NCBI RefSeq assembly: GCF_000403135.1
Contig: NZ_AQPN01000063.1
Span: 1 to 64,000, forward strand
From: Arcticibacter svalbardensis MN12-7
GTDB lineage: Bacteria > Bacteroidota > Bacteroidia > Sphingobacteriales > Sphingobacteriaceae
Direction: 5' to 3'
Length of the DNA: 64,000 nucleotides
The first letter of the stretch is position 1. Every line of letters starts with the position of its first letter. Both the position numbers and the translations under genes were made by a program. This document shows, in pieces, positions 1-64,000 of this stretch. The notes beneath the pieces were generated by a model. It saw only the letters and a program-made list of their open reading frames with translations, did not search any database and was not told where the DNA came from.

Positions 1-621
1 TAACGATCAAAAGAGGGCGGCATATGCATTGGATGTGTTTGGTCAGCTCTATGATATTGAGCGCGATATCAAGGACAAGAGCAGTGCTGAACGCAAAGAA
101 GCAAGGCAGAAACTGGCTAAACCGATATGGGAAAACTTTGGCAGATGGCTTGAAGAGAACGCTGGCCTGATAAAAGAAAACAGTGCTATCTACAAGGCCT
201 TTGCCTATACCATGAAACGGCACAAACGGTTGTCAGTTTATATGGAAAACGGTATGCTGAATATTGACAACAATCCTATTGAATCAAGTATCAGGCCTAT
301 CGCTTTGGGCAGGCGCAACTTTTTGTTCAGTGGTTCTCATGATGGGGCACAAAGAAGTGCCATGCTATACTCGTTTATGGGAACATGCAAACTGCATGGT
401 ATTAACCCAATGACCTGGATGGAAGATGTTCTGAAAAGAATAAATACACATCCATCAGATAAAATTCACGAACTTTTACCTCCAAACTGGAAGAAACTGC
501 AAGAAGAAACATTGGAAGAAAAACAGGAAAACACTATCCTAAAAACCGCCTAATTGCCTTATTAACCCTAAAAACGGCTATTTTGCTGTAAATTCATACC
601 TGTGCTGTAGTGTTAGCTTAC
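1..621 (+). mobile_element. IS66-family insertion sequence, right part (left end outside window)
   Basis: The coding region entering from the left edge is an IS66 transposase C-terminus. After its stop codon there are about 65 bases with no gene, ending in tgttagcttac at 611-621. Read inward on the minus strand this starts GTAAGC, the usual start of IS66 terminal inverted repeats, so I place the right end at 621. The next eight bases (622-629, ttttaatc) would be one copy of the expected 8-bp target duplication. The left end is outside the window, so neither the inverted repeat nor the duplication can be checked here. Base 621 as the boundary is inference. Confidence 0.6.
2..553 (+). CDS. IS66-family transposase, C-terminal part (5' truncated by window edge)
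   Basis: The open frame continues to the left edge without a start; in-frame codons from base 2 read NDQKRAAYALD, so position 29 is not a real start. The visible 183 residues contain the end of the DDE transposase domain, including the NNPIESSIRPIALGRRNFLF block with its glutamate, which is typical of IS66 TnpC. The IS66 C-terminal domain follows (GTCKLHGINPMTWMEDVL). The transposase cuts and joins element ends. The C-terminus is complete, ending in a Lys/Glu-rich tail after LPPNWKK. Whether the whole gene is intact cannot be told from this window. Confidence 0.93.
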   Translation, partial: NDQKRAAYALDVFGQLYDIERDIKDKSSAERKEARQKLAKPIWENFGRWLEENAGLIKENSAIYKAFAYTMKRHKRLSVYMENGMLNIDNNPIESSIRPIALGRRNFLFSGSHDGAQRSAMLYSFMGTCKLHGINPMTWMEDVLKRINTHPSDKIHELLPPNWKKLQEETLEEKQENTILKTA

Positions 622-717
622 TTTTAATCGACGAATAATTTTAGATCTAAATGGATAAACAAATAGCATTAATACAAATAAGGAAGCCTGAGATTAATAA
701 GTGTTTTAATTTAATCA

Positions 718-1734
718 TTAATGCAAGTAACATTTACCATTTGAATTTTTTGTTTTATTCCGACAGCGCAAACCCTTCTTGGTTGTCCCAGAGCATTGAA
801 CAGAAGTTGCAATTCTGTTAGTTTTCTGCTGTGCTGAGCTGACTCTTCGCTTGCTAACAGACTTACTACTACTGCTGGTTGAGGAACTTTTCCAGATCCA
901 TGCGGTAGTATTCAGGTTACTTTCGATAAGTTCTTCCTGCTTGTCAGGTAGTAATGGAAAGAAGTCAATTCCTGTGATTCTTTCTACCTGGTCAATGCTA
1001 ACTGCATAATTTAGCAATGACTCGCTTGAGCCTTTATTGGGAATAATGAATCCTATCCCCTTAATGCCTGGAGCATTGTTATCAAGAATAACTTTATAAA
1101 AAAAATTCGGAACTGCTACTTTATCAGATCCAATAGTTTGAAGGCCTTTGGTCAGTACTGGTCCGGTAACGATATAAACCGACTTATAATCAACAGCCCA
1201 ACTCCTTACTAGTTCTTCTGCCCGCTTCCAAACACCTCTATTGAAGCTTGGGTTTTGTGGAGACATGTTGCTATAATAAAACGATTCCCTTATAGCCGTA
1301 GATGACCAACCCATATCACCAGCAGGAGCCAGATGTCCCCTATCATATCCGCTTTTTAAATAATCCTGATTATCTGCTGATCCGGTTTTAACGAGTAAGT
1401 CAACAATGAACTTATTCGTTCTTTCGTATATGGAGTTAGTTTCTTTACTGGTTAGTTCATAGGCAACCCAATTTGCTTGCTCGTTTTGCTCGTTGTAAGA
1501 AAGCGAATAAGCGGCATGTGTGATCACATATTCATTGGGTTTTAATTTAGGGATTTCAAGTTTTCTAATTGTTGCGGACTTACTAATATCAAGCCGGTTA
1601 TTCTTAGGAAATTTTAACGAGTTATCTTCAGAAATAACTGCTTTTCGTGCAGACAGATTAATTCGCTCTGATTTTGAATAGGTAACAATGCTTGTGATAA
1701 GTATAGCACAAAGTAAGGCATAGAATTTTTTCAT
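718..1734 (-). CDS. Secreted DNA/RNA non-specific endonuclease (NUC1 family) with C-terminal Cys/His motif
   Basis: 338 residues. An N-terminal signal peptide (about residues 1-20) points to export. The central domain has the NUC1 signature DRGHLAPAGDM, whose histidine is the general base, followed by the downstream NMSPQNPSFNRGVW block with the metal-binding asparagine. Family members cleave DNA and RNA with Mg2+ and no sequence specificity. A Ser/Lys-rich linker follows, then a C-terminal module with spaced cysteines and a final histidine (QCSGTTKKGLRC...GKCYLH), resembling the short Cys/His motif (DUF5763-like) found on other Bacteroidetes proteins. The gene stands alone between IS66 and a 500-base gap. 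Role in nutrient scavenging or competition is inference. Confidence 0.9.
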   Translation of the reverse strand: MKKFYALLCAILITSIVTYSKSERINLSARKAVISEDNSLKFPKNNRLDISKSATIRKLEIPKLKPNEYVITHAAYSLSYNEQNEQANWVAYELTSKETNSIYERTNKFIVDLLVKTGSADNQDYLKSGYDRGHLAPAGDMGWSSTAIRESFYYSNMSPQNPSFNRGVWKRAEELVRSWAVDYKSVYIVTGPVLTKGLQTIGSDKVAVPNFFYKVILDNNAPGIKGIGFIIPNKGSSESLLNYAVSIDQVERITGIDFFPLLPDKQEELIESNLNTTAWIWKSSSTSSSSKSVSKRRVSSAQQKTNRIATSVQCSGTTKKGLRCRNKTKNSNGKCYLH

Positions 1735-2072
1735 TGTATTAAGGACTGGCAGATATAAAGGCTTATTTCTCCTTTAATTTCCACGAACGAATGTAGCGAA
1801 TTAGCAAACAATAGACAAAATCATACATAATTGAGAAGATTTAGGAAGATTGGACTTGAGAATCGCTTCTTCTTTAAGGACATTTTACTTTTGTTCAACA
1901 GAGAGATTTAAATTTAGCATTCACCTTTCAGGATAGGAATTCAATTTTAAATCGAAAGCAGCTTAGTAATGAGTGTTGAATCGGGAGCGAGTAGAGTCGT
2001 CTACAACGCAGGTGCCTGGTTTAATAGGAATGAAAAAGTAACCCATTTTTGGTTTGGCACATAACGGAATTA

Positions 2073-2119
2073 TTGTATCGGGATTGTAGAGATGGACAGG
2101 AATGTTCGGCCCGATACAA
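2073..2119. repeat. Inverted repeat, 10-bp arms
   Basis: TTGTATCGGG (2073-2082) is exactly complementary to CCCGATACAA (2110-2119), with 27 bases between. It lies 14 bases before a second, stronger inverted repeat. Function unknown; it could be a stem of an untranslated RNA or the trace of a small mobile element. Confidence 0.5.
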
Positions 2120-2132
2120 AATTAAATTAACG

Positions 2133-2186
2133 CTCTGCATACCATTGGTCGATTGGTTTGATTTTATCGGAAAATGGTATGCAGAG
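2133..2186. repeat. Inverted repeat, 14-bp arms
   Basis: CTCTGCATACCATT (2133-2146) is exactly complementary to AATGGTATGCAGAG (2173-2186), with a 26-base loop. There is no T run after it, so it is not a standard terminator. It precedes the DUF805 fragment by about 60 bases. Confidence 0.55.
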
Positions 2187-2246
2187 TTTGTATATTAGAT
2201 CCTTAAATAAGCCAAACTTTAATCAATAGTTTTAAATCATCAAACC

Positions 2247-2498
2247 ATGTTTAAAAACTCTTTTTCATTTGAAGGACGTATCAGAAGAATGGAATATGCA
2301 ATTAGCATCTTACTATCTTTAATTGCAAATGGTATTATAACCGAAACTATGACCATTGGAAATGGAGCACAAATTGTCGGAGTATTATATCTTCCTTTAC
2401 TTTGGTTTGTTTTGGCGCAAAACACGAAAAGATGTCATGACCTGGATAGTATCGGTTACTTTACCTACATTTCTATGTTTCCAAATAGAGCTTTATAA
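2247..2498 (+). CDS. DUF805 membrane protein, short and probably truncated
   Basis: 83 residues opening MFKNSFSFEGRIRRMEY, the standard DUF805 start. Two hydrophobic segments follow, then the conserved AQNTKRCHDL motif. Normal members continue after the RCHD motif with a Trp-rich turn and a third membrane segment, reaching about 110-130 residues. Here the sequence departs after RCHDLDSIGYFTYI and stops, immediately before a hairpin. It is either a truncated, probably non-functional copy or a short variant. DUF805 has no established biochemical role. Confidence 0.6.
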   Translation: MFKNSFSFEGRIRRMEYAISILLSLIANGIITETMTIGNGAQIVGVLYLPLLWFVLAQNTKRCHDLDSIGYFTYISMFPNRAL

Positions 2499-2503
2499 CG
2501 AGC

Positions 2504-2535
2504 TTCATTCGTAATAAATCGCATTTACGAATGAA
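2504..2535 (+). terminator. Hairpin terminator after DUF805 fragment
   Basis: TTCATTCGTAA (2504-2514) pairs exactly with TTACGAATGAA (2525-2535) around a 10-base loop, followed by ttgtttttc. It lies directly downstream of the DUF805 stop codon. Confidence 0.6.
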
Positions 2536-2606
2536 TTGTTTTTCAAACAACCAAAAATTATCATATTAATGCCATTATCACTAAATAGTCATACCGCGAA
2601 TACCCT

Positions 2607-2637
2607 TTGAAATTGGTTAAAGTATTGCTTATTTTTG
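2607..2637 (+). promoter_or_regulatory. Bacteroidetes-type promoter of ahcY
   Basis: TTG at 2607-2609 and TATTTTTG at 2630-2637 are separated by 20 bases and match TTG-N19-TAnnTTTG. The predicted start near 2643 leaves a leader of about 100 bases before the ahcY ATG. I see no recognisable riboswitch fold in that leader. Confidence 0.6.
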
Positions 2638-2741
2638 ATGTGGAAAGCAGGATCGAAAAATGTATATGTGTAAATAGCGTGCAAGACCACAATATAACAA
2701 CCGCTAACCTACTTTATATTAATTAATTAACACAAAACACT

Positions 2742-4058
2742 ATGTCATCAGTAGAGACAACTTACGTTCCTTATAAAGTTAAGGACATTACCCTTGCAGA
2801 ATGGGGAAGAAAAGAAATCGGATTGGCTGAGGCTGAAATGCCTGGTTTAATGTCACTTCGTGCAGAATTTGGTCCAACACAGCCATTGAAGGGCGCTCGC
2901 ATTGCGGGATGTCTTCATATGACGATCCAAACTGCTGTTTTAATTGAAACGCTAACTGCGCTGGGTGCTGAAGTAACCTGGTCATCATGTAACATTTTCT
3001 CCACTCAGGATCATGCTGCTGCTGCTATTGCTGCTACAGGTGTTGCTGTTTATGCCTGGAAGGGTATGAATGAGGAAGAATTTGAATGGTGTATTGAGCA
3101 AACGCTACATTTTGGCGAAGATCGCAAACCGCTAACATTGATTTTAGATGATGGTGGTGATTTGACCAATATGGTATTTGATAAGTTCCCTGAGTTGATT
3201 CCTGAAATCAAGGGATTGTCTGAAGAAACTACTACAGGCGTTCATCGTTTATACGAACGTATGAAAAATGGCACTTTACATTTACCTGCTATCAACGTAA
3301 ATGATTCCGTTACTAAATCAAAGTTTGATAATAAATACGGTTGCCGTGAGTCATTAGTTGACGCAATTCGTCGTGCTACAGATGTAATGATGGCTGGTAA
3401 AGTTGCTGTTGTTGCTGGATACGGTGATGTAGGTAAAGGTTCTGCTGAATCTTTACGTAGTGCTGGTGTTCGCGTAATCGTTACTGAAATTGACCCTATA
3501 TGTGCGCTTCAGGCTGCTATGGAAGGTTTTGAAGTGAAGAAATTCAGCACTGCAGTTAAAGAAGCTGACATTGTGGTTACTTGTACTGGAAATTGCAATA
3601 TCGTTCGTGCTGAGCATTTCAAATCGTTAAAGGATAAGGCTATTGTTTGTAATATTGGCCACTTTGACAATGAAATTGACATGGCTTGGTTAAATGGCAA
3701 CTATGGTCAGACTAAAATTGAGATCAAACCTCAGGTTGATAAGTATACCATTGATGGTAAAGATGTGATCGTTCTTGCTGAAGGTCGCCTTGTAAATTTA
3801 GGTTGTGCAACTGGTCACCCTTCTTTTGTAATGTCAAACTCTTTTACCAATCAAACATTGGCTCAGCTTGAATTGTGGACTAACACCGCTGCATATGAAA
3901 ATAAGGTTTATACCTTGCCTAAGTACTTAGATGAGAAAGTTGCCCGTCTTCACCTGGCTAAGATTGGTGTTGAACTGGATGTACTTGATCCAGAACAAGC
4001 TGAATATATCGGCGTTACTGTTGATGGTCCTTATAAAGCAGAAACATACAGATACTAA
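2742..4058 (+). CDS. ahcY: Adenosylhomocysteinase (S-adenosyl-L-homocysteine hydrolase)
   Basis: 438 residues, normal for the family. It catalyses reversible hydrolysis of S-adenosylhomocysteine to adenosine and homocysteine in the cytoplasm, relieving product inhibition of SAM-dependent methyltransferases. Visible hallmarks are the N-terminal [16 protein letters not shown] substrate block, the lysine-containing [19 protein letters not shown] segment, the NAD-binding loop [20 protein letters not shown] (about residues 222-241), and the C-terminal end PYKAETYRY that closes the NAD site of the neighbouring subunit. It has its own promoter and is followed by a perfect 12-bp hairpin. Confidence 0.97.
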
Positions 4059-4078
4059 TTATCTGTTTTTATTTTCAA

Positions 4079-4108
4079 AAAGATGCTTACTTCTGGGTAA
4101 GCATCTTT
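4079..4108 (+). terminator. Rho-independent-like terminator between ahcY and pdxJ
   Basis: AAAGATGCTTAC (4079-4090) and GTAAGCATCTTT (4097-4108) form a perfect 12-bp stem with a TTCTGG loop. The hairpin ends only 10 bases before the pdxJ start, so pdxJ expression must come from read-through or from a start at or inside the hairpin. Confidence 0.75.
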
Positions 4109-4118
4109 ACTCTTACCT

Positions 4119-4853
4119 ATGACTGAATTACCACACACCAAACTTTCTATAAACGTTAATAAGATCGCTACGCTGCGTAATTCAAGAGGTGGCAATAATC
4201 CGGATCTTGTTCAGACGGCATTGAATTGTGAATCTTTTGGTGCACAGGGCATCACTGTTCACCCAAGACCTGATGAACGGCATATCCGGTATCAGGATGT
4301 TTTCGATTTAAAAGCAGCTATTGCTACTGAATTTAACATTGAAGGCAACTGTCAGGAAGAGAAGTTTATTCAGTTGGTACTAGCTAATAAGCCTACTCAG
4401 GTGACACTGGTTCCTGATGCCTTGGGACAGATTACATCCAACCATGGATGGGATACGATAAAAAACCAGGAATATCTGAAAGATATCGTTGCGGTATTTC
4501 AGGAAGCGGGTATTCGTGTATCTCTTTTTGTCGACCCTGATCCTAGAATGGTTGAAGCTGCTGCTACAACAGGCACTGACCGGATTGAGTTATATACCGA
4601 ATCGTATGCTACTAATTATTTGTTAAATAAAGAATTGGCACTTACGCCTTATCTTCAAGCTGCTAAAGTGGCTCAACAAGCTTCACTGGGTTTAAATGCT
4701 GGTCATGACCTCGATTTACATAACTTACGCTATTTTGCACAAAATATTCCGGGATTACTGGAAGTTAGCATCGGGCACGCATTGATCTGTGATGCGCTAT
4801 ATTTGGGACTTGAAGTCACCATTCAACGATATTTAGATCAATTGAAGAGCTAA
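4119..4853 (+). CDS. pdxJ: Pyridoxine 5'-phosphate synthase
   Basis: 244 residues, typical PdxJ length. The TIM-barrel enzyme condenses 1-deoxyxylulose 5-phosphate with 3-amino-2-oxopropyl phosphate to give pyridoxine 5'-phosphate in the DXP-dependent vitamin B6 pathway. Conserved features are [17 protein letters not shown] at the N-terminus, [13 protein letters not shown] (catalytic histidine and phosphate-binding arginine), the [10 protein letters not shown] strand, the catalytic His-containing LNAGHDLDL, and the C-terminal SIGHALI phosphate loop. The partner gene pdxA is at 36038-37093, so both late steps are encoded in this window. It sits right behind the ahcY terminator. Confidence 0.96.
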
Positions 4854-5125
4854 ACGAGCCCTTTTAGAACGTATTTATACGCAAAATATCAGTTAATTAT
4901 AATTTTCTCCATTAATTGAGTCTTATTTTCGAAAAATACAATCCAGTTCTTACCAAAGAATAGTATACATAATCCTTTATGAACCTATTATTGTTTTCTT
5001 TCTTTTGATTTTTATATAATATAATAATGTATAAGAGTTAAAAATATCAATTTGCTATTATTAACTCAAAAAACAGGAAGCTCTCTTACAAAACCTACCC
5101 TATCTCTTAATTCACGCCATTTTCT
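4854..5125. other. Intergenic region before gcvP
   Basis: About 270 A/T-rich bases. I see no gene and no glycine-riboswitch-like fold. The gcvP promoter lies at its right end. Confidence 0.5.
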
Positions 5126-5133
5126 TATCTTTG
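5126..5133 (+). promoter_or_regulatory. -7 element of gcvP
   Basis: TATCTTTG at 5126-5133 matches TAnnTTTG. No TTG sits at the ideal -33 distance. Transcription would start near 5138, which makes the in-frame TTG at 5131 untenable as a translation start and supports the ATG at 5158. Confidence 0.55.
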
Positions 5134-5157
5134 CATTGTCTTTTATCCTTCATTTTC

Positions 5158-8037
5158 ATGAATTTAAATACTGATTTTAAAGAAAAATTTGAATCGCGTC
5201 ATATAGCTCCTGATGGTACAGGAACAGCGGAAATGCTTGCTATAATTGGTGTCAACTCGCTGGATGAGCTTATTCAGCAGACTGTACCAGAACAGATCAG
5301 GCTTAAAAGCCCGATGAACCTTCCGGCACCAAAGAGTGAGTTTGAGTATATCAATGATTTAAAGCAGACTGCATCAAAAAACAAAGTATTTAAGTCTTTT
5401 ATAGGCAAAGGATATTACGATACCATCACCCCTCCTGTTATTCAACGGAACATATTTGAAAACCCGGGATGGTATACCCAATATACGCCTTATCAAGCAG
5501 AGGTATCTCAGGGACGCCTTCAGGCCTTATTGAATTTCCAAACTATGGTCGCTGACCTTACAGGTATGGAAATTGCAAATGCCTCTTTACTTGATGAAGG
5601 TACTGCGGCAGCTGAAGCAATGTTTATGCAATATGGTTTACGCAAAAATCCACAGGCTAATATCTTCTTTGTATCGGAAAATCTTTTCCCTCAAACTATA
5701 GATGTACTGAAGACCAGGTCTAAGCCATTTGGTATTGAGCTTTTGATTGGTAATCATGAAACTATTGAGCTGAACGATATGATATTTGGTGCAATTGTTC
5801 AGTATCCTGCAGGAAACGGTTGTATTTACGACTATACTAACTTCGCAACTGAGCTTCATGAAAGGAATATTAAACTTACTGTAGTTGCTGATATCATGAG
5901 TTTAGCAATCCTGACTCCTCCGGGAGAGTGGGGAGCTGATGTGGTAGTTGGTTCAACTCAACGTTTTGGTGTGCCAATGGGCTTCGGTGGTCCGCATGCT
6001 GCCTATTTTGCCACCAAGGAGGTATACAAAAGAAATATCCCTGGAAGAATAATTGGTGTAACGGTTGATAATACGGGTAATTATGCGCTCCGCATGGCTT
6101 TACAAACAAGGGAACAACATATCCGAAGAGATAAAGCGTCTTCCAATATTTGTACTGCACAGGCTTTACTTGCTATCATGGCAGGAATGTATGCGGTTTA
6201 TCATGGCCCTACAGGAATTAAAAATATTGCGGTACGGATTCATAGTTTGACCACCCTACTTGCAGCATCACTTGAAAAGCTTGACTACAAACAGCTTAAT
6301 ACTTCCTTTTTCGACACTATACGTTTTGATCTGGGTCAGCTGAGTACTTCTATTCATGCTGAAGCGATTAATAATGAGTCGAACTTTTCTTACAATGGCA
6401 CTGAAGCAACCATTTCTATTGATGAAACAACATCTCTTGAAGATGTAAAAATGATCGTCAAGTTCTTTGCTAAGGTGAAGGGGAAACATCTGAATGATGC
6501 GAATCCTGATCTTTTGAAAAAGGAGATTGTTTCAGCTATACCTTCTGCACTGCAAAGAAGTTCATCTTACCTGACTCATCCAATATTTAATTCACATCAT
6601 GCAGAGCATGAAATGCTTCGTTATATCAAGTCGTTAGAAGCTAAGGATCTTTCCTTATGTCATTCCATGATTCCTTTGGGATCATGTACAATGAAATTGA
6701 ATGCGACTACTGAAATGCTTCCTGTAACGTGGGCAGAATTTAGTAAAATTCATCCCTTTGCTCCCACTGATCAGGTTGGTGGTTATATGCAAGTGATTTC
6801 TGAACTAAATGAATGGTTATGTGCGATTACCGGTTTTGCTGAAATGAGTCTTCAGCCTAATTCAGGTGCTCAGGGCGAATATTCGGGATTGATGGTGATC
6901 AGAGCTTACCATGCTGGTAGAAATGAAAGTCACCGTAATATTGTATTAATTCCAGCTTCTGCGCATGGAACCAATCCTGCTTCTGCTTCTATGGCAGGAT
7001 CAAAAGTAGTGGTAATTAAGTGCGATGCGAACGGAAATATTGATGTCGAAGATTTGAATGCCAAAGCAATTCAATATAAAGAGAATCTTTGCGCACTGAT
7101 GGTTACTTATCCTTCTACTCATGGTGTTTTTGAAGAGGCAATTATAGAGATCTGTAGTATTATTCATCAGAATGGTGGTCAGGTTTATATGGATGGTGCA
7201 AATATGAATGCTCAGGTAGGACTTACTAGTCCGGCTACTATTGGTGCAGACGTTTGCCATCTGAATCTGCATAAAACCTTCTGTATTCCTCATGGTGGAG
7301 GTGGTCCTGGTGTAGGTCCAATTGGTGTGGCAAAACATCTTGTTCCTTATTTACCCGGCCATTCGGTAGTAAACATCAACAACGAACATTCCATTTCAGC
7401 TGTTTCTTCAGCGCCTTGGGGATCTGCTTCAATCCTTCTGATCTCGCATGCCTACATTGCGATGATGGGTCCTGAGGGGTTAACAAATGCAACAAAATAT
7501 GCCATATTAAATGCCAACTATGTTAAATCACGATTGGAAAACCATTACCCTGTTCTTTACTCAGGTAGCCAGGGAAGATGTGCGCATGAAATGATTTTAG
7601 ATTGCAGGGCGTTTAAGCATGATGGTGTTGAGGTGACTGATATAGCGAAAAGATTGATGGATTATGGATTTCATGCACCAACGGTCTCCTTTCCTGTAGC
7701 TGGAACGTTGATGGTTGAACCTACAGAATCGGAACCCAAACATGAGCTTGATCGTTTTTGTGATGCCATGATTGCCATTCGCACTGAAGTAGATGAGGTG
7801 ATGAACGGTGATGATAAACACGATAACATCTTAAAAAATGCTCCTCATACTGCATCGGTTGTTACAGCGGATGTTTGGGAGAAAGCATATAGTCGCAATA
7901 AAGCGGCATTTCCACTCCATTATGTGGCCGAACATAAATTCTGGCCTGCTGTAGGTAGAGTGAATGATACACAGGGTGACAGAACTTTGATCTGCTCATG
8001 CCCTCCTATTGAGGCCTATGCTGAGTTTACTGTTTAA
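5158..8037 (+). CDS. gcvP: Glycine dehydrogenase (decarboxylating), P-protein of the glycine cleavage system
   Basis: 959 residues from the ATG at 5158 ([18 protein letters not shown]), the single-chain form of P-protein. It uses pyridoxal phosphate to decarboxylate glycine and pass the aminomethyl group to lipoylated GcvH. The N-terminal half has [16 protein letters not shown] and the [21 protein letters not shown] glycine-rich segment. The C-terminal half carries the cofactor lysine in [20 protein letters not shown] (about residue 700) and the [12 protein letters not shown] motif. An upstream in-frame TTG at 5131 overlaps the promoter and is not used. gcvT and gcvH are not adjacent. A terminator follows. 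Confidence 0.97.
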
Positions 8038-8053
8038 ACAACTTTAAAACATA

Positions 8054-8079
8054 AAGGCCGGTATGATGGTACCGGCCTT
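8054..8079 (+). terminator. Terminator after gcvP
   Basis: AAGGCCGGTA (8054-8063) pairs exactly with TACCGGCCTT (8070-8079) around TGATGG, followed by a T-rich stretch. It lies between convergent gcvP and the carbonic anhydrase gene and may serve both. Confidence 0.8.
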
Positions 8080-8086
8080 CTTTATA

Positions 8087-8800
8087 TTATTCTTGAGTTT
8101 CTTTTACTTTATCTACCTTATTAAGAGCGAATACCTTACCCAGATTATCCGCATTACTGCAACTTACGTGCATGTCTTTAACTTTCCCGGTACTAATGTC
8201 TATAACCCAACCATGTACCTCAAGATCATCTCTTTCGCGCCAGGCATTCTGTACAATCGTAGTTTTACACAAATTAAAAACCTGTTCAATCACGTTTAAT
8301 TCTACCAGACGGTTTGAACGTCGCTTATCATCTGTAATTAAGTCGAGTTCATGAGAATGAAGCCTGTACACATCTTTTATATGTCTTAGCCAGTTGTCTA
8401 TTAAGCCAAACTGTTGATTCGTCATGGCCGCAGCCACTCCACCACAACCGTAATGACCGGCTACAATAACATGCTTTATCTTTAATACATTTACTGCATA
8501 ATCCAGCACACTAAGCATGTTCATATCTGAATGCACACAAACATTTGCTATGTTACGGTGAACAAATATGTCACCTGGTTTGGTATTGGTAACCTGATTT
8601 GCAGGAACACGGCTATCGGAACAACCTATCCACAGTACATTTGGATTCTGACCTGCAGCCAGCTTTTTAAAATAATCAGGATCTTGTTTCAATTCATTTT
8701 CCACAAATATCCTATTTCCCTCAAGCAATTGTTGGTATGTGTATTTTTGTGTATCCTGCAGCTCTTTAACTGATACTGCATTCATATTTTCTTTTGTCAT
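8087..8800 (-). CDS. can: Beta-class carbonic anhydrase
   Basis: 237 residues. It interconverts CO2 and bicarbonate with an active-site zinc. The ligand set is complete: Cys60, Asp62 and Arg64 in CSDSRVPANQ, then His116 and Cys119 in AGHYGCGG. There is no signal peptide, so it is cytoplasmic. It starts only 11 bases downstream of the SulP transporter stop, a clear two-gene operon. This pairing suggests that incoming bicarbonate (or outgoing CO2) is equilibrated at the membrane; that reading is inference. Confidence 0.95.
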   Translation of the reverse strand: MTKENMNAVSVKELQDTQKYTYQQLLEGNRIFVENELKQDPDYFKKLAAGQNPNVLWIGCSDSRVPANQVTNTKPGDIFVHRNIANVCVHSDMNMLSVLDYAVNVLKIKHVIVAGHYGCGGVAAAMTNQQFGLIDNWLRHIKDVYRLHSHELDLITDDKRRSNRLVELNVIEQVFNLCKTTIVQNAWRERDDLEVHGWVIDISTGKVKDMHVSCSNADNLGKVFALNKVDKVKETQE

Positions 8801-8811
8801 TTTTTTTAATT

Positions 8812-10386
8812 TTAGAGTTTGAATATTAATTCTTCTAATTGTGGAATGTCATACTGTTTTTTGACATTTACGAGCCTTACAATAATTGCTCTGGAATAAG
8901 CTGAATGCTTAAAGTTATGTATTACTTCGAGTACATCAGGATCGATATATCTGGAATTTGTGCCGTCAATAATAACGTCTGATTCTTGTGGTAAATTATT
9001 TAAAGTGTACGAGATTGCCGCTTTATTTAGAAAAGATACCTCCTCAGAAAGCTTCATATGGATAACTTTTTTGTCTCCTTCCCTATTTATGGTATAGAAA
9101 TATGGGTTCCGCATATTATTCCGAAGAATATAAAATATACCGATAACCATCCCTACCGCTACGCCTTTAAGCAAATCAGTGAATACAACGGCTAATATGG
9201 TTACAATAAAGGGTATAAACTGAGACTTTCCCTCGCCCCACATTTTCTTGAAAAGATGAACGTTTGCTAATTTGTAACCGGTGAACAATAGGACTGCTGC
9301 CAGGCAGGATAGCGGAATACTATTGATTATTCCAGGGATCAAAAGCAGGGACGCCAGTAACCAAACTCCATGAAATACACTACTCATTTTGGTTTTACCT
9401 CCAGAATTCACGTTTGCTGAAGAGCGAACGATTACTGCTGTAAGAGGTAATCCACCTATTAATCCAGAAGTCAGGTTTCCTATTCCCTGTGCCACAAGTT
9501 CACGGTTGGTTGGGGAAACCCTTTTATAAGGGTCAATTTTGTCAACAGCCTCTAAACTCAGCAACGACTCTAAACTGGCGACTATCGCAATAGTGAAAGC
9601 TACTGTCCATACAGCGGGATTAGTAATCTGACTAAAATCAGGCGTAACAAACAGGCTTGTAAATTGACCAAATGACTCAACAACAGGAACCTGAACCAAA
9701 TGTTCAGCATTGATTGCCAACGGAGTTCCATGGAATACGATATTTAGAGCAATCCCAACTAGCACAACAATTAAAGGGGCTGGAATACTATTTATCTTTT
9801 TAATCTTAGGCCAGTAAATCAATACAGCTAAAGAAATAAGACTAATAACGACAGCACCATAACTAATCCGGCTTAAAGCCTCAGTTAGCGCAGAGAAGGT
9901 ATTGTTAGCCCCAGCTACAAAACTTTCATTTCCTTCAAAATCAGCATCATATCCTACTGCGTGGGGAAGTTGTTTTAGGATAAGAATAATACCGATAGCA
10001 GCTAGCATCCCTTCAATTACAGAAGAGGGGAAATAGTTCGCAATTGTACCGGCTTTTAGAAAACCTAATATGATTTGAATAATTCCTGCCAGAACTACTG
10101 CCAGCAAGAAAATGTCGAAACTTTGCAACTGGGCTATTGCAGTGAATACAATTACAGTAAGGCCGGCAGCCGGTCCACTCACGCTTAATTGAGATCCACT
10201 TACCGTAGAAACAATAATTCCACCTATAATACCGGTTAATAAACCGGCAAATAGTGGTGCTCCGGATGCAAGGGCAATACCCAGACACAAAGGCAATGCT
10301 ACCAGAAAGACAACTAAGCTTGCAGGAAGGTCTTTTTTTAAATTTTTAGGCGATAAATATCTCGCAAAAATCTTTGATGCAGGCAT
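8812..10386 (-). CDS. SulP-family inorganic anion transporter (sulfate or bicarbonate)
   Basis: 524 residues: about 10-12 hydrophobic segments over residues 20-410, then a soluble C-terminal part of about 95 residues resembling a STAS domain (DVIIDGTNSRYIDPDVLEVI). The N-terminal LVVFLVALPLCLGIALASGAP and the SVSGPAAGLTVIV stretch are typical of SulP/SLC26 permeases. Families differ in substrate (sulfate, bicarbonate, dicarboxylates) and sequence alone does not decide. The adjoining carbonic anhydrase favours bicarbonate, as in BicA-like pairs; the neighbouring porin of the phosphate/anion class favours an anion of some kind. It is the first gene of the carbonic anhydrase operon. Confidence 0.92.
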   Translation of the reverse strand: MPASKIFARYLSPKNLKKDLPASLVVFLVALPLCLGIALASGAPLFAGLLTGIIGGIIVSTVSGSQLSVSGPAAGLTVIVFTAIAQLQSFDIFLLAVVLAGIIQIILGFLKAGTIANYFPSSVIEGMLAAIGIILILKQLPHAVGYDADFEGNESFVAGANNTFSALTEALSRISYGAVVISLISLAVLIYWPKIKKINSIPAPLIVVLVGIALNIVFHGTPLAINAEHLVQVPVVESFGQFTSLFVTPDFSQITNPAVWTVAFTIAIVASLESLLSLEAVDKIDPYKRVSPTNRELVAQGIGNLTSGLIGGLPLTAVIVRSSANVNSGGKTKMSSVFHGVWLLASLLLIPGIINSIPLSCLAAVLLFTGYKLANVHLFKKMWGEGKSQFIPFIVTILAVVFTDLLKGVAVGMVIGIFYILRNNMRNPYFYTINREGDKKVIHMKLSEEVSFLNKAAISYTLNNLPQESDVIIDGTNSRYIDPDVLEVIHNFKHSAYSRAIIVRLVNVKKQYDIPQLEELIFKL

Positions 10387-10474
10387 AATTTGATCTGCTT
10401 AAGTTTAAGAAGGTAAATTTGTATTTATAAACAATATTATATCAGAAAGGCTGATACGTAGATAAACTCAAAAA

Positions 10475-10801
10475 TCAGACGTTTGGAGGAGGGGTAGGTA
10501 CTACAGGATAGAAGGACCTAATATGTTTATCATGATCAGAGATCACAATAACAGGCATTAAAATCAATAAAGGATTTAATGGTGCTATGTTAAAAGTGTT
10601 AAGATTTAAAAACTCTTTTATTGCAGTGTCCTTAACATCAACTGATTTAGGATGCTCTATTTCCAGTTGCATGATCACACTATTCACGCTTCTTGAATCC
10701 AGATGAGCAATAATCAGGGGTGCGATAGAAATCACCATCTTACTTAGAAAGATAGACAAGAAAAATATGCTGAAGAGTCTTTTAGCAAGTGCTTTTCTCA
10801 T
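10475..10801 (-). CDS. Small hypothetical protein with N-terminal hydrophobic segment and Pro-rich C-terminus
   Basis: 108 residues, no family recognised. Residues 8-32 are strongly hydrophobic (signal peptide or anchor), there is a second hydrophobic patch near residue 80, and the protein ends FYPVVPTPPPNV. It lies on the minus strand between the porin and the SulP operon, with about 90 bases on each side. The same architecture (hydrophobic start, prolines at the end) is seen in small cell-envelope proteins near ion transporters in Bacteroidetes, but I cannot assign a function. A six-base dyad (TATCAG, CTGATA) lies just downstream at 10440-10456. Confidence 0.55.
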   Translation of the reverse strand: MRKALAKRLFSIFFLSIFLSKMVISIAPLIIAHLDSRSVNSVIMQLEIEHPKSVDVKDTAIKEFLNLNTFNIAPLNPLLILMPVIVISDHDKHIRSFYPVVPTPPPNV

Positions 10802-10892
10802 GTGTGTGATAACATCTATGACAAAACTAACAAAATAGCTTTTAGTTTTATGTTTATCAACGAGGAAATTACACTTAAATTATATATATGAT

Positions 10893-12091
10893 TTAGATCC
10901 CTAGTTCGACCTGAAACAAGGCTCCCCAGTAATTATTCGTACTGTGTATGTTCCAATTACCTTCTTCCGTATTATAATTCAGGTTAAATTGAGCTTTGAT
11001 TCGATGATTTCTAAAATATTTAGATAAACCTGCTTCAACAACTTCCTTTCTGTTTTCGTATAAAGTGGTTTGATGTTCGGGTTGAACAATAGAATATCGG
11101 AATGCGGTTTCAATATTATTCTTAAACAAGTAGGAGATTTGATTATTGTTTCCCCAACCTGCATATACATAACGAACATCGCCTGCTGCATTAAAGGTAA
11201 GGGGGTTAACTGATCTGCGTTTAAGGAATTCGGATTCGTAGGCCCAGCCACTATATTTGAAGATTAAATCGAATATAGCCGTTCCCATATCTCTTTGAGC
11301 ATATAATTCTTTGCCTAACTGCCCACCTGTACGATTTGTTTTTACATTATAACTATACCCTCCTCCTATTGCTAGTTTAAGAGTTTCCTCTCTTTCGAGG
11401 TCGCCTTCAGAATAATCACCATCATTTTTAAACAGGCCAAAAGGAAGAATTTCTACTCTTCCGGTATAAGCTAATCCATTGTCTGTACCATTTACGCTTC
11501 GACCTTCGCCTGTAGTAACTGCCGCCTTGAAACGGTATGGCATATCGGCAATCGTATTGTTGTAATAGGCTTTTAGACCGAAATCACGATCGACTGTGAA
11601 AATTCCGTTTACGATTGATCTTTCAACAAACTGTAGCTGTCCGGATGAATTGACTCTCTGGCGGTTTCCGGGAAGCTTATTCTGCCCAAAAGCAATATAG
11701 AATTTATCGGTAAAGTGGTAAAAGACTACTGCATCGCGAACAATATTGGCAATTCCGGTATTGTCAAAGTCCTGATCACTTCGTGTAAATGCCAGCTGAA
11801 TGCTATAGCCAATTTTAGGACTTAGTACATATCCATCTACCCGAAGCCGAAGTCGTCTTACCCGTGCATCCCACTCTGAGATTCCCAAATCATCACCACC
11901 ATTTGTATAAAAACCCATTCTGTTTTGCATTCTGAAACGAAAGTTAGCATAGAAAGAGGAATCTTTGGTTGCAACTTCTAGTCCTTTCATTTTAAAAATC
12001 ATTGGGCGTTCATCTACTTCACCTTGCGCAAATACATTAAGGATAATAAAAAAAATAACAGGGATAAAAAGGTGTGCTTAATCTGTGGCAT
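10893..12091 (-). CDS. Phosphate-selective porin O/P family outer-membrane protein, frameshifted in the signal peptide
   Basis: The open frame from 12002 gives 369 residues of a porin O/P-like beta barrel (RFRMQNRMGFY near the start, alternating aromatic strands, C-terminal WGALFQVELGI ending in a hydrophobic residue). That frame lacks a signal peptide. Upstream in the same frame the DNA still encodes signal-like VIFFIILNVFAQGEVDERP but meets a stop with no start codon. An ATG at 12089-12091 in the next frame starts MPQIKHTFLSLLFF. The two halves join if the run of eight T (A8 on the plus strand, 12048-12055) had nine. So the gene is off by one base, through slippage, mutation or sequence error. 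The partner SulP gene suggests anion uptake. Confidence 0.85.
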
Positions 12092-12476
12092 TATTAGTTA
12101 ATCTTAAAAAAGTAAAATTATTAAGATTACTTAACATTATTGGCCTGAAGATTAAATTAATGTTAAGTAATTAATTTTATGTTTAAAAACGTTAATTATT
12201 AAATCCTATAATAATACAAAAGCTGTATATCTATATTAAGGCGAGATAATACCGTATCTGATATATAACTAAAGTGCAATTCTATTCACCTAAACCGTAG
12301 CTTCTCCTCTCGGTTATGAGTTAATTGGGGAGTAGGTGAGGTCAATTCCTATTTTTCTACACATCAATTAAAAAGCTATGCTTATTTACTTATGCTATTT
12401 TCTATTATAAACTAGAAAACTAGAATTTTTATTTTAATTCCTAATAGCCTTAATACAGTGTTGACTCTAAAAATCG
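12092..12476. other. Divergent intergenic region between porin and ABC transporter
   Basis: About 385 very A/T-rich bases with no gene. It holds a 14-bp inverted repeat (12126-12171), a weaker dyad around CACCTA...TAGGTG (12290-12336), and at its end the -7 element of the ABC transporter gene. Confidence 0.5.
12126..12171. promoter_or_regulatory. 14-bp inverted repeat upstream of the porin start
   Basis: The left arm 12126-12139 (ATTACTTAACATTA) and right arm 12158-12171 (TAATGTTAAGTAAT) are exact complements with an 18-base loop. The repeat sits 35-80 bases upstream of the porin ATG at 12091, where an operator or leader hairpin would act. No regulator is identified. Confidence 0.45.
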
Positions 12477-12484
12477 TAATTTTG
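12477..12484 (+). promoter_or_regulatory. -7 element of the ABC transporter gene
   Basis: TAATTTTG at 12477-12484 matches TAnnTTTG, 18 bases before the ATG at 12503. A TTG at 12461-12463 is too close to be a standard -33 box, so only the -7 element is supported. Confidence 0.4.
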
Positions 12485-12502
12485 TAGCGAAAGAATTGAT
12501 CG

Positions 12503-14278
12503 ATGGCGAAGATTAGCGGAAAAGCTTATGATATAAACTTATTAAAACGGATATACCTCTATATCAAACCTTACCATAAGATGTTCGTATGGAGTGTGGT
12601 ACTAACTATACTGCTAGCCATAGTAGCTCCACTCCGCCCCTTTCTGATTCAATATGCACTCGATCATTATGTATTTGAAAATGATTCGCAGGGATTAGTT
12701 TTCATGACCATCGTTCTGTTCATTTTACTTATTCTGCAAACGATCATTCAATATTTCCATACGTATCTAACCAATGTACTTGGCCAGTCAACTATCCGCG
12801 ACTTAAGAATCCATGTATTTAATCATATCACTAAATTAAAACTTCGTTTTTTTGACCGTACACCTATCGGGCAGCTCATCACACGTACCGTTTCTGATCT
12901 GGAAACGATTGCTGATATATTTTCCGAAGGACTGATTGTAATTGTTGGTGATATATTGCAAGTATTTGCCATCATTGGAGTAATGCTTTATGTGGACTGG
13001 AAACTGACACTCATTGTGTTGGCCCCGATGCCTCTGCTGATGTTAGCTACCTATGTATTTAAAGAAGCCATTAAATCGGCGTTTCAGGATGTCCGCAGTC
13101 AGGTAAGCAACCTGAATACTTTTTTGCAGGAGCATATTACCGGGATGAGCATTATAAAATATTTTGCGCGTGAGAACCAGGAGATGCACAAGTTTAAAAA
13201 GATTAACGCCAAACATAGAGATGCAAACATCAGGTCGAACTGGTATTATTCTATATTTTTCCCTGTTGTAGAAGTTATATCGTCACTATCCATTGGTTTG
13301 CTGGTATGGTACGGATCGAAGTCTATCATAGAAAACGACCTGTCACCAGGTGTGATCGTCTCTTTTATCATGTATATCAACCTATTATACCGTCCTATAC
13401 GTGAATTGGCAGATAAATTTAACACCCTTCAGATGGGTATGGTTGGGGCCGAACGTGTATTTACTTTATTGGACAGCAAAGAAGAGGAAGTGAATACAGG
13501 CGACTACAGTCCGGAGATCTTTACCGGCTCTATATCCTTTGAACATGTCTGGTTTGCCTATACCGAAGAGAAATGGGTTTTAAAAGACGTCAGTTTCAAA
13601 GTAAAACCAGGTGAAACACTGGCTATTGTGGGTGCTACCGGGGCAGGCAAATCCTCCATTATCAACATACTGAATAGGTTTTACAGCATTGGGAAAGGCA
13701 GTATTAAAATTGACGACCGTGATATCAGAGATTACTCCTTACCTTATCTCCGTTCCAAAATTGCCACAGTGATTCAGGATGTTTTCCTTTTTACCGATAC
13801 GATTGAAAACAATATTACTCTAGGGAACCCAAACATTCTTAAAGCAGATGTAGTTGCTGCTGCTAAAGAGGCAGGTGCCCATGAATTTATTGAGCGACTA
13901 CCCGGTGGGTACGATTATAACGTAATGGAACGGGGATCAACTCTATCTGCTGGTCAGGCGCAGCTCATCTCTTTTATCCGTGCATTAATTTACAACCCTA
14001 AAATACTGGTATTAGATGAAGCAACATCATCAGTGGATACAGAAACCGAATTATTAATTCAATCTACGCTACAGCGGCTTGTAAAGGGTCGTACCTCTAT
14101 TGTGATTGCGCATAGGCTGTCTACAATACAAAATGCCGATAAAATAATCGTGCTGGATCTGGGAGAGATTCAGGAAATCGGGTCCCATCAGGAACTTCTG
14201 CAGCTCAACGGATTCTATAAACGTTTGTTCGATCTGCAGTTTAATTCGGCTGGAATTAAAAAATCTACGGTAAGCTGA
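12503..14278 (+). CDS. ABC transporter half-molecule, permease fused to ATPase (type IV exporter)
   Basis: 591 residues, the usual length of MsbA/lipid or drug exporters that work as dimers in the inner membrane. Six membrane segments occupy about residues 20-310. The nucleotide-binding domain has Walker A GATGAGKSS (about residue 377), Walker B ILVLDEATSSVD, and the H-loop histidine in VIAHRLSTI. The signature is STLSAGQAQL rather than the textbook LSGGQ, a variant known in this exporter subfamily. It could form a homodimer, or a heterodimer with a distant partner. Substrate unknown. It is followed at 60 bases by sucD, which has its own promoter. Confidence 0.93.
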   Translation: MAKISGKAYDINLLKRIYLYIKPYHKMFVWSVVLTILLAIVAPLRPFLIQYALDHYVFENDSQGLVFMTIVLFILLILQTIIQYFHTYLTNVLGQSTIRDLRIHVFNHITKLKLRFFDRTPIGQLITRTVSDLETIADIFSEGLIVIVGDILQVFAIIGVMLYVDWKLTLIVLAPMPLLMLATYVFKEAIKSAFQDVRSQVSNLNTFLQEHITGMSIIKYFARENQEMHKFKKINAKHRDANIRSNWYYSIFFPVVEVISSLSIGLLVWYGSKSIIENDLSPGVIVSFIMYINLLYRPIRELADKFNTLQMGMVGAERVFTLLDSKEEEVNTGDYSPEIFTGSISFEHVWFAYTEEKWVLKDVSFKVKPGETLAIVGATGAGKSSIINILNRFYSIGKGSIKIDDRDIRDYSLPYLRSKIATVIQDVFLFTDTIENNITLGNPNILKADVVAAAKEAGAHEFIERLPGGYDYNVMERGSTLSAGQAQLISFIRALIYNPKILVLDEATSSVDTETELLIQSTLQRLVKGRTSIVIAHRLSTIQNADKIIVLDLGEIQEIGSHQELLQLNGFYKRLFDLQFNSAGIKKSTVS

Positions 14279-14287
14279 CAAAAAGGT

Positions 14288-14317
14288 TTGGCTTATTAAG
14301 CTAATCTCTTAGTTTTG
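14288..14317 (+). promoter_or_regulatory. Consensus promoter of sucD
   Basis: TTG (14288-14290) and TAGTTTTG (14310-14317) are separated by exactly 19 bases, a perfect fit to the Bacteroidetes TTG-N19-TAnnTTTG promoter. Transcription would start about 15-20 bases before the sucD ATG at 14338. Confidence 0.75.
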
Positions 14318-14337
14318 CATATCTTAAAATCCGACCA

Positions 14338-15216
14338 ATGAGTGTATTAGTTAATAAAAATTCCAAAGTTATTGTTCAGGGCTTCACCGGAAATGAAGGT
14401 ACTTATCATGCGACCCAAATGATTGAGTACGGAACACAGGTTGTAGGTGGTGTTACTCCAGGAAAAGGAGGACAAACCCATCTAGACCGACCTGTCTTCA
14501 ACACTGTTAAAGAGGCAGTTGAAAAAACTGGTGCTGATGTTTCTATCATATTTGTACCTCCTGCTTTTGCGGGCGATGCTATTTTAGAAGCAGCTGAAGC
14601 TGGTATTAAAGTTATAGTTTGTATAACTGAGGGTATTCCAACGAAAGATATGATCCTTGTTAAGGAATATATATCAGGTAAAGATTGTCGCCTTATTGGT
14701 CCAAACTGCCCGGGAATAATAACAGCTGATGAAGCAAAGATTGGTATTATGCCAGGATTTATCTTTAAAAAGGGCTCAATAGGCATTGTTTCTAAATCAG
14801 GGACGTTGACTTATGAAGCAGTAGATCAGGTTGTAAAAGCAGGATTAGGAATCACCACTGCCATTGGTATTGGTGGAGATCCGATCATTGGAACACCAAC
14901 TGTTGAAGCGGTTAAACTGCTCATGGAAGATCCTGAAACAAAAGGAATCGTCATGATTGGTGAAATTGGTGGCGGAATGGAAGCTGAAGCGGCTCTGTGG
15001 ATTAAAGAAAATGGCACTAAACCTGTAGTTGGCTTTATTGCTGGCCAGACTGCTCCTGCGGGACGTAGAATGGGCCATGCGGGTGCAATAGTAGGTGGTG
15101 CTGATGACACTGCAGCTGCTAAAATGCGTATTATGACAGAATGTGGAATCCGTGTAGTGGAATCACCTGCTGAAATAGGTGCTGCAATGGCTGAAGAACT
15201 TGCTAAGCTAGGTTAA
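14338..15216 (+). CDS. sucD: Succinyl-CoA synthetase, alpha subunit
   Basis: 292 residues, normal length. With SucC it makes succinate plus ATP/GTP from succinyl-CoA in the TCA cycle. The CoA-binding N-terminal domain contains [14 protein letters not shown] and [13 protein letters not shown]. The C-terminal ligase domain carries the phosphohistidine in [12 protein letters not shown] (about residue 246) and the GPNCPGI motif. sucC is not adjacent, as is usual in Bacteroidetes, and the gene has a perfect promoter of its own. The convergent neighbour is aconitase, another TCA enzyme. Confidence 0.97.
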
Positions 15217-15263
15217 GGAAATTTTTAAATAGCTAGATAATATTCTTCATTTATCTATATCAT

Positions 15264-15297
15264 AACAAAGTCCCGGTTGATTGACCGGGACTTTGTT
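15264..15297. terminator. Bidirectional terminator between sucD and aconitase
   Basis: Bases 15264-15277 and 15284-15297 form a perfect 14-bp stem (core AGTCCCGGT/ACCGGGACT) with a TGATTG loop. T-rich sequence on the plus side serves sucD. The aconitase stop codon lies 20 bases further, on the opposite strand. Confidence 0.8.
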
Positions 15298-15319
15298 GTT
15301 ATTAGATTAACTGAATCGT

Positions 15320-17587
15320 CTAAAACTCTTGTTTCATCCTTATGATATTCAGAGCTGCTCCAGCTTTAAACCATTCAATCTGTTGTTGATTGTAAGTATG
15401 GTTAACAGCAAAAGACTCTGACTTTCCATCTTCATGATGAAGAACAACGTGAAGCTGTTTTCCAGGAGCAAAAGAAGTCAATCCTTCAATATCAATTATA
15501 TCATTTTCCTGAACCTTATTGTAGTCAGTAGGATCGTCAAAGGTGACACCCAGCATTCCTTGTTTTTTAAGATTCGTTTCATGGATACGGGCAAAAGATT
15601 TAACCAATATAACCCGAACGCCTAAATGACGAGGTTCCATAGCAGCATGTTCGCGTGAAGATCCTTCTCCATAGTTTTCATCACCCACTACGATTGTTCC
15701 GATACCCGCTGCTTTATATGCACGCTGAGTAGCTGGAACAGGGCCATATATACCCGTCAACTGATTCTTCACTGAATCGGTCTGATCAGTAAAGTAATTC
15801 ATCGCACCTATTAACATATTATTAGAAATATTGTCAATATGGCCTCTGAATTTCAACCAAGGTCCTGCCATAGAAATATGGTCGGTAGTACACTTGCCTT
15901 TTGCTTTAATTAATAATTTCAGCCCTTTAATATCAACGCCTTCCCAAGCAGGGAAAGGTGCAAGAAGTTGCAGTCTGCTGGATTTTTCATCAACAAGTAC
16001 TTCAACAGCAGTACCATCTTCAGCTGGTTCCTGGTAACCTGCATCTTCTACAGCAAACCCTTTAATCGGCATTTCTATACCTTGAGGTTCTTCCAATTTA
16101 ACCGATTCGCCATTTTCATTGATTAGAAAATCTGTTAGCGGATTAAATGTTAAGTCGCCGGCAATAGCTAAAGCGGTTACAATCTCAGGAGACGCTACAA
16201 AAGCATGTGTATTTGGATTACCATCATTTCGTTTGGCAAAGTTCCTGTTGAACGAGGTTATAATAGAGTTTCTGCGGGTAGGATCATCAGTATGACGAGC
16301 CCATTGGCCAATACAAGGACCACAAGCATTCGCTAGTACCACACCACCAATCTTTTCAAATGTATCCAGGTAACCATCGCGTTCTACGGTATATCTCACT
16401 AATTCCGATCCCGGAGTTACTGTATATTCTGCTTTTGCGATCAGGTTTTTATCTACTGCTTGCTGAGCCAGAGATGCTGCTCTTGTAATATCTTCGTATG
16501 AAGAGTTGGTACAAGAACCGATTAAACCAACTTCAAGTTTTGCCGGCCAGTTATGTTCTTTAACTGCTGCTGCAAACTGAGAAATAGGCCATGCTAAATC
16601 TGGAGTAAAGGGACCATTAATATGAGGTTCAAGTGTGTCAAGGTCAATTTCTATTACCTGATCGAAATAAAGTTCAGGGTTAGCATATACTTCATCATCA
16701 CCTGTTAAATGAACACTTACCTGGTTAGCAAGATCGGCAATTTCGGCTCTTCCTGTTCCACGTAAATAGATTTCCGCTTTTTCATCGTAGCCAAAAACAG
16801 ATGTAGTAGCACCAATTTCAGCGCCCATATTACAGATAGTAGCTTTACCGGTTGCAGATAAAGAACGTGCTCCTTCACCAAAGTATTCCACGATACAACC
16901 TGTACCACCTTTAACGGTTAGCACACCCGCCACCTTCAGGATAACATCTTTAGCAGATGTCCAGCCTGACAACTTACCAGTTAATTTAACACCGATTAGT
17001 TTAGGAAACTTTAATTCCCAAGCGAAACCAGCCATAACATCACAAGCATCAGCACCACCAACACCTATAGCAATCATGCCTAATCCACCTGCATTAGGGG
17101 TATGCGAATCGGTACCAATCATCAATCCACCGGGGAAAGCGTAATTTTCTAATACTACCTGATGAATGATCCCTGCTCCTGGCTTCCAAAAACCAAGTCC
17201 GTATTTATTACAAACCGAAGAAAGGAAGTCGTATACTTCTTTATTCGTGTTGTTCGCAATTTCTAAATCTTCAGTAGCTCCTATTTTTGCCTGGATCAAA
17301 TGGTCGCAATGCACTGTAGAAGGAACTGCAACCTGAGGCCTGCCCGCTTGCATAAATTGCAACAAAGCCATTTGAGCCGTTGCGTCTTGCATAGCTACAC
17401 GGTCAGGTGCAAAATCAACATAAGAAGTTCCACGACAGTAAGCTTCTTCGGCATTACCATTCCATAGATGCGAATAAAGAATTTTTTCTGTTAGGGTAAG
17501 AGGTTTTCCAACAACTTTTTTGGCAGCTTCAATACGGCTTTCCAAATTGCTGTAAACCTTCTGGATCATTTCTATATCAAATGCCAT
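15320..17587 (-). CDS. acnA: Aconitate hydratase (mitochondrial-type aconitase)
   Basis: 755 residues from the ATG at 17587 ([12 protein letters not shown]). The frame is open 30 codons further upstream, but that extension is not conserved-looking and would make the protein too long. It isomerises citrate to isocitrate in the TCA cycle using a [4Fe-4S] cluster. Cluster ligands are visible in [10 protein letters not shown] and [11 protein letters not shown]. The catalytic region [15 protein letters not shown] and the arginine in [14 protein letters not shown] are present in the C-terminal swivel domain. Length and sequence are those of the mitochondrial-like class rather than AcnB. Transcription is convergent with sucD. 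Confidence 0.96.
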
Positions 17588-17771
17588 TATGAGTTTATTA
17601 TTAAGGGGTTTACATTTAAAACTCAACCCTATTGAGGTGAGTTCTTGCGAAATTACAAAAAATGGATGACAGGTCACCCATCAAGATAGGACAATTATTA
17701 TTTGGAAAAGTTCTTGTTAACAGAAATATTTAGAGCCGATTTTTTAAGTTATATGGTAATAAGTCCTCGTT

Positions 17772-18389
17772 TTAGAGTTTTTCAAATTGATACCCTTTTT
17801 GGGTCCAATATTCTAATGCTCTTGGAAGTACATATTGCAGTCGCTCTAAAGCTTTCAAACTATCATGAAAAACGATAATTGCCCCCGGTTTTGTAGCATG
17901 TAGCACTCTTTTGAGGCAGGTTTCAGGACTTAGACTCTGATCAAAATCACCCGTTAATATATCCCACATTACAATGTTTAAATCGGGATACTCCTTTTTC
18001 AAAAGCCCAATCTGCGACCTTTTTATCTTCCCGTAAGGAGGTCTGAACAGGTTAGATTTCACTAATAGATTGCATTTTTTTACATTTTGAAGATAAACCT
18101 CATCATCTGTTATCCAACCTTTTAAATGATTAAAGGTATGATTTCCAATACGATGACCTTGATTTATCAACTGCTGAAATACTTCAGGATGCTTACGTAT
18201 ATTATCACCTATACAGAAAAACGTAGCGGGCGCATTATATAATTTTAGCGTTTTTATGACAAAGGGTGTAACAATGGGAATAGGACCATCGTCAAAGGTG
18301 ATATATATTGTATTTGAATCGTTTAACTTCCTCCATATTAAAGAAGGATAGATTAATCTTAGCCAGGCAGGAGTTTTTACGAGATACAT
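17772..18389 (-). CDS. Polysaccharide deacetylase (NodB-domain, CE4 family)
   Basis: 205 residues, nearly all one NodB homology domain. The five CE4 motifs are largely visible: TFDDGP (metal and catalytic aspartates), HRIGNHTFNH (two metal histidines), RPPYG, DILTGDFDQ and IIVFHDS. CE4 enzymes remove N-acetyl groups from peptidoglycan or chitin-type sugars using a divalent metal. No clear signal peptide is present, though the first 20 residues are mildly hydrophobic. It is divergent from the tolC-like gene with a 45-base gap. Confidence 0.92.
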   Translation of the reverse strand: MYLVKTPAWLRLIYPSLIWRKLNDSNTIYITFDDGPIPIVTPFVIKTLKLYNAPATFFCIGDNIRKHPEVFQQLINQGHRIGNHTFNHLKGWITDDEVYLQNVKKCNLLVKSNLFRPPYGKIKRSQIGLLKKEYPDLNIVMWDILTGDFDQSLSPETCLKRVLHATKPGAIIVFHDSLKALERLQYVLPRALEYWTQKGYQFEKL

Positions 18390-18434
18390 ATTATGTTAGG
18401 ATACGTGCAATACTACAAATTTATTAGTTGAGGA

Positions 18435-19883
18435 ATGACCATCAAAAAAAAATCCTATAACCATCCTATAGCTACACTTGCAATTGCATGTTGTTTGCTT
18501 ATTTCAGGTATTGCCAACGCCCAGGAAAAGATTACACTGGAACAGGCTGTAGACCTTACATTAAAAAACAATTTACAAATTAAACAAGCTCAGCTCAGTG
18601 AATCTTTATCAAAAGAGGATTTGATTGAATCAAAATTATACTTTTATCCTACTTTAAATGGAGGAGCAAATCTGAATTTTAACTTTGGACGAAATGTAGA
18701 TCCTTTGACTTATCAGTTTGTCAATCAAAAAACCACCAATTCAAATGGATCACTAAGTACTTCGGTACCCATTTTCCAGGGGTTCAGACTATGGCATCAA
18801 ATATCACAATTTAAATATCAGTTAGAGGCCGATAAAAGCAATACGAGGAAGATAAAGAATGACCTTTCACTTACCGTTGTTACCACTTACCTGCAGGTAT
18901 TGAGCTATGAAGATTTACTTAAGGCATCAATGCAACAATTGCAGCTATCACAGTTGCAACTGGACAGAGAAGACAAACAATTTAAGGTAGGCAGTAAAAC
19001 GCTGGCAGATTTATCGCAGGCTAAGGCTCAATTTGCTACAGCAGAATTGAATGTAACCAATGCAAAAAATCAACTGGATATAGCCAAGCTTAATCTTGCC
19101 CAACTAATGGAAAGAGATCCTGCACAAGATTTCAGTGTTGAAAAGCCTGTAATCGATCAAATAGGAGATATTAATTCTAATTATGCTGCCGCGGAAATTT
19201 ACACTAAAGCGGCTGACAATTATCCTGATATTCAACTGGCAAAGAATCGCACTCTTGCTTCTTTAAAAGCTGTTGATGTTGCCAAATCGTCCTTATATCC
19301 CCGACTTACCTTTCAGGGAAGTATTGGATCAGGCTATTCAAACAACCGGCAGCACTTGGTAGGCACTGAGCTTACCGGCCAAAATACAGTAATCGGCTTT
19401 TTGGAAGGAACGAATCAAAGTGTACTAACTCCGGAATACAATAATACATATGAGCCAACAAATTTTAAAGATCAGTTGAATGAGAATTTTAATCAAGCGC
19501 TTGGATTTACACTCAGTATTCCAATTTTCAACAGCTATTCTGCTCGTATAAACGTACGGAGGGCAAAAATTACGTATCAGAATGCACAGGTAACAGAGCA
19601 GCTTGCCAGGAATAATTTCAATAAGATCATTTATCAGGCAGTAACTGATCTTAGGGCTGCAGATAGCAGGTTTAGATCAGCAAACAGTGCCTTCGAATCT
19701 TCTAAAGCAGCTTTTGATGCGATAAGTAAAAGATATGATGTAGGTTTGGTTAATTCTTTAGACTTCAATCAGGCTCAAACAGATCTCAATCAAAAAGAAT
19801 TTGATGTCATTCAGGCACGATATGATCTTATCTTTAGAAATAAAATTATAGATTTTTACCTGGGTAAACCACTAACATTTTAA
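18435..19883 (+). CDS. TolC-family outer-membrane efflux protein
   Basis: 482 residues: a signal peptide (CCLLISGIANAQ, cleaved near residue 29), then two OEP repeats rich in Gln/Asn/Ala heptads that form the coiled-coil tunnel (about residues 30-230 and 255-480). TolC proteins form the outer-membrane exit duct of tripartite pumps or type I secretion. The HlyD-like adaptor gene starts 18 bases after its stop, so the two form an operon. No inner-membrane pump gene is adjacent: a strong terminator follows the adaptor. Confidence 0.94.
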   Translation: MTIKKKSYNHPIATLAIACCLLISGIANAQEKITLEQAVDLTLKNNLQIKQAQLSESLSKEDLIESKLYFYPTLNGGANLNFNFGRNVDPLTYQFVNQKTTNSNGSLSTSVPIFQGFRLWHQISQFKYQLEADKSNTRKIKNDLSLTVVTTYLQVLSYEDLLKASMQQLQLSQLQLDREDKQFKVGSKTLADLSQAKAQFATAELNVTNAKNQLDIAKLNLAQLMERDPAQDFSVEKPVIDQIGDINSNYAAAEIYTKAADNYPDIQLAKNRTLASLKAVDVAKSSLYPRLTFQGSIGSGYSNNRQHLVGTELTGQNTVIGFLEGTNQSVLTPEYNNTYEPTNFKDQLNENFNQALGFTLSIPIFNSYSARINVRRAKITYQNAQVTEQLARNNFNKIIYQAVTDLRAADSRFRSANSAFESSKAAFDAISKRYDVGLVNSLDFNQAQTDLNQKEFDVIQARYDLIFRNKIIDFYLGKPLTF

Positions 19884-19901
19884 GATAGAAACGCCATAAA
19901 A

Positions 19902-21242
19902 ATGGAACAGAAAAAAAAGAAAAAAAGCACCCTTAAGTTTGTAATTATTGGCGTTGTCCTATTAATCGTTGTGTTAGGAATTGCTTTTAAAATGGGGTGG
20001 ATAGGATCTGGTAATAAGACAATGGTTGCAACTGAAAAGGTGCAGAAAAGGAATATTACCGAAACAGTATCAGCGAGTGGTAAAGTACAAGCAGAAATTG
20101 AAGTCAAGTTAAGCTCTGAAGTATCGGGTGAAATCGTGGAACTTGAAGTAAAGGAAGGTGATGTGGTAAAGAAGGGCCAGCTTTTATGTAAGATCAGACC
20201 TGATATTTTGCAATCAGGTTATAATCGGGCAGTTGCATCGCTTAATACACAGCGTGCCTCTCTAGCAGGTGCCCAACAACAACTTTTACAAGCTGAAGCT
20301 ACTTTCAGAAACACTCAGGCGAGTTATAAAAGAAGTGTTGAGTTATATAAACAAAAAGTTCTCTCTGCGGCTGAAAATGATGTGGCATTAGCTGAATATC
20401 AAAGTGCTAAAGCTAATCTGGAAGCATTAAAACAAAATATTATTGGATCCAAATATGGTGTTGAACAATCTCAGGCTGTGGTTAAAGAGGCTGCTGATAA
20501 TCTGGATCGTACCATTATTTATGCTCCGGTAGATGGTGTGGTATCGAAACTATCTGTAGAACTTGGGGAAAGAGTTGTTGGTACTGCGCAAATGGCGGGT
20601 ACAGAAATCATGCGCATTTCTAATCTCAACTCCATGGAAGTGAACGTGAATGTGAACGAAAACGATATTAATCGTGTCGCCATTGGCAACCTTGCAGATA
20701 TTGAAGTCGACGCTTTTCAGGAAAAGAAATTTCAGGGAAAGGTAACTGAAATTGCAAGTTCAGCAAATATTGTTGGTGAAAGCACAGATCAGGTGACTAA
20801 CTTCAGTGTTAAAATCAGGATACTGCCCGAATCTTATGCTTCATACATGAAAAACAGGGATAAAGAAAAATCTCCTTTTCTTCCAGGTCTTTCAGCTACG
20901 GTTGATATCCAAACCAAAAAAGCTTCAGGGATTGCCGTACCAATCCAATCGGTTACTACCAGGGAAGATCTAAATATGAATGTTAACAAAGCGCCTAAAA
21001 AAGACAAAGACAAACCTGATGTGAAAGAATATGTGTTTGTTTATAAAAATGGACTGGTAAGACAGATTGCTGTTACTACAGGCATTCAGAACGACACCTA
21101 CATACAGGTATTGTCAGGACTTAAAGAAAATGAAGAAATTGTCTCTGCACCTTTTAGTGCTATCTCAAAAACATTAAAGGATAGTTTAGTTGTGGAAAAG
21201 GTAGGTAAGGATAAATTATTTGAAGGTGAGGCTAAAAAGTAG
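19902..21242 (+). CDS. HlyD/MacA-family periplasmic adaptor of an efflux system
   Basis: 446 residues. A Lys-rich cytoplasmic start and one membrane segment (about 10-30) anchor it. A lipoyl/biotinyl-like hairpin domain (VSASGKVQAEIEVKLSSEVSG) follows, then a long alpha-helical coiled coil (about 105-205), the second half of the lipoyl domain (TIIYAPVDGVVSKL), a beta-barrel domain and a membrane-proximal domain. This is the layout of MacA-like adaptors that link an inner-membrane ABC pump to TolC. Normally macB-like genes follow in Bacteroidetes; here a 17-bp hairpin terminator follows, so the pump must be encoded elsewhere. Confidence 0.94.
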   Translation: MEQKKKKKSTLKFVIIGVVLLIVVLGIAFKMGWIGSGNKTMVATEKVQKRNITETVSASGKVQAEIEVKLSSEVSGEIVELEVKEGDVVKKGQLLCKIRPDILQSGYNRAVASLNTQRASLAGAQQQLLQAEATFRNTQASYKRSVELYKQKVLSAAENDVALAEYQSAKANLEALKQNIIGSKYGVEQSQAVVKEAADNLDRTIIYAPVDGVVSKLSVELGERVVGTAQMAGTEIMRISNLNSMEVNVNVNENDINRVAIGNLADIEVDAFQEKKFQGKVTEIASSANIVGESTDQVTNFSVKIRILPESYASYMKNRDKEKSPFLPGLSATVDIQTKKASGIAVPIQSVTTREDLNMNVNKAPKKDKDKPDVKEYVFVYKNGLVRQIAVTTGIQNDTYIQVLSGLKENEEIVSAPFSAISKTLKDSLVVEKVGKDKLFEGEAKK

Positions 21243-21292
21243 TTTTATCATCCATAAATAATTAATTACCTGAACTTTCGGGTAATCAACAA

Positions 21293-21330
21293 GAAAAAGG
21301 TACTGTTTCCAACGAAACAGTACCTTTTTC
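21293..21330 (+). terminator. Strong terminator after the TolC-adaptor operon
   Basis: Bases 21293-21309 and 21314-21330 are exact complements (17 bp, core GGTACTGTTTC/GAAACAGTACC) with a four-base loop CAAC. The stem ends in CTTTTTC on the descending side. It is one of the most stable simple hairpins in the window. Confidence 0.85.
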
Positions 21331-21389
21331 TTTAACACTAGAGTTTACAGTTATACCTAATAATTCGTAAACTTGCGTGTATATCAATT

Positions 21390-22394
21390 ATGGATCAAAT
21401 TATAAAAATAGCAGTTATCGGAGGAGGAAGCTGGGCAACAGCAAACATTAAAATGCTATCCGATAATCACAGTCCAAAAGAAATATTCTGGTGGATGCGG
21501 GACAAGGAAAATATCCAGTATATAAAAACGTACAAGCATAATGCGAGTTATTTAAGCTCGGTTGAAATCAAAGTTCCAACTGAAAATATCAGCAATGATT
21601 TAAATGACATTGTATCTAAATGTGAGATCATCCTGTTAAATATCCCCGCTGCCTTTTTAAAAAATGCGCTATCCTGTTTATCGCCATCCAGCTTCAAAGG
21701 GAAAAAGGTTATCTCAGCAATAAAAGGTTTTGTTCCCGAATATAATATGATTGTCGGGGAATACATTAACAAAACATTTGAAGTTCCTTTTGAGGATATT
21801 ATTGTTCTAAGCGGTCCCTGTCATGCAGAAGAAGTGGCACTAGAGAAGTTATCCTATTTAACTGTCGCCTCGCCTAATTGTGAATTAGCTACTCAATTTG
21901 CAGCGCTTATAAATACACGGTACATTAAAACGAATATATCTGACGACATTTATGGAACAGAGTATGCAGCTGTACTAAAAAACATTTATGCTGTTGCTAG
22001 TGGAATTTGTCATGGTGTAGGTTACGGTGATAATTTTCAATCTGTTCTTATCTCAAACGCAATAAGGGAAATCAGTCGTTTTGTAGATATTGTGCATCCC
22101 ATTGACCGTGACATTAAAGAATCAGCATATTTGGGCGACTTATTAGTTACTGCCTATTCTCAGTTCAGTAGAAATAGAACATTCGGAAATATGATAGGCA
22201 AAGGATATAATGTACGATCGGCCCAGTTAGAGATGAACATGGTTGCTGAAGGCTATTATGCATCTAAGTCATTACACTATATCAACAAGCAATTTAAAGT
22301 AAAAATGCCTATTTGCAGAGCAGTTTATGCTATTTTATACGAGGGCCACTCTCCATCTATTGAGATGAAATTGCTGGCAGATCAACTTTCCTGA
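21390..22394 (+). CDS. gpsA: NAD(P)-dependent glycerol-3-phosphate dehydrogenase
   Basis: 334 residues. It reduces dihydroxyacetone phosphate to sn-glycerol 3-phosphate for phospholipid synthesis. The Rossmann loop is VIGGGSWATANIKML. The second conserved block is LSGPCHAEEVALEKLSYLTVAS, and the catalytic lysine lies in the AVLKNIYAVASGICHGVGYGDN helix. The GGGSWATA motif differs slightly from the usual GxGxWGTA, as in other Bacteroidetes copies. It starts 150 bases after the efflux-operon terminator and is followed at 54 bases by the YtxH-like gene. Confidence 0.92.
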   Translation: MDQIIKIAVIGGGSWATANIKMLSDNHSPKEIFWWMRDKENIQYIKTYKHNASYLSSVEIKVPTENISNDLNDIVSKCEIILLNIPAAFLKNALSCLSPSSFKGKKVISAIKGFVPEYNMIVGEYINKTFEVPFEDIIVLSGPCHAEEVALEKLSYLTVASPNCELATQFAALINTRYIKTNISDDIYGTEYAAVLKNIYAVASGICHGVGYGDNFQSVLISNAIREISRFVDIVHPIDRDIKESAYLGDLLVTAYSQFSRNRTFGNMIGKGYNVRSAQLEMNMVAEGYYASKSLHYINKQFKVKMPICRAVYAILYEGHSPSIEMKLLADQLS

Positions 22395-22448
22395 TTTTTT
22401 ATCAAACTTACAAGGGACTGTATTGTTAATTCAAAAAATAATACAGCC

Positions 22449-22712
22449 ATGAAAAATATGATCATTTGGGGAGTAGTTGCAGGAGCAGCAGCTGCTACAA
22501 TAGTTGCTCTTATTCTCAAAAAAGACGAGGCCGACGAATTGCTAAATTCAGCTAAGGGAATAGGGAACCGTCTCATTAAATACGGCAATAGACTCAAAGA
22601 CAACCTCTTGAACAACGCCAAAGGACCGAATGGCGAAGACCTTTACATCGATATGTACGATCGTCAGTTCTATGAAGACCCTGCTGGCAAACGTATTTAT
22701 CTGACGGATTAG
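22449..22712 (+). CDS. YtxH-like small membrane-anchored protein
   Basis: 87 residues. One N-terminal membrane helix (IIWGVVAGAAAATIVALIL, about 5-23) is followed by a charged amphipathic stretch (KKDEADELLNSAKGIGNRL) and an acidic C-terminus with several tyrosines. Size and layout fit the YtxH family of stress-associated single-helix proteins, whose biochemical role is unclear. It is downstream of gpsA in the same direction and ends just before a bidirectional terminator. Confidence 0.7.
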   Translation: MKNMIIWGVVAGAAAATIVALILKKDEADELLNSAKGIGNRLIKYGNRLKDNLLNNAKGPNGEDLYIDMYDRQFYEDPAGKRIYLTD

Positions 22713-22730
22713 TCAAAAATTATTAAACAT

Positions 22731-22767
22731 AAAAAAAGACCGCTGATTAAATCAACGGTCTTTTTTT
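22731..22767. terminator. Bidirectional terminator between YtxH-like gene and DEAD-box gene
   Basis: The A7-GACCG run (22731-22742) pairs with CGGTC-T7 (22756-22767), with one internal mismatch and an inner TGAT/ATCA stem. It has U tracts in both directions and lies between convergent genes. Confidence 0.85.
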
Positions 22768-22777
22768 AAATATATGA

Positions 22778-24595
22778 TTAGTAACGTTTACGACGTTCAC
22801 GATCGCCACCACTGGAGGATCTGCCGCTACCACCACGATCTTCCTTGCGTTTGCCAGAAAAATCACGGTAACCACCGCCACCACCACTGCGTTCACGACT
22901 TCCACCGCTATGTTCGCGACTTCCGCTATGTTCACGACTTCCACCATCACGATCACCAGCAAGTTCGATACGAACTGTGCGTCCCTTAAAGTCTACTGAC
23001 TTAAAGTTTTGTTGAACAGTTTCTGCAACTGCATTTTCTACTTCAAAGAATGTATACACACCCTTCAAGTCGATTTTACCAATTGACTTACCACTTATCT
23101 TAGCGTTATTACAAATAAAACCAAGCATATCGCCTCTTGTAAATTCATCTACAGATCCAAGATTGATAAACAATCTGGTGAAGTCAGCACTAGGCGGACG
23201 ACTTGATCTTTCACCACGTTCGCCTCTTTCGGGACGATCACCACGATCACTTGAACGATCATCGTGAAGAGGAGCATTCAAATCAGGTGCATTCTTGTAA
23301 TAATCAAGGAAACGATTAAATTCAAGAGAAGCAAAACGTTTGATAATTTCCTCTTTATCCATCTCCTTAAGATCATCCATAATTCGTGTAATGTACCCTT
23401 CCATTTGGGTTTCATTCACTTCAACGTTATGAACACGATGAATTAAAGCAAAAAGTTGTTTCTCACAAACATCAAATCCACTTGGAACTTCAATCTTAGT
23501 GAACTTCTTACCTAATGTACGTTCAATCTGTCTGATTTTACCAACTTCCTTTGCATTGATAATGGCAATTGAAATACCCGATTTACCGGCACGTCCTGTA
23601 CGTCCGCTTCTATGCGTGTAATTTTCAATTTCATCAGGAAGAGAGTAATTTATAACGTGAGTAACGTCATTTACGTCAATTCCGCGAGCAGCTACATCCG
23701 TTGCAATCAACAACTGAAGTCCTCTTTCACGATAACGTTTCATTACTTTATCACGTTGTTGTTGAGAAAGGTCACCATGTAAAGAATCGGCATTATAACC
23801 GTCTTTAATAAGTGCTTCTGCAATATCCTGTGTTTCAAGCTTTGTTCGACAAAATACAATACCAAAGATCTCTGGATTAAAGTCTACAATACGTTTAAAG
23901 GCCGCATATTTATCACGGGCACGAATAATAATGTATTCATGTTCGATATTTACGTTACCAGTATTTTGTTTACCCATAGTTAATTCATGCGGATCTTTCA
24001 TGTATTTCTTAGCGATCCGACGAACCTCTGCAGGCATAGTTGCAGAGAATAACCATGTTTTTTTGTCGTTAGGGGTAGTTGAAAGTATACTATCTATATC
24101 TTCCTGGAAACCCATATTGAGCATCTCATCTGCTTCATCCAATACGACGAAACGTACTTGTGAGAAGTCAATGGCCTTACGATTGATAATATCAAGCATA
24201 CGGCCTGGGGTAGCGACAACGATCTGTACACCACGTTTAATCTGACGAAGCTGATCAGTAATACTCGCACCACCGTATACGGCAACTACATTAACATTAC
24301 TTAAATTCTTCGCGTAGTTTTTTACATCGTTGGTAATCTGAAGACATAGTTCTCTTGTAGGACACAAAATAAGTGCCTGAGGATAATTTTTGTCAAAGTC
24401 TAATAATTCTAATAAGGGGAGGCCGAACGCGGCAGTTTTCCCCGTGCCGGTTTGGGCTAATCCGACAAAATCGTTGCTGCCTGAAAGTAAAACCGGGATT
24501 GATTGTTCCTGGATTGGGGTGGGAGTTTCAAATCCCAGATCAGTTATGGCATTAACAATATCATGACGGATACCCAGTGTACTAAATGGGTTCAT
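22778..24595 (-). CDS. DEAD-box ATP-dependent RNA helicase with DbpA-type RNA-binding domain
   Basis: 605 residues. The helicase core (about 1-370) has the Q motif (GFETPTPIQ), Walker A AQTGTGKT, the DEAD box VLDEADEML, motif III SAT and motif VI HRSGRTGRAGKSG. Residues about 470-545 form a DbpA/CsdA-like RNA-binding domain (FTRLFINLGSVDEFTRGDML). The last 50 residues are a Gly/Arg/Ser-rich tail that binds RNA nonspecifically. Such proteins act in ribosome assembly and cold adaptation. A TACCTTTG element (RC, 24634-24641) lies 40 bases upstream. Confidence 0.95.
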   Translation of the reverse strand: MNPFSTLGIRHDIVNAITDLGFETPTPIQEQSIPVLLSGSNDFVGLAQTGTGKTAAFGLPLLELLDFDKNYPQALILCPTRELCLQITNDVKNYAKNLSNVNVVAVYGGASITDQLRQIKRGVQIVVATPGRMLDIINRKAIDFSQVRFVVLDEADEMLNMGFQEDIDSILSTTPNDKKTWLFSATMPAEVRRIAKKYMKDPHELTMGKQNTGNVNIEHEYIIIRARDKYAAFKRIVDFNPEIFGIVFCRTKLETQDIAEALIKDGYNADSLHGDLSQQQRDKVMKRYRERGLQLLIATDVAARGIDVNDVTHVINYSLPDEIENYTHRSGRTGRAGKSGISIAIINAKEVGKIRQIERTLGKKFTKIEVPSGFDVCEKQLFALIHRVHNVEVNETQMEGYITRIMDDLKEMDKEEIIKRFASLEFNRFLDYYKNAPDLNAPLHDDRSSDRGDRPERGERGERSSRPPSADFTRLFINLGSVDEFTRGDMLGFICNNAKISGKSIGKIDLKGVYTFFEVENAVAETVQQNFKSVDFKGRTVRIELAGDRDGGSREHSGSREHSGGSRERSGGGGGYRDFSGKRKEDRGGSGRSSSGGDRERRKRY

Positions 24596-24633
24596 GATAA
24601 CAATAAAAAACCGACTGTATTGACGGTATTCTG

Positions 24634-24641
24634 CAAAGGTA
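24634..24641 (-). promoter_or_regulatory. -7 element of the DEAD-box helicase gene
   Basis: On the minus strand bases 24641-24634 read TACCTTTG, matching TAnnTTTG. The predicted start leaves a leader of about 30 bases. No well-spaced -33 TTG was found. Confidence 0.45.
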
Positions 24642-24683
24642 ACAAAATTTTCGGCAAAACCGGCTTAAACATCCGAATGAATG

Positions 24684-25151
24684 CTATCTTAAGCGTTCAG
24701 CGGACTTTAAAAGCCTAATATCGCTCCTAATTCCTTTTATAGCCATAATAATAAAGAAAATAGATAGAGGCAAAAAGATGATTCCTAAGCCATAATTTTG
24801 AAACTGCAACCTCAAATCGCCTAAAACCTGCTGTGCAGTTGAAGCCAGCCAGAAACTATAAGCCACAATTAAGGCAATGGTAATGTACCCTAATGTAATT
24901 TGCCGCTTCCTTTCTTTATACAGAAAAATAGTTACAAATGGTAGCAGGGCTAATAAAACTGTAACAATCGTGATTAATGTAAAATCGTCAGTTTTAACAA
25001 TCTGCCCACCAACGTTCTCAAAAACACCAGTCACTTTTATAACTTTAGGCGTTCCCATCGCATTGAAAATTTGCAGATAAGGGAATAAAAATAAGGCGAA
25101 GATCATGGTAGTTGACAAAAACAACCATAGGGTTTGTATCCGTTGAAGCAT
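24684..25151 (-). CDS. DUF4293 family membrane protein
   Basis: 155 residues with four predicted membrane helices (about 8-28, 60-78, 85-105 and 128-148). The opening MLQRIQTLWLFLSTTMI and the loop after the third helix are typical of DUF4293, a family nearly confined to Bacteroidetes, with no known function. It is divergent from truA; if truA starts at 25230, the genes are separated by 78 bases. Confidence 0.88.
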   Translation of the reverse strand: MLQRIQTLWLFLSTTMIFALFLFPYLQIFNAMGTPKVIKVTGVFENVGGQIVKTDDFTLITIVTVLLALLPFVTIFLYKERKRQITLGYITIALIVAYSFWLASTAQQVLGDLRLQFQNYGLGIIFLPLSIFFIIMAIKGIRSDIRLLKSAERLR

Positions 25152-25229
25152 ATAATTAATTATCTAACCAAAATTACATATTTATTTTTTCAGGATGAAG
25201 AGCCGGATTTATTAATTTTGAAATTGAAT

Positions 25230-25988
25230 ATGCGTTACTTTGTTCAACTAGCCTATAATGGCAACCCCTTTCATGGATGGCAAACCCAGCCAAATGCTAT
25301 TACGGTGCAAGAAATACTGGATAAGGCATTGTCCATCATACTTCGCCAAAAAATTGACACACTGGGATGCGGTCGTACAGATGCAGGCGTTCATGCCAGA
25401 GAGTTTTATGCTCATTTTGATGTAATCGACAACTCGCACCAGCATGACCTGCTGAGTGCCCGCTTTATTAAAAGCTTAAACTCCCTTTTGCCCTATGAAA
25501 TCGCCATAAAAAAAATTATTCCAGTGGAGGATCGGGCACACGCCCGTTATGATGCTACCCTGCGCTCTTACGAATACCTGATCCATCACCACAAAGATCC
25601 TTTTTTGCATAACCGATCATGGCTCCTATTTGACCGGCTCGATATCAACCTGATGAATCAAGCGGCTGCAGAGCTGATGCATTATACCGATTTCACCTCC
25701 TTTAGCAAATCGAATACGCAGGTATTCACCAATAACTGCAAAATAGTCAGGGCCGAATGGACAGAAAATCAAACCGGATTAAAATTCACCATTTCAGCAG
25801 ATCGCTTTTTAAGAAACATGGTCAGAGCCATTGTGGGCACCTTAGTACCAATTGGTAAAGGATTGAATAGCCCTGAGAGCATCCATGAGGTCATTAAAAG
25901 TAAGGATCGTTCTAACGCCGGCAGTTCTGTTCCAGCCTGCGGACTGTATCTTACTGAAGTAAAATATCCCTATATCGTGAATTTTTGA
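25230..25988 (+). CDS. truA: tRNA pseudouridine(38-40) synthase
   Basis: 252 residues from the ATG at 25230 (MRYFVQLAYNGNPFHGWQ), the normal TruA start. The frame extends 32 codons upstream, but that part overlaps the divergent DUF4293 gene and a TAATTTTG -7-like element at 25213-25220. It isomerises uridines 38-40 in the tRNA anticodon arm. The catalytic aspartate is in CGRTDAGVHA (about residue 52), with SYEYLIHH and the FLRNMVRAIVGTLV block also conserved. The predicted transcription start is only a few bases before the ATG, so the leader may be almost absent. Confidence 0.95.
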   Translation: MRYFVQLAYNGNPFHGWQTQPNAITVQEILDKALSIILRQKIDTLGCGRTDAGVHAREFYAHFDVIDNSHQHDLLSARFIKSLNSLLPYEIAIKKIIPVEDRAHARYDATLRSYEYLIHHHKDPFLHNRSWLLFDRLDINLMNQAAAELMHYTDFTSFSKSNTQVFTNNCKIVRAEWTENQTGLKFTISADRFLRNMVRAIVGTLVPIGKGLNSPESIHEVIKSKDRSNAGSSVPACGLYLTEVKYPYIVNF

Positions 25989-26010
25989 CCAATTGCTAAT
26001 ACCCTTAAGA

Positions 26011-26418
26011 ATGATTATTAAAGAAATCGATATAGAAAAAGTGCTTCCCATCAGGCAAATAGTCATGTATCCTGATCAGACACTAGAAGAGCTCACTTTA
26101 CCAAATGACCGGAAAGGTATTCATCTGGGAGCATTTGACCAGGCCAATCAGCTTGTATCTGTTGTTTCATTATTTAAAAAAAACAATGAAATCCAGTTCC
26201 GAAAATTCGCTACCCTTCAAAAGGAGCAAGGCAAAGGGTATGGGAAAAAGCTACTAAGTTATATCCTCGAATATAGTAAAACTCAACAGATCAACCGGGT
26301 ATGGTGCAATGCCCGCGTAAATGCACTAGGCTTTTACACCCAGTTTGGATTCAAAGAAACCAATCAAACGTATCATCAGGATGGTTACGACTTTGTAATA
26401 GCAGAGTTGTTTTTATAG
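26011..26418 (+). CDS. GNAT-family N-acetyltransferase
   Basis: 135 residues from the ATG at 26011 (MIIKEIDIEKVLPIRQIVM). The acetyl-CoA loop is visible as FATLQKEQGKGYGKKLLSYIL (the Q/R-x-x-G-x-G/A equivalent is QGKGYG), followed by the typical VNALGFYTQFGFKETN end. Family members transfer acetyl groups from acetyl-CoA to amines; the substrate here cannot be told. It starts 22 bases after truA and is probably cotranscribed with it. An earlier TTG start at 25993 is possible but unlikely. Confidence 0.85.
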   Translation: MIIKEIDIEKVLPIRQIVMYPDQTLEELTLPNDRKGIHLGAFDQANQLVSVVSLFKKNNEIQFRKFATLQKEQGKGYGKKLLSYILEYSKTQQINRVWCNARVNALGFYTQFGFKETNQTYHQDGYDFVIAELFL

Positions 26419-26468
26419 AAAAATCTGCTGCCTAATTTCAATTAACTAATTTTACCAGCAATAAAAAC

Positions 26469-27581
26469 ATGATTATGGATGAAGATAAAAAGATAACACA
26501 TATTCCAGTGGTGACCGAGCAGTCACTACAATTTTTAGAACCCTATATCAACAATCCCTCTCCTACAGGATTTGAGTGGGAAGGACAGCGCCTGTGGTTA
26601 GATTACATCAAACCCTATACCGACACCCATTTTGTCGACAACTATGGCACAGCAGTTGCTATAATCAATCCAGACGCAAAATTTAAAGTAGTCATTGAGG
26701 CCCACGCAGATGAAATCTCCTGGTTTGTCAACTACATCAGTAAAGAAGGATTAATATATGTGATCCGCAATGGAGGGTCTGATCATCAGATAGCCCCTTC
26801 AAAACGCGTCAATATTCATACAGAAAAAGGATTGGTAAAAGCCATATTTGGCTGGCCCGCTATCCATACCCGCAGTGGAGAAAAAGAAGAAGCACCTACT
26901 TTAAAAAATATATTCCTGGATTGCGGATGTATCTCCGATCAGGAAGTGGAAGCTTTAGGAATCCATGTCGGTTGCGTCATTACCTATGAAGACGAATTCA
27001 TGGTGCTGAACGACCGCTATTATTTAGGCAGAGCATTAGACAACCGCGTAGGTGGTTTTATGATTGCTGAGGTTGCAAGACTCCTGAAAGAAAATAAAAA
27101 AGAACTTTCCTTTGGACTGTATATCGTGAATGCGGTACAGGAAGAAGTAGGTCTGCGAGGTGCAGAAATGATTGCTAACCGCATCAAACCACAACTGGCT
27201 ATTGTCACTGACGTAACCCATGATACACAAACACCGATGATCAGCAAGGCTGCTCAAGGTGATCTGGCTTGCGGAAAGGGACCTGTTTTATCCTATGCTC
27301 CTTCTGTTCAAATCAACTTCAACAAGCTGTTAGTTAAAACCGCTCAAGATAATAACATCCCTTTTCAGCGACAAGCATCTTCGCGCTGGACAGGAACTGA
27401 TACTGACGCTTTTGCCTATTCAAATAATGGAGTGGTATCTGCTTTAATATCCTTACCACTTCGGTACATGCACACCACAGTCGAAATGGTACATAAAGAA
27501 GATGTCGATAATGTCATTAGCCTGATTTACAACACACTTTTGGCTATTGATCCAGAGCATGATTTTCGCACATTAAAATAA
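26469..27581 (+). CDS. M42-family metallopeptidase (glutamyl/deblocking aminopeptidase-like)
   Basis: 370 residues. M42 enzymes are dinuclear metal aminopeptidases forming large tetrahedral assemblies in the cytoplasm. Visible metal and catalytic residues: EAHADEIS (His, Asp), RALDNRVGGF (bridging Asp), the glutamate pair in VQEEVGLRGA, TDVTHD, and the final histidine in RYMHTTVEMVHKED. The PSPTGFEW opening is characteristic. An alternative start two codons later (MDEDKK) is equally good. It follows the GNAT gene by 50 bases and ends before a terminator. Confidence 0.92.
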   Translation: MIMDEDKKITHIPVVTEQSLQFLEPYINNPSPTGFEWEGQRLWLDYIKPYTDTHFVDNYGTAVAIINPDAKFKVVIEAHADEISWFVNYISKEGLIYVIRNGGSDHQIAPSKRVNIHTEKGLVKAIFGWPAIHTRSGEKEEAPTLKNIFLDCGCISDQEVEALGIHVGCVITYEDEFMVLNDRYYLGRALDNRVGGFMIAEVARLLKENKKELSFGLYIVNAVQEEVGLRGAEMIANRIKPQLAIVTDVTHDTQTPMISKAAQGDLACGKGPVLSYAPSVQINFNKLLVKTAQDNNIPFQRQASSRWTGTDTDAFAYSNNGVVSALISLPLRYMHTTVEMVHKEDVDNVISLIYNTLLAIDPEHDFRTLK

Positions 27582-27621
27582 ATTGATTGTGGAATCGTTA
27601 TAATTTACTCATAGGACAAAT

Positions 27622-27658
27622 AAAAAGGGCAGCTGATGTTATATCGGCTGCCCTTTTT
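27622..27658 (+). terminator. Terminator after the M42 peptidase gene
   Basis: AAAAAGGGCAGC (27622-27633) pairs with GCTGCCCTTTTT (27647-27658), extended inward by a short TGAT/TATCG stem, followed by more T. It also lies at the end of the convergent FKBP gene. Confidence 0.85.
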
Positions 27659-27690
27659 TTATATAAAATTCTTTGAGATTATAAAATGCG

Positions 27691-28581
27691 CTATGGAGCT
27701 ACAGTTGTAACCTGTACATCGAAATCAAGTGGTGCAAAAGGAGGAATTGAAACTTGGCCAACTGTAGTAGCTGCAGATCCTGTAATTCCATATGAATAGG
27801 AAGAAGGAGCAATAAAACGGATGGATCCACCCTCTTTTATCAAAGGTATCATCGTTTGCCATGAAGGAATATAAGAACCTAAAATAGTAGTAATAGCTTC
27901 ATTGGTTTCGAATACGGTCCCATTTAAGAGCCTCCCAGTATAATTAAAGGTAATTGAAGAATCCAGTCCTATTGGAGTCGTACCTGTACCTGCTTCACTT
28001 ATCTTATAATAGATCCCTGTAGTATCATATTCTGTAAATCCTGTAAGGCCGTTAGCACTCAGATAGGTCTTAATCACCGATTTTTCATACTGCTTTAGCT
28101 TAGACCGCTCCAATACCTTCACTGTATACTCTAAACTTGCATTTCCAGGAATCGGACCACTGCCATTTCTACCATAAGCCAAATGTGAAGGAACAATAAC
28201 ACGTATAGTGCCACCCTCCTTTATCAAATTAGCCATGATTGTCTTTTTCAAGACTTCCGGAGTAAAATAACCAAAATAGGAAGCATAATGATTAACGAAA
28301 GTATCCTGACTAGTATAAGATCCATCTAAAGATTTCACAGAATAAACCAATGGAATCTGCTTAGTATAGTCAAGATCGGGACCTGTTCCCACTTGCGTAA
28401 CCGAATAGTAAACACCAGTAGTATCATATTTCTGCATCACTAATCCATTTGTGCTTATATAAGCCTGGATATTCTGTTCATCCTCTTCAGCAATAGTAGC
28501 ATACTCTTTTGTACACGCTGCTGTTAATATTATGAACAAGAGTACTATGAAGTAAGGGTATTTTTTATTTAAATTCATCAA
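27691..28581 (-). CDS. Lipoprotein with two FKBP-type peptidyl-prolyl isomerase domains
   Basis: 296 residues. A lipoprotein signal ends in the lipobox LTAAC (Cys about residue 23). Two FKBP repeats follow (about 45-155 and 165-296), each with a Y-D-T-G-x-YY entry strand. The second retains VTFNYTGRLLNGTVFETN and IPPFAPLDFDVQV. FKBPs catalyse cis-trans isomerisation of prolyl bonds and act as chaperones, here in the periplasm or on the outer membrane. The first repeat (YTSQDTFVNHY) is more divergent and may be inactive. It is directly downstream of a single-domain relative, 20 bases apart, which suggests duplication. Confidence 0.9.
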   Translation of the reverse strand: MMNLNKKYPYFIVLLFIILTAACTKEYATIAEEDEQNIQAYISTNGLVMQKYDTTGVYYSVTQVGTGPDLDYTKQIPLVYSVKSLDGSYTSQDTFVNHYASYFGYFTPEVLKKTIMANLIKEGGTIRVIVPSHLAYGRNGSGPIPGNASLEYTVKVLERSKLKQYEKSVIKTYLSANGLTGFTEYDTTGIYYKISEAGTGTTPIGLDSSITFNYTGRLLNGTVFETNEAITTILGSYIPSWQTMIPLIKEGGSIRFIAPSSYSYGITGSAATTVGQVSIPPFAPLDFDVQVTTVAP

Positions 28582-28601
28582 TATTTTTTTAATTATATAT
28601 A

Positions 28602-29063
28602 TTACTCTGCCACTAATTCAACATCGAAATCTAATACTGAATTCGCTGGAATAGAGCCAATCGCGTTTTGTCCATATCCTAAGTAAGATGGTATGAGTAA
28701 CCTGATCTTTCCACCTTTTTGAATCAAGGGAATACCTAACTGCCATCCATAGATTAATCCTCCAAGAGTTAAAGTGGTACCTGTGGTATTAGAATCAAAG
28801 ACAGCACCGTTAAGTAAGCGTCCTGAATATTTCACATTTACCGCAGTATTTGCATTATACACCACACTACCAGTGCCCGGCTCTATAATAACGTAATATA
28901 GACCATCATCTGTCCGCTTTACATTCTCTATTTTATTTGCAGCAACAAATTCGTTTATAAGCTTTTCGTCAGTCGCTAGCTGTTTTGCCTGATCATACTC
29001 ATCCTTTTTACAAGATGTAATAATCACCATGAATAACAATGCAACCGTAAGTATTTTTCTCAT
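28602..29063 (-). CDS. FKBP-type peptidyl-prolyl isomerase lipoprotein
   Basis: 153 residues. Signal and lipobox VIITSC place the mature N-terminus at about residue 18. One FKBP domain follows (about 45-153) with VNVKYSGRLLNGAVFDSN, the WQLGIPLIQKGGKIRLLIPS core and the final IPANSVLDFDVELV. It is the upstream gene of a two-gene operon with the double-domain lipoprotein. The role is probably folding of exported proteins; no client is indicated. Confidence 0.93.
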   Translation of the reverse strand: MRKILTVALLFMVIITSCKKDEYDQAKQLATDEKLINEFVAANKIENVKRTDDGLYYVIIEPGTGSVVYNANTAVNVKYSGRLLNGAVFDSNTTGTTLTLGGLIYGWQLGIPLIQKGGKIRLLIPSYLGYGQNAIGSIPANSVLDFDVELVAE

Positions 29064-29240
29064 TTATATTAATTAGTCCCTTTTATAAATCAACGACTTC
29101 CTGCCGCAAATTTATATTATTAAATTTCAAATTCTATTATCTTAATTTTTATTACTTAGAAAGCACTAATAAATTTTATTTTTCTATTCATGCAACCTCT
29201 GTCATTAGCACTTCGTCTCATAATTTACACTTACAATACG

Positions 29241-29267
29241 TTGATTAATAAAAAACTGATACTTTTG
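29241..29267 (+). promoter_or_regulatory. Promoter of the small barrel-like protein gene
   Basis: TACTTTTG at 29260-29267 matches TAnnTTTG and a TTG lies at 29241-29243, 16 bases before it, slightly closer than the usual 19. The predicted leader is about 65 bases. Confidence 0.5.
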
Positions 29268-29339
29268 CACCCACATATTATGCTGTCAACCAAACAAACG
29301 GACAGTACTATTGTCATTGTAATATAATTTAATGAGTTT

Positions 29340-29813
29340 ATGAAAAAGTTTTTATTATTATTTTTAGCTAGTGGAGCCCTTTTATTAGCAGGAACTACCG
29401 CTCAGGCACAGTACAAAAATGCATTAGGTGTACGCGTTGGCAATGCCTATGGAATCACATACAAAACCTTTATTGAACAAGATAAAGCACTTGATTTCAT
29501 CCTGAACTTTAGAGATAGAAATGAAGTTTCATCTTTTCGCTTAACTGGTTTATACGAAGTACATAATCCAATCAATGACCTTGCTGGCTTGAAATGGTTT
29601 TATGGTGGTGGTGCTACAATCGGTAACTATAATTACAAACATACAGATCATAACGACTTTCTTTTCAGTGTAGATGGAGTTTTAGGTCTGGATTATAAGT
29701 TCAGCGATGCTCCTATCAATCTTTCATTGGATTGGAAACCAGCTATTGAGTTTACCCCGAATACAGAATTCGATCCAGAAGGATTTGGTTTATCTGTAAG
29801 AATAACATTCTAA
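29340..29813 (+). CDS. Small outer-membrane beta-barrel-like protein
   Basis: 157 residues. A signal peptide ends near AQAQ (residue 23). The mature part consists of alternating strands (YKNALGVRVG, GITYKTF, DFILNFRD, RLTGLYEV) and ends in a terminal strand FGLSVRITF with C-terminal phenylalanine, the usual outer-membrane insertion signal. It resembles eight-stranded barrels annotated as hypothetical in Sphingobacteriales. Function unknown. Confidence 0.75.
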   Translation: MKKFLLLFLASGALLLAGTTAQAQYKNALGVRVGNAYGITYKTFIEQDKALDFILNFRDRNEVSSFRLTGLYEVHNPINDLAGLKWFYGGGATIGNYNYKHTDHNDFLFSVDGVLGLDYKFSDAPINLSLDWKPAIEFTPNTEFDPEGFGLSVRITF

Positions 29814-29825
29814 ATAAAAAGCAAT

Positions 29826-29863
29826 AAAAAAAGCTGAATCTTTCACAAGGTTCAGCTTTTTTT
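29826..29863. terminator. Bidirectional terminator between barrel gene and rpiB
   Basis: A7-GCTGAA (29826-29838) pairs with TTCAGC-T7 (29851-29863) around a 12-base loop. U tracts face both ways between convergent genes. Confidence 0.85.
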
Positions 29864-29889
29864 ATTTAACAGATTATTTACAGAAACGC

Positions 29890-30312
29890 TTAACAGGCTA
29901 TTTTACCCACCCGGGTAGCATGCCGTCCTCCTTCAAATTCCGTATTCAAAAACGTGGTCACAATAGCCATTGCTTCCTCCGAAGATATAAACCTTGCAGG
30001 AATACATAGCACATTCGCGTCATTATGTAACCGGGCCAGTTCAGCAATTTCCTTCGTCCAGCAAATCGCCGCCCGAATACCCTGATGTTTATTTGCAGTA
30101 ATCGCTACTCCATTAGCACTCCCACAGATCAAAATACCCTTCGGATAAGCACCCTGCTCCACAGCAGAAGCTACAGCATGAGCGAAATCAGGATAGTCTG
30201 CAGATGCAGCACTATAGGTCCCAAAATCCTTTACCTCGTACTCCTTTAAAAATTCTTTTACCAATTCTTTATATTCGAACCCTGCGTGGTCCGATCCGAT
30301 TGCTATAGTCAT
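29890..30312 (-). CDS. rpiB: Ribose-5-phosphate isomerase B
   Basis: 140 residues, standard for RpiB. It interconverts ribose 5-phosphate and ribulose 5-phosphate in the pentose phosphate pathway. Conserved motifs are IGSDHAGFEYK at the start, the catalytic cysteine and loop in LICGSANGVAITANKHQGIRAA, and HNDANVLCIPARFIS. It is the last gene of the minus-strand housekeeping run, 48 bases after tatC. Confidence 0.95.
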   Translation of the reverse strand: MTIAIGSDHAGFEYKELVKEFLKEYEVKDFGTYSAASADYPDFAHAVASAVEQGAYPKGILICGSANGVAITANKHQGIRAAICWTKEIAELARLHNDANVLCIPARFISSEEAMAIVTTFLNTEFEGGRHATRVGKIAC

Positions 30313-30360
30313 TTTATATATTGCCTTTCAAAAATATTATCTCAAAATAAATCCGTACCG

Positions 30361-31227
30361 TTATACGCCGATTGCTTTTCTCCTCTTTTTGTCTACCCGT
30401 GCTGAAACACCTATACTGATTTCATAAAGCAAAAACAGTGGAAAACTTACAGTAAGCATGGTCAGTATATCCGGTGTAGGCGTTACAACCGCAGCAATGA
30501 TCAGAATCACAATCACGGCATACCGCCTTGTCGCCCGCATAAACGTGGGAGTCATGATCCCCAACTTAGATAACACAAATATAACGATTGGCAATTCAAA
30601 CGTGATTCCTGCTCCTAAAGTTAGTGTAGCCACAGATGACAGGTACGAATCAATTGTAATCTGATTCTGAATGATCGAACTGATGGTATAATTGGCTAAA
30701 AAATTTATCGATAATGGCGCTATAATATAATAGCCAAAAAGGATTCCTAATATAAAAAGCAGACTGGCATAAAACACAAACCCACTTGCCGAATTCTTCT
30801 CATTCGGGTTTAACCCCGGTTTAATAAACCGCCAGATCTCATATAACAAATAAGGAAATCCGAATATCAACCCAATGAGTAAGGAAGAGTTCATCTGGAG
30901 AGTAAACTGTCCCGCCATATCCGTATTGATGATATTAAAGGGAATATCCTTAATACAAAAATCAGGACCAAGGTCAAATTTCTGCCCAACAATACACATC
31001 ATCCGATACGTCCAGAACTGTGGGTTCTTAGGCCCCATAATGATCGTATCGAAAATGAAGTCGTAATAAATGAAAGAGAGTGAAGTAAAAATGACGATGG
31101 CAATAGCTGACCGGATCAGGTGCCATCTTAAAACCTCTAAATGATCAAAGAAAGACATCTCAGCCTCTATAGTTTTACCTTTATCTTTTATAGACTCAAT
31201 TAAACTCTTCCTTTTATTTTCGCTCAT
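30361..31227 (-). CDS. tatC: Sec-independent (twin-arginine) translocase subunit TatC
   Basis: 288 residues with six membrane helices. TatC is the receptor for twin-arginine signal peptides of folded exported proteins. The N-terminal region has MSFFDHLEVLRWHLIRS, the family hallmark, with FGFPYLLYEIWRFIKPGLNPNEK in the second cytoplasmic loop. The loop between helices 1 and 2 is extended, as in other Bacteroidetes TatC proteins. tatA is not adjacent. It lies between accC and rpiB, with gaps of 48 bases on both sides. Confidence 0.95.
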   Translation of the reverse strand: MSENKRKSLIESIKDKGKTIEAEMSFFDHLEVLRWHLIRSAIAIVIFTSLSFIYYDFIFDTIIMGPKNPQFWTYRMMCIVGQKFDLGPDFCIKDIPFNIINTDMAGQFTLQMNSSLLIGLIFGFPYLLYEIWRFIKPGLNPNEKNSASGFVFYASLLFILGILFGYYIIAPLSINFLANYTISSIIQNQITIDSYLSSVATLTLGAGITFELPIVIFVLSKLGIMTPTFMRATRRYAVIVILIIAAVVTPTPDILTMLTVSFPLFLLYEISIGVSARVDKKRRKAIGV

Positions 31228-31275
31228 TACCTTTTAAACATGAAACCTGGCATCATTGATAATTGTGATCGAATT

Positions 31276-32631
31276 CTAATCCTCTTCTTCCTCTTCTACA
31301 TATTCGAAGGTTTCCATAAACTTAGTAGTAAAATTACCAGCCCTGAAATTTGGATCCCGCATTAGTTGACAATGAAAGGGGATAGTTGTTTTAACTCCTT
31401 CAATAACAAATTCACTTAACGCTCTTTCCATCGTAGAAATCGCCTCTTCCCTCGTCTGGCCTGTACAAATTAACTTTGCAATAAGCGAGTCATAATTTGG
31501 TGGAATCTGGTAACCGGCATAAACATGGGTATCCACACGAACTCCATGTCCACCTGGTGAATGGAAAATAGTAATCCGTCCCGGTGATGGTCTAAAGTCT
31601 TTTGCCGGATCTTCCGCATTAATGCGGCACTCAATAGCATGCATGGCAGGATAGTAATTACGCCCCGAAATAGGCACTCCTGCAGCTACACGAATTTGCT
31701 CTTTAATCAAATCGTAGTTAATCACTTCTTCCGTAACCGGATGCTCCACCTGAATACGGGTGTTCATTTCCATGAAATAGAAATTGCGATGCTTGTCCAC
31801 TAAAAACTCAATAGTTCCAGCACCTTCATATTGTACCGCTACAGCACCCTTTACCGCTGCATCTCCCATTTTTTCACGAAGTGCCTCTGTCATAAAAGGC
31901 GAAGGAGATTCCTCCACTAATTTCTGATGGCGGCGCTGAATAGAACAATCACGCTCTGATAAATGAGATACCGTTCCATACTGGTCTCCTATAATCTGGA
32001 TCTCAATATGACGGGGATCTTCCACATATTTCTCTAAATATAAACCGTCATTACCAAATGCTGCACCCGATTCCATACGTGCCGAATCCCATGCCGCTTC
32101 AAAATCTTCATCTTTCCAAACCACACGCATTCCTCTTCCACCGCCACCTGCAGTTGCTTTCAGGATAATCGGATAACCAATTCTATTTGCAATCTCGATA
32201 CCTTCCTTCACACTCTCCAGTAATCCTTCAGAACCCGGTATCGTTGGAACACCCGCCTTTTTCATACTTTCCTTAGCTGAGGCTTTATCCCCCATCGCAT
32301 TGATCTGCTCTGAAGTCGCTCCAATAAATTTAATATGATACTCCCGGCATATCGCCGAAAACTTGGCATTCTCAGACAGGAATCCATATCCCGGATGGAT
32401 AGCATCCGCATTGGTTAACTCCGCTGCAGAGATAATATTTGGAATGTTAAGATAAGAATCTTTACTCGCCGGGGGACCAATACATACTGCCTCATCAGCA
32501 AATCGTACATGCAAACTTTCTCTGTCTGCAGTCGAATATACAGCCACGGTCTTAATACCCATCTCCTTACACGTACGAATAATACGTAAAGCAATTTCTC
32601 CGCGATTGGCAATCAATATCTTTTTAAACAT
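31276..32631 (-). CDS. accC: Biotin carboxylase subunit of acetyl-CoA carboxylase
   Basis: 451 residues. It carboxylates biotin on AccB using ATP and bicarbonate, the first step of malonyl-CoA formation. The ATP-grasp fold shows the N-terminal [20 protein letters not shown], the glycine-rich loop [14 protein letters not shown], the metal-binding [15 protein letters not shown] and the C-terminal INAEDP. It is downstream of accB with an 86-base spacer containing a 22-bp hairpin. An acidic tail (EYVEEEEED) closes the protein. Confidence 0.97.
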
Positions 32632-32655
32632 AATCTACTCAAATGTACAAATATG

Positions 32656-32708
32656 AAAACGTGCAAATGTGCAGATGATTTACATACATCTGCACATTTG
32701 CACGTTTT
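32656..32708. repeat. Perfect 22-bp hairpin between accB and accC
   Basis: Bases 32656-32677 and 32687-32708 are exact complements with a nine-base loop. The stem is built from the repeating unit GTGCAAAT/GTGCAGAT (TGCACATTTGCAC on the other arm). It could attenuate accC, protect mRNA ends, or be a dispersed REP-like repeat. The last fits its sequence, which looks like an intergenic family rather than a GC-clamped terminator. Confidence 0.75.
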
Positions 32709-32717
32709 ATAATATAA

Positions 32718-33200
32718 TTAAGCTGGTTCTACCAGGAATAACGGTTGGTCATATTCTACCGGACTTGAATTATCCACAAGAATTTTCACGATCCTTCCGG
32801 TAACTTCTGATTCGATTTCATTAAACAACTTCATCGCCTCTATGATACAAACCACTTGTCCGGCTTTCACTTCATCACCTACATTTACAAAGTAAGTTTT
32901 GTCTGGACCTGCAGAACGATAGAAAGTACCGATCATAGGCGACTTGACAGTGACATAATTAGCCATATCTTCTGCTGCTGCAATTGCTTTCGCATCAGCT
33001 GCTGAAATAACAGGTGCTACCGGAGCAGCGGGTACAGGTTGAGCAACGGCAACAGGAGCCTGTTGTGCTACAGCAGTTACATAAGTAGGTTGCTGATTTG
33101 TCTTTATAGTGATTTTAAAATCCTTCTCTTCAATCGAAACTTCATTAACACCCGACTTTGCTACAAATCTGATGAGTTCCTGAACCTGTTTAATATCCAT
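32718..33200 (-). CDS. accB: Biotin carboxyl carrier protein of acetyl-CoA carboxylase
   Basis: 160 residues. The N-terminal domain (about 1-45) is followed by an Ala/Pro/Val-rich linker (about 45-80) and the biotinyl domain. The biotinylated lysine is in CIIEAMKLFNEIE (about residue 124), with VKSPMIGTFYRS marking the start of the domain. It carries carboxybiotin between AccC and the carboxyltransferase. It follows fabH by 39 bases in the fatty-acid gene run. Confidence 0.96.
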   Translation of the reverse strand: MDIKQVQELIRFVAKSGVNEVSIEEKDFKITIKTNQQPTYVTAVAQQAPVAVAQPVPAAPVAPVISAADAKAIAAAEDMANYVTVKSPMIGTFYRSAGPDKTYFVNVGDEVKAGQVVCIIEAMKLFNEIESEVTGRIVKILVDNSSPVEYDQPLFLVEPA

Positions 33201-33239
33201 TTTTACCGGTTAAGTTTTTATTATTCAAGCTTTTCGTCA

Positions 33240-34229
33240 TTAATATGCCCATTTTAAATAAATAGAGCCCCATGTAAAACCACCTCCAAAAGCAGCAATA
33301 ATTAAATTATCACCCTTTTTAAGCTTACTTTCCCAATCCCACAAGCACAAAGGAATTGTTCCATTTGTTGTATTACCATACCGCTCGATGTTAATCATTA
33401 CCTTTTCAGGAGAAACACCTGCACGACTGGCCGTAGCATCAATTATCCGCTTATTTGCCTGATGAGGAACTAGCCAGGCTATATCCTCGGGTTTTAAATG
33501 GTTTCGTTCTACAATCTCACCTGCTACATCAGCCATACTTCTAACAGCGGCCTTAAAAACAGTCTGCCCTTCCTGATACGCATAATGCTCTTTGGCATCA
33601 ACTGTTTCATGAGATGCAGGTCTTAAAGATCCGCCAGCTTTCAGATATAAAGAATGAGCACCCGATCCATCACTTTTAAGAATTGAATCAATTAATCCAT
33701 TTCCTTCGTAATTAGGTTCAAGTAACACAGCTCCACAACCATCACCAAAAAGGATACAGGTAGAGCGGTCTTCATAATTAGTAATTGACGACATCTTATC
33801 GCCTCCAACAACTAAAACCTTTTTGTGTTTTCCCGATTCTATAAACTGAGCACCGGTTGTTAACCCAAAGAGAAAACCTGAGCAAGCTGCTTGCAGATCA
33901 TATCCCCAAGCATTCACAGCCCCAATTTTATGAGCCAGAATATTTGCTGTAGCGGGAATATGCATATCAGGAGTAGATGTACAGAAAATGATTAGTTCAA
34001 TTTCATCTGCACCTATTCCTCTCTTTTCCAGAAGTCCCAATACAGCAGGCACTGCAAGATCAGAAGTAGCAAGACCCTCACCCTTCAATATTCTTCTTTC
34101 TTTGATACCGGTACGAGATGTTATCCATTCATCGTTGGTATTCACCATCGTTTCCAATTCATGGTTTGTCAATATGTAATCAGGTACATATCCATGAACC
34201 GCTGTAATTGCAGCGTTAATTTTTTGCAT
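33240..34229 (-). CDS. fabH: 3-oxoacyl-ACP synthase III (FabH)
   Basis: 329 residues. It starts fatty-acid chains by condensing acyl-CoA with malonyl-ACP. The catalytic triad is complete: Cys116 in [12 protein letters not shown], His in [12 protein letters not shown], and Asn in [11 protein letters not shown]. The [11 protein letters not shown] start region is typical. It is 13 bases after plsX and precedes accB. Confidence 0.96.
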
Positions 34230-34242
34230 AATCCTCTATGAA

Positions 34243-35181
34243 TTATTTAAATGCAGCTTTGATTTTATCAATTAGCTTCGTTGTGATCATACTTCTCGAT
34301 AAGAGAACCATGTTTTTTATAGCTTCTGGTGTTGATATCCCATGTCCAATAATTACTGGTGCATTTACACCAAGAATAGGACTTCCACCATATTGTTCGT
34401 AATTAAACTTGGCAAAAAATTCATTCTCAAACCCGCTATTCCTGGTAAGATCATAAAATGTTTCCGCAAGTTTCAAAATCACATTGCCAGTGAACCCGTC
34501 ACAAACTATTACATCAGCCTTATCATAAAACATGTCTCTGCCCTCCACATTTCCGACAAAATTAAACAGATTCGTTTCCTTCATCAGTGAATGTGTAGCA
34601 ATCATTAACATATTGCCTTTCCCTTCTTCTTCTCCAATATTGATTAATCCAACTCGCGGATTAGCAACCCCATGGATATTTTCAACGAAAAGACTCCCCA
34701 ACACACCAAATTGCAATAGTGTATCCGGTTTACAATCAGCATTGGCACCCACATCCAGCATAATTCCATATCCCTTTTTTACCTTAGGGACAACAGATGA
34801 TATTGCCGGACGTATCACGCCAGGAACAGTCTTAACACTAAACATTGCACCTACCAGCATCGCACCTGTATTACCTGCTGAAGAGAAAGAATCAATCTCT
34901 CCTGCTTTTAGCATACTGAAACCTATTCCAATACTGGAGTTAGGTTTCTGTGTTATTGCTTTTGTAGGATGTTCACCCATACCAATCGTTTCCGTAGTAT
35001 GAATGAACTCAATAAGATCAGGACTAAAATTTTGTTCAGCAAAAACACGCTGAGCAAGGTTTTTATCACCGATAAGTACGAGCTTTTGTTGTGGTTCTAA
35101 GGCTTTATAAGCTGCAATTGCACCCAACACTGTCGCGTCAGGAGCAAAATCTCCGCCCATTATATCTAAGCCAATTCTCAT
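34243..35181 (-). CDS. plsX: Phosphate acyltransferase PlsX
   Basis: 312 residues. It converts acyl-ACP to acyl phosphate for phospholipid synthesis. Visible motifs: IGLDIMGGDFAPDATVLGAI at the N-terminus, SSAGNTGAMLVGAMF, LDVGANADCKP, and DGFTGNVILKLAE. It lies between rpmF and fabH, an order conserved in many bacteria that couples ribosome protein L32 to lipid synthesis genes. Confidence 0.96.
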   Translation of the reverse strand: MRIGLDIMGGDFAPDATVLGAIAAYKALEPQQKLVLIGDKNLAQRVFAEQNFSPDLIEFIHTTETIGMGEHPTKAITQKPNSSIGIGFSMLKAGEIDSFSSAGNTGAMLVGAMFSVKTVPGVIRPAISSVVPKVKKGYGIMLDVGANADCKPDTLLQFGVLGSLFVENIHGVANPRVGLINIGEEEGKGNMLMIATHSLMKETNLFNFVGNVEGRDMFYDKADVIVCDGFTGNVILKLAETFYDLTRNSGFENEFFAKFNYEQYGGSPILGVNAPVIIGHGISTPEAIKNMVLLSRSMITTKLIDKIKAAFK

Positions 35182-35196
35182 TTCTCGAAAATTACC

Positions 35197-35388
35197 TTAA
35201 GCAATAGAGGTATTTTCAATAACTAATTTACCGTTATAGTACAAGTTACCATCTACATTGTATGCATGATGTGGTAAATGAACCGCTCCTGTAACTTTAC
35301 AGGTGTACAAGGTAGGGGCCTCAGCTTTGTAATGAGTTCTTCTTTTATCTCTTCTTGATTTAGAAATTTTCCGTTTTGGATGTGCCAT
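35197..35388 (-). CDS. rpmF: 50S ribosomal protein L32
   Basis: 63 residues with the L32 start [22 protein letters not shown]. The zinc-binding cysteine pairs of many L32 proteins are absent apart from a single Cys ([16 protein letters not shown]), as in other Bacteroidetes. It is 18 bases downstream of the YceD-like gene and 15 upstream of plsX. Confidence 0.95.
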
Positions 35389-35406
35389 CTTCCTGGTTTG
35401 TTTATT

Positions 35407-35955
35407 TTATGTGTTATTTATCTTCTTCAAAGCTTCCCACCGCGGGTCAGCCTCACTCTTTTGTTCTTCTTTTTCTTCTGGTAACTGGTTAGAAAGTTTT
35501 TCTAACTTATCCAGCATATCTTTATCGCACCATTCTGTCTTGCCCGGTTCATCACAGCGATTAAAATACGGTACACCTAAATTAATATACTCATATATCA
35601 ACGGTGCTACATCCAGCTCATGCTCGTTTTTACCTAAAAGAACGATATCGTCTGTATTATCTTCCAGATTCTCATCTCCGGTAAACTTGACGATCTGCCT
35701 TTCTTTAATATTCACTTCTATCGGAAAATCAGACACACATCTGTCGCAGCTCAGAAAGATATTCCCTTTCCCAACAAACTCCAGTATGAGCATCGTTTCC
35801 AGCTTATTAAGAGTCAGGTCAACCTTTATTTTCCCAGTCTTAACAAGAGAATACTCGAACTCATTGAAAAATCGCTCATCAATTTCATAACTGAATTGAT
35901 GCTCTCCAATTTTCAATCCTACAAAGGGTATTCTATATTCGTTTAACAAATTCAA
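35407..35955 (-). CDS. DUF177/YceD family protein
   Basis: 182 residues. The conserved core has ILEFVGKGNIFLSCDRCVSDFPIEV with the CxxC cysteine pair and ends ADPRWEALKKI. YceD-family proteins are widely encoded directly before rpmF and have been linked to large-subunit rRNA maturation; the exact role is unsettled. The order here (yceD, rpmF, plsX, fabH) supports the assignment. Confidence 0.9.
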   Translation of the reverse strand: MNLLNEYRIPFVGLKIGEHQFSYEIDERFFNEFEYSLVKTGKIKVDLTLNKLETMLILEFVGKGNIFLSCDRCVSDFPIEVNIKERQIVKFTGDENLEDNTDDIVLLGKNEHELDVAPLIYEYINLGVPYFNRCDEPGKTEWCDKDMLDKLEKLSNQLPEEKEEQKSEADPRWEALKKINNT

Positions 35956-36037
35956 AGCACGGCAATTGAGCCTGCAAAGCTACTGAAATTAATGACTTGG
36001 AAAAAGTTTTTTTAATATAGAGTTTCTCCAGACCCTT

Positions 36038-37093
36038 TTAGTCCCTGTCTTTCGTCAGTTTATTTATTTTTAATGGATTAGAAGATAACTCAGCAATCTC
36101 TCTGCGGCGTTTTACAATATGTATGGCACTGAACATCGCTTCCCTGAATGAGCTCTCTGACGCCTGATTTTTACCTGCAATGTCATACCCTGTCCCATGA
36201 TCAGGAGAAGTTCGTACTACCGTAAGCCCCGCCGTAAAGTTGATTCCGTTATGAAATTCGATGTATTTAAAAGGGATCAAACCCTGATCATGATACATAG
36301 CCAAAACCGCGTCAAATTTTAAGTGTGCTCCTGTAGCAAAAAATCCATCTGCCGAATAAGGCCCGAATGCAAAAATGCCCTTTTCCTGCGCTTCTTCAAT
36401 AGCTGGTGTGATTATTTCTAATTCCTCCTTGCCAATTAGACCGTTATCTCCAGCATGTGGATTGAGCCCTAATACAGCAATTTTTGGCTTTTGCACCCAA
36501 AAATCTTTTTTCAAACTATCCCGCATCAACTCCAGTTTAGACAAGATCACCTCTTTGGTGATATGATTGGCAATTTCAGCAACCGGTACATGTCCCGTAA
36601 CCACACCCACTTTTAAATCTTCTCCAATAAGAAACATCAATGAATCCTTTGACCCTGTCTTATGCTGGATATATTCGGTATGCCCCGGAAAATCAAAATC
36701 CGGGTTTTGTATCGTATGTTTATTAATCGGAGCAGTTACTAAAGCATCAATATTTCCTGCTATAAGGTCATTGGTAGCCTTGTCCAGTGAAAGAAAAGCG
36801 TACTTGCCTCCTATTTCATTTGCTACTCCAGGCTCAATTTTAACTTCCTCTTCCCAGCAGTTAATCATATTCGCACGCTTAGGATTTGCCTGATCCGGCT
36901 GATTGATTACATTAAAATTAAAATCTCCTAATGAAAGTGTCTTGCGGTAAAATGAGGCAACTTTGGTAGTACCGTACACAATGGGAGTACAATAGTCATA
37001 TATGGAAGGATCAACCAATGTTTTCAAAATTATCTCAAGCCCTATTCCGTTAACATCTCCAATTGAAATTCCTATTTTTATTTTCTCACTCAT
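36038..37093 (-). CDS. pdxA: 4-hydroxythreonine-4-phosphate dehydrogenase
   Basis: 351 residues from the ATG at 37093 (MSEKIKIGISIGDVNGIG); another ATG three codons upstream (37102) is possible. It oxidises 4-phosphohydroxy-L-threonine in vitamin B6 synthesis, making the amino-ketone substrate of PdxJ (encoded at 4119-4853). Metal-binding histidines are in DFPGHTEYI, LNPHAGDNGL and DAVLAMYHDQG. The C-terminal TSPDHGTGYDIAGKN block is conserved. It is the most upstream gene of the minus-strand run to rpiB, 83 bases before the yceD start. Confidence 0.95.
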   Translation of the reverse strand: MSEKIKIGISIGDVNGIGLEIILKTLVDPSIYDYCTPIVYGTTKVASFYRKTLSLGDFNFNVINQPDQANPKRANMINCWEEEVKIEPGVANEIGGKYAFLSLDKATNDLIAGNIDALVTAPINKHTIQNPDFDFPGHTEYIQHKTGSKDSLMFLIGEDLKVGVVTGHVPVAEIANHITKEVILSKLELMRDSLKKDFWVQKPKIAVLGLNPHAGDNGLIGKEELEIITPAIEEAQEKGIFAFGPYSADGFFATGAHLKFDAVLAMYHDQGLIPFKYIEFHNGINFTAGLTVVRTSPDHGTGYDIAGKNQASESSFREAMFSAIHIVKRRREIAELSSNPLKINKLTKDRD

Positions 37094-37265
37094 ATAGTTC
37101 ATTACATTCTATTACTTAAACGTAATCATACAAATTAAACACTTTACAGACAAATTCTCTTACAATATCTACCTTTTAATTCCTTAATTTGCAAATAAGG
37201 ATTGTATACTGCCATCAGCGCTTATTTATAGCGGGTTTTGTTGCCTTCTTTTAATTCCAATATTC

Positions 37266-38069
37266 ATGAGTTCCGTACGCGCAAAAAAACATCTTGGTCA
37301 ACACTTTCTAACTGACAAAAATATAGCACTAAAAATCGTTGACAGTTTAAAACCGGAAAACCGCTTTTCGCAAGTTTTAGAAGTAGGTCCGGGAATGGGC
37401 ATACTGTCGGATGTATTGCTTCAAAACAAGCAATACGAGACCTATATGATTGATCTGGATGGCGAATCTGTCGAATTCTTAAATAAAAAATACCCTGATC
37501 TTGGCACTAAATTAATAAAAGGCGACTTTTTGGAGCTCGATTTCCAGGCTATATTTCCTGGAAATGTAGCGGTCATAGGAAACTTTCCATATAATATATC
37601 CTCACAAATCCTGTTTAAAATCTTAGATAACCGCGATCAGATTCCTGAGATGGTAGGCATGTTTCAAAAGGAAGTAGCAGAGCGCTGCAATGCACACCCC
37701 GGTACGAAAGAATATGGAATCCTGAGCGTATTTGTGCAGGCCTATTACACGGTACAGTATTTATTCACCGTTAAACCAGGCGTTTTCAACCCCCCGCCTA
37801 AAGTAATGTCTGCCGTCATCCGGCTAAACAGGAACGAGGTGAAAACGCTGGACTGTGATGAAAAACTCTTTTGGAAAGTGGTAAAAGCAGGTTTTAATCA
37901 ACGCAGAAAAACACTCCGAAACTCCTTATCCTCGCTGGTAAGCAAAGACAGAATGCCTGAAGACCCAGTCTTTGAACTTCGGGCAGAGCGCCTAAGCGTA
38001 GCCGATTTTGTCCGCTTAACGAACATGATCACAACTGGAATTCATCAACCGGCTAGTTCACCTGAATGA
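37266..38069 (+). CDS. rsmA: 16S rRNA (adenine1518/1519-N6) dimethyltransferase
   Basis: 267 residues. It dimethylates two adjacent adenines near the 3' end of 16S rRNA using SAM. Start region VRAKKHLGQHFLTDKNIALKIV, SAM-binding VLEVGPGMGIL, and catalytic motif IV GNFPYNIS are all present, as is the C-terminal AGFNQRRKTLRNSL. Divergent from pdxA; both regulatory regions lie within the 172-base gap. Confidence 0.96.
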   Translation: MSSVRAKKHLGQHFLTDKNIALKIVDSLKPENRFSQVLEVGPGMGILSDVLLQNKQYETYMIDLDGESVEFLNKKYPDLGTKLIKGDFLELDFQAIFPGNVAVIGNFPYNISSQILFKILDNRDQIPEMVGMFQKEVAERCNAHPGTKEYGILSVFVQAYYTVQYLFTVKPGVFNPPPKVMSAVIRLNRNEVKTLDCDEKLFWKVVKAGFNQRRKTLRNSLSSLVSKDRMPEDPVFELRAERLSVADFVRLTNMITTGIHQPASSPE

Positions 38070-38112
38070 TTGATCAGGTCTCAGACCAGGTCCATTCAAC
38101 AAATACCCTAAA

Positions 38113-39036
38113 ATGAAGAAATTACTGATTGCCGATAAACTGCATCCTATATTTAAAGAAGAAGCACAAAAGTTTGGCTACCATGTGGATGACCGGCCCG
38201 AAATTACCCGGGCAGAGACGCTTGCCATCATTCACGAATATACCGGTATCGCTATTCGTACCAAATTCAATATAGATCAGGAACTTATTGATGCTGCTAC
38301 CTCAATCCAATTTATCGCTCGAGCTGGGGCAGGAATGGACAATATCAATCTTCTTGCAGCCGAAGCAAGAAACATCGTCTGTATCAATGCTCCCGAAGGA
38401 AATCAGGATGCAGTAGGTGAACATGCCATTGGCATGCTTCTTTCCTTATACGCCAATTTACGAAAGGCCGATATCGAAGTGCGTGATGGAATTTGGGACC
38501 GTGAAGGAAACAGAGGACTGGAGCTTAAAAACAAAACAGTGGGGATTATAGGATTCGGCCACATGGGACAAAGCTTTGCACATAAGCTGAGCGGTTTCGA
38601 AGTAGAGGTAATTGCCTATGATAAATATAAAAGCGGCTTTTCTAACCGCTATGCAAAGGAAGTAAGCATGGAACAAATTGTCAAACATGCCGATATCCTG
38701 AGCTTACATATTCCCTTAACCCGCGAAACACAACAAATGGTGGACGACGAATACTTGTTTCATTTTAAAAAGCCCATCATTCTACTAAACACCGCAAGAG
38801 GCGAAATTGTCAATACCGCTGCACTGCTGCGCGCTATTAAACAAGGTAAAGTACGTGGTGCTGGTTTAGATGTGTTAGAAGTAGAAAAGTTCCCGGCATT
38901 GGATGAAATAGAATGGTTTAATGAATTGAAGAAAAGCGAAAAAGTACTGCTTAGTCCTCATGTTGCCGGTTGGACGGTCGAGTCATATCGTAAAATATCT
39001 GAAGTACTCGCCGAAAAATTAAAATTGATCCGTTAA
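38113..39036 (+). CDS. D-2-hydroxyacid dehydrogenase (phosphoglycerate dehydrogenase-like)
   Basis: 307 residues, short for SerA because no C-terminal ACT domain is present. The NAD site is GIIGFGHMGQSFAHKL (about residues 144-159). Catalytic residues are Arg in LNTARGEIVNTAAL, Glu in LDVLEVEKFP, and His in LSPHVAGWTVES. It oxidises or reduces a 2-hydroxy acid; 3-phosphoglycerate, glyoxylate or hydroxypyruvate are candidates. It starts 44 bases after rsmA. Confidence 0.9.
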   Translation: MKKLLIADKLHPIFKEEAQKFGYHVDDRPEITRAETLAIIHEYTGIAIRTKFNIDQELIDAATSIQFIARAGAGMDNINLLAAEARNIVCINAPEGNQDAVGEHAIGMLLSLYANLRKADIEVRDGIWDREGNRGLELKNKTVGIIGFGHMGQSFAHKLSGFEVEVIAYDKYKSGFSNRYAKEVSMEQIVKHADILSLHIPLTRETQQMVDDEYLFHFKKPIILLNTARGEIVNTAALLRAIKQGKVRGAGLDVLEVEKFPALDEIEWFNELKKSEKVLLSPHVAGWTVESYRKISEVLAEKLKLIR

Positions 39037-39062
39037 TCAATTTCCTTTTTTGCAATATAAAA

Positions 39063-39359
39063 CTAGACTGTTAATAAATTAGGGTTGTATTTTTCAAAAT
39101 CCTCATAAGCCAGCCAAAGATCTTTAACCGAATTTACCTCTATGTTTTCTCCCCAGGGAGTCCAGCTTGTAAACTTCATTTTACTGTTTAGTTTACTGCC
39201 AAGCAATGTGGTTTGTTCGTAAACTCCAAAATTTCCCAGCGTGTAGTACTTGATCTTTCTTCTATGATGATCCAGACTATGAGATTTGGTTAATTTAAAT
39301 CCCATTGTTTTAATCCATTCTTTTATTAGTAACGCTTTATTCTGTGTCATAAAAGGCAT
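39063..39359 (-). CDS. Hypothetical protein
   Basis: 98 residues (95 if it starts at MTQNKALL). No family recognised. It has no membrane segment or signal peptide, is basic in the first half and ends in an acidic, aromatic helix (WLAYEDFEKYNP). Convergent with the dehydrogenase gene and divergent from the trehalose gene; base composition like its neighbours. Confidence 0.6.
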   Translation of the reverse strand: MPFMTQNKALLIKEWIKTMGFKLTKSHSLDHHRRKIKYYTLGNFGVYEQTTLLGSKLNSKMKFTSWTPWGENIEVNSVKDLWLAYEDFEKYNPNLLTV

Positions 39360-39566
39360 TTTAGAAGATTGAGAAACAATTTAATATTCTACACAAGATA
39401 TTCATTATCTTCCTAAAAATCAACACCTTTTAATGGAAAAGTGTGAATAAGTTTTGTTAACAACTCACTTTACAAATTAATTTATACTATCTTACCGTCA
39501 AAGCATTTTTTATATATTCGTAACAAAAGGCAATTTTTCGTCTTAATAAACAGAGGAACATAAGTA

Positions 39567-41744
39567 ATGAAGACTATTATTGTATCGAACCGATTGCCCG
39601 TAAAAATCACAGAAAATGACGGGCAGTTAGAGTTCAGGCAAAGTGAAGGAGGATTGGCTACAGGCCTTGGTTCTATCTATCAACAAGGAGATAATATGTG
39701 GCTGGGTTGGCCAGGTCTTGAAGTCAATTCCGCAGAAAAACAAGATGAAATTAAGGATAAATTAAAAGATTTAAGTCTATTCCCTGTGTTTCTGACACAA
39801 GATGAAATCAATCTATATTATGAAGGCTTTTCAAATGAAACACTTTGGCCTATTTTTCATTACCACCCTACCTATGCACATTATGAACAAAGCTACTGGG
39901 ACAGCTATCTAGCCGTCAACCATAAATTTAAAGAAGCTATATTTAAAGTGGCAGAAGCCGGGGATATTATTTGGATTCACGACTATCAACTCTTACTCCT
40001 TGCCGGATTAATCAGGGACGAACAACCCGATATTACAATCGGGTTCTTTCTGCATATTCCTTTCCCCTCGTATGAACTCTTCAGACTCATACCATGGAGA
40101 GCGGAGCTGTTGGAAAATATGCTGGGAGCAGATTTGATTGGGTTCCATACTTTCGATGATGCAAGGCACTTTATTAGTTCCACAACCCGGCTCCTACCCG
40201 TTCATGCAACAGCCAACCAGATTAACTATAACGACCGTCAAATAGTAGTTGAGGCCTTCCCTATGGGCATTGATGCAGAGAAGTTTGAGTCCCTGACAGT
40301 CAATCCTACAGTGCTGGAAAATGTCGCATTATTAAAAGAGAGCTTTCAGGATTTGAAGATGATCCTGTCCATTGACCGCCTTGATTATAGCAAAGGAATT
40401 TTACAGCGTTTACAGGCATTCGACATCCTGCTGCAAAAGAATCCCGAATATATAGATCATGTGGTCATGTATATGATTGTGGTACCCTCCAGAGATACCG
40501 TACCACAATATAAAGAACTTCGCGATGAAATAGATAAACTAGTGGGTAATATCAATGCCCGTTACAGAACTTTAAACTGGATCCCAGTACATTATTATTA
40601 CCGGTCTTTTGAGATCGAAATGTTATCTGCTTTGTATCATGTAGCAGAAGTTTGTTTGGTTACACCTATGCGCGACGGAATGAATCTGGTGAGTAAAGAA
40701 TACGTGGCAAGTCGCACAGCCAATACAGGAGTTCTCATTTTAAGCGAAATGGCAGGTGCTGTAAAAGAGCTCATTGATGCTGTAATTGTAAATCCAAACA
40801 ACGTTGGAGAACTATACAGGGCAATGATTGAAGCACTGAGTATGCCAATAGAAGAACAAAAACGCCGAATGATCCCAATGCGTGAGGTGGTTGCCAAATT
40901 TAATGTCAGACATTGGGTAAAAATATATATGAATCAACTCAAAGAAGTAAAAGAATTACAAGCCTCTATGCAAGCTAAACACGTAGGACCTATAACCATG
41001 ACCTATTTAGAAACCGAATACAGAAAAGCATCACAACGATTGATCTTCCTGGATTACGATGGAACATTAGTAGGTTTTAAGACCAATATAAATCAGGCCT
41101 TTCCGGATGATGACCTGTATGAAATTCTTAACGAACTGATTGCAGACCCTTTAAATCATGTCGTTATTGTGAGTGGTAGAAGCCACGATACCCTTGAAGA
41201 TTGGTTTGGGCACATGCAGATTGATATTATTGCTGAACATGGTGCATGGCAGAAATATGCAAATGAAGAATGGGCCAAGCTACCAGGTTTGAATGATCAG
41301 TGGAAACAAGACCTGATGCCGGTACTCGAAATGTATGTGGATCGCACACCGGGATCCTTTATCGAAGAAAAAAGCTTTTCCCTGGTTTGGCATTATCGCA
41401 AGGTAGAAGAAGGTTTAGGCGAATTAAGAGCCAATGAGCTCATGAACAACCTGCGTTTTTTAACTGATGATAAGAATTTGCAGATGATGTCCGGAAATAA
41501 GGTGATCGAAATTAAAAACTATGAAGTAAACAAAGGAAAGGTGATCTCATGGCTGGACAAATATGATTATGATTATATTCTAGCCCTTGGTGATGATCAG
41601 ACCGATGAAGATATGTTTAAAGTTTTACCTGAGGATGCTTACACTATTAAAATAGGAAGTAATATTTCAGCTGCACGCTTTTATCTGCAGGATTATAAGG
41701 AGGTACGCAAGTTTCTACGTACGCTTGCTGCCAAAAGCGAGTAA
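39567..41744 (+). CDS. otsAB: Bifunctional trehalose-6-phosphate synthase/phosphatase
   Basis: 725 residues, two domains in one chain. Residues about 1-465 are a GT20 glycosyltransferase making trehalose 6-phosphate from UDP-glucose and glucose 6-phosphate (SNRLPVKI start, GFFLHIPFPSYE, DRLDYSKGILQRL, RDGMNLVSKEYVA). Residues about 490-720 are a HAD phosphatase removing the phosphate (LIFLDYDGTLVGF nucleophile motif, VSGRSHDTL, LGDDQTDEDMF). The fused form is common in Bacteroidetes and eukaryotes. Trehalose protects against drying and osmotic stress. The convergent GH15 gene is a usual partner. Confidence 0.96.
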   Translation: MKTIIVSNRLPVKITENDGQLEFRQSEGGLATGLGSIYQQGDNMWLGWPGLEVNSAEKQDEIKDKLKDLSLFPVFLTQDEINLYYEGFSNETLWPIFHYHPTYAHYEQSYWDSYLAVNHKFKEAIFKVAEAGDIIWIHDYQLLLLAGLIRDEQPDITIGFFLHIPFPSYELFRLIPWRAELLENMLGADLIGFHTFDDARHFISSTTRLLPVHATANQINYNDRQIVVEAFPMGIDAEKFESLTVNPTVLENVALLKESFQDLKMILSIDRLDYSKGILQRLQAFDILLQKNPEYIDHVVMYMIVVPSRDTVPQYKELRDEIDKLVGNINARYRTLNWIPVHYYYRSFEIEMLSALYHVAEVCLVTPMRDGMNLVSKEYVASRTANTGVLILSEMAGAVKELIDAVIVNPNNVGELYRAMIEALSMPIEEQKRRMIPMREVVAKFNVRHWVKIYMNQLKEVKELQASMQAKHVGPITMTYLETEYRKASQRLIFLDYDGTLVGFKTNINQAFPDDDLYEILNELIADPLNHVVIVSGRSHDTLEDWFGHMQIDIIAEHGAWQKYANEEWAKLPGLNDQWKQDLMPVLEMYVDRTPGSFIEEKSFSLVWHYRKVEEGLGELRANELMNNLRFLTDDKNLQMMSGNKVIEIKNYEVNKGKVISWLDKYDYDYILALGDDQTDEDMFKVLPEDAYTIKIGSNISAARFYLQDYKEVRKFLRTLAAKSE

Positions 41745-41848
41745 TAATTTTCTTCCTATAGAGATTGAATACAATAGGGTTCTGCCGCCCAACAAGAAGG
41801 TATCAGCTAGGAGAAGCCTGTACGCTTTGGTTGCATCTCCCGGCTTCC

Positions 41849-41914
41849 TTGTTCGCTGGTTGTCCCTTGCTTGCTCGCTATGTGCCGAACAAGCAAGGGA
41901 CAACCAGCGAACAA
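41849..41914. repeat. Long palindromic element, 25-bp perfect arms
   Basis: Bases 41849-41873 and 41890-41914 are exact complements (core GGTTGTCCCTTGC) separated by a 16-base loop. The match can be extended outward by GGCTTCC/GGGAAAGCC after a four-base bulge. The element is more G+C-rich than the surrounding intergenic DNA and sits between convergent otsAB and GH15. Frames are open on both strands across it simply because of its composition. It may terminate both genes, or be a dispersed REP-like palindrome. Confidence 0.8.
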
Positions 41915-42026
41915 ACAAGGGAAAGCCACGCCATCAGAGCCTTTCTTCTCTTATTCCATTATCCTACTATACACGTTCATGTTGAATCGTCAAGGATAGT
42001 GTTCTTTTAAGATCTGAAGCTGTAAT

Positions 42027-43808
42027 CTACAGAAATATTGGCTTATCTAATTTCATAGAGATCCGGTAGGCCGCATTCATTAAACCAACGTGGCTATAGG
42101 CCTGAGGGAAATTCCCCCACTGGCTTCCGGTAGCCTCATCCACATCCTCACTGAATAACATCAGATGATTAGCGTATTGCATTAGTTTTTCAAACTCGGT
42201 TACAGCTTCCTCTATTCTACCCACACAGGCCAGCGCTTCTACATACCAGAAAGCACAGATCAGAAAGGTCGTTTTTGGTTTACCAAAATCATCTTCGTGC
42301 ACATAACGGTAAATTAATCCTTTGTCGGTCTTAAGCTCTGCTTCCAATGCCTTTAGATGATCTTTAGCCTTGTCGGATGCAGGATCAAGATAGTTCATCA
42401 TAATTAATTGCAGCGTGCTGGCGTCTAAATGGCTACTTCCGGCTGCATTGGTATATACTTTCCGTACTGGGTCGTAACAACTTTCAATATGTGCTGCCGC
42501 CTTATCTTTCAGCATTAAGGCCTTAGCTTCCAATTCTTTATCCCCGATAGTGACTGCCGTTTTTGCTGCCGCTGAACAACCTGCCCATTGGAATAAATTA
42601 CTATAGCAATGTACGTTGGCGAAGTTTCGAAACTCCCAAATCCCGGCATCCTTCTCATCAATAGTTCTCTCTATTTTATCCAGGATCGATGAGATCCACA
42701 TCCTTGAATCCTTACGCTCACTGAACACAAACCGGTGATCGGTATATAAGGGCATGATCGAAATCATTACCTGTCCGTAGATATCATTCTGAATATGTTC
42801 ATTGGCTTGGTTACCGATTCGGACGGGTTTGTTTCCTTTGTACCCGTCGAGATAATCCAATATTGACTCATCTAGTTTTTTATTGCCATCAATCCGGTAT
42901 AGAGGTTGATAGCGCGACTTTTCGGACACCGAAATATCTGCTACATAGTTAAAATAGCGTTCCATTTCTTGAAAATGGCCGATGTGGTTTAGTGATGAGA
43001 TGACATAAAAAGTATCGCGCAACCAACAATAGCGGTAATCCCAGTTACGTCCGCTACCGTCAAATTCTGGCAGACTGGTGGTACTTGCTGCGATAATGGC
43101 TCCTGTATCTTCGTATTGATGAATTTTTAAAACCAGGGCTGAACGGATTACATATTGCTGAAAAAAGCCGGCTATAGAAGAAAACTTGATCCAGGTCTGC
43201 CAGTAATTGATTGTTTCCCTCAAAAAGGTTTCACTGGTGCTGACTAGAGGAGCTTCAAGAGGAGCGCCATAGGTGAGTACTAAATATTTAGCCTCATTTA
43301 ATACAAAGTAGCTTTCATCAACTATATAGGTGATGGGAATATCAGTAGTTAAACGCATGTCACTTTCAGCACCTGCATACTCAATGTGGTTACTTCCCCT
43401 TTGAGCCTCTAATTGACGTTTTCCATATTCGGCAACGGGGCGACATTTCACTTTTATGCGTGCCGTGCCAGTTATAGGCTCTATTTTCCTGATCAGCATC
43501 AGTGGCTTAAAATAGCGGTCATACTTACTAAAGCGAGGTGCAAAATCAGTAATTCGATAAATCCCACTTTCAGAGGTCACTTCGGTAACCAGGACATTCG
43601 TATTTTCAATATAGTGCTGTGTGGTAGTAAATTCTTCCTCAGGACGGATAGTAAATTCGCCACCTTTTTCTTCATCAAGCAGCGATCCGAAGACGAATGT
43701 GCTATCAAAACGAGGCCAGCATAACCAGGAAATGTCGGTGTTTTTGTGTACATGGGCAAGAAAAGCGCAATTACCGATCAGTCCGGTTTGATATGTATGT
43801 TTATTCAT
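42027..43808 (-). CDS. Glycoside hydrolase family 15 protein (glucoamylase/trehalase-like)
   Basis: 593 residues without a signal peptide, so cytoplasmic. An N-terminal beta-sandwich (about 1-210) is followed by an (alpha/alpha)6 barrel with GRNWDYRYCWLRDTFY and the C-terminal SQWGNFPQAYSHVGLMNAA containing the catalytic glutamate region. GH15 enzymes release glucose from alpha-glucans, and bacterial relatives include trehalases. Convergent with the trehalose synthesis gene, it is plausibly a trehalase closing the cycle; that is inference. It lies 18 bases downstream of a GntR-type regulator on the same strand. Confidence 0.92.
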   Translation of the reverse strand: MNKHTYQTGLIGNCAFLAHVHKNTDISWLCWPRFDSTFVFGSLLDEEKGGEFTIRPEEEFTTTQHYIENTNVLVTEVTSESGIYRITDFAPRFSKYDRYFKPLMLIRKIEPITGTARIKVKCRPVAEYGKRQLEAQRGSNHIEYAGAESDMRLTTDIPITYIVDESYFVLNEAKYLVLTYGAPLEAPLVSTSETFLRETINYWQTWIKFSSIAGFFQQYVIRSALVLKIHQYEDTGAIIAASTTSLPEFDGSGRNWDYRYCWLRDTFYVISSLNHIGHFQEMERYFNYVADISVSEKSRYQPLYRIDGNKKLDESILDYLDGYKGNKPVRIGNQANEHIQNDIYGQVMISIMPLYTDHRFVFSERKDSRMWISSILDKIERTIDEKDAGIWEFRNFANVHCYSNLFQWAGCSAAAKTAVTIGDKELEAKALMLKDKAAAHIESCYDPVRKVYTNAAGSSHLDASTLQLIMMNYLDPASDKAKDHLKALEAELKTDKGLIYRYVHEDDFGKPKTTFLICAFWYVEALACVGRIEEAVTEFEKLMQYANHLMLFSEDVDEATGSQWGNFPQAYSHVGLMNAAYRISMKLDKPIFL

Positions 43809-43826
43809 TATAAAGGTTTTGTTAAA

Positions 43827-44858
43827 TTATAAAGATGACCTTAATATTAAAGAGAACGGAACTTCAACGTGTTTGTTGGAATTTTCGATTATCATCTTTG
43901 CGGCGATGGATCCCATCTCCTGAAAATCAGTTGATATAGTGGTAATTCCATCCAATATAATTCGCTTTAAAGGGGTCTCATTATAGGAGATTACACCTAC
44001 CTGACTTCCAATTTTAAGATCGAGACAGATGAGGCGTTCTACTAAGGCTACCAGGTCACTTTCCATCAGATTAATAAAGACTTCCCCTTCCTGGATGGGC
44101 TCATTAACAATATCGCTTATTATTTTATGATTAAAGGCGTATTGCTGACAAAAGCGAAGAAATCCTTTTTTAATTTCTTTTGGAAAATAACTCCGTGCCG
44201 GGAAGATCAGTTTAAGGGTATGATATTTACTTAGGGATTCCCTGGCTTGTTCAAGTGAATTATATATGTCTTTTTCGAAATTTTCATATACGGCAGCATA
44301 CTCCCCTGTAATACCAGGGACTTTTTTATCCAGAATGATCAGCTTTGATTTAGGGATAGAATTGATCATCTGGCAGGCGCTTTCTTCGCCCTCAAAAAAA
44401 TGAGGAATAATTACATAGTGCGAATATCCTTCGAGTTTATTGCTGAGCAATTTCTTGAATAAAGTACAATCGCTATTATAAATATAAAAATCTACGGCTA
44501 TCTGTTCTCCCAGTGTGGAAATAAACGCATCGTAAAGGATTTTTTTGTGGCTACTCAGTTTATTGAAAAACAAACAAATGCGCAGGGTTTGTCTAAACTC
44601 TGTACTGGCTATATAATAGCCTTTGCCGGGAATGGAAGCCAGCACTCCTATCTTTTTTAAATACTTATAGCCCTTTTCCGCGGTGTCCCGAGAGATTTCT
44701 AACGCATAGCTTAACTCGTTGATAGATGGGAGCATTTCATTTTTATCGAGCTTTCTAGCTTCAATGGCAATGAGAATTGCATTGGTAAGTTGTAGATATT
44801 TTGGAGTTGCGGAGAACTCATCAATCCGGACATGATCAAAGAATCGGATGGGTTTCAT
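43827..44858 (-). CDS. GntR-family transcriptional regulator with periplasmic-binding-protein-like sensor domain
   Basis: 343 residues. An N-terminal winged helix (about 10-80; LPSINELSYALEISRDTAEKGYKYL, then a GVLASIPGKGYYI wing) is joined to a LacI-type ligand domain (about 90-343) ending in a short SLILRSSL strand. Such proteins sense sugars in Bacteroidetes and usually regulate a neighbouring catabolic operon. Nearest genes are GH15 (18 bases downstream, same strand) and, divergently, the OFA transporter. Related regulators are often found with rhamnose genes, and a broken rhamnose locus lies 6 kb away, so its target could be either. Confidence 0.88.
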   Translation of the reverse strand: MKPIRFFDHVRIDEFSATPKYLQLTNAILIAIEARKLDKNEMLPSINELSYALEISRDTAEKGYKYLKKIGVLASIPGKGYYIASTEFRQTLRICLFFNKLSSHKKILYDAFISTLGEQIAVDFYIYNSDCTLFKKLLSNKLEGYSHYVIIPHFFEGEESACQMINSIPKSKLIILDKKVPGITGEYAAVYENFEKDIYNSLEQARESLSKYHTLKLIFPARSYFPKEIKKGFLRFCQQYAFNHKIISDIVNEPIQEGEVFINLMESDLVALVERLICLDLKIGSQVGVISYNETPLKRIILDGITTISTDFQEMGSIAAKMIIENSNKHVEVPFSLILRSSL

Positions 44859-44966
44859 TCGTTATAAAAGCTGTCGATGGAGAGGCTAAGTTAAATTTTT
44901 GTTTTTAATCAGCCTAATGTTCTATACGAATTGTTTTTAAACCTGATCGATGATATTGTGCATATA

Positions 44967-45009
44967 TGACCGGGATCAATTTTTTATAGGCAGGTGGTAT
45001 ATACCTTTG
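44967..45009 (+). promoter_or_regulatory. Promoter of the OFA transporter with CRP/FNR-type dyad
   Basis: -7 element TACCTTTG at 45002-45009. A TGA-N6-TCA dyad lies at 44967-44978 (TGACCGGGATCA), matching the FNR/FixK core TTGAY-N4-RTCAA at seven or more positions. Its centre (44972.5) is 36.5 bases upstream of the last base of the -7 element, the position expected for a class II activator. The same spacing recurs at 46350 and 60693. Confidence 0.65.
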
Positions 45010-45033
45010 TCTCATAATATCATTTTCATCAAT

Positions 45034-46302
45034 ATGAATTCAAAGAATAAATGGCTAATGGCATTAGCCGGAATGACTTTACAATTATCAATTGGGTCTA
45101 TCTACGCTTACAGTGTGTGGATTAAACCTATCGGATCTTTAAACGGCTGGGATGCCCATCAGTTAAAGTTCGCTTTTAGTCTTGCAATTTGCTTTTTAGG
45201 ACTTACCGCAGCCTTTATGGGTAGCTTTGTGAATAAGGTAGGACCGAAAAAAGCAGGAATAATCGGAGCTCTATTTTTTGGTACAGGGCTAGCAGTTGCC
45301 GGTTATGCAAATAGTATCGGCTCATTACCTCTTTTTTACTTATCTTACGGAGTGATAAGTGGTATTGGATTAGGCTTTGGCTATATCACACCGGTTTCGG
45401 TTGTGATTAAGTGGTTTCCTGATAAACCGGGATTCGCTTCAGGATTGGTAATTATGTCGTTTGCTGTCGGATCAGTGATTGCATCTCAGATTATCAATCC
45501 TATATCTACTAGTATAGGTGTACCCAATACTTTTTACACTTTAGCAATGACGTATTTCTTTTTCATGGTGATTGCATCTTTGTATTTGGAAAATCCAGCA
45601 TTACCAACAAGGGTCGAATTGGAAGATCCAACAATACCAACAGCTGTGGTCGATTATCATAGTGGTGGTTCTTCCGTACCAGCGTTTATTTTATTAAAAG
45701 ATGTCCGGTTTTATGGTTTGTGGTTTATGTTATTTTTGAATACCACATGCGGAATTGCATTGATAGCAGTAGCGGCTCCAATGGCTAAAGACATCATTCA
45801 TATCAGTGAAGCAGCGGCCATTGTGTTTGTCGGTTTCATCGGTTTATTCAATGGTTTAGGCAGGTTAATATGGTCCAGCGTATCCGATAAAATGGGTAGA
45901 TGGAATACCTTTATGAGCTTCTTTGTTATAGGAACTATTTGCTTTCTTATACTCAGCCAGACTCCTGGAGCAACCGTATTTTATATTGCAGTACTCGTAA
46001 TTATCAGTTGTTATGGTGGGGCTTTTTCTACAATTCCAGCATTTATTAAAGATATTTATGGATCAGATAAAATGGGTTCAGTGCTTGGATATGTATTGAT
46101 TGCATGGTCGGCAGCTGCCTTTGTAGGCCCTTGGTTAATTACTTTAAGTGATGATTATACCCGGATCTTCTATCTGTTTGCAGGTATTTTATTCACAACT
46201 TGTATCATGTCAATTGTTTTGAAAAATAAGATGGTGTCAAGGGATGACGAAGAAACAATTTGCGATACTGACAATAAAAACACTATATTGTTTGAAAATT
46301 AA
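45034..46302 (+). CDS. MFS transporter of the oxalate/formate antiporter (OFA) family
   Basis: 422 residues from the ATG at 45034 (MNSKNKWLMALAGMTLQL); the frame is open 28 codons upstream but that overlaps the promoter. Twelve membrane helices are predicted. Characteristic segments are GSIYAYSVWIKPI in helix 1 and GFGYITPVSVVIKWFPDKPGFASGL in helices 4-5, typical of OFA proteins that exchange oxalate, formate, lactate or pyruvate. It directly precedes pflB, with a separate promoter carrying the same putative low-oxygen box, so a role in formate or pyruvate/lactate traffic during fermentation is a reasonable inference. Confidence 0.9.
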   Translation: MNSKNKWLMALAGMTLQLSIGSIYAYSVWIKPIGSLNGWDAHQLKFAFSLAICFLGLTAAFMGSFVNKVGPKKAGIIGALFFGTGLAVAGYANSIGSLPLFYLSYGVISGIGLGFGYITPVSVVIKWFPDKPGFASGLVIMSFAVGSVIASQIINPISTSIGVPNTFYTLAMTYFFFMVIASLYLENPALPTRVELEDPTIPTAVVDYHSGGSSVPAFILLKDVRFYGLWFMLFLNTTCGIALIAVAAPMAKDIIHISEAAAIVFVGFIGLFNGLGRLIWSSVSDKMGRWNTFMSFFVIGTICFLILSQTPGATVFYIAVLVIISCYGGAFSTIPAFIKDIYGSDKMGSVLGYVLIAWSAAAFVGPWLITLSDDYTRIFYLFAGILFTTCIMSIVLKNKMVSRDDEETICDTDNKNTILFEN

Positions 46303-46349
46303 GCAAAATATTACTCACTTATTTATGAATATAGAATCATATTAATATG

Positions 46350-46392
46350 TGACCCGTATCATATTTATAAGTTGAAACATTAGTTAAATTTG
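46350..46392 (+). promoter_or_regulatory. Promoter of pflB with CRP/FNR-type dyad
   Basis: -7 element TAAATTTG at 46385-46392. TGACCCGTATCA (TGA-N6-TCA) occupies 46350-46361 inside a longer dyad (AATATG at 46344, CATATT at 46360-46365). Its centre, 46355.5, is 36.5 bases upstream of the end of the -7 element, exactly as at the OFA transporter promoter. The predicted leader is about 30 bases. Confidence 0.7.
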
Positions 46393-46429
46393 TTGTATCT
46401 AATAAGAACAACAGTAATTTTAAAAAATT

Positions 46430-48664
46430 ATGAAAACAGATGTCACAGCAATTCCATTTGAACAAGGAGAATGGAACTCAACATTAAACGTGTACAGTTT
46501 TGTTGTAAAAAACATTACTCCGTACACCGGAAATTCTTCCTTCCTATCCGGTCCTTCTGCAAAAACCATCAATGTATGGAATGCAACTAAGGAAGCACTT
46601 GCAATTGAAAGAGCTAACAATGGGGTTCTGGGAATAGACACAGAAGTAATTTCTAACATCACAGCCTTCAGGCCAGGATATATTAAAAAAGAAGATGAAG
46701 TAATTGTTGGTCTTCAAACTGACGTATTACTTAAAAGAGCATTGAAACCGTTTGGTGGTATCAAATTGGTTGAGTCTGCAGCAAGAGAACACGGAGTTGA
46801 AGTTTCAGACAGAATCAAGGATATCTTCAATTATGCAAAGAGTCACAATGAAGGTGTATTTAACGCATACGATCCTGAAATTCGCGCATACCGTTCAAAA
46901 CACGTATTAACAGGCTTACCTGATAATTACGCACGTGGACGTATCATTGGTGACTTCCGCCGTTTGGCCTTATATGGTGTAGATGCGTTAATCGCTTTCA
47001 AGAAAGCCGATTTCAAACAGGTTAGTGGAGAAATGACAGAACATAAAGTTCGGTTACGTGAAGAAATAAACTCTCAGATCGCTGCATTAAAGGATATCGT
47101 TTTAATGGCTGCTGAATATGGTTTAGATCTTTCTAAACCAGCAACTACTGGATTAGAAGCTGTTCAATGGGTATATTTCGGTTATCTTGCTGCTGTAAAG
47201 GAACAAGATGGTGCTGCAATGTCATTAGGTAATGTATCTTCATTCCTTGATATTTACATTGAAAGAGATTTAAAGAGCGGTTTAATTACTGAAGAAGAAG
47301 CTCAGGAAATGATAGATCAGTTTGTGATGAAACTAAGAATAGTTCGTCATTTACGTCCAAATTCTTATGATGAAATCTTCGGTGGAGATCCAACATGGGT
47401 TACTGAATCTTTAGGTGGTCAGTTAAACGACGGACGTACTAAGGTAACTAAGAACTCTTTCCGTTTCTTACAAACATTATACAACTTAGGATCATCTCCA
47501 GAACCAAATATAACTATCTTATGGTCTGAAGAATTACCAGAAGACTTTAAGAGGTTCTGTGCACAGGTATCTATCGATACTTCATCAATTCAATATGAAA
47601 ATGATGACTTGATGCGTCCTAATAGAGGTTCTGATGATTATGGTATTGCATGTTGTGTATCTTACCAGGAAATTGGTAAAGCAATTCAACACTTTGGAGC
47701 AAGAGCAAATCTTCCTAAGGCATTATTAATCTCTTTGAACGCAGGTAGAGAAGAACATGAAGGAACTGTAATGGTTAAGGGAATTCCTGAATTACCAGAA
47801 GGACCTTTAGATTATGATTTAGTATTGGATGTATTCAAGAGAACTTTAAGTGATCTTGCCCGTGTATATTCAAAAGCAATGTTTATCATTCACTACATGC
47901 ATGATAAATACTACTACGAAAGAGCACAGATGTCATTAATTGATTCTGATCCCCGTGTAGATATCGCTTATGGTGCTGCTGGTATTTCTATTATTGCCGA
48001 TTCATTAGCTGCAATTAAGTATGCTAAGGTTACTCCAGTAAGAAATGAAAAAGGCTTAACAGTTGATTTTAAGATTGAAGGAGAATATCCACAATATGGT
48101 AATGATGATGACCGTCCAGATACTATTGCTCAGGAAATCACTCATTTCTTTATCAATGAATTGCGTAAACATGAGACTTACAAAAACTCAACACCTACAC
48201 TTTCATTGTTAACCATTACATCAAATGTAATGTACGGAACATACACTGGTGCTACTCCTGATGGACGTAAATCTGGCGAACCATTTGCTCCAGGTGCAAA
48301 TCCAATGCATGGACGTGATAGCAGTGGTGCTATTGCATCATTAAACTCTGTAGCTAAGCTTAGATATACAGATGCTCAGGATGGTATTTCAAATACCTTC
48401 TCTATGATTCCAAAATCATTGGGAGATAATAAGGAAGAACAAACTACAAACTTGGTGAACACTATTGAAGGATACTTCAAACATATGGCTCATCACTTAA
48501 ATGTGAATGTTTTAAACCGTGAAACTTTGATGGATGCTTACAATCATCCAGAACAATATCCACAGTTAACCATTCGTGTTTCTGGATACGCTGTAAACTT
48601 TGTTCGTTTATCTCGTGCACATCAATTAGAGGTTATTTCTCGTACATTCCACGAAAGAATGTAA
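46430..48664 (+). CDS. pflB: Pyruvate formate-lyase (formate C-acetyltransferase)
   Basis: 744 residues. A glycyl-radical enzyme that splits pyruvate with CoA into acetyl-CoA and formate under anaerobic conditions. The two catalytic cysteines are adjacent in [13 protein letters not shown] (about residues 408-409), and the radical glycine is in the C-terminal [13 protein letters not shown] (about residue 719). Length is that of true PflB. The activating enzyme gene follows at 83 bases, behind a hairpin. Its presence shows fermentative or microaerobic capacity. Codon usage shows the bias of a highly expressed gene. Confidence 0.97.
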
Positions 48665-48686
48665 GTAATAATCAGTTTAAATATTG

Positions 48687-48718
48687 AAAGGGTCAGGTAT
48701 TTTTACGCCTGACCCTTT
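48687..48718 (+). terminator. Terminator or attenuator between pflB and pflA
   Basis: AAAGGGTCAGG (48687-48697) pairs with CCTGACCCTTT (48708-48718) around a 10-base loop, followed by a long T run. pflA begins 30 bases later. The hairpin would let pflB be made in excess over its activating enzyme, as is usual. Confidence 0.8.
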
Positions 48719-48747
48719 TTTTTCATTTATTTTTCACATCTTACAAC

Positions 48748-49533
48748 ATGTTGTATTTACCCTTACAGGATATCGAAGCTTCAAAATTGAATATTGATGA
48801 TCCTGAACATCTCCGCATCCACTCTCTTGAAACATTTGGAACACATGATGGTCCGGGAATACGGATGGTTATATTCGTTCAGGGCTGCCAGTTCCGCTGC
48901 CTGTATTGTCAGAATCCGGATACGCTTGATGTAAAAGCTGGAGAACTGATTGCCATTGATGAACTGGTACAAAGGGCTGTGAGGCAAAAAGCTTACTTCG
49001 GTAAATTTGGGGGAGTAACGGTATCAGGTGGTGAACCGCTTTTACAAAGAAGTAAACTCTCAACATTATTTCAGCGCCTGCATAAGGAAGGAATTAATAC
49101 CTGTCTGGATACAAATGGACGGCTGAATGATGCGCTGGTACATGAATTACTGGTACATACCGACGTGGTGATGCTGGATGTGAAACACATCAATGATGAG
49201 ATCCACCATAAGCTGACTGGGTTGACTAATAAAAATACGCTGGCATTGGCTGATTACTGCGAATCGATTGGAAAGAGATTGTGGCTGCGCTATGTTCTGG
49301 TTCCGGGATGGACCGATCAGGAAGAATATATTGAAGAATGGGGACAGCGTTTTACTAATTTTAAGACGGTAGAACGGGTAGAAATTATTCCATTCCATCA
49401 GCTTGGTTTGCATAAATGGGAGTTATTAAAAATGGAATATCCTTTGAAAGATACGCCCACTCCTACGGAGGAAAGTAAGCAGAAAACGCTCGCTATTTTT
49501 AATAAGTACTTTGATAATGTGATATTAAAATAG
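48748..49533 (+). CDS. pflA: Pyruvate formate-lyase activating enzyme (radical SAM)
   Basis: 261 residues. It uses a [4Fe-4S] cluster and SAM to create the glycyl radical on PflB. The cluster cysteines are Cys47, Cys51 and Cys54 in GCQFRCLYCQNPDT, preceded by the conserved ETFGTHDGPGIRMVIF. GGVTVSGGEPLLQ is the SAM-binding GGE motif. It is directly downstream of its target gene and shows no promoter of its own. Confidence 0.95.
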   Translation: MLYLPLQDIEASKLNIDDPEHLRIHSLETFGTHDGPGIRMVIFVQGCQFRCLYCQNPDTLDVKAGELIAIDELVQRAVRQKAYFGKFGGVTVSGGEPLLQRSKLSTLFQRLHKEGINTCLDTNGRLNDALVHELLVHTDVVMLDVKHINDEIHHKLTGLTNKNTLALADYCESIGKRLWLRYVLVPGWTDQEEYIEEWGQRFTNFKTVERVEIIPFHQLGLHKWELLKMEYPLKDTPTPTEESKQKTLAIFNKYFDNVILK

Positions 49534-49689
49534 GGTTTCTTTGCAGAGGAGTATTTACTTGGTATATTGATTACACCTTGCCATTCATTTGTGGGGGTTT
49601 ACTCTTATCAGGGAAGAAAGTTGCGTCTTCAAGCGCTTCCCTTACAGATTGACTCGTCCTCATGCCTTTGCTATCGAAAATAGAAAGTA

Positions 49690-49739
49690 CCCTTTATTGG
49701 ATACTGTTTGATATTTTTTAATATCTCGGCAATAAAGGG
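49690..49739. terminator. Nested hairpin terminator between pflA and lutC
   Basis: The outer stem CCCTTTATTG (49690-49699) pairs with CAATAAAGGG (49730-49739); inside it GATATT (49710-49715) pairs with AATATC (49720-49725) around four T. It lies between convergent genes. The 100 bases before it hold nothing recognisable. Confidence 0.65.
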
Positions 49740-49741
49740 AT

Positions 49742-50326
49742 TTAGCTCATTATAAAAACGGTCATACTTCTTGGACCATGTGCCCCAAGAACCAGGGATT
49801 GTTCAATATCAGCTGTTTTAGATGGCCCGGCAATGAATGCACCAAAACCTGTATTACTATTACCTAAAACCTGATAAGCTTCGTGCATATTAGAAACAAT
49901 ATCTTTTTTATATACAACCAAAGCAAGGTGCTGACAAATAAAGGGCAGCACACGTTGCATCATATTGAGTTCAGGTACCCATAAGGACCCATTCTCGGCA
50001 ACACCTAGCTGTGCTTTAAGAACAGCAAGTTCAGTATCTTCCAGAAGATGTGGGTTGATGACTTTGATATCTGTCTCAGCTATGGCAGCTAATTCTTCAA
50101 AGGATGAAATAATGCGTGCTGGTGCGGGAAACTGTTTCATTATTACTTCTTTGATCTGATCAAAGGTAATGACTTCAAAAATCTTGCTACCAATAGCAGT
50201 TGCAAGCGTCTTGAATTTTTCAACTGGATCAGCCTCTACAGATATAGGGCCCGCAAGAGAGGGCAATACGCTTAACTCCGGTTGATTTTCTCTTAACGCT
50301 GCTAATATTGAATTCCTGCTCGACAT
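49742..50326 (-). CDS. lutC: LutC/YkgG-type LUD-domain protein of lactate utilisation
   Basis: 194 residues, a single LUD domain. Conserved block GVAENGSLWVPE (about residue 115) and the C-terminal GPSKTADIEQSLVLGAHGPRSMTVFIM are typical. LutABC together oxidise L-lactate to pyruvate in the cytoplasm; LutC is a small subunit without clusters. It is separated from lutB by 200 bases containing a 66-bp imperfect tandem repeat, which is unusual for this operon. Intact, although lutA upstream is frameshifted. Confidence 0.93.
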   Translation of the reverse strand: MSSRNSILAALRENQPELSVLPSLAGPISVEADPVEKFKTLATAIGSKIFEVITFDQIKEVIMKQFPAPARIISSFEELAAIAETDIKVINPHLLEDTELAVLKAQLGVAENGSLWVPELNMMQRVLPFICQHLALVVYKKDIVSNMHEAYQVLGNSNTGFGAFIAGPSKTADIEQSLVLGAHGPRSMTVFIMS

Positions 50327-50392
50327 TTTTTAAAGTATTATATATTGAATAATTCTAATTTAAGAAATAAATAAAATTTATCTCTCCAAATG

Positions 50393-50524
50393 ATCTAACG
50401 AAGTATAGTTTGAATCCTGGTAATTGAGGAAACAATTTAGACCTTTTCTTAATGTATCATCTAACGAAGTATATTTTATATTCCTATTAATTCAGGAAAG
50501 AAATTAGATCTTTTCCCTGCTATT
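50393..50524. repeat. Imperfect tandem duplication of 66 bp between lutB and lutC
   Basis: ATCTAACGAAGTATA occurs at 50393-50407 and again at 50459-50473. The following bases also align (GAGGAAACAATTTAGACC against CAGGAAAGAAATTAGATC, both followed by TTTTC), giving two 66-base units with about three quarters identity. The second copy ends at the lutB stop codon. It looks like a local duplication of the lutB 3' flank. Confidence 0.7.
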
Positions 50525-50526
50525 AA

Positions 50527-51894
50527 TTAAGGTTTTTTTCTATTTTTTGAATACCATTCTCTAAAAGACTCCTTTGGAGGTTCTGGCATCTCTCGTTCTT
50601 TGTACCAGGGGTTTAACTTATTACTTACCATGGAAGGGAAGTTTTTCATAAACCAACGTCCTGATTTCCCAGCTACCTCAAATACGGTAGGATTAGCAAA
50701 GGTAAAAGCCATGGCTTTCATGCTTATAGCTTTAACGGGACTCACATAACCATCCTTCACCAATACCTGACGCCATTTATAGAGCTGCTCATGGATATCA
50801 ATTTTCACAGGGCATACATTGGAGCAAGAACCGCATAATGTAGAGGCAAATGGAAGATCTGCGTAATCTTTCATGTCCAGGTTGGGTGCTAGGATCGCTC
50901 CTATCGGTCCGCTAATAGCGGTATGGTAACTGTGACCGCCACTACGGCGATATACAGGACAGGTATTCATACAAGATCCGCAACGGATACATTTCAACGA
51001 ATTACGAAAGTCTGCGCGCCCTAACTGACGGCTTCGTCCATTATCTACCAGGATAATGTGCATCTCCTGGCCTTCGCGTGGTTTCATGAAATGACTGGAG
51101 TAAGTTGTAATAGGCTGTCCGGTTGCACTTCGTGTGAGCAGGCGTAAAAAGACACCCAGGTGTTGACGTTCAGGGATAATCTTTTCTATACCCATAGAGG
51201 CAATATGCACCTCAGATAGATGGGCACCCATGTCCGCATTACCTTCATTGGTACAAACAACAAATTCCCCTGTTTCAGCTACTGCAAAATTAACTCCTGT
51301 AAGTGCTACTTTACGGGTCATGAAAGTTTCACGTAAATGTTGACGTGCCGCTTCAGTAAGTACCTGAGGATCGGATTCACCAGCTGCTGTACCTAAGAAC
51401 TCATGAAATAAGTCGCCTATTTCTTCCTTCTTTTTATGGATACAAGGCAGCACAATATGACTTGGCGCTTCATTGGCAAGCTGAACAATGCGCTCCCCTA
51501 AATCAGAATCAATTACTTCAATTCCATTGCCAGTGAGGAAATCATTTAAATGACATTCCTCGGTCAGCATCGATTTACTCTTCACCATGCGATCTACCTG
51601 ATGTTTTTTCAAGATAGATAACACGATGTCATTATGCTCCGCAGCGTTGGCAGCCCAATGGACTTTAACACCGTTTGCTTGTGCATTTAATTCAAATTGC
51701 TCCAGGTAAACACTAAGATTGGAAAGTACATTATTCTTAATCTGTGATCCTGTTTCCCTCAACCACTCCCATTCAGGAATGGTATGAACAGCCTTATCGC
51801 GTTTCTCTCTGATGAACCATAGCGTTTCATCATGCCAATCCACACGGGGTTCATCCTTATTAAATTCTTCAGATAGTTCAGCGTGATCCTTCAT
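50527..51894 (-). CDS. lutB: LutB-type iron-sulfur LUD-domain protein of lactate utilisation
   Basis: 455 residues. An N-terminal LUD domain (about 60-300; GVNFAVAETGEFVVCTNEGN) is followed by a ferredoxin-like region with two cysteine clusters (CIRCGSCMNTCPVYRR and CGSCSNVCPVKI) that bind [4Fe-4S] centres, and a basic C-terminal tail. With LutA and LutC it oxidises L-lactate to pyruvate. Its ATG overlaps the end of lutA by four bases, which indicates translational coupling. The gene is intact although lutA is not. Confidence 0.95.
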   Translation of the reverse strand: MKDHAELSEEFNKDEPRVDWHDETLWFIREKRDKAVHTIPEWEWLRETGSQIKNNVLSNLSVYLEQFELNAQANGVKVHWAANAAEHNDIVLSILKKHQVDRMVKSKSMLTEECHLNDFLTGNGIEVIDSDLGERIVQLANEAPSHIVLPCIHKKKEEIGDLFHEFLGTAAGESDPQVLTEAARQHLRETFMTRKVALTGVNFAVAETGEFVVCTNEGNADMGAHLSEVHIASMGIEKIIPERQHLGVFLRLLTRSATGQPITTYSSHFMKPREGQEMHIILVDNGRSRQLGRADFRNSLKCIRCGSCMNTCPVYRRSGGHSYHTAISGPIGAILAPNLDMKDYADLPFASTLCGSCSNVCPVKIDIHEQLYKWRQVLVKDGYVSPVKAISMKAMAFTFANPTVFEVAGKSGRWFMKNFPSMVSNKLNPWYKEREMPEPPKESFREWYSKNRKKP

Positions 51895-52624
51895 ATTCCA
51901 TTTAAAATCTCTGCGATATGCACAACTTTAACATTACTTTTTTGCCTATGCAGTATACCTTCCATATGCATAAGACAGGATAAATCGGCACTTGTAATAT
52001 ACTCGGCACCATGTTTAATATGATCGGCAACACGATCTTTGCCCATTTTAGAGGAAACCGCTTCTTCAGCCACGCAAAAGGTGCCGCCGAAACCACAGCA
52101 TTCATCTGTACGATCGAGATCTACCAGTTCCAACCCATCAACCATACTTAATAGCTGATTGGGCTTAGAGAATGCCGGAGCAACTAGTTCTGTCATCTGG
52201 GATAGATGAAGGCCCCTCAGTCCATGACAGCTCTGATGAACACCTACCCGGTAAGGAAACTTCGCATTCAGCTTTTTAACCTGTAAGATGTCAGTTAAAA
52301 CTCAACTAATTCATATACCTTTTTACGTAAGCCTTTTGCAGATTCAGGGTGTTTATCTGAATGCAGATGTTCTTTCAAATGCAAAGTACAACTGCCGGAG
52401 GGAACAACGACGTAATCGAACTCTTCAAAGAGCTCAGTAAATAAATCGTCACATCCTCCAGTGAGATGCGAAAACCCTGAATTGGCCATTGGCTGACCGC
52501 AACAAGTCTGCTTTTTAGGATACACGACATCCACGCCCAATTTCTCCAGCAACTGTAATGTTGCAATGGCTGCATTGGGGTAGAATTGATCTACGTAACA
52601 AGGAATGAATAATCCTACGGTCAT
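51891..52624 (-). pseudogene. lutA: LutA-type Fe-S oxidoreductase subunit, one-base frameshift
   Basis: Two pieces cover one gene. The first (52624 down to 52295) encodes MTVGLFIPCYVDQFYP to KKVYELVEF, with the first CCG motif (TCCGQPMANSGF). The second continues in the next frame with LTDILQVKKLNAKFPYRVGVHQSCHG and the second CCG motif (DECCGFGGTF), ending at 51891. Adding one base to the A4 run at 52297-52300 (TTTT on the coding strand) restores a 244-residue protein, the usual LutA length. The initiation codon overlaps the kinase stop (ATGA). Either a real null mutation or a sequence error. Confidence 0.9.
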
Positions 52625-53966
52625 AATACGAGTTCTGAGGCTGAATAAAAATTTAAATCAATAATATTGGTAGCTAAAGATTTACTGTTCCAATGTTTAT
52701 GTATAGCCAGCGCTGCTCCGATCGAGGTAGCCTGAGCTACGGATGCGGCAAAAACTTCCATTTCAGGAAAAGCTGATGCCAGCAATTGCATATATATCGG
52801 GTTTTTACTAAACCCTCCGTCTACAAAAATACGTTTCACATTTGTGCCTTCAAGTACCAGTTTACTGGCCTGAGTTTGCATATCATCAAATCAATAATCA
52901 ATTGATGATATGCATCTTCGGCAGAAACAAAGGTCTTCAAATCTCTGGACTCAAATCCTGAAGCTAAAAGATCTCCTGATTGTGTCGTGATATGAACATC
53001 TTGCTGTTGTTTATGTAGGCGATTTAAGCTCTCCATATTGTATTTTAATTTCTTATAAAAGTCTGCTGGTTTATTAAAGTGCTAAGATATCTTTTTTGTT
53101 TGTTGTTCATGTTCGTTTCCAGCAAAAAGCCTTGAGGCCTTAACGGGATTACCCTTATAACTGATATAACACAAACAATCTTTTTTTAATTCATCCTCTG
53201 TGAGTGGCAATTGGTTGAAAGGATTCAGACTTACACACCATGTGCCTGTAGAAAGCAGCATAAAGGGTTCCTGAAAACTGGCAAGAAAAGGAATTAACGC
53301 AGCAGAACTGTCATGTAATCCAATGCCTGCATAACGGATTTTCCATTTTTCAGGCAGGGCTGCATAAACTTTCTGTAAACTTTCTAATGTATTTTCGAAT
53401 GCTCTTTTAAAGCTTAGCTGTCCGGGGAAACAAGATCCATCAGCCAACCATACAGTTAGTGATTCAGAACCCAGATCAACACCGTACTTGATCGCTTCAA
53501 TATTATGCTCAATGGCCTGACGGCGAACTGCTTTATCCACATGTTGCATAGAGTCAAACTTATAGCTCTTTTTCTGACCGGGTTGATCTTGAAAAGTATT
53601 GGAATTCATGGCGTCGAAACGCCGGCCATGTTGAGCAGCAAGCACTTTGGTAGCCTGAATATTTTCGGGGATATCCCAGGGACTATGAAGTGAGATAGCA
53701 CCACTTGATTGATTTAACTGCTGAAGTACGCCAATATCTTCAATCTTTTCTTCCAGACTTCTTGGTTCGCCACCTCCTGAGAAACGCGCGAAACGTGTTC
53801 CTCCTGTACCAAGAGCCCAACTTGGAATAGCAATTCGAAACTTCATCAGCTTCGCTATGATATTCTCTGTACCCTCGAGATCCTGAGATAAAAATTCAGA
53901 TTTTCTTTGGTGCAATTGAGCCAATTTACTATTGTGTTCCTCAATCTGATACCTCTCAATTTTCAT
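52621..53966 (-). pseudogene. Fused remnant of L-rhamnose isomerase (5' half) and rhamnulokinase-like FGGY kinase (3' half)
   Basis: The frame from 53966 starts as a RhaI-type sugar isomerase (MKIERYQIEEHNSKL, IAIPSWALGTGGTRF, AMNSNTFQDQP, VWLADGSCFPGQ) to about residue 210. It then changes without a break into the middle of an FGGY kinase (AGIGLHDSSAALIPFLASF, LLSTGTWCVSLNPF, RLFAGNEHEQ). An in-frame TAG (53082-53084) interrupts it. The same frame continues HFNKPADFYKKLKYNMESLNR to YHQLIIDLM, where a missing base near 52884 shifts it. The rest (KRIFVDGGFSKNPIYMQLL...) is in the next frame to 52621. An internal deletion of roughly 1.4 kb is inferred. Both enzymes are lost. Confidence 0.9.
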
Positions 53967-54042
53967 ATACTATGGTTTTAAAGAGGGCTTCAGCATACAT
54001 ATAAATGAATGAACCAACTGAAGCCCTTAATATATTTGGTTT

Positions 54043-56160
54043 TTATCTCACAAATGCCATTGCAACACCCCCATCAACATTAAGCACGTTCCCTGTTGAC
54101 TTGTTTAATAAACCACCTACCAGTACAAAACATGCGTTAGCAATGTCGTCAGGTAAAATGATTTTATTAAGCAGTGTACGTTTAGCATAATACGCTGGTA
54201 ATTCGGCAACTGTAACACCGTATGCTTTCGCACGGCCTTCAGCCCATCCGCTTTCCCAGATTTTACTATCAGAAATAACAGCATCAGGATTAACGACGTT
54301 AACACGGATACCATCACCTCCTAATTCAGCAGCATTTAATCTGCTAAGGTGTAACTGTGCTGCTTTAGCAGATCCATAACCGGCATTGTTCGGTCCGGAT
54401 ACCAACGCATTTTTACTTACTATATTGATTACATCGCCACCTAAAGCTTGCTTACGCATTACTTCAAGTCCTTTTTGAGTAACCAGGAACTGACCTTTAA
54501 CCAATACATCATATAAAATGTCCCAATCTTTTTCAGTATGATCTTCAATAGGTTTTGAAATGGATAATCCAGCACAATTTACGATAATATCTACACCTCC
54601 AAAAGCTAAAGCAGCCTCATTATAGGCATTTACTATTTTTTCTGAATCGGTTACATCTAATAATACCGCAGCAAAAGCATCTTTACCAAACTGGGTATTA
54701 AATTCTGTTCTTGCCGATTCTAATCTGTTTGAATCATTATCATTAATTACCACTACACCGCCTTCATCAATAAAGCGTTTTGCAGTTGCCTTTCCGATAC
54801 CTCCCGCACTACCAGTGATCAAAGCGATACGACCGGATAGAGGTTTTGGTTTAGGCTGTCGGGAAAGCTTTGCTTCCTCCAATAACCAATATTCAATATC
54901 AAATGCTTCCTGACGGGGCAAAGAGGTATATTCTGATACCGCTTCAGCACCTTTCATCACATTTATAGCATTGGTATAAAACTCAGCCGCTACACGAGCA
55001 GTTTGTTTATCCTTAGAAAAAGTAAACATTCCTACACCCGGATATAAAACTACTACCGGATTAGAATCGCGGATAGCAGGACTATTTTCATGTTTACAGT
55101 TATCGTAATATGCCTTATACATATGACGGTAAGCTTCAAATGCCGGAGTCAACTTTTCTTTTAAATCGTCTATATCAGCAAGATTGGCATTCGCTTCCAG
55201 TTCTAATACAAGAGGGCTGATTTTGGTACGAAGAAAATGATCAGGACAGCTTGTTCCCATAGGGGCTAAGCGATCTAAATCCTTTGAGTTAATAAACTCA
55301 AGTACGCGTGCATCATCGGTAAAGTGACCGATCATATGGCGTTCGCTTGAACAGAATCCTCTTAAAACAGGGGCAATTGCTGCGGCTTGTCTTTTACGGC
55401 CATTAGCGTCAAGGCTTTCAATATGCTGTCCACCAAATACAGGACCCTTTTTACCGTAATTCTGGTCCAAATATTCAGCTGAAGCTTCAATAATTTCAAG
55501 ACTATTGATATAACAGTCGTATGCGGTATCTCCCCAGGTAAATAATCCATGAGAACCTAACATGATTCCACGGATACCCGGGTTTTCTGCCAGACATTGT
55601 TTTAACTGTAATCCCAGATCAAAACCTGGTTTCTGCCAATCAACCCAACCAATAGTTCCTTTAAATAACTCTTGTGTGATTTTCCTACCATCTTTTGCTG
55701 CTGCAATTGAAATAGCCGCATCTGGATGAAGATGATCAATATGTTTAAAAGGGAGGAATCCATGCAGAGGAGTGTCGATAGAAGGGGCCTTCGACTTTAA
55801 GTCAAAGATACAATGATTGAACAATTCAACCATTTCATCTTCCTGTTCAATTCCTTTGTATACGTTTTCAAGACTTCTTAAACGATCTACATAAAGGCCG
55901 GCAAGTCCGCTACGTTTTAAAGTACCGATGTCACCACCAGATCCTTTAATCCACATCACTTCGGTTTTACCACCTGTTATTGGATCTTTTTCAATTGTCT
56001 TGCAAGAGGTATTACCCCCTCCATAATTAGTTAGTCGCAGGTCTGCACCAAGCAAATTTGACCTGTAAATGAGTAATGCTACTTCATCGCCTGCGAGCTT
56101 TGCCGCTACACTATCTTCCCATAGATAGTTGACGTGTTTAAATTCTTTTACGATAGACAT
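54043..56160 (-). CDS. Bifunctional rhamnulose-1-phosphate aldolase / lactaldehyde dehydrogenase (aldolase plus short-chain dehydrogenase)
   Basis: 705 residues. Residues about 20-390 form a class II aldolase/adducin-like domain (LTNYGGGNTSCK, DTPLHGFLPFKHIDHLHPDA with zinc histidines, MLGSHGLFTWG). Residues about 430-705 form a short-chain dehydrogenase with GRIALITGSAGGIGKATAKRF, the NAG-type INCAGLS and the catalytic Y-x-x-x-K in AGYGSAKAAQ. This fusion splits L-rhamnulose 1-phosphate into DHAP and L-lactaldehyde and oxidises the aldehyde to L-lactate, which LutABC would take on to pyruvate. It is intact although isomerase, kinase and transporter genes around it are broken. Confidence 0.93.
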   Translation of the reverse strand: MSIVKEFKHVNYLWEDSVAAKLAGDEVALLIYRSNLLGADLRLTNYGGGNTSCKTIEKDPITGGKTEVMWIKGSGGDIGTLKRSGLAGLYVDRLRSLENVYKGIEQEDEMVELFNHCIFDLKSKAPSIDTPLHGFLPFKHIDHLHPDAAISIAAAKDGRKITQELFKGTIGWVDWQKPGFDLGLQLKQCLAENPGIRGIMLGSHGLFTWGDTAYDCYINSLEIIEASAEYLDQNYGKKGPVFGGQHIESLDANGRKRQAAAIAPVLRGFCSSERHMIGHFTDDARVLEFINSKDLDRLAPMGTSCPDHFLRTKISPLVLELEANANLADIDDLKEKLTPAFEAYRHMYKAYYDNCKHENSPAIRDSNPVVVLYPGVGMFTFSKDKQTARVAAEFYTNAINVMKGAEAVSEYTSLPRQEAFDIEYWLLEEAKLSRQPKPKPLSGRIALITGSAGGIGKATAKRFIDEGGVVVINDNDSNRLESARTEFNTQFGKDAFAAVLLDVTDSEKIVNAYNEAALAFGGVDIIVNCAGLSISKPIEDHTEKDWDILYDVLVKGQFLVTQKGLEVMRKQALGGDVINIVSKNALVSGPNNAGYGSAKAAQLHLSRLNAAELGGDGIRVNVVNPDAVISDSKIWESGWAEGRAKAYGVTVAELPAYYAKRTLLNKIILPDDIANACFVLVGGLLNKSTGNVLNVDGGVAMAFVR

Positions 56161-56178
56161 ATGTATTTTTTATTTAAT

Positions 56179-56720
56179 TTATTTTAAGGAGTTCCCATGC
56201 CCCACTACCAATACTGATATTACAATTACCAAAATTCCAGAAAGCACCGTAGCATATGTTTTCTTACTTACAAACTTCCATTCTTTTAACACAATACTCC
56301 AAACATTGGCAACCAAAATAATGAATGCCATGTGTAAAATCCAAGAACTTGGTCCTTTACCTAATCTACTTTCACCCATTCCGTAAAAGAAGAACTGAAG
56401 AAACCAGGTTAATCCAACCAAGGCAGAGCATATTATATTACGAAGAATAGGCGTATTTTTATTGGTATAATCTCCAAAATTCTTATTCCTCGCATTTAAT
56501 ATCATACACCAAATAAAGTTAGTTGTTAATCCACCTCAAAGTATAACAACATAGGTTACATTATTCTGAAACAGGAATTCACCCTGACCAGGATTAGCAC
56601 TTTCCAAATTTCATTAGCCGCTTCGGCCATTGGCTTTCCAGCTTCTAATGCGAAATTAAAACAGGCACTTAATACCCCCGAAATAATGGCTACTGTAAGG
56701 CAAGTCCTATATTTAGGGTT
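56179..56720 (-). pseudogene. rhaT: Remnant of the L-rhamnose/H+ symporter RhaT (3' part only)
   Basis: The last 108 codons (56505-56179) read as the C-terminus of RhaT (GLTWFLQFFFYGMGESRLG, SSWILHMAFIILVANVWSIVLKEWK, four membrane helices). Upstream the same frame continues (QNNVTYVVIL, GGLTTNFIWC) but a TGA (56536-56538) replaces the Trp codon of the conserved LLWGG. Further up a one-base loss near 56599-56606 shifts to a frame reading VAIISGVLSACFNFALEAGKPMAEAANEIWK. Nothing rhaT-like is seen beyond about 56720, so roughly the first half of the gene is missing. It is 18 bases upstream of the aldolase-dehydrogenase gene. Confidence 0.88.
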
Positions 56721-57013
56721 AAAAAATTAGTTTAGCTAAAACTAACTATAACGGACAGTACATCTGTCATGCACTGTCATGTAGAAAATACACTTTTCTT
56801 TTCAATACAGTACATGAACTAATAACTATGAGTCAAATTCAGAATACCGATTGATTGAAATTTCCTGCATGCTTGCTCCAATACAGAACTGTTGTGATAA
56901 ATTTAGAACTAGTAGTATCCTATAGAAATTTTTTGCGCTACTGTCTAAATCCAGTTAATGCACATTGCTTGAATTTAAGCAAAGGCGAATATCTATAGTA
57001 TAAACCGAAACTT
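56721..57013. other. Gene-free flank upstream of the rhaT remnant
   Basis: About 290 A/T-rich bases with no recognisable reading frame. CTGTCATG is repeated at 56764-56771 and 56774-56781. The missing 5' half of rhaT would have started to the right of this region, so a deletion endpoint probably lies here. Confidence 0.4.
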
Positions 57014-57562
57014 CTAGTTTATTTCTTCCTCCACGCTTCCGCAAGAGCTCATTTGATCGCCATAGTAGGGGTTTTTGATAGTTGATTCGCTTGCCAACCA
57101 GTAGCCTCCCTCTCCATTGTTTGCCATAGGGCAAAATTGCTTATATACAATTCCGGATGAGAGTTTCGATGCTTTAATAATCTTCTCAACCTCTGCACTT
57201 AGAGGAGTTAGTAAGCCACGCTGTACTTCCAAAGAAGGTGCATTTGCCATTTTATTTGAGAGGTCTATGCCTTTTGGACTAGCTACTGCAGTCAATGCTG
57301 TCTTTAGTGTCTGTGCTGCCAATTTCACCTGTCTCACATTGGCGTTAAACACTGCATTCTTTAACAGAATATAACTGCTGTAAACCTGTTTAACTTTTGA
57401 ATCGCTGAATACAGGCTGAACACTCTGGATCGATTTGCTGTTACTGGTTTCTGCAGCAGGAGTACTTTGATTTGTTTTAGTATCTGAAGAACAGGCTACC
57501 AGAGTAATAAATACCATAAAAGCCAAAGACATCAGCGTTTTTACAAAATAATTTCTTTTCAT
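57014..57562 (-). CDS. DUF3347 lipoprotein
   Basis: 182 residues. The signal peptide ends in a lipobox (TLVACSSD, Cys about residue 24). The DUF3347 domain (about 55-175) has the conserved end VYKQFCPMANNGEGGYWLASESTIKNPYYGDQMSSCGS. This domain occurs alone or on periplasmic adaptors of heavy-metal (copper/silver) efflux systems and carries Cys, Met and His-like residues suited to metal binding. It faces the same way as a Cys-rich HYC_CC_PP-like gene 310 bases upstream, a pairing that supports a copper-related role; this is inference. Confidence 0.88.
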   Translation of the reverse strand: MKRNYFVKTLMSLAFMVFITLVACSSDTKTNQSTPAAETSNSKSIQSVQPVFSDSKVKQVYSSYILLKNAVFNANVRQVKLAAQTLKTALTAVASPKGIDLSNKMANAPSLEVQRGLLTPLSAEVEKIIKASKLSSGIVYKQFCPMANNGEGGYWLASESTIKNPYYGDQMSSCGSVEEEIN

Positions 57563-57871
57563 GTTTGTTTATTTTATTCGATATAAATTGAAAGCATAGG
57601 AATCAGCTTAATCTTATTAGGTTTATCACCCAGTGATTGCCCCGGCAAATTAGGTTAATTCGTATTTTAGAAAGGATAAAAGAGTATCATTTTTACTTAG
57701 GAAATAAATTAGCGGTTCAAAATTTACGGATAAGCTTTAAGAACAAAAAACAGATCCATTAAAAAGCAAATTGATTGCTTAGTGACAACCAGCTTCTTAT
57801 GACCACATGAAGTGTTTTCGTCTTTTTCAAAACATCCTTTGAAATCGCTAACTAATATAGAAACGGGAATT
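57563..57871. other. Gene-free stretch of about 310 bases
   Basis: A/T-rich. It must contain the promoter of the DUF3347 gene, but no TAnnTTTG element or hairpin stood out on the minus strand. Confidence 0.4.
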
Positions 57872-58300
57872 CTATATTTTAAATTGTCGGAAGAGTATAT
57901 TAAGTGGTTCTTGATACCAAAGAATGGTGTAAGGTTTTACTTTAACTTCAACATGTTCGGAAGAGCCGAACCAATTATTAAACAGGGATTGAATTAAATA
58001 AAGAACAGGCATCGATTGGCTGCGTATAGGCATCTTTTCTCCAGAACTCTGCATATTAGCAGGATTGGAGATTTTCTGATTGTAACAGCAGCTCTTACTG
58101 GTTACAGAAGAAGCGGGTACATTATTCTGAGTGTGGCCTTTTGCGCTTTTTTTGTGTATTTGACACCCTTTAGATTCGGCAAAAAAATTGATCCCTTTTA
58201 TTTTACCACAGCAATGGTGAACAGAAATAGTAAATCCACTAGCTGAGATAATAATTATCAGAGCCAAAATTTGAAAACCAATTCTTTTAATTAATTGCAT
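57872..58300 (-). CDS. Small Cys-rich exported protein, HYC_CC_PP-like
   Basis: 142 residues. An N-terminal hydrophobic segment (about 8-26) is followed by VHHCCGKIKG, a single Cys-Gln-His (GCQIH), a Cys pair (SKSCCYNQ) and a C-terminal aromatic/basic end WYQEPLNILFRQFKI. The arrangement resembles the small HYC_CC_PP proteins of Bacteroidetes that lie near copper efflux and DUF3347 genes, though the PP motif here is reduced to EP. Probable metal binding in the periplasm is inferred from the cysteines and histidines. Confidence 0.65.
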   Translation of the reverse strand: MQLIKRIGFQILALIIIISASGFTISVHHCCGKIKGINFFAESKGCQIHKKSAKGHTQNNVPASSVTSKSCCYNQKISNPANMQSSGEKMPIRSQSMPVLYLIQSLFNNWFGSSEHVEVKVKPYTILWYQEPLNILFRQFKI

Positions 58301-58380
58301 TTGGATACAAAAATAATAATATACATTAGTTTATAGTATAATATATGCCAGTTATTTATCTTTTAAATGGTGCGAAAGCT

Positions 58381-58408
58381 TTGTGATATTATTAATTTAT
58401 TACTTTTG
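58381..58408 (+). promoter_or_regulatory. Promoter of the FixL-like kinase operon
   Basis: TTG (58381-58383) and TACTTTTG (58401-58408) are 17 bases apart, close to consensus. Unlike the promoters at 44967, 46350 and 60693, no TGA-N6-TCA is present at the corresponding position, so the regulator does not appear to activate its own operon. Confidence 0.6.
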
Positions 58409-58434
58409 ATGAGAATCAAGGTATATTTTTTCAA

Positions 58435-59649
58435 ATGAATGATGCAACCCTTTTACATGCTATTATAGAAAATGCCATTGATGGCATTATTACGATTGAC
58501 AAAAAAGGGATTGTTGAATCCATTAACCCATCTGCTTGCCGACTATTTGGATATATTCCAGATGAAGTAATAGGCAATAATATATCCATGCTCATGGCGG
58601 AACCTGATCATTCCCGACATGATCAGTACCTACATCGTTACAATACAACAAGGGAGCGGCACATCATTGGGATAGGCAGAGAAGTAAAGGGGTTACGAAA
58701 AAACGGCACTCAGTTTCCCTTCCGCTTAGGTGTAAGCGAAGTGATTCTGTCAGACCGAACCATCTATACCGGTTTTGTTAATGATCTTAGCCGTGAAAAA
58801 GCAGCAGAGGAAAGGATTAAAAACCATGCCGCACAATTAGAAGAATTGGTAGAAGAGCGTACTGCGTCATTAAGAAAGACGGTTCGTGCATTACAGGAAG
58901 CGAAGGAAGAAGTGAGTTTATCTTTGGAAAAAGAAAAGGAATTAAGTCAGCTTAAAAGCAGGTTTGTTTCGATGGCTTCACATGAGTTCCGGACTCCATT
59001 GAGTTCGGTTCAACTATCAGCATCCCTGATAGAGAAATATTCGCAGCAGGAAGATCCAACCAATATTACCAAGCATGTAAATAAGATCAAAAATGCTGTA
59101 GGTAATTTAACCGCCATATTGAATGATTTCCTTTCCCTCGAAAAACTCGAGGCCGGACGAGTTGAACCGACTTACACACACTTTGACGTAGTCAAATTAT
59201 CGGAAGAGATTACTGAAGAGATGCAAATGATAACTAAGCAAAACCAAAATATCATTTATGAACATACGGGACTGACCAGTATGGTTATCCTGGACCAGAA
59301 TCTACTTAAAAATTGCATCATCAACTTAATTACCAATGCAATTAAATACTCCGGAGAGAACACCTTTATAGAATTTAATTCAGAAGTAACAGAAGAAGAA
59401 TACATATTAACCGTTAGGGATAATGGTATTGGCATCCCCGATGCAGATCAAAAACACTTGTTTCAACCATTTTTCCGTGCTCATAATACAGGAAATATTC
59501 CAGGTACTGGATTAGGACTTAATATTGTAAGGCGCTATGCCGGTTTAATGAACGGCAAGGTTGAGTTTGAAAGTATTATAAATAAAGGAACTACATTTAC
59601 TATATCTTTTTCTTCAAATAATGAAAAAAACATCCATTCTTATAATTGA
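58435..59649 (+). CDS. FixL-like oxygen-sensing histidine kinase with heme-PAS domain
   Basis: 404 residues. A PAS domain (about 5-120) is followed by a coiled coil (about 125-175) and a histidine kinase: DHp box FVSMASHEFRTPLSS, N box NLITNAIKYSG, G boxes DNGIGIP and GTGLGLNIV. There is no membrane segment, so it is cytoplasmic. The PAS domain keeps the heme-pocket residues of rhizobial FixL: His62 (in SRHD, heme ligand), Arg68, His76 and Arg82 (in IIGIGR). Their spacing equals that of H200, R206, H214 and R220 of Bradyrhizobium FixL. It probably senses O2 by heme. The gene overlaps its response regulator by 29 bases. Confidence 0.92.
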   Translation: MNDATLLHAIIENAIDGIITIDKKGIVESINPSACRLFGYIPDEVIGNNISMLMAEPDHSRHDQYLHRYNTTRERHIIGIGREVKGLRKNGTQFPFRLGVSEVILSDRTIYTGFVNDLSREKAAEERIKNHAAQLEELVEERTASLRKTVRALQEAKEEVSLSLEKEKELSQLKSRFVSMASHEFRTPLSSVQLSASLIEKYSQQEDPTNITKHVNKIKNAVGNLTAILNDFLSLEKLEAGRVEPTYTHFDVVKLSEEITEEMQMITKQNQNIIYEHTGLTSMVILDQNLLKNCIINLITNAIKYSGENTFIEFNSEVTEEEYILTVRDNGIGIPDADQKHLFQPFFRAHNTGNIPGTGLGLNIVRRYAGLMNGKVEFESIINKGTTFTISFSSNNEKNIHSYN

Positions 59650-60673
59650 GGATAATGATGATATCCGTGAAAGCACTACGGAGATTTTAGAACTAGCAAA
59701 CTATACTGTATTTCATGCAAACAATGGGAAAACCGGCGTGGAATTAGCTGTTAAGCACCTGCCTGATATCATTTTATGTGATATCATGATGCCGGAGCTA
59801 GACGGATACGGAGTACTGTTTATGCTAAATAAAACACCGGAAACATCAACTATCCCCTTCATATTTTTAACAGCAAAAGCAGAAAGAATTGACATGCGAA
59901 AAGGCATGGAAATGGGCGCTGATGACTATCTTACTAAACCATTTGATGACGTTGAATTACTTAACGCCATTGAAAGCAGGCTAAATAAAAGAGATAAACA
60001 AGAAGCTTTCTATAACAAATCTTTAGAAAAACTTGACAATCTGGTTGGACGGGGCGATGGTCTTGCAGAACTGCAAAAACTTGTAGCCGATCGTAAAATC
60101 AGGACTGTAAAGAAAAAACAAGTCATCTATTATGAAGGAGATAGTCCCTCAGGCCTTTATTTAATTTTAAATGGCAAGGTAAAGACATTCAAATTAAGTA
60201 ATGATGGCAGAGAGCTACTCACATCCATTTATGGGCCAGATGAGTATATTGGTGTCAATGCACTGCTTTCCAATGATGTTTATCATGAAACATCAGAAGC
60301 AGTAGAGGATACTTCCATATGCATGCTTCCAAAAGAAATGATCGATCAGCTGGTTAATCATTATCCGCAAGTAGGACGCGCCTTTATAAAAATCCTTTCA
60401 AACAATTTGAAAGAAAAGGAAGATCAGTTACTGCAACTGGCATACCATTCCGTTAGAAAAAGAATGGCTCAGGTTCTTCTCCGTCTGGCAGGAACTGACC
60501 CGGAAAAAGGTGTATTACGGATTTCCAGAGATGACCTCGCTGCGATGGCAGGAATGGCTACTGAAACAGTAAGTCGTACTTTAAGTGATTTTAAAGATGA
60601 AGGCCTGATAGAAAAAAAAGGCAGCCAGATAATCATTTTAAACGCAACAAAATTAATAAACATGAAAAACTGA
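59621..60673 (+). CDS. Response regulator fused to a CRP/FNR-type DNA-binding module
   Basis: 350 residues in three parts. Residues 1-125 are a receiver (phospho-acceptor Asp54 in ILCDIMMPELDG, Lys106 in LTKPF). Residues about 150-265 are a cyclic-nucleotide-binding-type beta barrel (KKKQVIYYEGDSPSGLYLIL), without the Cys cluster of FNR. Residues about 275-345 are a Crp winged helix with recognition helix AGMATETVSRTLSDF. In rhizobia FixJ (receiver plus LuxR helix) turns on fixK (CRP type); here the two are one protein. Target boxes are proposed at three nearby promoters. It is translationally coupled to the kinase. Confidence 0.93.
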   Translation: MKKTSILIIEDNDDIRESTTEILELANYTVFHANNGKTGVELAVKHLPDIILCDIMMPELDGYGVLFMLNKTPETSTIPFIFLTAKAERIDMRKGMEMGADDYLTKPFDDVELLNAIESRLNKRDKQEAFYNKSLEKLDNLVGRGDGLAELQKLVADRKIRTVKKKQVIYYEGDSPSGLYLILNGKVKTFKLSNDGRELLTSIYGPDEYIGVNALLSNDVYHETSEAVEDTSICMLPKEMIDQLVNHYPQVGRAFIKILSNNLKEKEDQLLQLAYHSVRKRMAQVLLRLAGTDPEKGVLRISRDDLAAMAGMATETVSRTLSDFKDEGLIEKKGSQIIILNATKLINMKN

Positions 60674-60692
60674 CCAAAGTCATTTTCTTGCC

Positions 60693-60735
60693 TGATTTCC
60701 CTCATTCCAAGTTACAACTCTCATTCTTATCTTTG
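60693..60735 (+). promoter_or_regulatory. Promoter of the LDH-like/hemN operon with CRP/FNR-type dyad
   Basis: -7 element TATCTTTG at 60728-60735. TGATTTCCCTCA (TGA-N6-TCA) lies at 60693-60704, with its centre (60698.5) exactly 36.5 bases upstream of the end of the -7 element. The same geometry is found before the OFA transporter gene and pflB. An outer CTTG/CAAG pair (60687, 60708) extends the dyad. Confidence 0.65.
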
Positions 60736-60770
60736 AAATAGTATTGTCAATTTACATTATCTATTTAAGA

Positions 60771-61253
60771 ATGAGAGCCGTAGCATACAGTATAAGGTCC
60801 TTTGAAAAGGAGCCACTGGCAAAAGCCAATCATAAGAAACACGAAATCACATTGATATCAAATGAACTTGGTATTGAAACAGCCGAATATGCTACTGGAA
60901 AAGAGGTTGTTATAATCTCTGACAAAGATAAAGTTACATTAGACGTTATAGAAAAACTTGCTGCTTTAGGAATTAAATTTATTACAAGCAGATCTTTAAC
61001 CCTTGAACATATAGATGAAAAAGCTGCTGCTTTACATGATATAAAACTTGCTTCAATATCTGTATCCAATGCAGATTCAGCGACAATGGATGCTAAATCA
61101 TTCTATTCTAAGATCGCTAATGACACCATTCACAATCTGGATTATTGGCAAAACACAAAATGCAACGGAGATAGTTGTACCATTTCACAGGATTGCGAAA
61201 GTCATATCATTGCAGGTGAGTTTCAGAGCCGAATAGATCAAAATCCTGCATAA
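60771..61253 (+). CDS. Stand-alone D-lactate-dehydrogenase-like N-terminal domain protein
   Basis: 160 residues from the ATG at 60771 (MRAVAYSIRSFEKEPLAKAN); the frame extends nine codons further but over the promoter. Residues 1-100 resemble the first (substrate) domain of D-lactate dehydrogenases (KHEITLISNELGIETAEYA, KEVVIISDKDKVTLDVIEKLAALGIKFI, HIDEKAAALHDI). No NAD-binding Rossmann domain follows: it ends with a short Cys-rich tail (CNGDSCTISQDC). It cannot be a complete dehydrogenase. It overlaps the hemN start by one base and sits downstream of a putative low-oxygen box, so a role in anaerobic physiology is inferred. Confidence 0.8.
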   Translation: MRAVAYSIRSFEKEPLAKANHKKHEITLISNELGIETAEYATGKEVVIISDKDKVTLDVIEKLAALGIKFITSRSLTLEHIDEKAAALHDIKLASISVSNADSATMDAKSFYSKIANDTIHNLDYWQNTKCNGDSCTISQDCESHIIAGEFQSRIDQNPA

Positions 61254-62620
61254 TGAACGTTGAAGACGATTTAATTAATAAATATCATGTTCCAGCACCC
61301 CGTTATACCAGTTATCCAACTGTTCCTTATTGGAATGCGGAATTTATGGGTAATGACGAATGGATTAAATCTGTCCGGTTTTCATTCGAAGAAAGCAACA
61401 CACGCGATGGAATAAGCTTGTATGTCCACTTACCATTCTGCGAAAACCTATGTACTTATTGTGGTTGCAACACCCGTATTACTAAAAATCATACTGTTGA
61501 AGAACCTTATATTCAAACCTTACTTAAAGAATGGGATTTATATAAATCTTTATTTAAGGAGAAGCCTGTAATTAAAGAAATACATTTAGGTGGAGGTACA
61601 CCTACATTTTTCAGTCCCGACAATTTAGAGCTCCTGATAAAGGGACTATTTAAAGATGCCATTATACACCAGCAAGCAGAATTTTCATTCGAAGGGCATC
61701 CTGCTAACACCACAGAGGAACATCTTAAAACATTATATAAACTTGGATTCAGAAGGGTAAGCCTGGGGATTCAGGATTTTGATCCACTGGTACAAGTTGT
61801 GATCAACCGCATGCAATCTTATGAAGACGTAAAATCAGTGACTGACCAAGCCAGGAAAATTGGCTATTTGTCGGTTAATTATGATTTAATTTATGGCCTT
61901 CCAATTCAAACACTGGAAGGTTTGGAAAAAACAATTCATAAAACGCTTTTATTAATGCCTGATAGGATTGCGTTTTATAGTTACGCTCACGTACCATGGG
62001 TTAAACCAGGACAAAGGCGTTACACAGAAAAAGATCTTCCTTCTGTTGAATTAAAGCAGAAATTATATGAGCTAGGTCGCGAAATGCTAATCAATGCAGG
62101 GTACCTGGAAATTGGCATGGATCATTTTGCATTACCTTCCGATTCCTTATATAAAGCTCAGATAGAAGGTCTTTTGCACCGAAACTTTATGGGTTATACC
62201 CATCAGTATACCCAACTGATGATTGGTCTGGGTGTGTCATCTATCAGTGATACACTTTATGCTTTCGCTCAGAATGAGAAAAAAGTAGAAGATTACAGAG
62301 CCCGTGTAGAGGCAGGACAAATACCTGTATTCAAAGGCCACCTGCTCACAAAAGAAGATTTGATCATACGTCAGCATATTCAAAACATCATGTGTAATGG
62401 CAGTACCTCCTGGCAAGATCCTAATCTTCAATGCAAGGCATTCATGGACGGATTAAAGCGTCTTAAATCGCTTGAAGAAGACGGGTTAATTACATTAGAG
62501 CCATTCAAGCTGCTTGTACTTCCTCAGGGGCAACGGTTCCTTCGTAATATATGTATGGCGCTGGATGCAAGACTATGGGCTAACCAGCCCAAAACTGTCA
62601 TGTTTAGTATGGCCGGATAA
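61253..62620 (+). CDS. hemN: Oxygen-independent coproporphyrinogen III dehydrogenase (radical SAM)
   Basis: 455 residues. It converts coproporphyrinogen III to protoporphyrinogen IX without oxygen, allowing haem synthesis at low O2. The [4Fe-4S] cysteines are Cys63, Cys67 and Cys70 with the following Cys72 (FCENLCTYCGC), and the LGGGTPTFF motif binds SAM. The N-terminal YHVPAPRYTSYPTVPYW is specific to true HemN. Start and previous stop overlap (TAATG), so the two genes form an operon, under the proposed regulator dyad. It is convergent with the cbb3 maturation genes, whose oxidase needs haem. Confidence 0.96.
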   Translation: MNVEDDLINKYHVPAPRYTSYPTVPYWNAEFMGNDEWIKSVRFSFEESNTRDGISLYVHLPFCENLCTYCGCNTRITKNHTVEEPYIQTLLKEWDLYKSLFKEKPVIKEIHLGGGTPTFFSPDNLELLIKGLFKDAIIHQQAEFSFEGHPANTTEEHLKTLYKLGFRRVSLGIQDFDPLVQVVINRMQSYEDVKSVTDQARKIGYLSVNYDLIYGLPIQTLEGLEKTIHKTLLLMPDRIAFYSYAHVPWVKPGQRRYTEKDLPSVELKQKLYELGREMLINAGYLEIGMDHFALPSDSLYKAQIEGLLHRNFMGYTHQYTQLMIGLGVSSISDTLYAFAQNEKKVEDYRARVEAGQIPVFKGHLLTKEDLIIRQHIQNIMCNGSTSWQDPNLQCKAFMDGLKRLKSLEEDGLITLEPFKLLVLPQGQRFLRNICMALDARLWANQPKTVMFSMAG

Positions 62621-62623
62621 GGT

Positions 62624-63307
62624 TTATTCGCAGACTTCCGTATTATCTACGGCAGCAGGACTCAGGTAAGGGATACTTAATTCAGATCCCCTTAATATAA
62701 ACCACAATCCCAAACAAATCATAAAATAGGGAACTACCCGATTGATCTTTTGCTTAAAGAAGGAACCTACCATTCCCATACCGAAGGTTGCAATCAGCAT
62801 CAGCGGTAAAGTACCTAATCCAAAAAGAGCCATATATAGTGCTGAATCAATCACATTACCTGTATTTACTGCTCCTGCAAGAGCCAGGTATACAAATCCG
62901 CAAGGTAAAAACCCATTCAACACTCCTGTAATTAAGTGATTTGCTTTATGCTGCAGTGCATAAGAAAACAATTTATTATAGTACTTTATAACTACTGAAG
63001 ATTGATTTCTTAAAAAATGTCTTTTATTTAATTGAGATAAAGCGGCTAAAATAATAAAAATACCACTTAAGATACTTACCGATTGCTGTAATCCGGATAG
63101 CCAAAGCTGCTTTCCAAGAACCCCTATGATTATGCCAAGAATACTATAAGATATAATTCTCCCTACCTGATAAATTAATTTATCAAGCAACACCAACCAG
63201 CGGTTTGCATGTTTCGAAGGAATAGCAAAGGCTAATGGACCGCACATCCCTAAACAATGCACACTACCGAAGAGTCCGGTGAAAAATGCTAGTGCCCAAA
63301 GACTCAT
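62624..63307 (-). CDS. Sulfite exporter TauE/SafE-family membrane protein of the cbb3 oxidase maturation cluster
   Basis: 227 residues with about six membrane helices. The first carries SVHCLGMCGPLAFAI, the HCxxMCGP motif typical of the SafE-like proteins found in cytochrome cbb3 assembly clusters, where metal (copper) handling is suspected. LNGFLPCGFVYLALAGAV in the fourth helix holds another conserved cysteine. The start codon overlaps the ccoH stop by four bases. Stop codons of this gene and hemN are only three bases apart on opposite strands. Confidence 0.9.
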   Translation of the reverse strand: MSLWALAFFTGLFGSVHCLGMCGPLAFAIPSKHANRWLVLLDKLIYQVGRIISYSILGIIIGVLGKQLWLSGLQQSVSILSGIFIILAALSQLNKRHFLRNQSSVVIKYYNKLFSYALQHKANHLITGVLNGFLPCGFVYLALAGAVNTGNVIDSALYMALFGLGTLPLMLIATFGMGMVGSFFKQKINRVVPYFMICLGLWFILRGSELSIPYLSPAAVDNTEVCE

Positions 63308-63732
63308 TGTATATGCAATTTTTTCTTGAACAGATAGCTTGTCGTATCACTTTTCCACTCTAATATAGCATGCCAATATCCATTCGATAAGTCTTTAAGA
63401 GACAACTCGGCATTCCCTGCTGCGTCACTATTCACCTGGTATAAACGATCCAGTTTTTTGTTACTGGCATGCAAAAACTTAATCGTTCCGGTTGCCTGCT
63501 TCTTAAACTGTATCTCGATACTTTTATTGATCCCTAAGGTTATTGTAGGCTCAGCATGATAAATAACTACATTTTTGGCTCTATTATAATCTAAATCATA
63601 ACTTAAACCCTTTTCATAATAGTCACTTTCCACTAAATCATCCTTATCACTAAAGATCATCTTTGCACTCAGCACTACTATAAAAGAAATAAATAATCCT
63701 AATGCTATCACTAATTTTGTTCCCCAGTTCAT
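63304..63732 (-). CDS. ccoH: FixH/CcoH family cbb3 oxidase assembly protein
   Basis: 142 residues. One N-terminal membrane helix (about 7-25) is followed by the FSDKDDLVESDYYEKGLSYD motif, the family hallmark, and a periplasmic beta-rich domain ending GYWHAILEWKSD...LFKKKLHIQ. CcoH/FixH is needed for stable assembly of cytochrome cbb3 oxidase. It begins six bases after the ccoG stop codon and overlaps the SafE-like gene. Confidence 0.92.
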   Translation of the reverse strand: MNWGTKLVIALGLFISFIVVLSAKMIFSDKDDLVESDYYEKGLSYDLDYNRAKNVVIYHAEPTITLGINKSIEIQFKKQATGTIKFLHASNKKLDRLYQVNSDAAGNAELSLKDLSNGYWHAILEWKSDTTSYLFKKKLHIQ

Positions 63733-63738
63733 CTCTTC

Positions 63739-64000
63739 TTAATTAGGTGGTGCAATAAAAGTTGTTTCTATATTTTCAAGTACCTTACCGGCAGACAGCA
63801 CTTGCAGTTTGATGTCTGATTTATACGATTTTATATTTTTGATATCCTGTATAATGAAAAAGGTAATCTTCATACTAGCACCCTTTTTCAGCTCTTCCGG
63901 CTTGGTAATATACTGAATTTGTGTACCAGGGCCATGTGGTACTACCTGAAATTTGATCGACTGACTTGTCCGGTTATAAAACTCCGCATTATATAAATTA
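63739..64000 (-). CDS. ccoG: Cytochrome c oxidase accessory protein CcoG/FixG, C-terminal part (cut by window edge)
   Basis: The minus strand from the right edge is open for 86 codons and reads LYNAEFYNRTSQSIKFQVV, HGPGTQIQYITKPEEL, ending ETTFIAPPN and stop (63739-63741). This is the immunoglobulin-like C-terminal domain of CcoG/FixG, the polyferredoxin needed for cbb3 oxidase copper insertion. The start lies outside the window, so the ferredoxin part is not visible. The order ccoG, ccoH, SafE is standard for Bacteroidetes cbb3 clusters. Confidence 0.88.
   Translation of the reverse strand, partial: NLYNAEFYNRTSQSIKFQVVPHGPGTQIQYITKPEELKKGASMKITFFIIQDIKNIKSYKSDIKLQVLSAGKVLENIETTFIAPPN

Follow-up and report, generated by a model that had tools for sequence, protein, structure and literature searches.

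In a 64,000-nucleotide stretch of the Arcticibacter svalbardensis MN12-7 genome (hereafter the window), three promoters carry a TGA-N6-TCA dyad at one fixed distance from the -7 element, raising the question of which protein reads these sites and under what control. The dyad TGACCGGGATCA (44967..44978; all window features given here lie on the + strand) precedes the -7 element TACCTTTG (45002..45009) of a gene for an OFA-type MFS transporter (45034..46302). A second, TGACCCGTATCA (46350..46361), precedes TAAATTTG (46385..46392) at pflB (46430..48664; PF02901, PF01228), encoding a glycyl-radical pyruvate formate lyase, and a third, TGATTTCCCTCA (60693..60704), precedes TATCTTTG (60728..60735) at an ldh/hemN pair. 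The -7 elements were read from the sequence and, for ldh/hemN, from aligned relatives as well. The preliminary description of these dyads and -7 elements was correct to the base in letters and coordinates, as was its distance of 36.5 bases (a spacer of 23 bp) from each dyad centre to the last G of TAnnTTTG. The mechanically called start of the transporter reading frame, 44950, was rejected as too early: the promoter lies upstream of the start at 45034, from which the protein begins MNSKNKWLMAL. Beyond pflB lies pflA (48748..49533), encoding a radical SAM activase and named from its neighbourhood. A domain search identified the ldh product (60771..61253) as a truncated D-2-hydroxyacid dehydrogenase consisting of the D-LDH N-domain only; that of hemN (61253..62620) contains a radical SAM domain and takes its name from sequence and neighbourhood. 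Upstream of this pair lie the genes of a FixL-like PAS histidine kinase (58435..59649) and of a regulator, REC-CRP (59621..60673), in which a receiver is joined to a cNMP-type domain and an HTH_Crp domain.

TAnnTTTG occurs 66 times on the two strands of the window (GC 38.6%), and three dyads at one fixed spacer compare with 0.022 expected by chance. The probability at a fixed position had been put at 1 in 4096; at the base composition of the window it is about 1 in 3025. A window-wide scan for the dyad at spacers 22-24 returned no further promoter, as had been claimed for a handful of them. The motif was, however, picked after inspection, and the matches might be dismissed as three palindromes found post hoc; independent tests therefore matter. 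Such tests are provided by the scans of this genome, the family and the class and by conservation footprints at four promoters (below). The spacing peaks and footprints refute coincidence, to which we assign a negligible probability; the three shared dyads are not a product of chance.

The genome of strain MN12-7, a draft of 4,687,695 bases, was scanned with patterns. TGAY-N4-RTCA was found 10 times at spacers 22-24 versus 12 times across 23 other spacers (Poisson p about 6e-6). As a control, the distribution over spacers is preferable to the cruder reversed pattern. The idea of one exact distance thus applies to the three promoters, while genome-wide there is a sharp peak that also includes sites at 22 and 24. 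A lack of enrichment at low-oxygen genes had been named beforehand as grounds for refutation, and the proposal withstood this test: the box is present at the promoters of ccoN (cbb3 oxidase), ldh/hemN, pflB, the OFA transporter, UspA, ScdA/hemerythrin and iPGM (phosphoglycerate mutase). Genes 3' of sites include, besides ccoN, UspA and iPGM, a polysaccharide export gene and ThrE, and one site-bearing cluster comprises DUF2249, iron-sulfur assembly, ScdA/hemerythrin and Rrf2 genes. Several matches have no obvious gene start beside them. The dyads C8:47708, C104:21293 and C104:27128 were rejected as targets, since they run into coding sequence or have no start nearby.

At spacers 44-46 the same genome has sites at ccoN (C63:68446-68510), ldh/hemN (60671) and a universal stress protein gene. 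The ldh/hemN and ccoN promoters bear tandem dyads, at spacers 23 and 45; the preliminary description had overlooked both the ccoN promoter and the upstream ldh/hemN site. This distal dyad, TGACCAAAGTCA (60671..60682), is stronger than the proximal one, lies exactly 22 bp further upstream and is conserved in relatives; the REC-CRP gene uses its left TGA as stop codon. At pflB, a distal half-site ATCA (46336..46339) precedes the dyad, the TCA triplets of the two being exactly 22 bp apart; in the remaining near relatives ATCA[C/T] stands at a similar position.

RTGAY-N4-RTCAY peaks at spacer 23, with its centre 36.5 bases before the final G of TAnnTTTG, not only in this genome but also across 61 genomes of the family and 80 of the class. 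Among the 150 matches listed for the family, 39 are at spacer 23 and 16 at 45, with about 2 per background spacer; among the 150 listed for the class, 47 are at 23, 19 at 24 and 11 at 45 (both lists are ordered by genome and represent samples). The 23-bp spacing reported for the window is maintained across the class. In 80 Sphingobacteriaceae REC-CRP neighbourhoods, TGA-N6-TCA was found 71 times at spacer 23, 82 times at 45 and 0-3 times at most other spacers, most of these matches representing a single orthologous promoter, that leading from REC-CRP to ldh/hemN. Beyond Sphingobacteriaceae, further families of the class likewise have tandem dyads at 45 and 23 on the 3' side of the REC-CRP gene.

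Individual promoters gave a consistent picture. An ungapped alignment of 57 non-redundant ldh/hemN promoters showed conservation of both dyads, of TTTT after the first and of TAnnTTTG, with a variable linker. Because rows were admitted only with TGA-N6-TCA at spacer 45 and a perfect TAnnTTTG, these letters are invariant by design, whereas the proximal dyad played no part in the selection. A second reservation is that the left TGA of the distal dyad doubles as the REC-CRP stop codon. The ccoN promoter offers a case independent of ldh/hemN, with the dyad in 44 of 45 loci. In 39 non-redundant ccoN promoters, chosen by the distal dyad alone, the proximal RTCAY lies exactly 22 bp after the distal one and the -7 element is mostly TAATTTTA, giving a common register of 22 bp and 57 bp. 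Among 201 family genomes, 13 have pflB (14 genes), and TGAY-N4-RTCA is at exactly 23 in 9 of the 13 orthologues outside this genome (10 of 14 loci with our own included). Its middle bases vary (CCGT, GCCA, GAAG, CAAA, AACG, GCGA, GCAG, TATA, TTTC). Spacer 23 also holds for the OFA dyad in each of the six genomes compared, ours included, again with differing middle bases. Judged by this pattern of conservation, the dyads are almost certainly genuine CRP/FNR-type operators.

Assuming that transcription starts about 5 bases after TAnnTTTG, the proximal dyads are predicted to be centred at the class II position, about -41.5, and the distal ones at about -63.5. Sequence does not reveal the direction of control, and a CRP-family protein, REC-CRP or another, might repress at these dyads rather than activate. 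Sites 5' of the -7 element at about -41.5 and -63.5 speak against repression. Furthermore, the 57 ldh/hemN and 39 ccoN promoters share no distinct -33 box in the interval from dyad to -7 element, as expected of a promoter that depends on an activator. We consider repression very unlikely, and activation is assumed in what follows.

Which protein might be the activator? REC-CRP falls within the CRP/FNR superfamily (PF00027, E 1.7e-19; PF13545, E 6e-19) and is also a response regulator by its receiver domain (PF00072, E 1.4e-27), whose phospho-acceptor motif DIMMP is present in 80/80 orthologues. It is 99% identical to a protein of Arcticibacter eurypsychrophilus, and no chain among the best 60 PDB matches spans both of its halves. 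It differs from FixJ, which has a LuxR/NarL-type output, in ending in HTH_Crp; from FixK, a CRP/FNR protein lacking a receiver, in its N-terminal receiver; and from FNR in lacking the 4Fe-4S cysteine set, the only two cysteines of the protein being those in CDIMM and ICMLP. The recognition helix, ATETVSR in our protein, is invariant at ETVSR in 80/80 orthologues, with E and SR as in FNR. At residue 180 the protein has T. The dyads have a purine before TGA, which places them between CRP (G) and FNR (T); half-sites average AAAARTGAY. In the HcpR group of CRP/FNR proteins, whose regulon has hcp at its core, Glu181 pairs with A6; the motifs are wTGTGAnnnnnnTCACAw and TTGACnnnnGTCAA, and GTAACnnnnGTTAC for Bacteroides HcpR2 (PMC1274295). 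REC-CRP, of the same family, agrees with this E181-A6 rule when set against its putative operators.

The motif alone cannot name the reader, because genomes with FNR only bear the same sites. Other genera of the family have a four-cysteine FNR, in most cases without REC-CRP, and the two are found together in only 2 of the 46 genomes having either (Fisher p = 0.001, genomes taken as independent). The density of sites at spacers 22-24 is 1.09 per Mb where REC-CRP is present (36 genomes), 2.11 where there is FNR only (10 genomes) and 0.33 where there is neither (15 genomes), against 0.13-0.36 for controls, a comparison that treats related genomes as independent. Exceptions to the trend are G035, without REC-CRP at 0.87/Mb, and G002 and G022, with REC-CRP at 0. 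In G004, which has FNR and no REC-CRP, the pflB dyad is still at spacer 23, suggesting a common operator with an exchanged reader. This operator seems to be read by FNR in other genera; the near mutual exclusion of the two proteins suggests that one replaced the other on it.

Another CRP-family protein could also be proposed as reader, above all C69:1619 (helix YETLFR). Four HTH_Crp proteins exceed the cut-off in this genome, and the recognition helices of C69:1619 and C116 also show the E...R pattern. However, genomes with C69-like proteins and neither REC-CRP nor FNR (G011, G027, G034, G040, G048) have only about 0.33 sites/Mb. Those in which REC-CRP is the sole match to the FNR query, or which have none (G017), reach 0.69/Mb, with 41 sites versus 17 in the genomes with neither (p = 0.005, genomes taken as independent). 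Sites at the operon of REC-CRP itself in relatives, and at the next promoter, also count against C69:1619, and we regard a CRP-family reader other than REC-CRP as unlikely. REC-CRP is favoured because of these own-operon sites, synteny, a site density that tracks its gene and the FNR-like recognition helix, and is the likely reader of the dyads in strain MN12-7. Although many Pedobacter have dyads in front of the kinase/REC-CRP operon, autoregulation was rejected for Arcticibacter svalbardensis MN12-7, where the kinase promoter has no dyad.

The partner kinase, whose FixL nature had previously been missed, gave FixL as the best PDB match to its PAS domain (1dp6 and others, E about 1e-29). We took the FixL pocket numbering H200/R206/H214/I215/R220 as applicable to our alignment of 80 kinase sequences. 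On that basis, H62, at the heme-ligand histidine, and R82, equivalent to R220, are present in 80/80; the equivalents of R206, H214 and I215 are present in 67/80, 61/80 and 80/80, respectively. Our own kinase retains every ligand-pocket residue (H62, R68, H76, I77, R82). The FixL motif was also looked for in the kinase of the C12 cluster and is absent there. In other families of the class the partner kinase keeps the histidine and not the R220 equivalent; a FixL signature for the class as a whole was therefore rejected, and FixL-type sensing may be a feature of our own lineage only. Within that lineage, oxygen control of REC-CRP by a FixL-type kinase is a plausible reading of the conserved pocket.

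Taken together, the dyads are probably operators of a REC-CRP activator under a FixL-like kinase, in a compressed form of the FixL-FixJ-FixK circuit. At low oxygen the heme-PAS kinase would phosphorylate the REC-CRP receiver, and the phosphorylated protein would bind RTGAY-N4-RTCAY as a dimer at about -41.5, joined at some promoters by another dimer two helical turns (22 bp) further up, near -63.5. Bound REC-CRP would then turn on the cbb3 oxidase, ldh/hemN, pyruvate formate lyase and the neighbouring transporter, as well as genes for iron-centre repair and stress, the roles of FixJ and FixK being merged in one protein.

A cascade akin to the rhizobial FixL-FixJ-FixK has been described as hFixL-FxkR-FixK (PMC7888657). 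The arrangement proposed here shares with the rhizobial system a (predicted) heme-PAS oxygen sensor kinase and CRP/FNR-type operators before a cbb3 oxidase and a hemN-like gene. Unlike it, receiver and CRP-type DNA-binding halves reside in one protein, with neither a LuxR-type FixJ nor a separate FixK; the promoters are of the Bacteroidota -7 type, and fermentation genes are among the putative targets. The FNR regulon, with its class II promoters, is matched in the predicted placing of TGA-N6-TCA near -41.5 and in the anaerobic genes concerned (pflB, hemN, oxidase, usp), although control in our case would be by phosphorylation. The parts are known elsewhere; the novelty is the predicted pairing of a FixL-type kinase with REC-CRP on tandem class II operators in the place of FNR. 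In the literature searched (the licensed PMC subset), we found no description of REC-CRP or FixL in Bacteroidota, nor of low-oxygen gene switching in Bacteroidia.

Proteins of the REC-CRP type are present in half of the sampled class genomes (74/149). We lean, by a small margin of confidence, towards a broader scheme in which a phosphorylation-controlled REC-CRP took over FNR operators in much of Bacteroidia and, in Sphingobacteriaceae, is driven by a FixL-type heme kinase, the three-tier cascade being reduced to two proteins acting directly on class II and tandem operators of microaerobic genes. Such a scheme would give low-oxygen genes in Bacteroidia a candidate regulator, a well-defined operator and promoters of fixed geometry. 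It would also offer a natural example of regulator exchange, REC-CRP having apparently displaced FNR while the operators stayed as they were. Separately, cbb3 and heme genes of Flavobacterium psychrophilum are induced at low oxygen (PMC9723704), an observation that fits the proposed regulon without testing it.

In the genome of the window species (G000), a dyad upstream of a DUF2249 gene (contig C12, 34981-35039) is positioned at a spacer of 39 bp (23+16) from the -7 element, and the spacer at this gene is identical in the compared genomes G041 and G020. The OFA promoters also possess a weak second dyad, located approximately 16 bp upstream of the main dyad. In the ldh/hemN promoter, a T-run (60683-60688) lies immediately 3' of the distal dyad and is likewise present in relatives; across 57 aligned promoters, its conservation (alignment columns 14-16) almost equals that of the distal dyad itself.

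The kinase/REC-CRP operon of many Mucilaginibacter (loci L068-L093) is preceded by two dyads approximately 65 bp apart, at about -97 and -32 relative to the operon start. In genus g11 (locus L213; G010, contig C73), this dyad promoter lies downstream of a true FNR gene and precedes a ccoI-like P-type ATPase gene, an order that mirrors the REC-CRP arrangement.

In the window species, the ldh gene that follows REC-CRP (60771-61253) encodes no more than a fragment of D-LDH, comprising the N-domain and a tail rich in Cys. Gene spacing at relatives' loci (L031-L110) suggests that ldh is similarly shortened in many Pedobacter, and that many Mucilaginibacter carry it at full length. Short or split ORFs occur within the lactate/rhamnose cluster (50527-56505), namely two CCG ORFs (51891-52196 and 52295-52624), a RhaT C-terminal fragment (56179-56505) and a short FGGY kinase; these are either pseudogenes or frameshifts in the draft.

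Follow-up and report, generated by a model that had tools for sequence, protein, structure and literature searches.

A gene for a protein of 160 residues that resembles D-lactate dehydrogenase (D-LDH), placed in a low-oxygen operon of Arcticibacter svalbardensis (Sphingobacteriaceae), raises the question of what such a small relative of a metabolic enzyme is and what it does. It lies in the window, the whole stretch of 64,000 nucleotides that was analyzed (Table 1). An initial annotation had described its product as looking like the N-terminal half of D-LDH, lacking an NAD-binding domain and instead ending in a Cys-rich tail, and had judged the gene not to be debris.

Table 1. Features of the gene, its product and its surroundings in the window.
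Feature	Position	Strand	Basis or remark
NAD-domain-less D-LDH-derived protein, 160 aa	60771..61253	+	ORF, Pfam, alignment of relatives, AlphaFold model, fold search
N-terminal part of substrate domain, residues 1-96, five beta/alpha units	60771..61058	+	Secondary-structure elements as in full-length relative
Linker at excision site, residues ~97-107, place of the NAD domain in full-length orthologs	61059..61091	+	
Former C-terminal helix of LDH substrate domain, residues 108-129	61092..61157	+	
Cys tail CNGDSCTISQDC, residues 131-142	61161..61196	+	Family motif CxGxxCxCx3C, third Cys lost
FixL-like sensor histidine kinase (heme-PAS, HisKA, HATPase)	58435..59649	+	PAS versus Bradyrhizobium FixL (1dp6), 7e-31
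Receiver fused to CRP/FNR-type regulator (FixJ + FixK-like, one chain, 350 aa; REC-CRP)	59621..60673	+	Response_reg 1.4e-27, cNMP_binding 1.7e-19, HTH_Crp_2 6e-19
hemN, oxygen-independent coproporphyrinogen III oxidase, translational overlap	61253..62620	+	TIGR00538 9.7e-130
FNR/FixK-type box 1 TGACCAAAGTCA	60671..60682	+	TGAN6TCA; 22-bp spacing conserved across 130 loci
FNR/FixK-type box 2 TGATTTCCCTCA	60693..60704	+	TGAN6TCA
Bacteroidota -7 promoter element TATCTTTG (TANNTTTG)	60728..60735	+	

The protein is a complete substrate domain without its NAD domain

The gene forms an uninterrupted open reading frame with an ATG start, and its stop codon overlaps the start codon of hemN (TAATG at 61251-61255), as the initial annotation had stated. 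Its product matches Pfam family PF00389 (2-Hacid_dh catalytic domain) over residues 13-104 (3.6e-8, above the curated cut-off), and its top matches in the PDB, by sequence as well as by fold, are D-LDH chains, with Foldseek aligning ~100 residues at an rmsd of 1.1-1.3 Å (E 2e-10). PF00389 and Foldseek thus agree on the presence of the flavodoxin-like substrate domain of D-2-hydroxyacid dehydrogenases. Known members of the D-LDH family include the LdhA proteins of E. coli and Pseudomonas. No NAD-domain family was matched in Pfam, and the embedded NAD(P)-binding Rossmann domain is missing both from the sequence and from the AlphaFold model, which bears out the reported absence of an NAD-binding domain. 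Likewise, no match to the receiver family Response_reg was obtained, the fold being that of the LDH substrate domain. A separate full-length D-2-hydroxyacid dehydrogenase-like protein, recognized by eye and unrelated to the operon, is encoded elsewhere in the window (38113-39036, + strand).

The NAD domain of D-LDH is inserted into the substrate domain (PMC7512555, PMC6303947), and in TP0037 D-LDH the hinges lie at residues 101/102 and 300/301 (PMC7512555). Alignment places the excised segment between positions ~98-105 and ~290-305 of the full-length form, in agreement with the hinge of TP0037 (PMC7512555). When the AlphaFold2 models of the short protein and one full-length relative are compared, the first 95 residues match strand by strand and helix by helix, with the ends of the elements shifted by at most one residue, and in the short protein the last helix comes almost directly next. 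Since residues ~108-129 correspond to the C-terminal helix of LDH in both the alignment and the AlphaFold model, the protein constitutes the entire discontinuous substrate domain, N-terminal part plus C-terminal helix, from which the NAD domain was excised in frame. The initial annotation was therefore correct in recognizing a D-LDH substrate domain, as confirmed by PF00389 and the PDB and fold matches, but the C-terminal helix rules out an N-terminal half. Structure prediction, which had been proposed as a check, agrees with a substrate domain minus the NAD domain.

The NAD domain was excised repeatedly in one operon slot

Homologs are present in 327 of 401 Sphingobacteriaceae genomes. The genera concerned are Arcticibacter, Pararcticibacter, Pedobacter, Mucilaginibacter, Sphingobacterium, Pseudopedobacter and Hufsiella, together with one Dyadobacter, and the hosts are soil and water dwellers. 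Our set of 130 nonredundant loci comprises 105 short forms (118-170 aa) and 25 full-length forms, a ratio that is no frequency estimate because the loci are best matches and hand-picked representatives. Homologs from outside the family, taken from a sample of the class, are essentially all full-length; the 18 that were examined show no Cys tail and none of the operon neighbors within the available flank, and no short form was found outside the Sphingobacteriaceae in this wider sample. One of its proteins (L235) is probably cut by the end of its contig. A scan of named genomes yielded a single short form outside the family, that of Dyadobacter bucti (L208), which has a FixL-like kinase and a REC-CRP gene upstream in changed order, contains no Cys and retains PHHAF at the old hinge. 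It was probably acquired from the Sphingobacteriaceae by transfer.

In a tree of REC-CRP and HemN from 56 loci, short and full-length forms interleave, with a minimum of 8 changes. The AU test rejects a tree that unites the short forms in a single clade (p=4.8e-7), within Mucilaginibacter as well (p=1.6e-5), which rules out a single ancient truncation. A Dollo count, in which the NAD domain is never regained, gives 7-11 losses, the range being set by the handling of weak branches. The NAD domain has been excised 7-11 times independently in the Sphingobacteriaceae, in the same operon slot; gene exchange between species could lower this number, yet not to one. The tree of the N-domain itself has few well-supported forks and tends to group its members by genus rather than by form. 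The junctions vary, with L075 and L131 retaining sequence around or before the last hinge and L077 and L130 being cut just before the helix. Homologs with an NAD domain in relatives had been named at the outset as a possible sign of a recent truncation. Other genera indeed have such homologs, but the five genus-mates searched are all short, as is most of the family, and the excision is therefore old and repeated rather than a recent accident.

The C-terminal helix is retained in each of the 105 short forms (four judged by eye). Close pairs of short forms yield dN/dS values of 0.08 and 0.10 (window versus sister species), and full-length pairs values of 0.04-0.08. The short product is under purifying selection. 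Together with the spread of homologs through the family, these values put the gene well outside what chance would produce.

Catalytic positions and the family-specific face

Among the short forms, the motifs of the catalytic Arg and Glu are found in none and that of the catalytic His in one of 105, whereas the full-length orthologs in the operon slot have kept His and Glu and, mostly, Arg. Three full-length proteins (L104, L110 and L113) lack the catalytic Arg, with NTSGA, NTCSG and NTGSG in place of NTSRG. They are probably dead enzymes that still bear the NAD domain, as expected if catalysis becomes dispensable ahead of excision. A similar contrast is seen for G77, retained in 20 of 25 full-length but only 8 of 105 short forms, and for Y/F99 (25/25 versus 12/105), while T78, D79, Y99 and S100 are conserved in full-length forms alone. 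Conversely, A5, E12, K13, E14, K22, I26-I29, N31, K44, S75, H80 and I81 are conserved in short and full-length forms but not outside the Sphingobacteriaceae. These positions fall mainly in residues 5-44 and include a family-specific face (E12-K13-E14, K22, I26-T27-L28-I29, N31 and K44); this N-terminal face, and not the tail, is the most conserved part. As judged from the alignment, substrate-contacting positions are relaxed in the short forms and the family-specific surface is maintained. Thus, while the short protein resembles D-LDH (PF00389 plus NAD domain) in the fold and sequence of its substrate domain, it lacks the NAD domain, the catalytic residues and the dimer interface, which in D-LDH is located in the NAD domain (PMC7512555).

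The Cys tail and its origin

The complete four-Cys motif, CxGxxCxCx3C, is found in 86 of 105 short forms and 19 of 25 full-length forms (for example NKCVGKACVCTKDC) and in none of the 18 homologs examined from outside the family; the window copy, CNGDSCTISQDC, has three Cys within an incomplete motif. Because full-length LDHs carry the same tail, it is no substitute for the NAD domain. The three-Cys tail noted by the initial annotation is indeed present, but it does not replace the missing domain. Judging from its distribution, the tail predates the excision and was inherited from full-length relatives. Its conservation, which had been suggested as a test, holds for the majority that have the four-Cys motif but not for 10 of the 105 short forms, in which the tail Cys are missing altogether; the tail is therefore not essential everywhere. 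Three of these ten are genus-mates of the window (L059-L061) that have retained the folded part and the operon. A redox or metal role of the tail is plausible.

The operon and its promoter

Short and full-length forms share a common slot, preceded by the FixL-like kinase and the REC-CRP fusion and followed by hemN. The kinase has the features of a FixL-type sensor by sequence, namely a heme PAS domain, in which the proximal His of the FixL motif HIIGIGR aligns, and a kinase domain (HisKA, HATPase); it is predicted to bind heme, the His of this motif being the known proximal heme ligand. The REC-CRP protein matches the Fnr/FixK families of NCBIfam. The receiver-CRP/FNR fusion is conserved across the Sphingobacteriaceae, with FixJ and FixK functions apparently combined in one chain.

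REC-CRP is encoded upstream of 91 of 102 short forms, and hemN comes after 82 of 104 short forms and 20 of 24 full-length ones, with frames that often overlap or abut. The sensor operon occurs without hemN at 17 of 101 short loci and the reverse at 6 of 101, making the association with the sensor genes a little more constant. Five short copies have neither; short copies without the sensor operon or hemN nearby include L065, L086, L158 and L181. One genome (G158) holds both the short L086 and a full-length form, L087, the latter in a normal operon. In another genome (G064), the regulator and hemN are present with no LDH gene between them, and a search of this gap for a degenerate LDH found none; the gene is therefore dispensable to the system. 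The neighbors conserved across loci uphold the earlier assignment to a low-oxygen operon and the expectation of homologs next to hemN.

The proposed regulator box ahead of the gene is also borne out. In most loci, a pair of TGAN6TCA boxes is spaced by exactly 22 bp, and TANNTTTG follows at a fixed distance: counted from where box 2 starts it is 35 bp (95 loci), and counted from where box 1 starts it is 57 bp (98 loci). At least one box is present in 128 of 130 loci, compared with a mean of 5.6 after shuffling. By this pattern, the 160-residue protein is encoded behind its own dedicated, predicted promoter, and the REC-CRP protein may be what binds the boxes. A pattern search detected the tandem arrangement at six places in the genome of the window; besides the present gene, tandem boxes stand ahead of ccoI and of a gene resembling aldehyde/alcohol dehydrogenases (both named by sequence reading). 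Single boxes with TANNTTTG exactly 35 bp on are situated upstream of two candidate members of the same low-oxygen regulon: the box at 46350-46361 precedes the gene for a pyruvate formate-lyase (46430), and that at 44967-44978 a gene for an MFS transporter (start ~45034). At 51891-53966 (- strand), frames that by eye resemble a single LutA-type and a single rhamnulokinase-type protein are in several pieces, as if broken by frameshifts or assembly errors.

A possible modulator of the oxygen sensor

The protein is a pseudoenzyme that arose when a D-LDH already bearing the Cys tail lost its NAD domain by excision. As the best explanation, we tentatively propose that it has been kept for a non-catalytic role of the full-length LDH, most likely that of a FixT-like modulator of the oxygen sensor with a thiol- or metal-binding tail. 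There is good support for a second, non-catalytic function of the full-length LDH that predates the excision and would be carried by the family-specific face and the tail. Catalysis would have been dispensable and this second function not, such that the NAD domain was lost and the rest retained. Less firmly, the function may lie in the feedback control or fine-tuning of the FixL-like sensor. The sensor's regulator appears to turn the gene on. The substrate-domain fold would then bind the kinase or the regulator, and the Cys tail could serve as a thiolate or metal (Fe-S, Cu or Zn) switch through which oxygen sets the activity or lifetime of the protein, with the outcome that hemN and cbb3 expression would be limited.

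This modulator reading is suggested by FixT, which does the same job in Caulobacter with an unrelated receiver fold: it has four Cys, carries Fe-S, inhibits FixL and limits heme overproduction (PMC7078487). Like FixT of Caulobacter and Sinorhizobium, the short protein is a small alpha/beta protein belonging to a low-oxygen circuit of the FixL/FixJ/FixK type over heme genes, encoded with a FixL-type sensor and FNR/FixK-type boxes. Caulobacter FixT has a four-Cys motif (PMC7078487); the four-Cys motif of 86 of the 105 short forms, reduced to three Cys in the window copy, is a candidate Fe-S site. However, FixT is a receiver domain without sequence relation or homology to the LDH-derived protein. 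Also at odds with a sensor modulator are the six short copies that have hemN but no kinase/regulator pair nearby, the five with neither, the ten without tail Cys and the genome whose regulator and hemN lack an LDH gene between them.

The main rival, which we consider rather unlikely, is a HemN-binding protein. It would protect, load or regulate the [4Fe-4S] cluster or the substrate of this translationally coupled enzyme at low oxygen, its Cys tail acting as donor or sensor. The frequent coupling to hemN and the tail itself would fit, as would the L070-L073 group, in which the pair with hemN is retained and the kinase is absent. Yet the sensor operon is not followed by hemN at the 17 short loci mentioned above, and three relatives (G009, G013 and G027) have hemN without any copy of the gene. 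The phylogenetic profiles of 21 relatives without the gene do not separate a kinase partner from a HemN partner. Decidedly unlikely is a role in metal or thiol handling for the low-oxygen respiratory chain, in which the tail would carry, or buffer, the copper, zinc or iron needed to assemble the cbb3 oxidase. Its C-x4-C-x-C-x3-C spacing resembles Cu(I)/Zn thiolate motifs, and in many loci cbb3 assembly genes (ccoG, FixH and ccoP) are found a short way downstream, with ccoI directly after hemN in L070 and L072; however, ten short forms have lost the tail yet retain the folded part, and conservation is highest on the N-terminal face.

The initial annotation had also considered a binding role for the former enzyme domain. 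Taken as a sensor in which the old substrate pocket binds pyruvate, lactate or another 2-oxo or 2-hydroxy acid and signals to the operon, this idea is improbable: the substrate-domain fold is intact and D53, R74 and S75 at the side of the cleft are retained, but the loss of substrate-contact and hinge positions such as G77 and Y/F99 argues against ligand binding, and most active-site residues of D-2-hydroxyacid dehydrogenases belong to the cofactor domain that is missing here (PMC6303947). Finally, a functionless, decaying remnant or a mere translational spacer for hemN is most improbable, despite the absence of catalysis, the strong divergence of L065 and L096 and the three genus-mates without tail Cys, since dN/dS values of ~0.1, the in-frame terminal helix, repeated parallel origin, the conserved dedicated promoter and operon and the presence of homologs in most genomes of the family all speak, as initially claimed, against debris, and a spacer would need no protein conservation.

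Relation to known systems and significance

Reused 2-hydroxyacid dehydrogenases and Cys-bearing FixL modulators are already known, as exemplified by CtBP and FixT. In the CtBP corepressors, the D-2-hydroxyacid dehydrogenase fold has likewise been put to regulatory use, but CtBP retains the NAD domain and requires NAD(H) to assemble (PMC6303947), whereas the short protein has no NAD domain. The surrounding operon parallels the FixL-FixJ-FixK cascade in its heme-PAS kinase, receiver, FixK-like DNA-binding domain and FNR/FixK-type boxes, except that receiver and CRP domains are joined here in one protein. Within the limited literature covered, we found no publication on an NAD-domain-less LDH protein. 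We know of no earlier case in which exactly the cofactor domain was lost repeatedly and the rest retained.

Collectively, these loci amount to a replicated natural experiment on how an enzyme is repurposed, with one domain removed 7-11 times in one operon slot and the remainder kept. They predict a hidden second function in the full-length D-LDH, for which the full-length, the dead but full-length and the short proteins provide a ready test set. If the short protein acts on the FixL-like kinase, it would exert FixT-like control by means of an unrelated protein. It is conceivable, albeit a tentative view, that a metabolic enzyme has repeatedly turned into a signaling protein by losing exactly its cofactor domain, the full-length LDH having been both an enzyme and a modulator of a FixL-type sensor with a thiol or metal tail on the modulator. 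If so, the full-length starting forms, catalytically dead full-length forms and finished pseudoenzymes would exist side by side in one family.
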